Positions 1 to 36,868 are shown, numbered from the stretch's first letter. The stretch: DNA of 36,868 nucleotides from a virus (IMGVR_UViG_3300026521_000196:1-36868), one strand, 5' to 3'. The notes: a model not told the origin generated them from the letters alone. A program made the numbers and translations.

Positions 1-72
1 AACCAAAAAAGGACAAACACATGACAACTTTAAAAAATACAATTAATACAATAGCTAAAGAATTAGAAGACA
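1..72. repeat. Left copy of the 72-bp terminal overlap
   Basis: These 72 bases recur without mismatch at the right end of the window (36797-36868). The repeat starts just before a ribosome binding site and runs into the coding sequence of the first gene. That is a poor place for a T7-type terminal redundancy, which lies outside genes, so I read it as the overlap left when a circular or circularly permuted assembly was cut. The non-redundant genome is therefore about 36,796 bp and complete. Confidence 0.93.
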
Positions 73-602
73 TAAACAATGTAGGTAAAATAATAGAAAA
101 TAGTTTAGAAATATCTTATATAAATGAAAATAACATATCTGATTTTGAAGATATAATATATAATAATGATACAAAAAAAGAAGAAATTGAAGATATAGAA
201 GATAGAATTGAAGAATTAAAAGGAGATAAAGAAAATCTTTTATATGATTTAGAAGACTTAAATTATGAAGAAGATAAAAATTATGTAGAAGAAAGAACAG
301 AAGAAATTGAAGAAGAAATAGAAAACATAGAAGATGAAATTGAAGAATTAGAAAAAGAAAAATTAACTATAAAATTAGATTTATTAGATGTAGAAGAAGA
401 AGATAGAATTTATACAATTATTAGAAATTATAATATTAATGGTGATTTAATAGATTATATTTTATTAACTTTTGGAGGTCCTTATATAATAATTGATTTA
501 ATAGAAGGTATGATAATAGGGAAAGAATTAGGAAAAGAATATAAAAGATTAATACCATATGAATCAGAAGAATTTATAAAAGATATGCTTTTAAATTATT
601 AA
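21..602 (+). CDS. Acidic coiled-coil early protein, unknown function
   Basis: 193 aa, start after AAAAAAGGACAAACAC. Residues about 50-120 are almost continuous Glu/Asp/Lys heptad-like sequence, predicting a long charged coiled coil. The last 60 residues are a different, hydrophobic segment containing LTFGGPYIIIDLIEGMIIG. The short Thr/Phe-Gly-Gly-Pro element resembles a small phage protein family with a TGGP motif, but the match is too short to name it. It is the first gene after early promoter P4 across the contig join, and ends in a strong hairpin. By position (T7 gene 0.3-0.7 territory) and charge it could be a host-takeover or anti-defence protein; this is inference. No enzyme motif seen. 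Confidence 0.85.
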   Translation: MTTLKNTINTIAKELEDINNVGKIIENSLEISYINENNISDFEDIIYNNDTKKEEIEDIEDRIEELKGDKENLLYDLEDLNYEEDKNYVEERTEEIEEEIENIEDEIEELEKEKLTIKLDLLDVEEEDRIYTIIRNYNINGDLIDYILLTFGGPYIIIDLIEGMIIGKELGKEYKRLIPYESEEFIKDMLLNY

Positions 603-603
603 A

Positions 604-631
604 AATTAAGTAGGTTATTTCCTACTTAATT
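604..631 (+). terminator. Perfect 11-bp hairpin after the first early gene
   Basis: AATTAAGTAGG (604-614), a six-base loop, then CCTACTTAATT (621-631): a perfect 11-bp stem directly behind the stop codon at 602. It is not followed by an uninterrupted T run, so it may be a weak terminator, a 3' end stabiliser or an RNase III-type processing site as found between T7 early genes. Confidence 0.5.
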
Positions 632-810
632 ACTTACTTCAATTTATACTACAACACTACTATACAACAAAAAACAATCACAAAAAAACTTACTTAACAC
701 TGTCAAAATATACTTACAATTTATTATATTTATATATAATTTTTTATTATACTACTACACTTTTAAATACAAAATAATAATAAACTTAAAATAACATTAA
801 AGGACTAAAA
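632..810 (+). other. 180-bp AT-rich gap before the ORF ahead of the RNA polymerase
   Basis: No ORF. The stretch is almost pure A/T with a TATAAT hexamer near 734-740 (TATATATAATTTTTTATTA) that could serve as a host-type -10 element, and an isolated AACACTGTCAAAATAT near 694. No hairpin or repeat is convincing. It may hold a promoter for the polymerase gene pair, but I see no clear -35 element. Confidence 0.3.
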
Positions 811-1074
811 ATGTTTAACTATAAAAAAGAACTTAAAAAAATAACTTATAACAGTTTTATATATGATTTAATAATTAATAACCAAGATTTTTTTGGATTA
901 AATAGACTTAAAGATTATAAAAAAGTAAATCAAAAAAAAGCAATATTGTTTATAGCAAATGAGATTGCAAATAATATGTTTAATTCATATAAATCAGATT
1001 ATAAAAATTATGATGTAAATGAAGAAGCTAAACGTTTCAAAAGCAATGGACTTGGAATATGTCAAAAAAATTAA
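811..1074 (+). CDS. Small early protein upstream of the RNA polymerase
   Basis: 87 aa, preceded by AAAGGACTAAAAATG. Basic and Asn/Lys-rich, no recognisable domain. The final codons (SNGLGICQKN) come from a 25-bp sequence repeated at the start of the polymerase gene, so the C-terminus may be recent, produced by the duplication that separated this ORF from the polymerase. The intergenic distance to the preferred polymerase start is 62 bp. Function unknown; early expression expected from position. Confidence 0.65.
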   Translation: MFNYKKELKKITYNSFIYDLIINNQDFFGLNRLKDYKKVNQKKAILFIANEIANNMFNSYKSDYKNYDVNEEAKRFKSNGLGICQKN

Positions 1075-1112
1075 AATGACAAATGGAATGGACTTGGAAT
1101 ATGTCAAAAAAA
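1046..1112 (+). repeat. 42-bp-period direct duplication at the polymerase gene 5' end
   Basis: ATGGACTTGGAATATGTC plus seven A occurs at 1046-1070 and again at 1088-1112, where an eighth A follows. The period is 42 bp, a multiple of three. The first copy forms the C-terminus of the 87-aa ORF; the second lies just ahead of the likely polymerase start. With seven As the second copy would read in frame into the polymerase. Confidence 0.85.
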
Positions 1113-1136
1113 ATTCAAAACAAAAAGGAAATTGCT

Positions 1137-3572
1137 ATGATAGATTTAACAAAAAAACAAATTGAAATAGAAAAAGCTCAAAATGAAGAAGCTAAAAATA
1201 TATACAAAAAAAGATTAATTGAACAAGAAGATAAAGGAAATCTTGATATAACAGCAGAAGGAATGATTTTAATAAAATTAGGTCTTGATACTGTTGCTGA
1301 TAAAGTTAGAGAATTCTTATTAGATGATTCATTTTCAACTAATATGAGAGGAAAACAAAACTTAATAAATTTTTTATCTAATGGTGATGAATATTTAATT
1401 TCTTATATTGCTTTAAAAACTTTATTAAGAACAAGTAAAAGTGATAAAGTTAGTTTAGTTAAAACTTCTGAAATGATTTCAGATGCTTTATTAGATAATA
1501 ATGCTTATCAAAGTATAAAAGAAAATGATAAGAAATTATTTGTTACAATAGAAAGAAAATTTAAAAAACTAAAAGGTGTTAATAAGAATAAATTATTAGC
1601 AAAAGAATTAGATAACAAAAGAATGGGAATAGATAAGTCTTCAAAAATAGAAATAGGTAGTATAATTATTGATTTAGTTATAAAATCTGGTGCTAATATA
1701 ATTGAAATAGAAAAACAAAAAAACATAAGAAAAACAAATACAATAAGAATAACAGATTATGCTTATTCTATAATTTTTGAAATAGCAAAAAATAACTTAA
1801 ATAGAATAGATAACAATATGTTACCAATGATTGTTAAACCAAAACCTTGGACAAGTTTTTATAATGGTGGATATTTATATAATAAATTACCAATAGTTAA
1901 AGTAAGAGATTCTAAAATAAGAAACAAATATAAATCTGATTTCAAAAAATATTTAGATAAAGTTAATGCTTTAAATAAATTACAAGAAGATGCTTTTGTT
2001 GTTAATAAAAAAGTTTTAGAAGTATTAAATTATATAATAGATAATAAAGTTTATGATAAGAATTCTTCAAAGTTTTTTCCAAGATTAGTAGCTGGATTAC
2101 CTGCTATTGATTTATTTAAAGCAGAAGAATTAGTTGATGGTGAAGAATATAAAGATATAAATGAATATTATAAAAAGTTATATGAAGTTAAAGAAGATTT
2201 AGAAGCTGATAGAAGTAGAACTTTAAATTTACTTAAAACAGTTGGAATTGCTAATGATTTTAAAGATTATGAAGAATTATATTTTGTTTATCAATTTGAT
2301 ACAAGATATAGAAAATATACACATCAAAGTTTTCTAACACCACAGGGTAAAGACTATTCAAAAGCATTGTTAAATAAAAAAGAATATGTAGAACTTGATG
2401 AAGTAGGAATTAAATGGTTTAAAATTCATACTGCTAATGTTTTTGGTAAAGATAAAGAATTATTAGAAGATAGAATTAAATGGTTTGATGAAAATATAGA
2501 ATTAATTAAAAATGTTGCTGAAATGCCAATAGAAAATATGGAACTTTGGATTAATGTTGATAGTCCATTTGAATTTTTAAGTTCTTGTTTTGCTTATATG
2601 GATTTAGAAAATACTGGTAAAACTAATTTACCTATTCAAATAGATGCTACTTGTTCAGGATTACAGATATTTGCTGGTTTAATGCTTGATAAAAAAGGTG
2701 CTGAAAATGTTAATGTTGTTAATAAATATAATGAAAATGGAGTTGCTTTAAGAAGTGATATTTATAAAATAGTAAGTGATGAAGATAATAGAATGTTATT
2801 AAATGGAGAATATAACAAAACTATAACTATAAATAAACAAGAAGGAGAAAAAGAAACAGTAGATTTAACTAAAATAGCAAGTGAAATATCAGGTAAAATT
2901 GATAGAAGTATTGTTAAAAGAAATGTTATGACATTATCATATAATGCAACAAGAGAAGGTATGAAAAATCAACTTAAAGATGTAGTTAAAAAAATGAATA
3001 CTAAAAATAAAAAGTTCTGGAAAGAAGAAGATTGGAAATTTGTTAGATTAGTATTAGATTTAAATGAAAAAAGTATGGATAAAAATATAAAAGGAGCAAG
3101 AGTAGGTCAGAAGTTTTTAAATGAATTAGCAGTTGCTAAGAAAGATTTTTTAAATTATAATACACCTTTATATTCTTGTCCTGTTTATTCAACTTCTTTT
3201 ACTTATAAAGAAAAAAGAATTAATACTACAATTGGAAAATTAACAGTATTAGAAAAAACAAATAAAGTAAATACAAGAAAACAGAAGTCAAGTTTTGCTC
3301 CTAATTTTATACATAGTCTTGATGCTGAATTATTAGATTATGTTATAAATGAAAGTGAATTTGATATTAGTGCTATACATGATTGTTTTATAATTAATCC
3401 TAATGAAGCAGAAAAAGTTAGAGAACTTTTTAGAGAAGGTTTTATTAAAATGATGGAAAAACAACCACTTAAATTATTAGAAATAAGCAATGTTGAAACT
3501 GGAATAACAATTGAATTAATAAATGATTTAAACTTAGAAGATGTTAAAAAAGCAGAATATATATTATCTTAA
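1137..3572 (+). CDS. Single-subunit T7-type DNA-directed RNA polymerase
   Basis: 811 aa from the start chosen here; T7 RNAP has 883. It would transcribe middle and late genes from phage-specific promoters. Visible motifs: motif A IDATCSGLQ with catalytic Asp503, motif B RSIVKRNVMTLSYN with Lys594 and the Tyr of the T7 MTLAYG element, FAPNFIHSLDA (T7 APNFVHS), and motif C IHDC with catalytic Asp749. The specificity-loop segment before FAPNFIHS differs fully from T7, so its promoter must differ. An in-frame ATG at 1083 exists, but 1137 has the better Shine-Dalgarno (AAAAAGGAAATTGCTATG) and its product begins at a helix like T7 residues 15-35. The gene lies between early promoters and the 4363 terminator, as T7 gene 1. 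Confidence 0.97.
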   Translation: MIDLTKKQIEIEKAQNEEAKNIYKKRLIEQEDKGNLDITAEGMILIKLGLDTVADKVREFLLDDSFSTNMRGKQNLINFLSNGDEYLISYIALKTLLRTSKSDKVSLVKTSEMISDALLDNNAYQSIKENDKKLFVTIERKFKKLKGVNKNKLLAKELDNKRMGIDKSSKIEIGSIIIDLVIKSGANIIEIEKQKNIRKTNTIRITDYAYSIIFEIAKNNLNRIDNNMLPMIVKPKPWTSFYNGGYLYNKLPIVKVRDSKIRNKYKSDFKKYLDKVNALNKLQEDAFVVNKKVLEVLNYIIDNKVYDKNSSKFFPRLVAGLPAIDLFKAEELVDGEEYKDINEYYKKLYEVKEDLEADRSRTLNLLKTVGIANDFKDYEELYFVYQFDTRYRKYTHQSFLTPQGKDYSKALLNKKEYVELDEVGIKWFKIHTANVFGKDKELLEDRIKWFDENIELIKNVAEMPIENMELWINVDSPFEFLSSCFAYMDLENTGKTNLPIQIDATCSGLQIFAGLMLDKKGAENVNVVNKYNENGVALRSDIYKIVSDEDNRMLLNGEYNKTITINKQEGEKETVDLTKIASEISGKIDRSIVKRNVMTLSYNATREGMKNQLKDVVKKMNTKNKKFWKEEDWKFVRLVLDLNEKSMDKNIKGARVGQKFLNELAVAKKDFLNYNTPLYSCPVYSTSFTYKEKRINTTIGKLTVLEKTNKVNTRKQKSSFAPNFIHSLDAELLDYVINESEFDISAIHDCFIINPNEAEKVRELFREGFIKMMEKQPLKLLEISNVETGITIELINDLNLEDVKKAEYILS

Positions 3573-3590
3573 AATTAAAAAGGAAATCAA

Positions 3591-4340
3591 ATGAATTATA
3601 AAGAAATAAATAAAAATATAGATAAAACAATGGAAGAACTTTATCTTTATCAAGGTAAGGTTTTAAGTGAATTAAAAAAAGAGTTAAATAGTAAAATGTT
3701 TTATACACAAGCAAGAAAATTATTTAATATAGATAAAATGAAAACTAATAAACTTGTAGAATTTTATGAGTTAGTAAATAACAGTGAATATGAATTACCA
3801 AAAAACTTTGAGATTTTTATGTTAATTTATGATAAGCTTAGAAATGAAGACAAGAATGCAAAAGGTATATCAAAAATCTATAATATACTTAAATTAAGCA
3901 ATGATTATATAACAAAAAATATTGTTATAGAATATTTTAATAATAAAATACTTGAAGATATAAGAAATAGAGGTAAAAAAAGATTAAGAAATAGAGTTAA
4001 AGATGTTATTGAAGATGAAAGTTTTGATATAAACCTTTTTAATTTTGATATTAAAACAAGAATAGAAAAAGAAGCAGAAGAAAAAGTTATAGAAAAATAT
4101 AATAATAATACTGTTTATTTTTTCAAAGAATGGAATAAAGAAATTGGAAAACTTGATGAACTATTTGATGAACTTAAAGAAGAAACTTTAAAAGAAAATA
4201 TGGATACAAAAATAATAGCAAAAATTTCTAATGATATTAATAAAATAAAAAAAGAAGAAAAAGTTAAACTTAAAAAACTAAATGAAATATTAGAATTTAA
4301 AAAACAATATGTATCTTCTCAAAATCATAGATTACATTAA
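3591..4340 (+). CDS. Last early-region protein, unknown function
   Basis: 249 aa, start after AAAAAGGAAATCAAATG, 18 bp behind the polymerase gene and 22 bp before the early terminator. Predicted almost entirely helical and very rich in Lys, Glu and Asn, with a basic patch RNRGKKRLRNRVKD around residues 127-140 and a coiled coil at the C-terminus. No enzyme motif visible. Co-transcription with the polymerase and the basic patch would fit a nucleic-acid-binding or host-modifying early protein, but this is inference only. Confidence 0.85.
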   Translation: MNYKEINKNIDKTMEELYLYQGKVLSELKKELNSKMFYTQARKLFNIDKMKTNKLVEFYELVNNSEYELPKNFEIFMLIYDKLRNEDKNAKGISKIYNILKLSNDYITKNIVIEYFNNKILEDIRNRGKKRLRNRVKDVIEDESFDINLFNFDIKTRIEKEAEEKVIEKYNNNTVYFFKEWNKEIGKLDELFDELKEETLKENMDTKIIAKISNDINKIKKEEKVKLKKLNEILEFKKQYVSSQNHRLH

Positions 4341-4362
4341 AAATTAAAACAACTTAATATTT

Positions 4363-4410
4363 AAAAGCCCAATGTTGTATGTTTAATTACATATGATGTT
4401 GGGCTTTTTT
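4363..4410 (+). terminator. Strong rho-independent terminator closing the early region (TE position)
   Basis: AAAAGCCCAA at 4363-4372 pairs with TTGGGCTTTT, and the stem continues through G-U pairs to TATG/CATA, giving about 19 bp with an 8-base loop (TTTAATTA) and a run of six T. It sits directly behind the polymerase-linked gene, where T7 places its early terminator. Confidence 0.9.
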
Positions 4411-5166
4411 GGTTTAATTATATTTTTAAAATACTTAAATGTATAATTAAGCTAAAAACTATACCTATTTTTATTGTTTTAATTTTTATACAGTATTTTA
4501 TAACAATTACTTAAAAGGTATATCAGAAATTAGAAATAACATATAATTATTACTATTCTTATAACTATAATTATCTTAAAATTAAGTATATATTAAATAA
4601 CAGGTATATAACTGAAATTAAATAACATATACAACTGCTGAAAGCAGTATAGTTACCATTACTGAATTCTACACAAAATACACTTAGACACTGTTAAAAA
4701 ATACTAAAACAGTTAAAACAGTTAAATTTAAAAAAATAGTGGAATAGTGCTAACTCCCTAAAATAGGTATGTATAGTATATATATATTCTTATAGACAGT
4801 ATTATATATAAAATAGTATAGTAAATAAAAATAATATATATATATATATATAATATAAAAAAATAATCTATAAGGAGTTTTAGCCATTTTTAGTGGTTTT
4901 CGTGTCCAAGACTTAAAAACAATGAAAAAATCATAATAATTTACAGTCTCATTATGTGTCTATATAAAAAAATATACATCATTTATAGTATATTTTACTT
5001 AATTTTTAACAATTCCTGTTAAAATATGTTAAAAAATATTAAAAATTAAATAACAAAAAAAAACAAAAAATAACATAGACATTAAAATTTTATCATTTTC
5101 ATTTTTAAAAAATTAAATATAAAATACTTAAAAATTAAAAATAACTAATAAAAAACTTACAAATAT

Positions 5167-5189
5167 ATTAAAAATTAAATTCTGAATTT
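5167..5189 (+). promoter_or_regulatory. 23-bp recurring motif, variant copy
   Basis: Matches ATTAAAAATAAATTCCTGAATTT in 20 of 23 positions. Lies in the non-coding hub, upstream of the 21-bp tandem array. Candidate phage-polymerase promoter or protein-binding site. Confidence 0.5.
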
Positions 5190-5241
5190 CTTCTTAGAAC
5201 ATAACATGAGAACAAAAATATAATATATTTATACATAAAAC

Positions 5242-5325
5242 AACTTATATTTAGAGTAAAATAACTTATATTTGTATCAAAATAGATTATATTTAGAGTA
5301 AAATAAGTTATATTTAGAGTAAAAT
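5242..5325. repeat. Four tandem 21-bp units (iteron-like array)
   Basis: Units begin at 5242, 5263, 5284 and 5305; consensus AAGTTATATTTAGAGTAAAAT. Unit 2 diverges in the middle (TTGTATCAAAAT) and a partial fifth unit starts at 5326. A 21-bp period is two helical turns, which puts each copy on the same face of DNA, as in iterons bound by replication initiators. There are no spacers, so it is not a CRISPR array. Confidence 0.9.
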
Positions 5326-5330
5326 AAGTT

Positions 5331-5424
5331 ATAAAATATAAACATTATATATATATAGTAAGCATAAAATAAGAAAAAAACTAATAAAATATAAACCTTA
5401 TATATATATATAGTAAGCACAAAA
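5331..5424. repeat. Two 38-40-bp direct repeats with a TA core
   Basis: Copies at 5331-5368 and 5385-5424 share TAAAATATAAAC, a (TA)n tract and AGTAAGCA followed by AAAA. They follow the 21-bp array directly. The TA core is easily melted, consistent with a DNA-unwinding element. Confidence 0.85.
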
Positions 5425-5434
5425 CAATAAAGAT

Positions 5435-5457
5435 ATTAAAAATAAATTCCTGAATTA
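5435..5457 (+). promoter_or_regulatory. 23-bp recurring motif, copy in the hub
   Basis: 22 of 23 match to ATTAAAAATAAATTCCTGAATTT, differing only in the last base. Eleven bases behind the 38-40-bp repeat pair. Confidence 0.6.
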
Positions 5458-5480
5458 CTAATATATATATAACAAATAAA

Positions 5481-5524
5481 AGTATAAATAAAGTATAAAT
5501 AAAGTATAAATAAAGTATAAATAA
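5481..5524. repeat. Four perfect 11-bp tandem units
   Basis: AGTATAAATAA repeated without change at 5481, 5492, 5503 and 5514. The period is about one helical turn. Probably part of the same origin-like region. Confidence 0.85.
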
Positions 5525-5840
5525 ATAATAAAAAATAACTTAATATTAAACACTATACTATATAAATAATAAAATAAATAAAAGATGAAGAACTAAAACA
5601 AAGAAAAAAAAAAGAAAACTTTTCCAAAACAATAAGCACATTTCAAATTATAAAGAAGAGAGATAATTAGATAATTAGATAATTAATTAATGTTCGTTTA
5701 GACAAGCTAAACTCAACAGTCATTTTTGATAAATCAAAAAAAACTGAATATAAATTAGTTAGTAGTATTTATTTTAAATAATAAATATATAGTATTATAT
5801 ATATATAGTATAGTGTTTTACACAATATATGGAAATGAGA

Positions 5841-5863
5841 TAATTCAGGAATTTTTTTATAAT
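5841..5863 (-). promoter_or_regulatory. 23-bp recurring motif, inverted copy
   Basis: The minus strand reads ATTATAAAAAAATTCCTGAA followed by TTA, 20 of 23 to the consensus. It points against the gene direction, which argues for a binding or replication role for at least this copy, or for antisense transcription. Confidence 0.45.
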
Positions 5864-5961
5864 ACATAGTTTTAGACAGTATTTTTAACACAATAATGTA
5901 TAAAAAATAAATAGCTAATTATAATGATAATATCAATATATTTTAATGTTTTTATATTAAG

Positions 5962-5979
5962 TTTAGACACTATTAGAGA
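5962..5979 (+). promoter_or_regulatory. Candidate phage RNA polymerase promoter before the middle genes
   Basis: TTTAGACACTATTAGAGA. It shares GACACTAT with the SP6 promoter and CACTAT plus a purine-rich start with T7. The same TAGACACTATTAGAGA recurs at 24330-24345. A transcript starting near 5975 would open with the 29-bp hairpin at 5986-6109. That it is used by the polymerase encoded at 1137 is inference. Confidence 0.55.
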
Positions 5980-5985
5980 AAATAC

Positions 5986-6109
5986 AGTGAGATTTTAATT
6001 AAGACTTAATAACAAGATTATTCCTTTATGTTTTGTTTTTGTTTTTAATTTCATATATTAATTCCTTTTAATATTTTAAATGTTATTAAGTCTTAATTAA
6101 AATCTCACT
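5986..6109 (+). repeat. 29-bp perfect inverted repeat, RNA hairpin ahead of the middle operon
   Basis: Left arm 5986-6014 (AGTGAGATTTTAATTAAGAC then TTAATAACA) is the exact reverse complement of 6081-6109; loop 66 bases. The right arm ends 17 bases before the start codon at 6127, leaving the ribosome binding site AAAAAGGAC single-stranded. Likely an RNase III processing site or 5' stabilising structure of the middle transcript. Confidence 0.9.
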
Positions 6110-6126
6110 ATAAAAAGGACAAACAA

Positions 6127-6435
6127 ATGATTACAAAAAATGATATTAGAGTTTCAACAGAAGATAACAATTTATGGATAACAAAAGAAGCAGGTATATG
6201 TTTTAGAGTTAAAAACAGTATAAGTGCTGAGGAGTTACATTTATTTGAAAAACATAATAGAGATATTGATGATATTATGAAAAGAGAATTATTAAATAAA
6301 ATATATGGAGAAATACAAGATACAGTAAATGAGTTACATAATATAGTAATGTCAAGTGTTAGACCAGAAACAGATACAAGAAGAATGGATGAATTATTTC
6401 AAAAAATATCAGAAATAACTACTGGTGGTGAATAA
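6127..6435 (+). CDS. First middle-region protein, unknown
   Basis: 102 aa, start after AAAAAGGACAAACAAATG directly behind the 29-bp hairpin. Mixed alpha/beta N-terminus (VSTEDNNLWITKEAGICFRV) followed by helices, no recognised motif and no membrane segment. Its stop overlaps the start of the next gene (TAATG), so the two are translationally coupled. First gene behind the candidate phage promoter, so probably abundantly expressed. Confidence 0.85.
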   Translation: MITKNDIRVSTEDNNLWITKEAGICFRVKNSISAEELHLFEKHNRDIDDIMKRELLNKIYGEIQDTVNELHNIVMSSVRPETDTRRMDELFQKISEITTGGE

Positions 6436-6611
6436 TGATTGATTTTATAATTATTTCACCAATGTTTATAATAGTAGGATATATGTATTATTTAAATATA
6501 AAAAATATATATAATAGTGAAAGTATTAACAAAGAATTAGAAAATGAACAATGTAATGATTTGTTTATTATTGAAATTCAAGAAGACATAATACAAAAAA
6601 ACAAAATATAA
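6435..6611 (+). CDS. Small membrane protein
   Basis: 58 aa, starting inside TAATG at the end of the preceding gene. Residues 3-20 (DFIIISPMFIIVGYMYYL) form one transmembrane helix near the N-terminus, followed by an acidic cytoplasmic or periplasmic tail of about 38 residues. No Shine-Dalgarno of its own beyond GGTGG, in keeping with coupled translation. Function unknown; such single-TM proteins in phage middle regions may act on the host envelope, which cannot be shown here. Confidence 0.7.
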   Translation: MIDFIIISPMFIIVGYMYYLNIKNIYNSESINKELENEQCNDLFIIEIQEDIIQKNKI

Positions 6612-6634
6612 CATTAATTAAAAAAGGACATCAA

Positions 6635-6907
6635 ATGTATAACAATGAAACAAAAGAAGTATATTATATAAATGAAAAAGGTTTAATAGTATCAAAAATA
6701 GTTCAAGAAGATTTACCAGTTTTAGTAGTAGTAGAAATGAAAGAAACATATTTACATAAATTAGAAACAGTTAAACATGAATTAACTATAAGTGAATATA
6801 ATACTTTTAATAATGGAATAAGAAGAAGATACTTTGTAGCTGGTAGTAGAATAGGTGAAAAAGAATTAATAATTAAAATATTAGAAGAAAAAGGTATGAT
6901 AAAATGA
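6635..6907 (+). CDS. Small protein, unknown
   Basis: 90 aa, start after AAAAAGGACATCAAATG. The N-terminal 35 residues look like a beta-hairpin unit (EVYYINEKGLIVSK, PVLVVVEMKE), the rest helical and basic (NGIRRRYFVAG). No known family recognised. It overlaps the next gene by four bases (ATGA), placing it in a tight operon with the two following coiled-coil proteins. Confidence 0.85.
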   Translation: MYNNETKEVYYINEKGLIVSKIVQEDLPVLVVVEMKETYLHKLETVKHELTISEYNTFNNGIRRRYFVAGSRIGEKELIIKILEEKGMIK

Positions 6908-7131
6908 TTGAAGAAACATTAAAATTATTATCATATGATGAATTATATTTATTAAGAGAAGGATTATTATTAAGAATTGAAGAATTAGAAAAAGAATTAG
7001 AAGAAAATATAGAAGAAGAAAATAAATTTAATATATTAGAAACAATGGAACAAGATGATTATCTAATAAATCAAATGAATATTGCTAATTCAATGATATG
7101 TGATATAAATGAAACATTAAAAAACAAATAA
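6904..7131 (+). CDS. Small acidic coiled-coil protein
   Basis: 75 aa, start in an ATGA overlap with the gene before. The sequence is helical throughout; residues 18-45 (LREGLLLRIEELEKELEENI and on) form an acidic coiled coil. No catalytic motif. Probably a binding or scaffold partner of a neighbouring protein; function unknown. Confidence 0.8.
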   Translation: MIEETLKLLSYDELYLLREGLLLRIEELEKELEENIEEENKFNILETMEQDDYLINQMNIANSMICDINETLKNK

Positions 7132-7145
7132 AAAAGGACAAACAA

Positions 7146-7493
7146 ATGGATATAACAGTATTAATAGAAAGTTTAAAACAAGATAAAAAAGAATTGGAAG
7201 AAAAAGTAAATAATTTATTCTATGCTAATTGTGATTTACAAGGTTATGCTACTGCTAAAAAAAATGAATTAGCAGAATTAAAAAGATATGTTAAAAAATT
7301 AGAAGAAAAAAATAAAGTATTAGAAGAACAAGTAGAACAATTATGTATGGAAAAAGATATGTATGTTAATGGTGCTATAAAATCAGAAAATGAAACATTA
7401 AAAGAAGAATTAAATTTAATGTATTTTGAAAATTCAGCTCTTAGTTCTTCTATAAATGAATTAGAAGAAAAACTTAAATTATATAAAAAATAA
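7146..7493 (+). CDS. Coiled-coil protein upstream of the helicase
   Basis: 115 aa, preceded by AAAAAGGACAAACAAATG. Helical along nearly its whole length with Leu/Ile heptads, most clearly LAELKRYVKKLEEKNKVLEE at about 42-61 and again near the C-terminus. Contains two Cys in the first half (YANCDLQ, LCMEK) but no zinc-binding arrangement. It lies 24 bp ahead of the helicase, so a role in replication is possible but not shown. Confidence 0.85.
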   Translation: MDITVLIESLKQDKKELEEKVNNLFYANCDLQGYATAKKNELAELKRYVKKLEEKNKVLEEQVEQLCMEKDMYVNGAIKSENETLKEELNLMYFENSALSSSINELEEKLKLYKK

Positions 7494-7517
7494 CATAAAA
7501 TAACAAAAAGGAATGAT

Positions 7518-9167
7518 ATGGCTAATTATAAAAGTTTAGAAGAATATGATAGGTTAATTAGCCTATCAGAATATGAAAAAGATATGGCTATTGAAGAAGA
7601 AAGACCTCATAAAATGTTAGATGATAAAATTAAAAAGTTAAAAGATACAAGAAAAAGAGCAGAAGAATTTAATAATAAAAAACAAAAGGAAGAAAACTTA
7701 ATGGATAAAATTAAACAAACAAAAGAGCAGCAAGAAGAAATGATGGAAATTATTAAAAAAAAAATTCTGAATTTTACTTTATTTGAAGAAACAGGATTTA
7801 AATATTTCTATTCTATTGATAAACAAAAGTTACAAAGAATGTATATTAAAACTGGAATATGTACTGATATAACAAATATTAAAATGATGAGATTATTAGA
7901 AGAAGAGTTTGGAATAAATAGTAAAATATCAAAGAACCTTTTGAATTATTTTCCTGAGTTGCATTTAGATTTTAATCCACATAAAGAGCAAATATATTTA
8001 AATGAGCAAACAGGTTTAAATAATTATAATACTTTTATTAAACCAAAGATATTAAAAGAAAATGAGTTTATTAAATTAGAAATAGATGAAGGTGAGATTG
8101 AATTAAAAGATTTTGATTGGAGTAAATTTAAGTATATAGATATGTTATTCAGAAATTTATTTTATAAAGATGATAAAATGAGAGAACATTGGATGAATTG
8201 GTTTGCTTATATTTTACAAACATTAGATAAAACATTAATGACTTTTGTATTTACAGGAGCACAAGGTGCTGGTAAAGGAATATTATTTAAATATATAATA
8301 CAATATGTATTTGGTAAATATGCTATTGAAATAGATAGTAAAAGCATACATAGTAATTTTAATAGTTTAATGGAAAATAAATTATTTGTATGGGGAAATG
8401 AAATTAAACAAACTGATAAAAATAAAAGAGATGGTGATTATAATGTTTTAAAAACTATTATAACTGATAAAGATTTAAGAATTGAAAAGAAAGGTGTGGA
8501 TTCAAAAATAGTAGAGAATTTTTTTAACACTTCATTTTCTTCTAATGAAAGTAATCCTTTACAAGTTGAAGTTACTGATAGAAGATATAACTTTGTTGAA
8601 ACATTTTCTGATATAAAAAAAGTATATGAAAAAGAAGGTATAGGAATAGATGAAATAATAGATGGTATAGTTGAAGAAAGAGAAAGATTTATAAAAGATT
8701 TATTAAGAATTAAAACTGATAAAAAGAAAGCTAATAATGCTTTAATGAATAATAAGAAAAGAAAAGTTATAAATGCTACTGAAAGTTTAAGTAATAATAT
8801 AGTTAAAATATTAAAAGACAAAGATTGGGAATTATTAGAAGATTTTGTATATGATAACAATGAAGAAAATTATGAGAATAGTGCTTTTATACAATCTATT
8901 AAAAATAGTGCTGAATGTAATTATATAACTAATAAAGATTTATTAAAATTATATAAAATGTGTTCAACTATTGGAGATAAAATAACAGATAATGCAATAG
9001 CAAGAATGTTTAATAATGATTTTTATAATAGTGAAAAGAAAAGAGTTTATATTAAAAATAAAAAAGAAACAATAAGAATTATAAATAAATATGAAGAAGT
9101 AGATTTAGAAAGAGAATTTGAGTTTGATATAGATAAAGAAACAGGACTTGTTATAGGTAATAAATAA
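7518..9167 (+). CDS. Superfamily 3 helicase, D5/DUF5906 type, probable replicative helicase
   Basis: 549 aa. N-terminal 60-80 residues are a charged coiled coil; the middle holds a D5-like preceding region. The ATPase core shows Walker A GAQGAGKG (247-254, Lys253), Walker B-like LFVWGNE (289-295), a sensor-like NTSFSSNESNP (337-347) and a probable arginine finger DRRY (354-357). This arrangement is typical of phage SF3 helicases that load at an origin. I see no primase Cys cluster or palm motif. T7 relatives use a DnaB-family primase-helicase here, so this is a replacement. It is the only clear replication enzyme in the genome and a candidate partner for the 21-bp repeats. A copy of the 23-bp motif lies inside it (7752-7774). 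Confidence 0.88.
   Translation: MANYKSLEEYDRLISLSEYEKDMAIEEERPHKMLDDKIKKLKDTRKRAEEFNNKKQKEENLMDKIKQTKEQQEEMMEIIKKKILNFTLFEETGFKYFYSIDKQKLQRMYIKTGICTDITNIKMMRLLEEEFGINSKISKNLLNYFPELHLDFNPHKEQIYLNEQTGLNNYNTFIKPKILKENEFIKLEIDEGEIELKDFDWSKFKYIDMLFRNLFYKDDKMREHWMNWFAYILQTLDKTLMTFVFTGAQGAGKGILFKYIIQYVFGKYAIEIDSKSIHSNFNSLMENKLFVWGNEIKQTDKNKRDGDYNVLKTIITDKDLRIEKKGVDSKIVENFFNTSFSSNESNPLQVEVTDRRYNFVETFSDIKKVYEKEGIGIDEIIDGIVEERERFIKDLLRIKTDKKKANNALMNNKKRKVINATESLSNNIVKILKDKDWELLEDFVYDNNEENYENSAFIQSIKNSAECNYITNKDLLKLYKMCSTIGDKITDNAIARMFNNDFYNSEKKRVYIKNKKETIRIINKYEEVDLEREFEFDIDKETGLVIGNK
7752..7774 (+). promoter_or_regulatory. 23-bp recurring motif, variant copy inside the helicase gene
   Basis: 20 of 23 match to the consensus, within codons for about residues 79-86. 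Because it lies in A-rich coding DNA it may be chance; listed for completeness. Confidence 0.3.
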
Positions 9168-9178
9168 AAAGGATAAAT

Positions 9179-9616
9179 ATGGAAACAGTTTATAATATGA
9201 AAAAATTATTAAAAAAGAAAACAAGAATTGGTGTATTAAGAAATATGAAAAACTATGTTGCTATAACAGATGAAGTAGCTCAAAGTTTTATGATATTAAT
9301 ATTGAATTTTGAAGGAATAGATGAAAACTATTTTGAAGATTTAAAAAAACATTATAATAAACATAGATATGCTCCAAGGTTTATATTAACTAATTTTAAA
9401 ACAGAAGAAGAAATAGATAAATATATAAGAATATTAACATATTCAAAAAACAAAGCAGATTATTTTTTAACTTATAAAGATATAAAAAAAGATTGTGCTG
9501 ATATATATGAAGAAAAAGAAATAGATGAAAATGGTAAATGGGTTGATTTTGATAATTATTATAAAGAAGTAAAAGATAAATGTAACATAAAATATTCAAT
9601 TAAAATTGAAGATTAA
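9179..9616 (+). CDS. Unknown protein after the helicase
   Basis: 145 aa, start after AAAAAGGATAAATATG, 11 bp behind the helicase. Predicted soluble alpha/beta protein with a very basic first 25 residues (MKKLLKKKTRIGVLRNMKNY). Several Cys near the C-terminus but not in pairs. Position next to the helicase would suit a single-strand binding or replication accessory protein, but no OB-fold signature is visible, so I leave it unnamed. Confidence 0.85.
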   Translation: METVYNMKKLLKKKTRIGVLRNMKNYVAITDEVAQSFMILILNFEGIDENYFEDLKKHYNKHRYAPRFILTNFKTEEEIDKYIRILTYSKNKADYFLTYKDIKKDCADIYEEKEIDENGKWVDFDNYYKEVKDKCNIKYSIKIED

Positions 9617-9632
9617 AAAAAAAAGGACTAAT

Positions 9633-9761
9633 ATGAAAACAATTAAAAAATACATTAAAAATAAATTCCTGAATTTGATTATAAATATAGCATTATTATT
9701 TATAATATGTTCAAGAAAAACATTAGAAATACATAAATATTTAGAGAATAAAAATGGCTAA
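9633..9761 (+). CDS. Tiny membrane protein carrying the 23-bp motif in its coding sequence
   Basis: 42 aa, start after AAAAAGGACTAATATG. Residues 12-27 (FLNLIINIALLFIICS) form one membrane segment behind a basic N-terminus (KTIKKYIKNK). Its end overlaps the methyltransferase start by eight bases (ATGGCTAA). The 23-bp motif at 9654-9676 lies in codons 8-15, so the ORF may be real, or may be a remnant into which a regulatory element was placed. Confidence 0.5.
   Translation: MKTIKKYIKNKFLNLIINIALLFIICSRKTLEIHKYLENKNG
9654..9676 (+). promoter_or_regulatory. 23-bp recurring motif upstream of the methyltransferase
   Basis: Exact consensus: ATTAAAAATAAATTCCTGAA then TTT, identical over 23 bases to the copy at 34971. 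It stands 78 bases before the methyltransferase start. Candidate promoter for the methyltransferase-to-HNH gene group. Confidence 0.6.
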
Positions 9762-10353
9762 TTTAAATATAAAAAATAAAAAAGAAAAAGAATCAACTAT
9801 ATTTACACCTGATGAATTATCATATTATATATATAAAATAATAAGAGAACAATATTATCCAGAAATTATATTTGACCCTTGTATTGGAGTAAGTGGTGGT
9901 ATGACTAAGTATTTCAAAAAAGAAGGATTTAAAATAATAGGTGCTGATATAGATGAAAATTCAAAAGAAGTATGTGATATATTTTATCATAAAAGTATAA
10001 AAGATATTAAAGAATATTCAAAAGAGTTTAAACCTGAATTAGTAGTAATGAATCCACCATTCAATGGAAATGGAAGAAAAGACTTATTATTTCCACATTT
10101 ATTTTTAAAGAATATATTTGAAGAATTTGGTTATGATATGAAAGTAGTAATGATAACAGGTGATAACTTTTTAAATAATAATAGAAAAAAATCAAAAAGA
10201 TTAAAATGGATAAGTGATAATAATATAAATATAACAAGTATAATGACTTTACCACTTGATATTTTTGATGGTGTATTATTTAATTGTCAAGTATTATTTT
10301 TTAATATGCCAAAACTTAAACCATACTATATATTTGATATAGATAAAATATAA
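9754..10353 (+). CDS. DNA adenine N6-methyltransferase
   Basis: 199 aa. AdoMet-binding motif FDPCIGVSGGM (40-50), second acidic strand IIGADIDE, and catalytic NPPF (100-103) in VVMNPPFNG identify an N6-adenine methyltransferase of the type common in phages. The C-terminal target-recognition part is short, so it is probably a compact orphan enzyme. No cognate endonuclease is adjacent, so it is more likely to protect phage DNA from host restriction or mark it than to form a restriction pair. The first 15 residues are a lysine-rich tail. Confidence 0.85.
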   Translation: MANLNIKNKKEKESTIFTPDELSYYIYKIIREQYYPEIIFDPCIGVSGGMTKYFKKEGFKIIGADIDENSKEVCDIFYHKSIKDIKEYSKEFKPELVVMNPPFNGNGRKDLLFPHLFLKNIFEEFGYDMKVVMITGDNFLNNNRKKSKRLKWISDNNINITSIMTLPLDIFDGVLFNCQVLFFNMPKLKPYYIFDIDKI

Positions 10354-10362
10354 AGGACAAAT

Positions 10363-10818
10363 ATGAGAATAATAAAAATAAAGTTACCAATAAGAATAAG
10401 TGATAGACCAAAACAAGAGAAAGAAGGAAAGAGAAAAAGAAGAGAACCAAAGAAGTATTTTTTGAACTTAAATGTTTATAGAAACTTAAATATGCATGTT
10501 AATAATAATTTAAAGATAATGTTTAAAAAAGAAGTAGTTAAATTATTAGAAGAACAAGGAATAGAAAAAAACTTAAAATTAAAACATATTGAAGTTGATT
10601 ATGAATTATTTTTTCCAGATAAAAGAGGAAGAGATATAATGAATGTAGGAAGTATAGTGGATAAGTTTGCTTTGGATGCTATTGTTGAATATGGAATAAT
10701 AGAAGATGATAATTATAAGTTTATAAAAAGTCAAAGTTTTAAGTTTGGTGGGTTTGATAAAAATAAAGAAGGTTATGCTATTATGACTATTAAAGAGGTG
10801 TTAAATGAAGATATATAA
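10363..10818 (+). CDS. RusA-like Holliday junction resolvase
   Basis: 151 aa, ten bases behind the methyltransferase. The signature DKRGRDIMNVGSIVDKF (86-102) followed by LDAIVEYGIIEDDNY (104-118) matches the RusA arrangement of Asp residues near the active site. In E. coli RusA the first element is RDLDN; here the second Asp is Met93, so Asp91, Asp100 and Asp115/116 would be the metal ligands. The first 30 residues are very basic (EGKRKRREPKK), fitting DNA binding. Would resolve branched replication intermediates before packaging, the job of gp3 in T7. Confidence 0.75.
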   Translation: MRIIKIKLPIRISDRPKQEKEGKRKRREPKKYFLNLNVYRNLNMHVNNNLKIMFKKEVVKLLEEQGIEKNLKLKHIEVDYELFFPDKRGRDIMNVGSIVDKFALDAIVEYGIIEDDNYKFIKSQSFKFGGFDKNKEGYAIMTIKEVLNEDI

Positions 10819-11080
10819 AAAAGATTATTGTAGTGCTATTAATGAATATATTGATGGTGTATATATAGGTGATTGTTGTAAAAAACATGATAATGAATGT
10901 GGTGAAAAAGGTAGTTATGGAATATTAAATTCAGTAATTATTTTTTACAATTGTTTAATAAATAGAATAGATTTAACAAGAACTATTATTATAGTTTTTG
11001 GTGGAACATTGTTTTATATATTAAAATATCCATATTTAGCATATAAAAAATATTTATATAGAAAAAATAAAAATAAATAA
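10805..11080 (+). CDS. Phospholipase A2-like small membrane protein
   Basis: 91 aa, overlapping the resolvase end by 14 bases. Residues 8-33 contain CSAINEYIDGVYIGDCCKKH then DNEC: a CC-x-x-HD core like the phospholipase A2 active site, with further Cys for disulphides. Residues about 59-74 (TRTIIIVFGGTLFYIL) form a membrane helix and the tail is basic. Phages carry short proteins with a CCxxHD core followed by a hydrophobic aromatic C-terminus, and this fits that pattern. Action on host membrane lipids, for instance in lysis, is possible; the fold assignment rests on one motif. Confidence 0.5.
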   Translation: MKIYKKDYCSAINEYIDGVYIGDCCKKHDNECGEKGSYGILNSVIIFYNCLINRIDLTRTIIIVFGGTLFYILKYPYLAYKKYLYRKNKNK

Positions 11081-11099
11081 AAAAGATAAAGGACAAGTT

Positions 11100-11360
11100 A
11101 TGAAAAAAATTATATTATTAATAAGTGGTTTAATGTTATCATTAAATTTAAATGCTTCTATTATAGAAGGAAATGAAATTAAATTAAAAGTTTTAAATAT
11201 TGGAAAACAATATGATAGAGTTATTAGTTGTTCTAAACTTCCAACTGAGATTTGGATATTAGATAAATTTTTAGCAAACTTAAAAGATTATCAAATAGTT
11301 GAATGTGGTGAATATGAATATATTGCTAAAACAAAATCTTGGTATAAAAAAATTAGATAA
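11100..11360 (+). CDS. Small secreted (periplasmic) protein
   Basis: 86 aa. MKKIILLISGLMLSLNLNAS is a textbook Sec signal peptide, likely cut after Ala19 or Ser20. The mature part has about 66 residues and two Cys (ISCSK, IVECGEY) that could form a disulphide in the periplasm. It has no known domain. In a phage a lone secreted protein often modifies the envelope, for example in superinfection exclusion or lysis control; function here unknown. The signal peptide style supports a Gram-negative host. Confidence 0.8.
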   Translation: MKKIILLISGLMLSLNLNASIIEGNEIKLKVLNIGKQYDRVISCSKLPTEIWILDKFLANLKDYQIVECGEYEYIAKTKSWYKKIR

Positions 11361-11369
11361 GGAAAACTT

Positions 11370-11615
11370 ATGAAAAAAGAAATAAAAGAAACAATGATAG
11401 ATGATATAGTAGAAGAAAATATTTCTAATTTTATACAAGATATTGAAAATAGTAGAGATAAAATAGAAACAATGTTAGATAGAGGTGAAGTATTAGCAAA
11501 GAGAGCTATTAAACAATTAGAAAAAAATAAAGAATTTAAGATTGAAGATGAATATGATTTTAAAATGTTGAAAATGTATGTTAGACAAGGACTTAAATTA
11601 GAAGAGTTAATATAA
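11370..11615 (+). CDS. Small helical protein, unknown
   Basis: 81 aa, nine bases behind the secreted-protein gene. All-helical and acidic at the N-terminus (KETMIDDIVEENISNFIQDI). Its stop overlaps the HNH start (ATAATG), so translation is coupled. No domain recognised. Confidence 0.82.
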   Translation: MKKEIKETMIDDIVEENISNFIQDIENSRDKIETMLDRGEVLAKRAIKQLEKNKEFKIEDEYDFKMLKMYVRQGLKLEELI

Positions 11616-11896
11616 TGACTTCAAAAGAAAAGAAAGTAAAAAGAAGAAGAGAAAGAAGAAGAGAAAGTAAAGTAAGATTAATAGAATACAAAGGTGGAAA
11701 ATGTGAAGATTGTGGATTAGAATATGATGGAACTAATCCTTATGCTTTTGATTTTCACCATATTAATCCAGAAGAAAAAGAATTTAGTTTATCTGCTAAA
11801 AAAGATTTATCATTTGATAAATTAATAAAAGAAGTTGATAAATGTATGATGTTATGTAAATTATGTCATAGTAAGTTTCATTTTTATAATGGTTGA
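11615..11896 (+). CDS. HNH endonuclease
   Basis: 93 aa. A very basic N-terminus (KKVKRRRERRRESKVR) is followed by CEDC (30-33), the HNH core FDFHHINPEEKEF with the catalytic HH, and a second zinc pair CMMLCKLCHSKFH. This is the compact HNH of homing or free-standing phage nucleases. It ends with TGA, one proof that TGA is a stop here. It could be a selfish homing gene or work with packaging or recombination; it is not next to the terminase, so the former is likelier. Confidence 0.88.
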   Translation: MTSKEKKVKRRRERRRESKVRLIEYKGGKCEDCGLEYDGTNPYAFDFHHINPEEKEFSLSAKKDLSFDKLIKEVDKCMMLCKLCHSKFHFYNG

Positions 11897-11932
11897 AACT
11901 TTCATTCTTTTTAGAAAAAAAACAAGAAGATG

Positions 11933-11964
11933 AGACACTATTAGATAAGATAGTGTTTTTTTTT
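11933..11964 (+). terminator. Rho-independent terminator with an embedded promoter-like motif
   Basis: ACACTAT (11935-11941) pairs with ATAGTGT (11950-11956), extended by a G-U and an A-T pair, followed by nine T. The left arm and loop also read AGACACTATTAGATAAGA, which matches the AGACACTATTAGAGA element at 5964 and 24331. It separates the HNH gene from the following pre-structural genes. Confidence 0.85.
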
Positions 11965-11987
11965 CTTTAGAAAAAAAGGAAAATTAA

Positions 11988-12200
11988 ATGGATATTAATA
12001 AACTAAAAGATGGATATATATATTTCAAAACAGAAATAACTAATTTAGAAAGACAAAAAAAAATTAGATTAAAAGAAATTGAAGATATAAATTATAACAT
12101 AAACAGATTATTTTTTGAACTATCAAAAATTGTTTCTATATTAGAAAATGAAAAAGATTTTGATTTTAAAGAATTTTTAGAAAATACAAAGGACATATAA
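11988..12200 (+). CDS. Small coiled-coil protein
   Basis: 70 aa, start after AAAAAAAGGAAAATTAAATG, first gene behind the terminator. Helical and coiled-coil (ITNLERQKKIRLKEIEDINY at about 17-36). No motif. The stop is immediately followed by the next start codon. Confidence 0.8.
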   Translation: MDINKLKDGYIYFKTEITNLERQKKIRLKEIEDINYNINRLFFELSKIVSILENEKDFDFKEFLENTKDI

Positions 12201-12371
12201 ATGGAACAATTACCACATAAAACAATAGACTTTATTAAATTAATTGAAGAAGAATTTGAAGATTATTTTGAAACTGATATAAAAAAAGTAGGAACTCCTG
12301 AATACTGGAAAAAAGCTGGTATAATTGAATATATTAGAAAAATTAAAAGTATTTTAGAAGCTAAGGAATAA
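12201..12371 (+). CDS. Small protein with a LPHKTIDF start, unknown
   Basis: 56 aa; the start codon abuts the preceding stop and has its own AAAGGAC nine bases upstream. MEQLPHKTIDFIKLIEEEFE plus a central GTPEYWKKAG and a helical tail is reminiscent of short proteins encoded ahead of head genes in marine T7-like phages, though I cannot name a family. Ends three bases before the next gene. Confidence 0.7.
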   Translation: MEQLPHKTIDFIKLIEEEFEDYFETDIKKVGTPEYWKKAGIIEYIRKIKSILEAKE

Positions 12372-12374
12372 TAT

Positions 12375-12743
12375 ATGGAAACCAAAAAATATGAAATAAA
12401 TTTTGATGAGTTTTCAAAATTGCCATTAGAACAAGAAGATATTGAAAATTTTAAAAAAAAATTAGGAAATAATGTATATTATTATAAAGATAATGAAATA
12501 ATTGGTTGTATAACTTTTACTTTTATTGAATATGATACTGTTTTTATTTCAATGATAAAAAATAGCAATGATTTTCCAAAAAAAATGTTATATGATGGTA
12601 ATTTATTTATTAAAGAATTTATAAATAATAAAGATAAAGTTTGTTTAAAATTAAATAAAGATAAAGAAAAAGTTATAAAAATGTTAAAAAAAAGATATAA
12701 AACAGTATTAGAATATGATAATAATGTTGTTTTAATAAAATAA
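12375..12743 (+). CDS. Possible GNAT-like acetyltransferase or small head-region protein
   Basis: 122 aa. A pattern of beta strands (NEIIGCITFTFIEYDTVFIS) followed by an amphipathic helix and late strand (KTVLEYDNNVVLIK) recalls the GNAT fold, and T7-like phages often carry a GNAT protein next to the portal. The acetyl-CoA loop Q/RxxGxG/A is not clearly present, so this stays weak. Ten bases separate it from the next structural gene. Confidence 0.75.
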   Translation: METKKYEINFDEFSKLPLEQEDIENFKKKLGNNVYYYKDNEIIGCITFTFIEYDTVFISMIKNSNDFPKKMLYDGNLFIKEFINNKDKVCLKLNKDKEKVIKMLKKRYKTVLEYDNNVVLIK

Positions 12744-12753
12744 AGGAGTTCAT

Positions 12754-13041
12754 ATGAGTGGAGTAGAAGAAGCAATGATAGTTTCTGCAATAATAGGAGC
12801 AGGAGCAACTGCTTATAGTGCAAGTCAAAAAGCAAACATTAAAATGCCAAAATCACCTTCTGCAATGGATACTGGTGATTTAGTTAAAACAAAACAATCT
12901 GATAGTTTAAATGATGAAGATGTTAAAAAGATAAGAGAAACTTCAAAAAAAGCTAAAACAGGTAACTCTCAATTTCAGGTTGATTTAAAAAATAAAAAAA
13001 CAGGTATAAATACTACTTCTGAAAGTGGATTAAATACTTAA
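12754..13041 (+). CDS. gp7.3-like tail/host-range assembly protein
   Basis: 95 aa. Hydrophobic Gly/Ala-rich N-terminus (IVSAIIGAGATAYSASQK), then a polar Lys/Ser-rich body and a C-terminal SESGLNT. T7 gp7.3 and relatives have the same size, the same position directly before the portal gene, and a similar ending (GGGINI in T7). Such proteins are minor virion components needed for adsorption. Assignment rests on position and composition. Confidence 0.65.
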   Translation: MSGVEEAMIVSAIIGAGATAYSASQKANIKMPKSPSAMDTGDLVKTKQSDSLNDEDVKKIRETSKKAKTGNSQFQVDLKNKKTGINTTSESGLNT

Positions 13042-13051
13042 AGGAAAACAA

Positions 13052-14569
13052 ATGGAAAATAAAAGAATAGCAGAAGAATTATATAATAAACTTTTGCCAA
13101 TTAGACAAATGTATGAAGAAAATTGGTATGAATGTTCTAAATTAACACTTCCATATGTTTATAATGGTTTAGAATCAAATGAAACAAGTGGAGAAAAATT
13201 ATATGTTCCTTATAATTCAATTGGAGCAAGTTCTGTTAATAATTTAGCTTCAAAATTAATGATTAATTTATTTCCACCTACTAAGATGTTTTTTAGATTT
13301 TTACCTGATGAAAAACAATTTAATCAATTAGATGAAAAAGGTAGAAGAGAATTAGATAAAGCTTTAACTAAATTAGAAAATGATTTGTTACAAAAAATAG
13401 AAAAAGATGCTATTAGAATACCAATTTTTGAAGCATTAAAAAATCTTATAATAACTGGAAATAGTTTAGTTTATAAAACTAAAAATTCTTTAAAAGTTTT
13501 TAATGTAAGTGATTATGTTGTTGAAAGAGATTTTAGTAATAACTTATTAAATTTAGTTATAAAAGAAAAAATTGGAATTAATTTATTATCTGATAATTTA
13601 AAAAAAGAATTAAATGAAGAAGATTTTGATAAAGAAAAAAATGTTACATTATATACATATGTAAAAAGATTAGATGAAAATAATTATGAAGTTTCTCAAC
13701 ACATTGGTAATTTAGAATTTAATGTTGAAAAATATACTGCTGAAAAATTACCTTATATGGTTTTAAGATTTAATACTATAAATAACAGTTATTATGGAAT
13801 AGGATTAGTAGAACAATATTTAGGTGATATTAAAACTATGGAAATATTAAGTAGAAGTATATCAGAAGGTTCAGAATTAATGAGTAAATTAATAATTGGT
13901 AGAAAACCTGGTATTGGTAAAACTAATTTGAAAGATTTACAAGATGCTGTAAGAAAAGGAAATGGAAATATAATATATGGTGATGTTGAAAATGATTTAA
14001 GTATATTACAATTTCAAAAGAATGGAGATTTTAATGTTCCATTTCAATTATTACAACAATTAGAAATAAAAATAGCAAAAGCATTCTTAAATTTTAGTGA
14101 TAGTGTTAGAAATGCTGAAAGAGTAACAGCAAGTGAAATTAGAGCAAATATAGTTGAAATAGAAAGTACATTAGGTGGAGTTTTTGGTGTTCTTACACAA
14201 GAATTACAATTACCATTATTAAAATTAATGTTAAATGAATTAAATCCAAAAGCATTAAAATCTATTGATTTATCAATAACTACTGGATTAAATAGCATAA
14301 GTAAAGAAAAAGATTTACAAAACTTACAAACATTTACACAATCTATTGCTCAATTTGGTGGAGAAGTTATTAATCAATATCTTGATATACCTGCTTATTT
14401 TGATGAAGTTGCTAATGCTCTTGGTATAGATGGTTCTAAAATATTAAAATCAGAAGAACAAATACAACAAGAAAATGAAGCTCAACAACAAATGATGCTT
14501 CAACAACAGCAACAACAACAATCACAACAACTAAATAATGAAGCACAAAAGGTAAGAAATGGAAAATAA
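13052..14569 (+). CDS. Portal (head-tail connector) protein, T7 gp8 type
   Basis: 505 aa (T7 gp8 is 536). It forms the dodecameric ring through which DNA enters and leaves the head. The family features are visible: NSIGASSVNNLASKLMINLF near residue 50, the LKVFNVSDYVVERD strand region, YYGIGLVEQYLGDIKTME, and a long helical crown with RVTASEIRANIVEIESTLGG, followed by a Gln-rich tail (QQQQQQQSQQ) typical of podovirus portals. It precedes scaffold and capsid as in T7. Confidence 0.95.
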   Translation: MENKRIAEELYNKLLPIRQMYEENWYECSKLTLPYVYNGLESNETSGEKLYVPYNSIGASSVNNLASKLMINLFPPTKMFFRFLPDEKQFNQLDEKGRRELDKALTKLENDLLQKIEKDAIRIPIFEALKNLIITGNSLVYKTKNSLKVFNVSDYVVERDFSNNLLNLVIKEKIGINLLSDNLKKELNEEDFDKEKNVTLYTYVKRLDENNYEVSQHIGNLEFNVEKYTAEKLPYMVLRFNTINNSYYGIGLVEQYLGDIKTMEILSRSISEGSELMSKLIIGRKPGIGKTNLKDLQDAVRKGNGNIIYGDVENDLSILQFQKNGDFNVPFQLLQQLEIKIAKAFLNFSDSVRNAERVTASEIRANIVEIESTLGGVFGVLTQELQLPLLKLMLNELNPKALKSIDLSITTGLNSISKEKDLQNLQTFTQSIAQFGGEVINQYLDIPAYFDEVANALGIDGSKILKSEEQIQQENEAQQQMMLQQQQQQQSQQLNNEAQKVRNGK

Positions 14570-14699
14570 TAAATTTATTGGAACTTATAAAGAATATTTA
14601 GAATGGAAAAAAAACAAAAAAGGAAATACAAATGGAAAATCTAAAAGTGGAAACAAAACAAGAAGTACAAAGTCAAGAAACACAAGTAAATCAGAATAG
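14559..14699 (+). CDS. Possible small basic protein overlapping portal end and scaffold start
   Basis: 46 aa in a different frame from both neighbours, beginning MENNKFIGTYKEYLEWKKNK and ending in a Lys/Ser/Asn-rich stretch. The start overlaps the portal stop and has a good AAAAGG six bases upstream; the ORF runs 68 bases into the scaffold gene. It fills the 62-bp portal-scaffold gap, which supports its reality; the low-complexity tail speaks against it. Confidence 0.4.
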   Translation: MENNKFIGTYKEYLEWKKNKKGNTNGKSKSGNKTRSTKSRNTSKSE

Positions 14700-15555
14700 T
14701 GAAAGTTTAGAACAAGTAACTTCTGATTATAAACCACAAGTTGAAGAAAAATATGAAGTAGAAGGAATAGAAGTTTCAAAAGAAGAATATGAAATGTTAA
14801 ATAAAACTGGTGAAACTGAAAAAAATGAAGAAGTTGTTTTACCATCAGAAGAAGAAAATATAGAATTACCTGAAAAATATAAAGGTAAAACACCAGAAGA
14901 AATATATAAATTAATGAAAATTGAAGAAGAATATTTAAAAAACAAAAAAGAAGAAGTAACAAATAAAGAGGACACTATTGAAGAAACAAAGTCTGATGAA
15001 ACTCAAAAAACAGAACAAAAATCTGAAAAGAGTTTAGAAACTGTTGCTAATGAATGGATAAATACTGGTGAAATATCAGAAGAAAGTATGAAATTTCTTG
15101 AAGAACAAGGTATTTCAAAAGAACAAGTTGAAATATATAAAGAAGGTCTTACTCAAAAAGCAAATAGAGAAGCAAATGAATTGTTACAAGAAATTGGTAC
15201 AAATATAGAAGAATATAAAATAGTTAATAATTGGCTTTTAGAAACAAAATCAGAACAAGAATTAAAAGAATTCAATGAAGCAATTTCAAAAGCAGATAAA
15301 ACTACTTTAAAATTTATTCTTAAAGGTGTTTATAATGAATATAATATGAATAATCAAAAACAAAACACACAAGAACAAATTTTACAAGAAAATATACATT
15401 CTAATCAAAGTGTTAATAAAACTTCAAATATTTACAAAACAAAAAGTGAATATTATAAAGATGCAAGAGATAAAAGATATGGTAAAGATATTGCTTATAC
15501 AAATGCAGTTGATAAAAAATTAGCAATGACAGATACAAGTATATGGTATAGATAA
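14632..15555 (+). CDS. Capsid scaffolding protein, T7 gp9 type
   Basis: 307 aa, start after AAAAAAGGAAATACAAATG. Strongly acidic and Glu/Gln/Lys-rich through the first 140 residues, helical in the second half, with a basic end (KDARDKRYGKDIAY) that in such scaffolds contacts capsid protein. T7 gp9 has 307 residues too and the same place between portal and capsid. It guides procapsid assembly and then leaves. Confidence 0.9.
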   Translation: MENLKVETKQEVQSQETQVNQNSESLEQVTSDYKPQVEEKYEVEGIEVSKEEYEMLNKTGETEKNEEVVLPSEEENIELPEKYKGKTPEEIYKLMKIEEEYLKNKKEEVTNKEDTIEETKSDETQKTEQKSEKSLETVANEWINTGEISEESMKFLEEQGISKEQVEIYKEGLTQKANREANELLQEIGTNIEEYKIVNNWLLETKSEQELKEFNEAISKADKTTLKFILKGVYNEYNMNNQKQNTQEQILQENIHSNQSVNKTSNIYKTKSEYYKDARDKRYGKDIAYTNAVDKKLAMTDTSIWYR

Positions 15556-15564
15556 AATTAAGTA

Positions 15565-15639
15565 AAAGTTTCAGGGTTTAATTAAGTGTAAGTTTTTAAG
15601 TCCTTTTTGTGCTTACACTTTATTAAGCCCTGAAGCTTT
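15565..15639 (+). repeat. 29-bp RNA hairpin between scaffold and capsid genes
   Basis: Arms 15565-15593 and 15611-15639 (AAAGTTTCAGGGTTTAATTA and on; GCTTACACTTTATTAAGCCC and on) pair over 29 positions: 25 Watson-Crick, three G-U and one mismatch; 17-base loop. No T run follows, so an RNase III processing or mRNA stabilising site ahead of the capsid gene is likelier than a terminator. The G-U pairs keep the DNA arms non-identical but the RNA stem intact. Confidence 0.88.
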
Positions 15640-15733
15640 AATTCTACGGAATAAAAAAAGATGATGGATAACTTAATTTTACATATATTACTTATGACGT
15701 CAAAAAAAATAAAAAAATTAAATTAAAAAAAAC

Positions 15734-15750
15734 ATACATTAAAAATGTAT
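15734..15750 (+). promoter_or_regulatory. Small hairpin next to the capsid ribosome binding site
   Basis: ATACAT-TAAAA-ATGTAT, a 6-bp stem ending three bases before AAAAGGAAAATGATATG of the capsid gene. May protect the mRNA 5' side or hold the binding site open. The preceding 90 bases are A-rich and contain the palindrome TGACGTCA near 15696, meaning unknown. Confidence 0.4.
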
Positions 15751-15766
15751 ATAAAAGGAAAATGAT

Positions 15767-16693
15767 ATGGCATTTACTATTACAAACCCAATAAACACTG
15801 ATGGTGTTTCAGCAGTTCCAGGTAAGGACAATAGAGATTTAGGTTTAAAATTATATTCTAATATGGTTTTAGAAGCATTTGATAAAAAAAATGTAGGTAG
15901 AAGTTTAGTTACTTATAGAATGATAACTTCTGGTGTATCTTCTCAGTTCTTAGTTGCTGGTGAATTTACTGATGCTGATGTTTCTACTCACACTCCTGGT
16001 GCTGATGTTGATACAAAAGTTTTAAAATATGATGAAGTTGATATTAAAATAGAAGATAAATTATATGTATCTACTATTGTTGATAAACTTGATGAAAAAT
16101 TATCTCATTTTGACCACAGAGCAACTCTTGCAAGACAAAGAAGTTCTGCTTTATCTGATAAATTAGATAAAACTATATTCACAACTATTGATGCTGCTAT
16201 TTCTGCTACTCCAAAAGCTGGTCAAAAGGCTGCTACTGTAACAGTTAATACTGATATTGCTAATGCTACAACTCTTGAAGAAAAAGGTAATGCTATCTTA
16301 GAATCAATATTTGTAACTGCTGGTGATTTCAATAAGAAAAATGTTCCAACTGAACAAAGATATTTTGTTACTACTCCTGATAATTATCAAGCATTAGTTC
16401 TTGCTACTAAATCAGTAGATAAAGACTATACAAATGGTAATGGTGGTATAGATGAAGGTTCAGTTATGAAAATATCTGGTGTTTCAATTATATGGACTAA
16501 TAACTTACCAGGAACTGCTGATGTTGAAGGTTATATGCTTACTCCTGATGCTGTTGGTTTAGTTTCTGCTATGGAAGTTGAATCAGAAGGTAACTATTTA
16601 CCAGAGAAATTAGGTTGGTTATTAACTGATGTAATGGCTTATGGTATTGGTGTATTAGATACTACTCCTGTTGGTGTAATTAAATCTGCTTAG
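15767..16693 (+). CDS. Major capsid protein, T7 gp10 type
   Basis: 308 aa, start after AAAAGGAAAATGATATG. HK97-fold features of the podovirus capsid are visible: N-arm with LGLKLYSNMVLEAFDKKNVG (like gp10 FGGEVLTAFART), the E-loop strand SGVSSQFLVAGEFTDADVST, KLYVSTIVDKLDEKLSHFDH (T7 DVLIYDIEDAMNHYD), and a C-terminal P-domain ending DTTPVGVIKSA. Base and codon use are richer in C and G than in neighbours, as expected for the most abundant protein. Ends with TAG and a strong terminator. Confidence 0.96.
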   Translation: MAFTITNPINTDGVSAVPGKDNRDLGLKLYSNMVLEAFDKKNVGRSLVTYRMITSGVSSQFLVAGEFTDADVSTHTPGADVDTKVLKYDEVDIKIEDKLYVSTIVDKLDEKLSHFDHRATLARQRSSALSDKLDKTIFTTIDAAISATPKAGQKAATVTVNTDIANATTLEEKGNAILESIFVTAGDFNKKNVPTEQRYFVTTPDNYQALVLATKSVDKDYTNGNGGIDEGSVMKISGVSIIWTNNLPGTADVEGYMLTPDAVGLVSAMEVESEGNYLPEKLGWLLTDVMAYGIGVLDTTPVGVIKSA

Positions 16694-16707
16694 TCAGATA
16701 AACAATG

Positions 16708-16730
16708 AAAGCCCTTTTGGGCTTTTGTTC
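16708..16730 (+). terminator. Terminator behind the capsid gene (T-phi position)
   Basis: AAAGCCC-TTTT-GGGCTTT, a perfect 7-bp stem followed by TGTTCTT, 15 bases behind the capsid stop. T7 places T-phi at the same spot; a partial terminator would set a capsid-to-tail expression step. Confidence 0.85.
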
Positions 16731-16741
16731 TTAAGCAAAAT

Positions 16742-16764
16742 ATTAAAAATAAATTTCTGAATTT
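16742..16764 (+). promoter_or_regulatory. 23-bp recurring motif between capsid terminator and tail genes
   Basis: 22 of 23 match (ATTAAAAATAAATTTCTGAA then TTT). Lies 12 bases after the terminator and 94 before the tail tubular A gene, an apt place for a promoter restarting transcription. Confidence 0.6.
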
Positions 16765-16857
16765 TGTTTTATACTTATATAATATATAATAAACTTATTA
16801 TTAAAATAATGTATTAATATAAAATAAAATTAAGAAATTAAATAAAAGGAAATACAA

Positions 16858-17436
16858 ATGGCAAATAACTTACTATATGCACAAAATAAAATTAAATTAG
16901 TAAATAAATGTTTAGAGGCAATTGGTGAAATGCCATTAGAAGATGATACTTTAACAGAAGATATAACACCAGGAACTGATGCTTATGTTGCTTTAAACTC
17001 AATTAATGATGCAACTCTTGAAGTTTTAAATGAAGGTTGGATGTTTAATACTGATAAAAAAATAAAGTTTATTCCTGATTTAAATGGAAAAATAGGAATA
17101 CCTTCAAATATACTAAATATTGATGGTGGTAATTATAATAGAAAAGGTGATTTAGTTATTAAAAATGGACAATTATATTCTATTTATAATAAATCATTTG
17201 AATTTGATAAACCAGTTTATTTAGATGTTGTTTGGTTTGTTGATTATGATAATATGCCAATTAATGTTTTTAATTATATTGGAGCAAAAGCTTCTAATAG
17301 ATTTCAATCTAAAATAATTGGTGATAAAAATATGTATCAAGTTTTGGCACAAGAAGAAGCTGAATGGAGAATGAAAGTAGAACAAGAAGAATTTAGAAAT
17401 CAAGATTATTCTCTTGTTATTAATAAATATAGATAA
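16858..17436 (+). CDS. Tail tubular protein A (T7 gp11 type)
   Basis: 192 aa, T7 gp11 has 196. Opens with the family's helical start (NKIKLVNKCLEAIGEMPLED) and continues with ALNSINDATLEVLNEGWMFN, then strands and IGAKASNRFQSKIIGDKN near the C-terminus. It forms the ring between portal and tail nozzle. Followed by tubular protein B with 11 bases between. Confidence 0.95.
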   Translation: MANNLLYAQNKIKLVNKCLEAIGEMPLEDDTLTEDITPGTDAYVALNSINDATLEVLNEGWMFNTDKKIKFIPDLNGKIGIPSNILNIDGGNYNRKGDLVIKNGQLYSIYNKSFEFDKPVYLDVVWFVDYDNMPINVFNYIGAKASNRFQSKIIGDKNMYQVLAQEEAEWRMKVEQEEFRNQDYSLVINKYR

Positions 17437-17447
17437 AGGAAAATTAT

Positions 17448-20135
17448 ATGAGTTTATTTAATAGAACATTGCCTAATCTGGCACAAGGTGTTTCAAAACA
17501 ATTTGTTGAAAATAGATTTGAAACTCAAAGTGAAGAGATGATAAACTGTATTCCTGATATAACAAGAGGAATTTTAAGAAGAAATCCTTTACAAAAATTA
17601 GAAAATAGTATTTTAATTAATACAAAAGGTGAAACTATAAATCCTAATGAATATTATTCTTACTCTTATGAAAGAGGTTCTAATAGAAATGAAATGTATA
17701 TTATTTTATTAGGTCATAAAGAATGGTATGTTTTTGATTTTAATGGTAAAATTGTTTCTGATTATTTGATGTATGAAGAAAATTCAGAAATTAATTTAGA
17801 ATATCTGTCTTGTATAGATGAATATGGAATATTAAGAAGTCCTAATGAAGTTTTTGAATTAATGACAGTAGGTGATTATACTTTTATTTTAAATAAATTA
17901 TTTACAACAAGAATGAAAAATAAAATAGATGGTATAGAGAATAGTCATTTGAGAACAGCAGTATATTGGATTAAACAAACAGGTTTAGTAGCTGTTCAGA
18001 CACATCCAGATAGTGGAACTGTTGTTTTTGAAGGACATAAATTTCATTTAAGATTAGGTGAATCAAAAGGTGGAGCACAAGCAAATACTAATGTAAAAAC
18101 AACAGATGAAGTAGCAAGATTTATACAATATGAAATAAATGGAAAAATAGAAGATAATGGAAATATATATAATACAGAAGGACCTTATTATAAAGAAGGT
18201 TTTAAATGGGAAGTATATACAACTAATGATAATTGGATGGGTGGAACTAATGAATATCATTTAACAGTTTATTGGAATGGAAAAATATTAAAAGAAGCTA
18301 AAAGTTATAATTATGATGAAATATATGAACTTAAAGAATTTTCAATTGGTGATGAAACTTATAAAAAAGGAAAAAAAACTTCTAATTATTTAGGATATGG
18401 TGGTGCAAGTGTTGAAGGTTATAAAGTTGAAAAAGAATTATTAATAGAAACAAATGCTGTTGAAGGAAATTGGCATGTAAGTGGTTCTATATTATATAAT
18501 AAATTAGCAAATATTGATGATAGATTTGAATGGGATGATACTTTTGGAAACACAGCAAGTTTTGGTTTTAAAGGTGAAGTAGCAAAAGCAGAAGATTTAC
18601 CTGAAAATTTACCAGAATCTTTAAATGGATTATTAGTTAAAGTTGGTAATGGAGAAGATACTTCATATTGGTTAAAATGGAATAATTCTGCTTGGGAAGA
18701 AAGTTTGGCACCAGGATTAAAAAATAATATAGATGAAAATACTATGCCACATGTATTTATAAGAAATGATGATGGAACTTTTAGTTTTGGTTTTTATGGT
18801 AAATATGATGGAACTACTAATGAAAATGGTGAATTAAATTTATTAAATATTAGTAAATGGAAATATAGAGAAGTTGGTGATTATGATACTTCACCAAATC
18901 CTTCATTTATTGATAAAAAAATAAATAACATGTTTTCACATAATAATAGATTAGGATTATTATCAGAAAATAATGTTATATTATCTGAAACAGCAGAATA
19001 TGGAAGTTTTTTTCCTACTACTTTAATAAATATACCTGATACTGATGTTATAGATTTAGCAGTTGCTACACAAGAAGTTACTGGTTTAGAAAGAGCTTTA
19101 TCTATAAATAGTAGTATAATATTATTTAGTAAATCAAGTCAATTTACTTTATTTGGAAATGGTGGAGTATTATCTCCTAATAATGCTGAAATTGTTCAAT
19201 TATCTAATTATGATTATAATGATAAAGCAAAAGCTTTACAATATAAAGATAGTATAATTTTTACTTCTCAAAGTGGAAATGGTAGTAATATACTTTCATT
19301 TAAAATAAATAGTATATCTAATAATACTTCTGCTGTTGCTGATACTTTAAATTCACATGTTAAAAATTATATAGATTATGATATAACTAAAATTGTTTCT
19401 AACTCTAATTTAAATTATATATTTATATTTTCTAAAAATAAACCAAATGAAATAGTAGTTCAAAATCTTGAATATTATGGTGGTAATATGATACAAAATG
19501 CTTTTCATAAGTGGAAATTTTCAGTTGATATATTAGATATAAACATTTTAGATAATTTTTTATATATAGTTTCAAGAGATTTAGATTATATGTATATTAA
19601 TAAAATTGATTTATCAATTCCAAAAGATATAAATATAATAGAATATTTAGATAAATATAGTAATAATTTAGAAAAAACTTATAATAGTGAAATACATTTT
19701 AGTAAGTTTTATATAAAAGATGAAAAAAATAATGGAAATAAAAGAGGAAGACTTCAAATAAAAACACTATTATATACAATAACAGAAGATAGTTATTATA
19801 AAACTTTTATAACAAATTTAAATGTTTTAAAAAGAAGAAACTTTGATAATTTTGTTTTAAATAAAGATAATAAATATAATGATGAAGGAAATTGGTGTGA
19901 TTATCAATCAGAAACTTTGATAGAAGATTGTGAAGGAACATTAGATACAGTTTGGTTTGATTTAAATAATTTTAATTTTAGAGAATATATAAATGATGAA
20001 AAAGTAACTGTAATGGGAAATAATGAACAAATACAAATAAAATTTACAAATAATGAAGAAAATCCTACAAAAGGTTTTGAATTAGCAACAGTTAATTATG
20101 AAGCAAGTTTTAATAGTAGGTCAAGGAGAATTTAA
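17448..20135 (+). CDS. Tail tubular protein B (T7 gp12 type), tail nozzle
   Basis: 895 aa (T7 gp12 is 794). Starts with NRTLPNLAQGVSKQFVENRF and QSEEMINCIPDITRGILRRN, the conserved gp12 opening in which the protein is described as having many binding sites for the tail. Middle beta-propeller regions include FSHNNRLGLLSENNVILSET and SQFTLFGNGGVLSPNNAEIV. About 100 residues longer than T7, mostly in residues 240-460, which may be a domain insertion exposed on the nozzle. Overlaps the tailspike start by one base. Confidence 0.95.
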   Translation: MSLFNRTLPNLAQGVSKQFVENRFETQSEEMINCIPDITRGILRRNPLQKLENSILINTKGETINPNEYYSYSYERGSNRNEMYIILLGHKEWYVFDFNGKIVSDYLMYEENSEINLEYLSCIDEYGILRSPNEVFELMTVGDYTFILNKLFTTRMKNKIDGIENSHLRTAVYWIKQTGLVAVQTHPDSGTVVFEGHKFHLRLGESKGGAQANTNVKTTDEVARFIQYEINGKIEDNGNIYNTEGPYYKEGFKWEVYTTNDNWMGGTNEYHLTVYWNGKILKEAKSYNYDEIYELKEFSIGDETYKKGKKTSNYLGYGGASVEGYKVEKELLIETNAVEGNWHVSGSILYNKLANIDDRFEWDDTFGNTASFGFKGEVAKAEDLPENLPESLNGLLVKVGNGEDTSYWLKWNNSAWEESLAPGLKNNIDENTMPHVFIRNDDGTFSFGFYGKYDGTTNENGELNLLNISKWKYREVGDYDTSPNPSFIDKKINNMFSHNNRLGLLSENNVILSETAEYGSFFPTTLINIPDTDVIDLAVATQEVTGLERALSINSSIILFSKSSQFTLFGNGGVLSPNNAEIVQLSNYDYNDKAKALQYKDSIIFTSQSGNGSNILSFKINSISNNTSAVADTLNSHVKNYIDYDITKIVSNSNLNYIFIFSKNKPNEIVVQNLEYYGGNMIQNAFHKWKFSVDILDINILDNFLYIVSRDLDYMYINKIDLSIPKDINIIEYLDKYSNNLEKTYNSEIHFSKFYIKDEKNNGNKRGRLQIKTLLYTITEDSYYKTFITNLNVLKRRNFDNFVLNKDNKYNDEGNWCDYQSETLIEDCEGTLDTVWFDLNNFNFREYINDEKVTVMGNNEQIQIKFTNNEENPTKGFELATVNYEASFNSRSRRI

Positions 20136-22414
20136 TGGTAAGCACAAAAAAATTTATAGTTGATGGAAACACTAAAAGTTTCATATCAGATTTTATTATT
20201 AAATCAGAAGAACATGTAAGAGTATATATTTATGAATATAAACCTGATTGTACTTTTGATTGTGAAACAATAGGTGATAAAGGATATTATATAAGACAAA
20301 TTGATGCTCCATTATCAAATGACCTTGTATCAGTTGAGAAATATGAATTAATAGATAATAGAATATCTTTTTATAATAAGTATATTCCAAAAGGTGGTCT
20401 AACTTTATGGATAGAAGTAGCTACTAATAGTGATGAATTTGGGGATATTTTAACTACTCCATTAGTAGAAGAAGCAAAAAAATCAGCAGAAGAAGCAAAA
20501 AATTCATTAATTGAAATAAAAGAAATAGAAGAAGATTTTAATGAAAAATATTTAGGTTCATTAGAAACTGAACCAACAGAAGGATTTATAGAAGGAAGTA
20601 TGTTTTATAATAATAATATAAAACAACTTAAAATATATAAAGAAAATGGTTGGGAAATAGTTCCAACTTTTGAAAATTTATCTGCTTCTTGGAAAGATGT
20701 TACTGGAAAACCTTTTAAAAGTGTTAAAGAATATGGAGCAATTGGTGATGGAGTTACTGATGATACATTAGCAATACAAAATGCTATTAATTCTGGTAAT
20801 CCAATATTGCTTGAAGTAGGAAACTATTTAATATCAAATACTTTGATAATTAAAAAAGGAACTATAATATATGGTTTTGGAAAAGGTAATTCTATAATAA
20901 CATTAGCATATGGTTCAAATTGTGATATGATTAAAAGTGAAAATTTTGATAATTATACTGGTGGAGAATATGCAAATGTTTGTCCTACTGATATTATATT
21001 AAAAGATTTTTCTTTAAATGGAAATTATTTTGAAAAAGGTTGGTTAGAAGAAGATAATGTAAAAAGAAACACTTCTGGTGCTGGTATAAAACTTTATGCT
21101 CGAAGATATGAAGTAGATTTACATATATTAAATATAGCTGGTGTTGGATTTTATACAGAGTGTTCTGGAAGTGAAGGTGATGATAAAATAGCAGGTTTAA
21201 AAGATACAAATATAAAACTTTATGTTTTACAAACAGGTAAAGAAGGAGTTATATTCAGAGGACCTTCTGATATTATATTTGAAAAAGGATTTGTTGGTTT
21301 AGCAGGAGCATTAACAACTGATGAACAAGGTGAAATAGTTCCTACTTCTGATTATTATCCAGATACAAATAGAATAGATGGTATTGTTTTTGATAGATAT
21401 TATGATACTGATTTAGCTAAATATATATATCAAGGTAGTTGTGAAATAGGAAAACTTCATTCATATGGATGTTGGAATGGTTTAGGTATAAATACTGTTG
21501 GAAAACCAAGAATAAAAGCAGACCAAATAATTTCAGAAAGTAATTTAGGTGGAATGTATCTAACAGAATATACAAGAACACAAATATCTAATTTAGCAAT
21601 TTTCAATAATATTGGTTATGAAAATGGTAAAGGTGATAATCCTGGTTTTAATCCATTTTTAAAAATAGATACAAAATATTCTCCTTGTGTTATATCAAAT
21701 TTAGAATTATATAGAACATTATATGGTAGTGGTGAAGATGCTTTACAAATAAATGGTGGTAATATAAGTATAGAACAATGTTCTTTATTTAATTCTACTG
21801 ATGCTGATGGTAATAAAAGAGCAGGTAATGGTATAGTTATAACTGGATATAATAATAATATAAGTTTTATGGCTAATGCTGTAAATGGATATGCTCTTGT
21901 AAGAGATACAGTTAGTAATTCTAAAAGAAATAATAGAATAAGTGGGAATATTATTGGATGTCCTTCTGGTGATGAAGCTAAAACAATAGGATTTAAATCT
22001 ATTGGAACACCAACAAGTGAATTAATAGATTTAACAATGGAATTATATGATGATGATATTCCATTTGAAGGTGATGCAGTTGATGAATATGGAAGAGCAC
22101 AAAATTGGAATATAGTTGGTAATACTTCTAATTCAAGATTTGGAACAAGAATTAGAAAAAATATAACTGCTGGAACTGATTTTGATGAAACTATAACTGA
22201 TGAACAAGTAGTAACAATTCCTCATGAATATTTATATAAACCTAATTTTATGAATGTAAGTTTTACAATAGGTTATGATACTGGTGATATTAGTGATGGT
22301 GAATTTGATTATGTAAGATTAAATAATATAACTGATACTGATTTAGTATTTAAAATTAAAATGAAAACTGCTGCTACAAGTAACAATACAAGAATAATTG
22401 TAAAAATAGATTAA
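20135..22414 (+). CDS. Tailspike with T7-type anchor and pectate-lyase beta-helix
   Basis: 759 aa, AAGGAG seven bases before ATG. Residues 1-125 are a gp17-like tail anchor (VEKYELIDNRISFYNKYIPK), then a short Ala/Glu helix. At about 195 begins the pectate_lyase_3 signature VKEYGAIGDGVTDDTLAIQN, opening a right-handed beta-helix up to about 640 with repeated short strands and Gly/Asn turns. The last 70 residues (VVTIPHEYLYKPNFMNVSFT and on) form a separate terminal domain, recurring in the next protein. Probably binds and cleaves a host surface polysaccharide. Specificity cannot be read from sequence. Confidence 0.9.
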   Translation: MVSTKKFIVDGNTKSFISDFIIKSEEHVRVYIYEYKPDCTFDCETIGDKGYYIRQIDAPLSNDLVSVEKYELIDNRISFYNKYIPKGGLTLWIEVATNSDEFGDILTTPLVEEAKKSAEEAKNSLIEIKEIEEDFNEKYLGSLETEPTEGFIEGSMFYNNNIKQLKIYKENGWEIVPTFENLSASWKDVTGKPFKSVKEYGAIGDGVTDDTLAIQNAINSGNPILLEVGNYLISNTLIIKKGTIIYGFGKGNSIITLAYGSNCDMIKSENFDNYTGGEYANVCPTDIILKDFSLNGNYFEKGWLEEDNVKRNTSGAGIKLYARRYEVDLHILNIAGVGFYTECSGSEGDDKIAGLKDTNIKLYVLQTGKEGVIFRGPSDIIFEKGFVGLAGALTTDEQGEIVPTSDYYPDTNRIDGIVFDRYYDTDLAKYIYQGSCEIGKLHSYGCWNGLGINTVGKPRIKADQIISESNLGGMYLTEYTRTQISNLAIFNNIGYENGKGDNPGFNPFLKIDTKYSPCVISNLELYRTLYGSGEDALQINGGNISIEQCSLFNSTDADGNKRAGNGIVITGYNNNISFMANAVNGYALVRDTVSNSKRNNRISGNIIGCPSGDEAKTIGFKSIGTPTSELIDLTMELYDDDIPFEGDAVDEYGRAQNWNIVGNTSNSRFGTRIRKNITAGTDFDETITDEQVVTIPHEYLYKPNFMNVSFTIGYDTGDISDGEFDYVRLNNITDTDLVFKIKMKTAATSNNTRIIVKID

Positions 22415-22433
22415 AAAAAATAAAGGAAAACAA

Positions 22434-23333
22434 ATGTCAATAATAAACTTAACACTTAATGAACTTAAAAGATATGATGAAGTAGAAATAGAAGACAGCT
22501 TTATACAATTTAGCTGGGTTCAAAATAGGAAAATAGGAAGTATTTATATTGATTTAGATTCATATACAATATATGATGAAAAATACAATAAAATAGATAA
22601 AAAATATTTAACAATTGTTGAAGGATATACTTCTGAATTTCCAAATACACCTATTTATTTTGAAATAAGTGAAGATTATACACTACCTGAACCAGAAGAC
22701 TATTATAGTAAATGTTATATAGTTTCTAAAAAAACTTATGAAAATGAAAAATTAAATAATAATTATAAAATAAATGATAATTTATATGAATTAGAAGAAG
22801 AATTAACAGGAGAAATTGAAGATTTACAAGAAAATTCTTTTAATCCAGAAGGTATAGAAAAAGTAATATATCCATTGAATGATTTTGGAGTTGATTTAGG
22901 TCTTTGGACAAGACATTTTAAAGATTTTTATGTAAAAAAAATATATTCAACTGATAATATTGAAAGTGCTAATAATTTAGTATTAAAACAAGGTACTTCT
23001 ACTAATAGAGTTTATTGTAATTATAGTGATATGATTAAAATAAAAGATGTAACAAATAATGTTTATAAACAAAAAAGAATTATTGGAACAACTGGTGAAA
23101 ATCAAGGAGATGTAGTTACTGTTCCTCATAATTTTTCTAATCCAAATAATATAATTGGATTGCAATGTATAGTTAGAAATGCTGATGGATGTGGTGTTAT
23201 ACCTTCTACAAGTAGAACAAATTATGAATATGAAGTAAGATATGATTCTGATAATATAATTTTAGAATTAAAAACTGATAATTCTGATTATCTTACTTCT
23301 AAACCATTTGAAGTTGTTTTAACTTATAAATAA
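22434..23333 (+). CDS. Second tail fibre or receptor-binding protein
   Basis: 299 aa. N-terminal 100 residues are beta-rich (FIQFSWVQNRKIGSIYIDLD), then a short coiled coil (LYELEEELTGEIEDLQENSF), then a fibre segment DFGVDLGLWTRHFKDFYVKK, typical of repeat units in phage tail fibres, and a C-terminal domain VVTVPHNFSNPNNIIGLQCI resembling the end of the preceding tailspike. It may attach to the tailspike or provide a second receptor specificity. Confidence 0.8.
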   Translation: MSIINLTLNELKRYDEVEIEDSFIQFSWVQNRKIGSIYIDLDSYTIYDEKYNKIDKKYLTIVEGYTSEFPNTPIYFEISEDYTLPEPEDYYSKCYIVSKKTYENEKLNNNYKINDNLYELEEELTGEIEDLQENSFNPEGIEKVIYPLNDFGVDLGLWTRHFKDFYVKKIYSTDNIESANNLVLKQGTSTNRVYCNYSDMIKIKDVTNNVYKQKRIIGTTGENQGDVVTVPHNFSNPNNIIGLQCIVRNADGCGVIPSTSRTNYEYEVRYDSDNIILELKTDNSDYLTSKPFEVVLTYK

Positions 23334-23346
23334 TAAGGATAATTAT

Positions 23347-23796
23347 ATGGAAACTCTAATACAATTGCTTCCACTTATAGGTGGAGGTGTATTTGGTGCT
23401 GTAACTAAATTAATATCAATGAAAGCACAAAATAAAAAAGAAGAACAACAAATGATGATGGCTTTATTATCAAAACAAAAAGAAGCTATTAGTGAAGTTA
23501 ATAATTTAGCAGTAAAAAATCAAGGATTTTCTTTTGCAAGAAGAACTATTGCTTTTTCAATAACTGCTATAATAGTTATAATTGCTATTATACCATTATT
23601 TGTAGAAACTTTTCCAATAAATGTTTTAGAAAAAGTAACTACTGGTGGAGAATATATTTTTGGATTAATAGATACAAGAGAAACACATGAAACTTGGGTT
23701 AAACTTAAAGGTGCTGTTCTTGTAAAAGAAGTTGGTCTTTCATTTCAAGCAATAATAGGTGCTTATTTTGGAGCAAGTATAGCAGGAAGTAAGTAA
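23347..23796 (+). CDS. Holin-like three-helix membrane protein
   Basis: 149 aa. Membrane segments at about 5-22 (IQLLPLIGGGVFGAVTKL), 62-84 (RRTIAFSITAIIVIIAIIPL) and 128-147 (GLSFQAIIGAYFGASIAGSK), with a charged coiled linker between the first two. The RRTI...IPLF and final AYFGAS are features of the phage/GTA 3-TM holin family often found beside tail genes in marine podoviruses. It would form inner-membrane lesions for lysis. Followed by a hairpin and a tiny lipoprotein, which supports a lysis cassette. Confidence 0.75.
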   Translation: METLIQLLPLIGGGVFGAVTKLISMKAQNKKEEQQMMMALLSKQKEAISEVNNLAVKNQGFSFARRTIAFSITAIIVIIAIIPLFVETFPINVLEKVTTGGEYIFGLIDTRETHETWVKLKGAVLVKEVGLSFQAIIGAYFGASIAGSK

Positions 23797-23810
23797 TTTT
23801 ACTTATTTCC
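23785..23810 (+). terminator. Hairpin over the end of the holin-like gene
   Basis: GGAAGTAAGTAA pairs with TTACTTATTTCC (one G-U), giving an 11-12-bp stem with minimal loop that includes the stop codon at 23794-23796 and is followed by TTATTTATATTT. Terminator-like or a 3' processing structure. Confidence 0.55.
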
Positions 23811-23845
23811 TTATTTATATTTAAAAAAAACAAAGGATTTTTATA

Positions 23846-24007
23846 ATGATATTTAAAATAATTTTAGTAATAATAATTATATTATTTAATACAGGTTGTT
23901 CTATAAAATATAATTATAAAAATTCTTCATTTAAATTTGAAGAATTCAAATATACAACAACAAAAGGGATTAATAAAAAATATAGTGTTATATATAAAAG
24001 GAATTAA
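23846..24007 (+). CDS. Tiny lipoprotein, candidate outer-membrane spanin
   Basis: 53 aa, start after CAAAGGATTTTTATAATG. MIFKIILVIIIILFNTGCS is a lipoprotein signal with a lipobox-like FNTGC; the mature chain would be about 35 residues and basic. Its size, lipid anchor and place behind the holin-like gene match Rz1-type o-spanins, but these are usually proline-rich, which this is not. Its start lies in a different frame from the next gene, separated by one base. Confidence 0.6.
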   Translation: MIFKIILVIIIILFNTGCSIKYNYKNSSFKFEEFKYTTTKGINKKYSVIYKRN

Positions 24008-24008
24008 T

Positions 24009-24284
24009 ATGGGTTACTCAAATGATGATTTAATAATTAAAATAACAAGATTAGAAGATTTTCAAAATAAATGTGAATTGGATATAGAAAGAATAAAAAT
24101 AAAAGTAGAAGAAGAGGTAAATGAATTGAAAACTATAAACTCTGAATTGAAAAGAAATCTTGATAAAATAAATGGAACATTAGTTAGAATTCAATATACA
24201 TTAATAGGTGGAGCAATAGTAGTAATATTATCTGACATTGGTGTAGTTGAATTTCTTAAAAAATTTTTAAAGTTAGCAATGTAA
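24009..24284 (+). CDS. Coiled coil plus C-terminal membrane helix, XhlA-like lysis-associated protein
   Basis: 91 aa. Start chosen at ATGGGTTAC, behind AAAAGGAATTAAT; an in-frame ATG at 23937 has no ribosome site and would overlap the lipoprotein. A soluble coiled coil (residues 8-60, ITRLEDFQNKCELDIERIKI and on) leads to one membrane helix, YTLIGGAIVVILSDIGVVEF, and a basic tail. XhlA-type hemolysin/lysis proteins have exactly this plan. An i-spanin would have the membrane helix at the other end, so I prefer the XhlA-like call. Confidence 0.65.
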   Translation: MGYSNDDLIIKITRLEDFQNKCELDIERIKIKVEEEVNELKTINSELKRNLDKINGTLVRIQYTLIGGAIVVILSDIGVVEFLKKFLKLAM

Positions 24285-24329
24285 ATGTTATGATAATATT
24301 GTATTTTTTAACTTTAAAATTATATAGAA

Positions 24330-24345
24330 TAGACACTATTAGAGA
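24330..24345 (+). promoter_or_regulatory. Candidate phage RNA polymerase promoter before the ejection protein genes
   Basis: TAGACACTATTAGAGA, identical over 16 bases to 5964-5979. It sits in the only long gap (97 bp) of this region, 37 bases before the start of the first internal virion gene. It runs into an 18-bp palindrome. Confidence 0.6.
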
Positions 24346-24360
24346 TTATTTTAATAATCT
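24343..24360 (+). repeat. 18-bp palindrome behind the candidate promoter
   Basis: AGATTATT-TT-AATAATCT. In RNA it would form an 8-bp stem at the very 5' end of a transcript starting near 24341. No T run follows, so not a terminator. Confidence 0.8.
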
Positions 24361-24381
24361 TTAATATAAAAAGGAGATAAT

Positions 24382-25086
24382 ATGTCTTATGATTCTTATG
24401 GAATGGTTATAGGAAGTGCTGTTGGTTCAATAAATAGTATCATGCAACAAAAAAGTATTAATGATGCTCTTGAAGCACAAGCAGAATATAATAATAAATT
24501 ATTAGAAATGAATGATAAACTATTAAGTTTTAATCAAAGTGCTAATCTTAATAGAGCAAATGAGGCTATTATTTCTTATTATAATGATATTGAAAAGCAA
24601 AAATTTGATTATAAACAAGAAGCAAATCAAAAAATAAGTGGTATGAATAATAGACAAATGTCTGGAATAACTGCTGGTAATACAAAAGAAAGAAAAGTTC
24701 AAACTGCTTATAGAGAAGTTGGAAAAAATGTTGGAAAAATAGAAGATAATGGAGAAAAAGCAATTGTTCAAATATTAGAACAATCAAGAGCTGATAATGA
24801 AAGACTTCAATCTGAAAAAATAAATCAATATAATCAAACTCTAATGAAGAACGCAAGTTTAAAAGGGCAACAAATTTCAGGTCTTAATGCTGCTTTAATG
24901 ACTGCTAATAGTTCAACTTCTATGGCTTATCAAGGTTATAATATTGGTAGTGGTATTGATAATTTAACTACTATAACTAATGAAACAAAACAGTATGATG
25001 GAAATTATACTAATGATACTGAATATAATTTATTAAGTGGAACAGCAGGAATTAAAAATTCATTATTAATAAATTATAATATATAA
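24382..25086 (+). CDS. Internal virion protein, T7 gp14 type
   Basis: 234 aa, start after AAAAAGGAGATAATATG, the strongest Shine-Dalgarno in the region. Starts with a Gly/Ser-rich hydrophobic segment (GMVIGSAVGSINSIMQQ), followed by long helices and a Gln/Asn/Ala-rich C-terminal half (GQQISGLNAALMTANSSTSM). gp14 of T7 (196 aa) has the same plan and forms the outer-membrane part of the ejection channel. First of three ejection genes in T7 order. Confidence 0.85.
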   Translation: MSYDSYGMVIGSAVGSINSIMQQKSINDALEAQAEYNNKLLEMNDKLLSFNQSANLNRANEAIISYYNDIEKQKFDYKQEANQKISGMNNRQMSGITAGNTKERKVQTAYREVGKNVGKIEDNGEKAIVQILEQSRADNERLQSEKINQYNQTLMKNASLKGQQISGLNAALMTANSSTSMAYQGYNIGSGIDNLTTITNETKQYDGNYTNDTEYNLLSGTAGIKNSLLINYNI

Positions 25087-25104
25087 AAAATTAAAGGATA
25101 AAAT

Positions 25105-27537
25105 ATGGCAGATGTAAATTATAAAGCAATAAACTCTCCAAAGAGTTTGACTTTAAATACTGACAAAATAGTTGAAACAAAACAACAAGCTCAATTATTT
25201 GATGGTATTATAAAAACTGAAAGTAATGCTGTTTCAATTGGAACAAATTTAGTTAATACTTTGACTAAACAAGAAGAAATAGAACTTAAAAAAAAACAAT
25301 ATGAAGCAAATTTAGTTGGTAAAAGAGATTATTTAGAATTTGAACAATCTTTAATTGGAAAAACTGCTACTGAAAAAGAATCTGCTATATTATCTAAATT
25401 TTCACAATTAGGAGCAGATGATGTTCCAGTTGAATATAGACAACCATTTGAAGCTAATTTACTTAAATTACACTCAAATGTAAAGAAAGAAAGAATAGTT
25501 GAAGATACTGAAACTGCTTCTACTATGTTATCTGAAAGAATTAAAACTGATTTTGATTTAGGAAAAGTTGATAATACTTTATTAGAAAATAGAGTATCTG
25601 AAATATCTGAAATTTTACCTGATATTGATAAATCACAAGTTGCTTTTGAAGGATTAAAATCAATAGCAAATCATTCAATAGAAGATATAGTTAATAAAAA
25701 TACTGATGTTAAAAGTTTTGATATAGAAGGATTTGTTAATAAAGATGGAAAAGATTATATAGAAAATAAAACTGTTAATATGAAAGTTCCAAAAAGTGTA
25801 TATGATTTTAATGAAAAATATAATGAAAATATTTCAAAATTAAATGAAATGTTAAATTCTAATAAATTTCTTAAAAGTAAAAATAAAAATACACAAAAAA
25901 GACTTAATTCACTTTTTAAAGGTTTAGAATCACAAAGAAAATCTGAAATAAGTAAAATAAAACAATTTAGTGAAGATTTTTTAAATGAAACTTCTGGATA
26001 TGGTCAAAAAGTTTTTAATTCATATCAAATAAATCCAGAAGAAATGAAAGAAGTTATTTCAAATACTTGTTATAGAAATGATGGTTCAATTGATAATGAT
26101 TGTTATGTTAAAAAAATGTCAGATTATAGTAAAAATTATACTGATAGACAAAATCAATTAGATTTAATGGAAAATTATTCTGATAATATACATATTGGAA
26201 ATATTCCTTCAAAAAAACAAGAATTCGCTTATAATTTTTATGAAAACAGAGCAAAAAAAGATATTGGTGAAATATTTTTAACTGGTAATACATCTAAAAT
26301 AACTAAATATGTTAATTCTGCTGGTTTAATTAAAGAACCATTAAAAGAAATAATTATGAATAATTTAAATTCTCCTGATTTAAATATGAGAAAAAAATCA
26401 ATTGAAACTTTTATGAATCTAAAAAATAGCACAGAAGGTAATAATATTTTAAGTAAAACATTAAAACCAGAAGAAAGATTTAAAATACAAGCTACAAGTG
26501 ATATTATTAATTTTTATAAAGGTTCAACAGAAGAAGAAATTATAAAACATCTTGATAATATAAATAATAAAACTATTAGTTTAAATAGTAGAGAAACAAA
26601 AAATCTTAAAGAAGAAATAAATATTCCAGAAGATATGACACCTTCTCAACAAAGTTTTTTTATTAAAGATTATATGATTGCTGTTGAAAATGGAACAGGT
26701 GAAGAATGGAAGAATAGATTTGAAGATTTTGAACTTAAAAATAAAAAAGAAATTGGTGATTATACATTTTTAACAAGAGATAACAATTTGGATTATAGTG
26801 TTACAGGTTTTAAAGATACTGAAAATATTGAAGATTTCAATAATTATATTGGAGAATATTTAAAAGATTATGAAAATATAAAAGGTGTTAAAATTTCAAA
26901 AGTAAAAGTTTTAGTTTCAAATGGAAAAAATCAAAAACTTCAACCTATTGATGAATATGGAAATCCTACTGGAAATCCAATTGATTTAAAAGATATAAGT
27001 TTTTCTTATAAAAATAATATAAAAAAAGAATCAATTGAAGAAGAAAAAAATAAAGATAACATGTTAAATGTTATTGGTAGAAATATTGAAGAAGATTTTC
27101 ATATAACTATGAATACTATTGGAAAAAAATATGAAGAATTTTCAAATAGTTTATCTGATTTAAAAACTAATATAGATGAATTTGAAAAAAGTAAATTAAT
27201 TAATGTTAAAAAAAATGAAGAAATAAAAACTATTAATAATACATTTATTAAAACTTTTTCATATGACAATAATACATTGAAAAAAACATTAAGTGGTATT
27301 AAAGATAATGAACTTATATATACAACTGACAAAGAAAAATATTTTAATATTGTTTTACATAAATTAAATGATAATAATTATATAAGAAAAAGAGCAATAG
27401 AAATACAAGAAGAAGAAAAAAAACATACTAATAATTATAATGATTTAGAATTTTGCACTAAACAAGCAATTGAAGAAACAAAAAATGTTCTAAATGTTTT
27501 AAAAAGTAACCTAAGATATAATGAAGGATTACAATAA
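25105..27537 (+). CDS. Internal virion protein, T7 gp15 type
   Basis: 810 aa (T7 gp15 has 747). Starts after AAAGGATAAAATATG. Soluble, mainly helical, with the tandem-helix pattern of gp15 (DVPVEYRQPFEANLLKLHSN; YSKNYTDRQNQLDLMENYSD) and no membrane segment. gp15 forms the periplasmic tube of the ejected channel. Placed by size, order and composition rather than by a diagnostic motif. One Cys pair (NTCYRNDGSIDNDCYVKK) is unusual for the family. Confidence 0.85.
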   Translation: MADVNYKAINSPKSLTLNTDKIVETKQQAQLFDGIIKTESNAVSIGTNLVNTLTKQEEIELKKKQYEANLVGKRDYLEFEQSLIGKTATEKESAILSKFSQLGADDVPVEYRQPFEANLLKLHSNVKKERIVEDTETASTMLSERIKTDFDLGKVDNTLLENRVSEISEILPDIDKSQVAFEGLKSIANHSIEDIVNKNTDVKSFDIEGFVNKDGKDYIENKTVNMKVPKSVYDFNEKYNENISKLNEMLNSNKFLKSKNKNTQKRLNSLFKGLESQRKSEISKIKQFSEDFLNETSGYGQKVFNSYQINPEEMKEVISNTCYRNDGSIDNDCYVKKMSDYSKNYTDRQNQLDLMENYSDNIHIGNIPSKKQEFAYNFYENRAKKDIGEIFLTGNTSKITKYVNSAGLIKEPLKEIIMNNLNSPDLNMRKKSIETFMNLKNSTEGNNILSKTLKPEERFKIQATSDIINFYKGSTEEEIIKHLDNINNKTISLNSRETKNLKEEINIPEDMTPSQQSFFIKDYMIAVENGTGEEWKNRFEDFELKNKKEIGDYTFLTRDNNLDYSVTGFKDTENIEDFNNYIGEYLKDYENIKGVKISKVKVLVSNGKNQKLQPIDEYGNPTGNPIDLKDISFSYKNNIKKESIEEEKNKDNMLNVIGRNIEEDFHITMNTIGKKYEEFSNSLSDLKTNIDEFEKSKLINVKKNEEIKTINNTFIKTFSYDNNTLKKTLSGIKDNELIYTTDKEKYFNIVLHKLNDNNYIRKRAIEIQEEEKKHTNNYNDLEFCTKQAIEETKNVLNVLKSNLRYNEGLQ

Positions 27538-27555
27538 ATATAAAAAGGAAAATAA

Positions 27556-30500
27556 ATGGATAATAAAGAATTAAAAGTTAATGGAGAAAGTTTATCTTCA
27601 ATTGAAAATAAAAATAGTGAAGAAAACATTATAACAATTGAAGAATTAAATAATAGTGATTTTTTTAATAAAGAAGATAATTTTATTCCAAACAATAATA
27701 ATTCTTTATCTTCTAATAATATTCCTAATATAAAAGAAAATAAATCTACTTTAAAAGAAATAAAAGATGTTGAAGAAACAAAACCTTATTATAAAAATAG
27801 ATATGATGAACAACCAAAAGGAAAAGTAACTTCTACTTGGGAAGATGCTTTTAATGTTGTTAATCCTTTTGCTATTGATTTTAATAATGTTAATATAGAA
27901 GTTTCTGATAATAATTATGATGACAATTTTGATAAAGAAAAATATTTTGAAGATAATCAAGTATCAGAAGATGAAAAATTATTAATATATAAAAATGCTC
28001 ATAATGAACAATATGCTGATAGTTTATTAAAAAGAAATAGAACTTATCAAGAAAGTTTAGATAGAATAGGTGCTGATGATAGTATAGCTAAATATGGAAA
28101 AATGTTAATAGCAGGAACTATTGACCCTACTATACTTGTTCCTTTTGGTGGAGCTGTATCAAAAGTAAATTCACTTGTTAAAGCAAATGAATTATTAACA
28201 AGAGTTGCTACTACTGGTTTAACTTATGGTTCAATTGGTGCTATTACTAATGTTGCTTCTGAAAGTTTATTTGATTTACAAAATCTTCCAACTGATTATA
28301 CAAGTGCTGCTACATTAGGATTTGTATTAGGTGGTGGATTACCAATGATTGGTGAAGCTGTTTCTTATAGTATGTTTTCTAATAAAATAGCTAAAAGTTT
28401 AAGAGAACCTTCTTTTGAAGAAAAGCATTTAGAACAAGATAATGAAATAATTCAACATCTTGATGAAAATGGAGAAGTTTCACATACTGAATTTGTTAAA
28501 AAAGATGATACTGAATATGTTGAATATGAAGATAAAAATGGTAAAATTAAAAAAAGAAAAAAAACAAAAGCAGAAAAAAGAAGTGAAGAAATTAATTCAC
28601 TTGATGATGGTAGTTTAAAATCTTCAAGATTTATACCACAAGTTTTAAATTCTTTATCTAATAAATTACATGAAGTTAAAGATAAAACTACTCAATATTA
28701 TATTAGAAAAGCTGTTGCTCCTACTGTTTCAGCAAAAGATAGTAATGGAAACTATATTGTTAAACAAGAAAGTGTTGAAGATTTAAAAACTTTTTATAGA
28801 GGTTTTGAGCAAAAATATCATTATAGAAATGCTGTTTCTTATAATAATGCTGTTAAAGATGGTTATTTTAATGGAACAAAAGAAGAATGGGATACTGGTG
28901 TTAAATTAGAAAGAGATAGATTAGAAAGTTTAAGACAAAAAGATATACAAGAAGAATTAAATACTTTTAAAAACTCTTTAGAAGAAGAAAATACTATTAA
29001 TAAAGAAGAAATATATAACAATGAATTACAAAGTTATGCTGAAAATGTTTCTAAAAAGAAAAATATACCATTAGAAAAAGCTTTAAAAGATAAAAGTATT
29101 ATTAAAAAAGCAAAAACTAATACTGAAAATAAAGTAAAAAAACTTGAAGAAAAACTTAATAAAGAACATGATAAAAAAATTTCTGAATTTCGTAAAGAAT
29201 TAGAAAAGAAATATACTTACAAAGACTATTTAACAAGAGATAATACTTATTATAATGGTATAATAGAAGCAAATAACTTTTTTGAAAAGTATAGAAAAGA
29301 AGGAATGAAGTATAAAGAAGATTTCAAAGATATAGATGGAAATGGTTTATATAATCCAAGACAATATGATTGGAGAAAGATAGAAGACATAGATGAATTT
29401 ACTTTAAAGAATATATTTAAGAAAGCAATGGAAGAATATAAATCAAAAGAAAACTTAGAATTAATTAAAAATCCAAAAGAGTTTGATAAAGTTCTTGATG
29501 AAATAGTTCAAGAGTTTAAAAAGAATGCTAATAAAAAAGAGTTACAAGAATTTATGGAATTATCTGGAAGACAAATAGATGGGTTACAAAATATTAACCA
29601 TTTCTTAAAATCAAGAAAATATGGTTTTGATAACTATGCTTTAAAAGATATTTTAGATAATGATATGAATACTATAATTCAGAAATATAATTTTAGAATG
29701 GCTCCTGATTTAGCTTTATCAAAACAATATGGAACTTCTAATATTAAAACTATTAAAAATAATTTAGTTAAAGATTTAGAAAATAATTCTAATTTTGATA
29801 AAAAAGAAATAGTTAAAATATCAGAAGATTTTGAAAAGGTACTTGAAAACTTAACAGGTGTTACTTCAATGAAAGCTAATTTAAAAAATCCAAATGCTAT
29901 GAGAATAGTAAGATATGCTGGTATGTTTAATACATTAACATTAGGTGGTAAGTTTGGTTTAAATACTGTTAATGAAATAGTTAATGGTTTAGTTGCTACT
30001 CAAAGTAAAGAATTACTTTATAAAAACTTTGGAAAACAATTAAAAGATACTGTTAATATAATGAATGGTAAAGAAGCTGATAGTTTAAATACTGAATTAG
30101 TTGAAATTATAGGTATGTCTCCTGAGTTAGTTGATAGTCATGTTTCTATGAAAATACAAGATAATGATTCTGTATTTAGTTCAAGTAAAATTGAAAAAGT
30201 TGCTAATAAATTAGTAAATAGATTAATGACTTATAATGGTATGAAAGTTATATCTGGATATTTTCAAGGTATAGTTGCTGGAAATGCTTTACAAGATATA
30301 AGAAAGTTTGCTAAAATATTAAATGAAGGAAAAACTTTATCTGATAAACAAAAACTTTTAATGTCAAGATGGGGTTTAGAAGAACAAGATATTTTAAATT
30401 TAAATAAAACAATTAATAATAATGCTAAGTTTAAAGAAAATGGAACTATTGAAAAATTAAATCTTCATAAATGGGAAAACTCTGATGAGTATTTAAAAAT

Positions 30501-31119
30501 GTCAATTGCTATAAAAAGAGCAGTTGAAAGTGGTATAATGAGAGGTGATAGTATTCACTTACCACAATGGATGCTTGAAGGAAGTCCTATGGTTAGATTA
30601 GCTTTTGAATTTTTAAGATTTCCAATAATTGCTACTCAAACTTTATTAAGAAGAGGTATGCAAGAAGATATGGCAGGTTTTGTTGCTTCAGCAATTGGTG
30701 CTTCACTTGTATTTGTAGGAAGTAACTACTTAGTAGAACAAGCAGAAGTTTCAATTGGTGTTGTTGATAAACATAAAACAAAATATAATATATTTGAAGA
30801 TGAAGAACAATTTAAGAAAGCTTTTTTAAAATCATTAAACTATGTTGGTTCATTAGGTGCTACTACATTAGCATATGATAAAGTTATGATAATGTTAGGT
30901 TATGGTTCTTTTGGTAGAGAATATGCTGATGATATTTCAAGTTTATTTGGTGTATCTGCTTCAAGATTAGAACAATTTAAAGTTCTATTCCATAATTTAT
31001 TAGAAGGTAAATATGACAGCGAACAAACTTGGTATGTATTAAAATCACTTACACCTTTTTTATCACTTCCAGTTATAAGTGAAGGTGCTAACTTATTAAT
31101 AAAAAAATATGGAGAATAA
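27556..31119 (+). CDS. Internal virion protein, T7 gp16 type, no visible transglycosylase domain
   Basis: 1187 aa (T7 gp16 is 1318). Starts with a disordered polar region of about 90 residues. A hydrophobic Gly/Ala stretch (GKMLIAGTIDPTILVPFGGA onward, about 175-275) and a second membrane-like block near residues 1030-1110 (MAGFVASAIGASLVFVGSNY) fit the inner-membrane channel. T7 gp16 carries a lytic transglycosylase at its N-terminus; no E-S/GLMQ/AYN-type motifs are found here. A lysine/glutamate coiled coil fills about 450-560. Confidence 0.87.
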   Translation: MDNKELKVNGESLSSIENKNSEENIITIEELNNSDFFNKEDNFIPNNNNSLSSNNIPNIKENKSTLKEIKDVEETKPYYKNRYDEQPKGKVTSTWEDAFNVVNPFAIDFNNVNIEVSDNNYDDNFDKEKYFEDNQVSEDEKLLIYKNAHNEQYADSLLKRNRTYQESLDRIGADDSIAKYGKMLIAGTIDPTILVPFGGAVSKVNSLVKANELLTRVATTGLTYGSIGAITNVASESLFDLQNLPTDYTSAATLGFVLGGGLPMIGEAVSYSMFSNKIAKSLREPSFEEKHLEQDNEIIQHLDENGEVSHTEFVKKDDTEYVEYEDKNGKIKKRKKTKAEKRSEEINSLDDGSLKSSRFIPQVLNSLSNKLHEVKDKTTQYYIRKAVAPTVSAKDSNGNYIVKQESVEDLKTFYRGFEQKYHYRNAVSYNNAVKDGYFNGTKEEWDTGVKLERDRLESLRQKDIQEELNTFKNSLEEENTINKEEIYNNELQSYAENVSKKKNIPLEKALKDKSIIKKAKTNTENKVKKLEEKLNKEHDKKISEFRKELEKKYTYKDYLTRDNTYYNGIIEANNFFEKYRKEGMKYKEDFKDIDGNGLYNPRQYDWRKIEDIDEFTLKNIFKKAMEEYKSKENLELIKNPKEFDKVLDEIVQEFKKNANKKELQEFMELSGRQIDGLQNINHFLKSRKYGFDNYALKDILDNDMNTIIQKYNFRMAPDLALSKQYGTSNIKTIKNNLVKDLENNSNFDKKEIVKISEDFEKVLENLTGVTSMKANLKNPNAMRIVRYAGMFNTLTLGGKFGLNTVNEIVNGLVATQSKELLYKNFGKQLKDTVNIMNGKEADSLNTELVEIIGMSPELVDSHVSMKIQDNDSVFSSSKIEKVANKLVNRLMTYNGMKVISGYFQGIVAGNALQDIRKFAKILNEGKTLSDKQKLLMSRWGLEEQDILNLNKTINNNAKFKENGTIEKLNLHKWENSDEYLKMSIAIKRAVESGIMRGDSIHLPQWMLEGSPMVRLAFEFLRFPIIATQTLLRRGMQEDMAGFVASAIGASLVFVGSNYLVEQAEVSIGVVDKHKTKYNIFEDEEQFKKAFLKSLNYVGSLGATTLAYDKVMIMLGYGSFGREYADDISSLFGVSASRLEQFKVLFHNLLEGKYDSEQTWYVLKSLTPFLSLPVISEGANLLIKKYGE

Positions 31120-31120
31120 T

Positions 31121-31345
31121 ATGGCAAAAGCAAGTAAAAAAACAATTGAAGATTTACATGGTAAATTAGCTGAGTATTATTTAGATGTTTTAGAAGATGA
31201 TATGGAATTATCTTCTGGAACTCTTAATGCAATTAATGCTTTTTTAAAACAAAACAATGTTGTAGCAGAAGAGATTGAAGAATCTCCATTTATGAATATT
31301 CATAATAGACTACAAAGTTTAATAGAACAAGAAAATGGAGAATAA
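31121..31345 (+). CDS. terS: Small terminase subunit, T7 gp18 type
   Basis: 74 aa. Start at 31121 (MAKASKKTIEDLHGKLAEYY), with GGAG from the end of the preceding gene as ribosome site; an ATG four codons earlier lies inside the gp16-type gene. LSSGTLNAINAFLKQNNV is the typical terminase small subunit element (T7 RSPQLYNAINKLLDRHKF). Shorter than T7 gp18 (89 aa). It recognises concatemer DNA for packaging with the large subunit at 33175, from which two virion genes separate it. Confidence 0.8.
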   Translation: MAKASKKTIEDLHGKLAEYYLDVLEDDMELSSGTLNAINAFLKQNNVVAEEIEESPFMNIHNRLQSLIEQENGE

Positions 31346-31348
31346 CAA

Positions 31349-31933
31349 ATGGCAAGACAAGAATTAATAAATGGTATGAAAGGTTATGATTTTAGAACTT
31401 CTATAAATGAAAATTTTATAGAATTATATAATCAAACAACTTCTGTATCAATAAAAACATTATATGAAAGCAATTCTGATACAAATGTTTTCAATGATAT
31501 AAGTAAAAATAAAGTTGATTTAATATCAGTGACTTCTGAAATTGATTTAGATAACATTAAAACATTTGATAATGCTGATTATCTTGAAACAATAAACCAA
31601 GAACTTTCAAAAACAAGTGAAGTTACTTTTAAAAAAATAAATATAACTGATGGTTTAGATTTAAAAGAAAATGTTGTTAAAGTAAATTCAAATACAATAA
31701 TTTCAGATGAAACTGTGTTATTATGTGATACTTCTTCAAATTCTATCACTATAACTTTGCCTGATGCTATTTCAGGTGAAAAATATTATGTTAAAAAACT
31801 TAATGATAATGGTGATGTTGATATAATTGCTAATGATAGTGCTTTAATTGAAGACCAAAGCACTTTAACTTTAACTGCTAAATATGCTTCTGTTACTCTT
31901 GTTTGTGATGGAACTAACTGGTATGTTATATAA
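31349..31933 (+). CDS. Virion or tail-fibre-like structural protein
   Basis: 194 aa. N-terminal helix (MARQELINGMKGYDFRTSIN), then a beta-rich C-terminal domain of about 75 residues, SNTIISDETVLLCDTSSNSI onward to DGTNWYVI, a small sandwich that recurs at the ends of phage tail fibres and adhesin-like virion proteins. Lies between the terminase subunits, where T7 has lysis gene 18.5 and 18.7, so the order is altered. Confidence 0.75.
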   Translation: MARQELINGMKGYDFRTSINENFIELYNQTTSVSIKTLYESNSDTNVFNDISKNKVDLISVTSEIDLDNIKTFDNADYLETINQELSKTSEVTFKKINITDGLDLKENVVKVNSNTIISDETVLLCDTSSNSITITLPDAISGEKYYVKKLNDNGDVDIIANDSALIEDQSTLTLTAKYASVTLVCDGTNWYVI

Positions 31934-31954
31934 AATAAAAATTAAAGGAAAAAT

Positions 31955-33151
31955 ATGAGTTACCAACCAAATAATACTTATAGAAAAAATGATACATCTT
32001 TTGATGCTTGGGGAAGACCAAAGACTTATACTGATAAGTCTTTATTTCATGGTATGTTTTCTTATGACATACCAGATAGTTTATGGCATATTAAAGAAAA
32101 TAGTTCATTATTACTTAATAATGATTTATCAAATAAAGTTACTTCTGATATTGGAAAATTATCAATAGTTTCTGGTGATTCTAATGGAGATAGTGCCCAA
32201 CTTATATCTAAAAGACATCCAAAATATCAACCAAATAGAGGACATTTGTTTTCAACAGCATTAGGATTACCTTATCCTACTTCTGCTGGTGTTAGAGAAT
32301 TTGGTCTTTTTAACGAAGATAATGGAGTTTTTTTTAGATTAAAATCTGATGGAAATTTATATGCTGTTATAAGAAGTGATGGAACAGAAACAAGAGAAGA
32401 AAAAATAACAATACCTTTTAATATTGATTTATCAAAAGGAAATATATATGATATTCAATTTCAATGGAGAGGTGTTGGAAATTATAAATTTTTCATTGGA
32501 AATCCTGAAAATGGAGAAGTTACACAAGTTCATGAAGTTGTATTTTTAAATACTTTAAGTGAAAGTTTATCAATATCTAATCCAGCTATGCCAGTTCAAT
32601 TTAGAGCTGTTAATCTTGGAGATAATGTTAAAATATGGGCTGGATGTGTTGATGTTACATCAGAAGGTGGAACTTCTGAAAACTTAGTGTATAATTCAAT
32701 AGCAGGTGGTGGTATAGGTGGTTATGCTGTTCCTTCTTCTGATGAAGAGCCTGTTTTTGCTGTAAAAGTTAATAATACTTTTAATGGTAAAATAAATACA
32801 AGGGATATATCTTTATCAAGAATAATAACTTCTTGCAATGATGAAAGTATTATATCTATTTATGTAACAAAAGACCCTGCTACTCTTGATGGAACTACTT
32901 GGACTAATTATGGTTCTTCTGATAATATACAATTTTCAGAAGGTGGAGATATATCTTTTGATGATACTAATACTAATACTAAAAGAGTATTATTAACAAG
33001 AGTTGAACAAGATTTTAAAAATGAACTTAAAAATCCACTTGGACAATATGGTTTATTTTATTTAACTGCTGGTGATTATATTTTAATTACTATAAAAACT
33101 GCTTCTGGTAAGAAAGTATGGACTACTTTTGAATTTGGTGAAGAATTATAA
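31955..33151 (+). CDS. Virion structural protein of a marine-podovirus-like type
   Basis: 398 aa, mostly beta. Distinct pieces: SLFHGMFSYDIPDSLWHIKE, KRHPKYQPNRGHLFSTALGL, GLFNEDNGVFFRLKSDGNLY and NIYDIQFQWRGVGNYKFFIG, which together resemble a laminin-G/concanavalin-like fold seen in phage virion proteins from aquatic samples. Probably exposed and carbohydrate-binding. No catalytic residues recognised. Confidence 0.75.
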   Translation: MSYQPNNTYRKNDTSFDAWGRPKTYTDKSLFHGMFSYDIPDSLWHIKENSSLLLNNDLSNKVTSDIGKLSIVSGDSNGDSAQLISKRHPKYQPNRGHLFSTALGLPYPTSAGVREFGLFNEDNGVFFRLKSDGNLYAVIRSDGTETREEKITIPFNIDLSKGNIYDIQFQWRGVGNYKFFIGNPENGEVTQVHEVVFLNTLSESLSISNPAMPVQFRAVNLGDNVKIWAGCVDVTSEGGTSENLVYNSIAGGGIGGYAVPSSDEEPVFAVKVNNTFNGKINTRDISLSRIITSCNDESIISIYVTKDPATLDGTTWTNYGSSDNIQFSEGGDISFDDTNTNTKRVLLTRVEQDFKNELKNPLGQYGLFYLTAGDYILITIKTASGKKVWTTFEFGEEL

Positions 33152-33174
33152 AATAAAAAATAAAAAGGACTAAT

Positions 33175-34944
33175 ATGGAAAATAATGAAAATTTAGAAAT
33201 TATAGATGAAGAACAAGATTTAGAATTAAAGAAACTTAATGAAGAATTAGAAAAAATAGAAATAGAAAAAACACCTGAACAATTAGATGAAGAATATCTT
33301 AAACTTCTTATGAATGATTTTGGTGTTTTTCTTACATATGTATTTTCTTATATAAATTTACCACTTCCAACTCCTGTTCAATTAAGACTTTCTGAAATAT
33401 TAGGTAAAAATCCTGATAGATTAGTTCTTAATGCTTATAGGGGTTTTGGTAAATCTATAATAACTGGTATTTATGCTGATTGGAGATTATTAAGAAATTA
33501 TAATGAAAAAATACTTATTGTATCTGGTAACAGTTCAAAAGCTAATGAAATTAGTTCATTTGCAAGAAGACTTTTAGATATAATACCTTTATTAAGACAT
33601 TTAGCTCCTTCTGCTGATATGAGAGATAGTGTTGTTTCTTTTGATGTTAGAGGTGCTGATACTACTATTGCTCCTTCTGTTAAAGTTACTGGTATTTTTG
33701 GTGCTTTTACAGGTTCAAGAGCTTCATTAGTTATTGCTGATGATATAGAAACTCCTGAAAATTCTCAAACACAAGAAGCAAGAGAAAAACTTTTAGCTAA
33801 AACACAAGAATTTGAAGCTTTATTAATTCCAGAAATGAAATGTTCTATTATTTATTTAGGAACTCCTCAATCTGCTGAATCTATTTATTCTTCTACTGGT
33901 GAAAACTTAGCTACTAAATATAAAAAAATAGTTATTCCTATTGAAGTTCCTAAAAATCCTGAAATATATGAAGATTGTTTAGATGAATTTGTTTATAAAA
34001 TGGGAGAACCTGGCTCTCCTGTTGATGTTATTAGATTTCCTAAACCTATTATTTTAGAAAAAAAAGCTGGTTATTCAGAAGCTGGTTATTCTTTACAGTT
34101 TATGTTAGATACAACTCTTTCTGATGCTGAAAAATATCCTCTTAAATTAAAATATTTAACTGTTTTAACTTTAAATTCTTTTAAAGCTCCTGCTGTTATT
34201 AATCATTCTAATTCTCCTGATTTTAAAATTAAAGAATTATCTAATTGTGGTTTTAATGGTGATGGTTATTTTAAACCTTCTTTCATTTCAGAAGAAACTA
34301 TTGAATATGATTATAAAATTATGGCAATAGATAGTTCTGGTTCTGGTAAAGATGAAACTGCTTGTGTTGTTTTAGGTGTTCTTAATGGAAATGTTTTCTT
34401 ATTAGATGTTTATGCTTCTACTGATGGAGCTTCTGATTTCACTATGTTGAATATTGTTAAAACTGCTAAAAAACATCAAATTGAAAAAATTATATTAGAA
34501 AAAAACTTCTCTGCTGGTGTTTTTACTAAACTTTTAGAAAAATTCTTAATTAGAGATTATAACTGTCCTATTGAAGAAATAGTTTCAAAAGGTCAAAAAG
34601 AAACAAGAATTATTGAAACTTTAGAACCTGTTCTTAAAAATAACCAATTATTTGTTAATTATGATGTTGTTTTAGAAGATGCTAAACTTACTTCTGTTGG
34701 TTCTAAACTTTCTTCTTACTCTTTATTCTCTCAATTAACTCATATTACTTATGATAGAAACTCTGTTAAACATGATGATAGACTTGATGCATTAGCTATG
34801 GGTATTGCTCAAATTAAAGATGCTCTTGTTGTTAATCAAGATGAAGAATTACAAAGATATAAACAAGAAGAAATGGAAAGATTTCTTAATGAAAAAATAT
34901 ATGGTAAATATAATAATAATTTCAATACTATCTTTAATAGATAA
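33175..34944 (+). CDS. terL: Terminase large subunit, T7 gp19 type
   Basis: 589 aa (T7 gp19 is 586). Packaging ATPase: Walker A YRGFGKS (88-94, Lys93), Walker B LVIADDIE (185-192) with catalytic acid after Asp189, coupling motif YLGTPQS. RNase H-like nuclease: first Asp386 in MAIDSSGSGKDET and the last pair DDRLD (534-538). It starts after AAAAAGGACTAATATG. Codon use shifts here to more T-ending codons. Packages DNA from concatemers and makes the genomic ends. Confidence 0.97.
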   Translation: MENNENLEIIDEEQDLELKKLNEELEKIEIEKTPEQLDEEYLKLLMNDFGVFLTYVFSYINLPLPTPVQLRLSEILGKNPDRLVLNAYRGFGKSIITGIYADWRLLRNYNEKILIVSGNSSKANEISSFARRLLDIIPLLRHLAPSADMRDSVVSFDVRGADTTIAPSVKVTGIFGAFTGSRASLVIADDIETPENSQTQEAREKLLAKTQEFEALLIPEMKCSIIYLGTPQSAESIYSSTGENLATKYKKIVIPIEVPKNPEIYEDCLDEFVYKMGEPGSPVDVIRFPKPIILEKKAGYSEAGYSLQFMLDTTLSDAEKYPLKLKYLTVLTLNSFKAPAVINHSNSPDFKIKELSNCGFNGDGYFKPSFISEETIEYDYKIMAIDSSGSGKDETACVVLGVLNGNVFLLDVYASTDGASDFTMLNIVKTAKKHQIEKIILEKNFSAGVFTKLLEKFLIRDYNCPIEEIVSKGQKETRIIETLEPVLKNNQLFVNYDVVLEDAKLTSVGSKLSSYSLFSQLTHITYDRNSVKHDDRLDALAMGIAQIKDALVVNQDEELQRYKQEEMERFLNEKIYGKYNNNFNTIFNR

Positions 34945-34970
34945 TTTAAAAGGACACTTAATGGAAATAT

Positions 34971-34993
34971 ATTAAAAATAAATTCCTGAATTT
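34971..34993 (+). promoter_or_regulatory. 23-bp recurring motif behind the large terminase
   Basis: Exact consensus, identical to 9654-9676. It directly follows a stray ribosome site and ATG (34961, reading only four codons MEIY). A promoter here would drive the small gene at 35056 and the terminal region. Confidence 0.6.
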
Positions 34994-35055
34994 GTCTCCT
35001 TATATTACCTATTTTACCATACTTATTAACTACTTTACTACTTTAAGGAGATTAT

Positions 35056-35286
35056 ATGAAAAAAAAATATACTTTACATACTAATGATTTTCTTTATATG
35101 AAATTATATGATATGAAAAATGATATTATAAAATATAAATATAAAACTAAAAAGCATTTTGATACTATTAGAAACTATAATAAATTACTTAGAAAACTTA
35201 AAACTATTGATAAAATATTTACTAATGTTGATAACTTATTTGATGATTTTGATTATTATTATTCTTTTAAAAATAAAAAAGTTTGA
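35056..35286 (+). CDS. Small basic protein at the end of the late region
   Basis: 76 aa, start after CTTTAAGGAGATTATATG. Lys/Tyr-rich (YMKLYDMKNDIIKYKYKTKK), ends with an acidic DNLFDDFDYYYSF and TGA stop. It occupies the place of T7 gene 19.5 at the right genome end but shows no similarity I can assert. Function unknown. Confidence 0.75.
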   Translation: MKKKYTLHTNDFLYMKLYDMKNDIIKYKYKTKKHFDTIRNYNKLLRKLKTIDKIFTNVDNLFDDFDYYYSFKNKKV

Positions 35287-35422
35287 TTTTGTTTATGTTT
35301 TTATTACTTTTATTACTTTATGATATTGATAATATAGAGTTTTTTGATGATTTTAATTGATTTTTATTTATTATTTATTTATTTTTGTTTATTATTTATT
35401 TATTTTTGTTTTTTTTATTGTT

Positions 35423-35445
35423 AAATTCAGAAATTAATTTATAAT
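35423..35445 (-). promoter_or_regulatory. 23-bp recurring motif, inverted copy near the presumed genome end
   Basis: The minus strand matches the consensus in 20 of 23 positions and ends in TTTCTGAATTT. It faces the copy at 34971 from 430 bp away. Confidence 0.4.
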
Positions 35446-35497
35446 TTGTTTGTTATTTGTTTATAAATATACTATAAAATCTACTGTAAAATCTACT

Positions 35498-35578
35498 GAA
35501 ACCAAAAAATGGTAGAAAAATCTGAGGGGCTATCTCTTCACGGTGTGAAACAAGTTTCCCCCTGTGCGTCGTGGTTTC
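35498..35578 (+). other. GC-rich structured island: candidate packaging site, DNA end or small RNA
   Basis: 35521-35580 has 32 G+C of 60 (53%) in a genome near a quarter or less. Possible nested pairing: GAAACC (35498-35503) with GGTTTC (35573-35578); GGGG (35526-35529) with CCCC (35558-35562); and a perfect TTCAC-GGT-GTGAA hairpin (35537-35549). No ORF, no tRNA. Function is inference from composition and place. Confidence 0.55.
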
Positions 35579-35790
35579 CTAAAATGTGAAAAAAATTTTT
35601 TTGCTTTTTGTATTTTGTAATTTCCATTTTTAAAAACTATATATTTATTATATTTTGAATTTATTAAAAGTTTTATACTTTAAAAAATTATATTTTTTAT
35701 TGTGTAGGACTTTTTACCTTAAGCAGTTTGTTATATTATTATTTATTTAAGAAAAATATAAAAATTTGATTTTTCTTTTTTTTCAATTTC

Positions 35791-35850
35791 AAAACTTTTA
35801 TAATTTATTTAAAATTAAGAGCACATTTATTTTTTTTCTTTTATAATATA
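35791..35850 (+). promoter_or_regulatory. Divergent early promoter copy P0
   Basis: Partial copy of the promoter repeat: AAAATTAAGAGCACATTTAT followed by a T tract and TATAAT at 35842-35847. Weaker match than P1-P4. Confidence 0.45.
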
Positions 35851-35880
35851 TATAGTTAAAAAGATAATAAAACAAATTAT

Positions 35881-35940
35881 AAAAGTTTTGAAATTCTTTT
35901 TAAATTAAGAAGACATTTTAAAAAAATCTATTATAATAAT
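35881..35940 (+). promoter_or_regulatory. Early host-type promoter P1
   Basis: AAAAGTTTTGAAATT, AAATTAAGAAGACATTTTAA and CTATTATAATAAT. The -10 is TATAAT at 35932-35937; AAGACA 16 bases upstream is a possible -35. Same arrangement in P2-P4. Confidence 0.7.
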
Positions 35941-35982
35941 AGTATAAGAAGAACAAGATACAAAGACTTTTAAAAGAATTAT

Positions 35983-36031
35983 AAAAGTTTTTAAAATTAA
36001 GAAGACATTTTAAAAAAATCTATTATAATAA
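35983..36031 (+). promoter_or_regulatory. Early host-type promoter P2
   Basis: AAAAGTTTTTAAAATTAAGA, AGACATTTT, then TATAAT at 36024-36029. It lies 92 bp behind P1 and 42 bases before the first duplicated early gene. Confidence 0.75.
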
Positions 36032-36071
36032 TAATAGAACAAAAACAAATAATAAACATAAAGGATTACAC

Positions 36072-36296
36072 ATGCAAAACATAACAAAAGAATATATAAG
36101 CTTAACTGAATATACAAAAGAAGAAATAAACATTGAAACTATAACATTAGAAATAGAACATATTAAAAGATTAGTTGAAAATTTTATAAAAGGTAGTGAT
36201 ATTAATAATTATTATATTTATTCTGAAAGGTTAGAATATGCTATAAATTTTAAAGAAGAATTAATAAAAGAAATAGCAACTGGTTTTTTAATTTAA
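36072..36296 (+). CDS. Early protein with MQNITK start, unknown
   Basis: 74 aa, start after ATAAAGGATTACACATG. The first six residues and the whole leader are the same as in the gene at 36400, after which the two proteins differ completely. The body is helical and acidic (EYTKEEINIETITLEIEHIK). First gene behind promoters P1/P2, so transcribed right after infection by host polymerase. Such genes in T7 (0.3 and on) block host defence or divert metabolism; this is an inference by position. Confidence 0.78.
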   Translation: MQNITKEYISLTEYTKEEINIETITLEIEHIKRLVENFIKGSDINNYYIYSERLEYAINFKEELIKEIATGFLI

Positions 36297-36310
36297 TTAA
36301 AAAGAATTTT

Positions 36311-36360
36311 AAAAGTTTTTAAAATTAAGAAAACTTTTTTAAAAAATCTATTATAATAAT
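36311..36360 (+). promoter_or_regulatory. Early host-type promoter P3
   Basis: AAAAGTTTTTAAAATTAAGA then AAACTTTTTTAAAAAA and TATAAT at 36352-36357. 328 bp behind P2, with the following leader also duplicated. Confidence 0.72.
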
Positions 36361-36399
36361 AATAGAACAAAAACAAATAACAAACATAAAGGATTACAC

Positions 36400-36627
36400 A
36401 TGCAAAACATAACAAAAAAAGAACTTAAAGAATACACAATAAATAGATTAATTTTTAACGATATTGATGGTGATTATTTTTATAATATTTATTTAAATGA
36501 AAAAGAATATTATGAAGATTTTGAAGATTTTTTAAATAATTATTATGATAATTATAATGAAGAATTTAAAGAAATAGAAAAAAAAATAATATATAATATT
36601 AATAATAATATTTATTATTTAGATTAA
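36400..36627 (+). CDS. Acidic early protein with MQNITK start, possible Ocr-like analogue
   Basis: 75 aa, with 17 Asp/Glu against 8 Lys/Arg (net about -9) and 14 Tyr. Starts MQNITKKELKEYTI; the second half (EYYEDFEDFLNNYYDNYNEE) is strongly acidic and aromatic, as seen in DNA-mimic inhibitors such as T7 Ocr (gp0.3, same map position). No sequence similarity to Ocr is claimed. It has its own promoter P3 and a leader almost identical to that of the preceding gene. Confidence 0.78.
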   Translation: MQNITKKELKEYTINRLIFNDIDGDYFYNIYLNEKEYYEDFEDFLNNYYDNYNEEFKEIEKKIIYNINNNIYYLD

Positions 36628-36639
36628 AAAAAGAATTAT

Positions 36640-36690
36640 AAAAGTTTTTAAAATTAATAATATATTTTAAAAAAAACTATTATAATAATA
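36640..36690 (+). promoter_or_regulatory. Early host-type promoter P4
   Basis: AAAAGTTTTTAAAATTAATA then TATTTTAAAAAAAACTAT and TATAAT at 36681-36686. 329 bp behind P3; reads across the contig join into the gene at 21. Confidence 0.7.
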
Positions 36691-36704
36691 TAAATATAAT
36701 ATTT

Positions 36705-36728
36705 AAAGCCTTAATTTTTTTAAGGTTT
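36705..36728 (+). terminator. Hairpin CCTTAA/TTAAGG behind P4
   Basis: AAAGCCTTAA, five T, TTAAGGTTT: 6-bp stem extended by three A-T pairs around a bulged G. Only about 15 bases behind the expected P4 start, so it may be an attenuator or 5' stabiliser rather than a terminator of the previous gene. Confidence 0.5.
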
Positions 36729-36785
36729 TATAATGTTATTTATTAAAAATTAATGGATAACAAAAACAAAACAAAAAATTAAAAA

Positions 36786-36800
36786 GGTTATATAATAACC
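36786..36800 (+). promoter_or_regulatory. Small hairpin before the ribosome site of the first gene
   Basis: GGTTAT-ATA-ATAACC, perfect 6-bp stem ending one A tract before AAAAAAGGAC. Possible translational control of the gene at 21. Confidence 0.5.
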
Positions 36801-36868
36801 AAAAAAGGACAAACACATGACAACTTTAAAAAATACAATTAATACAATAGCTAAAGAATTAGAAGACA
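36797..36868. repeat. Right copy of the 72-bp terminal overlap
   Basis: Identical to 1-72. Includes the ribosome site and first 17 codons of the acidic coiled-coil gene. Shows that P4 and its leader are the true upstream region of the gene at 21. Confidence 0.93.
36817..36868 (+). CDS. Partial second copy of the first gene (contig overlap)
   Basis: MTTLKNTINTIAKELED, cut by the window end; the same gene as the one at 21. Not an extra gene. Confidence 0.9.
   Translation, partial: MTTLKNTINTIAKELED

Follow-up and report, generated by a model that had tools for sequence, protein, structure and literature searches.

A T7-type phage genome with its own RNA polymerase, a stand-alone NrS-1-type SF3 helicase and no recognisable DNA polymerase

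Gene content and closure of the genome

The window analysed here is the whole 36,868-base record of the IMG/VR virus IMGVR_UViG_3300026521_000196, which has a GC content of 22% and a coding fraction of 87% in the 38 ORFs listed, all of them on one strand. Its genes and terminal repeat are as follows.

1-72 (copy at 36797-36868), no strand: terminal repeat, the overlap closing the contig; covers the start of ORF 21-602
1083-3572, plus strand: single-subunit T7-type RNA polymerase (RNAP), 829 aa (phrog_414, E 1.6e-154; Pfam RNA_pol, 3e-69)
3591-4340, plus strand: orphan protein of 249 aa, the sole protein of more than 200 aa without an assigned family in the early region
7518-9167, plus strand: stand-alone SF3 helicase of the NrS-1 polymerase type, 549 aa, with Walker A at 247-254, K325 and R355/R356, and without an AEP domain
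9179-9616, plus strand: orphan protein of 145 aa, directly 3' of the helicase gene
9754-10353, plus strand: N6-adenine methyltransferase, with phage matches to Lauvirus only (46%)
10363-10818, plus strand: RusA-like Holliday junction resolvase (phrog_1682, E 3.5e-24)
11615-11896, plus strand: HNH endonuclease (phrog_2255, 1.8e-22)
13052-34944, plus strand: virion and packaging genes, namely portal, scaffold, capsid, tubes, spike, internal core protein, TerS and TerL (profile and phage matches)

An earlier sequence-only reading of this DNA had described a contig that closes on itself, and a repeat comparison within the contig confirms that bases 1-72 and 36797-36868 are 100% identical over 72 bp. 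Because this overlap spans the ribosome-binding site and first codons of ORF 21-602, it appears to have arisen in assembling a circular or terminally redundant molecule and not to represent native phage ends; it supports closure at the sequence level, which ranks below read-level proof. No tRNA genes were found in the 36.9-kb contig, and an Rfam search gave no match.

Several further repeats and compositional features were observed around the early genes. A GC-rich island at 35510-35585 (46%), inside a 785-bp noncoding stretch (16% GC) that separates TerL from the early genes, possibly marks a packaging or end region; as a folded-RNA gene it was rejected (folding z -0.7). At 35877-36749, a 124-nt repeat occurs in four imperfect copies that flank the small early ORFs 36072 and 36400, which have the common start MQNITK. 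A 42-nt direct repeat at 1038-1121 lies across the RNAP start; there, the DNA that ends ORF 811 is 81% identical to that which begins the RNAP gene.

T7-type transcription and virion genes

The RNAP motifs DATCSG, KRNVMTLSYN and IHDCF are readable in the translation of 1083-3572. T7 gene order is kept on one strand, with RNAP, portal (Pfam Head-tail_con, 3e-63), scaffold, capsid, TerS, tube and nozzle, gp16-like internal protein (phrog_342, 3e-64) and TerL all identified, the scaffold through a weak match under its cut-off. The window shares with Autographiviridae a single-subunit RNAP of its own and a T7-type portal, capsid, tubes and terminase in T7 order on one strand. SSB, gp4 and PolA are also counted among the essential genes of that family (PMC11092137), and PolA and gp4 of this replication set were not found. 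The tail spike at 20135-22414 contains a pectate-lyase-like domain (Pfam PF12708, 3.7e-13) and probably binds or degrades a surface glycan.

The best phage matches are to Roseobacter phage CRP-143 (RNAP 33%, portal 47%, TerL 47%) and Lauvirus. In a quick version of the RNAP tree, the window groups with CRP-143 and the IMG/VR relative L018 (SH-aLRT 97), then with Lau218 (100), and the cyanopodovirus P-SCSP2 is placed elsewhere, on a branch separate from the window's. The exact position is provisional because of long branches and unusual composition. An alignment-based scan with TerL, the other marker proposed earlier for comparison, retrieved CRP-143-like records only. While IMG/VR scans with the single helicase and RNAP proteins gave no relative, alignment-based scans gave 80 RNAP relatives and 80 helicase relatives. 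Across the RNAP, helicase and TerL scans, no second genome combining T7-type genes with a stand-alone SF3 helicase was found, and the gene plan described here comes from one metagenomic genome.

DNA polymerase and gp4 are not detected

Pfam scans of all 38 listed ORFs revealed no polymerase and no gp4-type primase, and PF00476 and Toprim_2 found nothing at E<=10 over the whole record, the same models being positive in 10/14 and 14/14 control genomes, respectively. Six-frame searches with profiles built from relatives' proteins returned noise only, both for PolA (48 proteins; best E 0.53) and for gp4 (60 proteins; best E 0.14). These family-A polymerase and T7 gp4 profiles recover both genes in dozens of relatives, and the gp4 profile finds the gp4 of P-SCSP2 at 5e-159. 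An SSB profile had no match in the window and also none in P-SCSP2, which belongs to the MPP-C clade reported with SSB (PMC9860041), so this profile is too insensitive to establish that SSB is absent. The earlier statements that no DNA polymerase and no primase-helicase are recognisable are upheld by these searches, in the latter case for gp4, and the profile searches that it had recommended, including those on the orphans at 3591 and 9179, gave no credible polymerase or primase match.

All of the nearest relatives, namely CRP-143, its IMG/VR kin L017, L018 and L019, and Lau218, carry SSB, gp4 and PolA, and the absence of polymerase and gp4 in the window therefore looks like a derived state. 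PolA is also present in 6 of 7 other TerL relatives, the seventh being a 12-kb fragment. The expectation that T7 relatives carry gp5 and gp4 thus holds for the kin of CRP-143 and Lau218, but not for the MPP-C cyanopodoviruses, which are without DNA polymerase (PMC9860041).

The RusA-like resolvase, which had been recognised from the sequence and is supported by its profile match, is 39-43% identical to a gene located between SSB and gp4 in CRP-143, L017, L018 and L019. Since this gene survives, the T7-type cassette was probably replaced, with RusA as a relic of the T7-type replication module. The methyltransferase gene adjoins RusA.

The SF3 helicase resembles the C-terminal half of the NrS-1 primase-polymerase

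The D5/DUF5906-like SF3 helicase previously proposed at 7518 is well supported, since ORF 7518-9167 matches DUF5906 (E 6e-19) and the helicase region in the C-terminal part of the solved NrS-1 primase-polymerase (PDB 6k9c; E 8e-33). A structure model built with 24 relatives in the alignment has a mean pLDDT of 74, with most of the helicase core at 80-96, and the ten best PDB hits in a fold search with this model are NrS-1 structures (E down to 8e-25), followed by SaPI PriRep1 and poxvirus D5/E5. In NrS-1, residues K453, K525, R555 and R556 are important for nucleotide hydrolysis and unwinding (PMC7102993), and the alignment places K253, K325, R355 and R356 at the equivalent positions here, so that the helicase domain is present with all of these catalytic residues.

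The N-terminal AEP primase-polymerase domain of the NrS-1 type is missing. The helicase is preceded by 204 residues, predicted to form a long helix and a poorly modelled, poorly conserved head region, and the protein has no match to the head and tail models that Pfam provides for NrS-1. Among 84 relatives, 68 have more than 400 aa ahead of the helicase and the other 16 are cut by the upstream edge of the fetched DNA; the 68 include near-duplicates and form 26 groups at about 75% identity. In a 25-member alignment, the relatives' N-terminal stretch has near-invariant D-x-D, S-x-S and H positions, as would be expected of an AEP. An AEP-half profile found nothing credible in the window, in frame or split, and a 103-aa ORF at 35985, considered as a lost AEP piece, was taken as noise (best E 0.011). 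By these comparisons, the helicase corresponds to a primase-polymerase that has lost the catalytic half.

The idea that an AEP-less helicase is in itself a unique form was rejected: BFVD contains fold matches of similarly short length (537-551 aa) from other phages, two of the three bearing the name NrS-1-like helicase protein, which suggests that shortness by itself may not set this protein apart. T7-type RNAP, portal or TerL had no match in any fetched locus of a helicase relative. On a 17-kb IMG/VR contig, L016, a 743-aa ORF was also noticed that encodes a close relative of the NrS-1 primase-polymerase.

A candidate origin in the AT-rich noncoding region

Between the early genes and the replication genes lies a long noncoding region, following the RNAP gene and one orphan and upstream of the helicase, that contains tandem repeats and copies of a 24-mer that recurs elsewhere in the window.

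4341-6126, no strand: AT-rich noncoding region, candidate replication origin (1786 bp, 16% GC, no ORF >47 aa)
5166-5189, plus strand: promoter-like 24-mer, 3 mismatches to TATTAAAAATAAATTCCTGAATTT
5224-5333, plus strand: 21-bp tandem repeats, possibly iterons, 5.2 copies (TRF score 134, reached by 0/500 dinucleotide shuffles)
5434-5457, plus strand: promoter-like 24-mer, 1 mismatch to TATTAAAAATAAATTCCTGAATTT
5474-5525, plus strand: 11-bp tandem repeats AAATAAAGTAT, 4.6 copies (TRF score 95, reached by 10/500 shuffles)
5841-5864, minus strand: promoter-like 24-mer, 3 mismatches to TATTAAAAATAAATTCCTGAATTT
5983-6112, no strand: inverted repeat with 32-nt arms, 97% complementary, just 5' of the ribosome-binding site of ORF 6127 (z -6.45, 0/200 shuffles)
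9653-9676, plus strand: promoter-like 24-mer, 1 mismatch to TATTAAAAATAAATTCCTGAATTT, before the methyltransferase gene
16741-16764, plus strand: promoter-like 24-mer, 1 mismatch to TATTAAAAATAAATTCCTGAATTT, after the capsid gene
34970-34993, plus strand: promoter-like 24-mer, perfect copy of TATTAAAAATAAATTCCTGAATTT, after TerL

At <=3 mismatches the 24-mer has seven matches in the window against 0.01 expected, the seventh, at 7751 inside the helicase gene, being doubtful. The placement of the copies would fit a promoter for the phage RNAP. Each of the two plus-strand copies in the region is followed by a tandem array, 5166-5189 by the 21-bp repeats and 5434-5457 by the 11-bp repeats. The primary origin of T7 has two tandem RNAP promoters ahead of an AT-rich stretch at the corresponding place, and on motif and position a replication origin at 4341-6126 is plausible. 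Self-loading initiator helicases of the SaPI Rep or Cch2 type bind specifically to iterons at an origin; in the window, the tandem repeats upstream of the operon are candidate sites for such binding.

Replication model and alternatives

The combination of T7-type transcription and virion genes with an NrS-1-family helicase is real. We consider it fairly probable, taking the explanation as a whole and its mechanism together, that this T7-type (Autographiviridae-like) genome from the CRP-143/Lauvirus branch is complete or almost so, and that an ancestral SSB-gp4-PolA cassette was replaced in it by a stand-alone SF3 helicase akin to the C-terminal half of NrS-1. Phage RNAP would transcribe from the promoter-like sites in 4341-6126, opening the region and supplying primers. 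The helicase would load in this region, possibly with its C-terminal part on the tandem repeats, and unwind the DNA; host DNA polymerase would extend from the phage transcripts, host DnaG would prime the lagging strand, and RusA would resolve branches ahead of packaging. The orphan encoded at 9179-9616, which has no credible family or phage match, is a possible helicase partner.

The sequence-only reading had proposed that the lineage keeps phage transcription and virion genes and hands DNA synthesis to a host replisome loaded by the SF3 helicase. Gene content bears out the hybrid plan. Dependence on host polymerase is probable by elimination, and we infer that the host supplies both polymerase and primase. 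Loading of the host replisome by the helicase is suggested by a single good biochemical parallel: the D5-type helicase Cch2 of SCCmec has no primase, unwinds in the 3'-5' direction and may, or probably does, load itself (PMC7581432). The fuller evolutionary claim is more tentative, and we hold it at a little short of even: that a T7-type lineage gave up its own polymerase, primase and helicase and initiates with its own RNAP and an SF3 initiator helicase that loads itself and descends from a primase-polymerase, leaving elongation to the host replisome.

Among other explanations, the one that comes closest, though unlikely, is a divergent polymerase or primase encoded in an orphan and working with the SF3 helicase. 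The strongest candidate would be 3591-4340; alternatively, 9179-9616 might act as a small partner comparable to the MP of SCCmec. Both orphans adjoin replication genes and match nothing (for 3591-4340, no credible Pfam, PHROG, PDB or phage match), and in SCCmec an unusual primase-polymerase and a small protein do pair with a primase-less helicase (PMC7581432). At 249 aa, however, the product of 3591-4340 is small for a polymerase, and the six frames hold no PolA or AEP signal; its AF2 model is all helix, with no palm-like sheet, but this low-confidence model (pLDDT 48) was made without homologues and is uninformative. It is less likely again that the helicase is an accessory repair or recombination factor and that host DnaB, DnaG and Pol III initiate alone, perhaps from phage RNAP transcripts, as the promoter-like sites in the AT-rich spacer and the poor conservation of the helicase head region might suggest; against this, the NrS-1, SaPI, SCCmec and poxvirus systems all use SF3 helicases of the same fold for replication, and the window shows no further recognisable replication helicase.

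Least probable of all is an ordinary T7 relative whose polymerase cassette was lost in assembly, in an incomplete or collapsed contig. Closure does depend on sequence alone, through a 72-bp overlap within a gene, and the genome is 2.5-6 kb shorter than those of Lau218 and CRP-143, yet the genes are contiguous and run in the same direction, RusA, the neighbour of gp4 in relatives, is kept where gp4 is not, and a different replication helicase occupies the place. The MPP-C phages, at 37.3-37.9 kb, indicate that a short polymerase-less T7-like genome is viable (PMC9860041). The assembly is probably not chimeric either, because RusA and the methyltransferase link the replication region to the phage branch of the other genes, and copies of one 24-mer are spread over the early, replication and virion parts.

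T7 replication is the textbook case of a near self-sufficient replisome. If the replacement of the cassette by an SF3 helicase is correct, the RNAP/virion module and the replisome module can be decoupled. Surveys that take DNA polymerase as a marker of T7-like phages miss such genomes, and the system would allow testing whether phage RNAP transcripts can prime host polymerase.

Comparison with known systems

The closest RNAP, portal, capsid, TerL and RusA are those of CRP-143 and Lauvirus lau218. Both phages differ from the window in having SSB, gp4 and PolA, and CRP-143 is without such a spacer after its RNAP gene. The primase-polymerase of the Nitratiruptor phage NrS-1 (PDB 6k9c; PMC7102993) has a homologous SF3 helicase with the Walker A lysine, the hairpin lysine and two arginines conserved; the window protein lacks its N-terminal primase-polymerase and HBD domains and, unlike that of NrS-1, belongs to a T7-type genome. 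Cch2, by description, is likewise a stand-alone D5-type helicase of about 540 aa with direct repeats in a nearby noncoding region, which it binds through its C-terminal domain, and host polymerase is thought to finish replication (PMC7581432). It differs in working with CCPol-MP, of which no counterpart was seen in the window.

The MPP-C cyanopodoviruses (P-SCSP2 and kin) likewise have a T7-type genome of 37-38 kb with its own RNAP and no DNA polymerase, and use of host polymerase has been proposed for them (PMC9860041). The hybrid plan had been called unusual at first reading, which overstated its novelty, as the MPP-C phages already combine T7-type RNAP with the lack of a DNA polymerase. P-SCSP2 keeps gp4 primase/helicase and exonuclease, in contrast to the window, where gp4 was not detected and an SF3 helicase is present. 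The literature searched, which lay mostly outside subscription journals, contained no case of an NrS-1-type helicase replacing both gp4 and polymerase. Polymerase-less T7 relatives are thus already known, and what appears to be new on these comparisons is the loss of gp4 together with the gain of a lone SF3 helicase, which, if true, would represent a second, apparently independent route to polymerase loss beside that of MPP-C.
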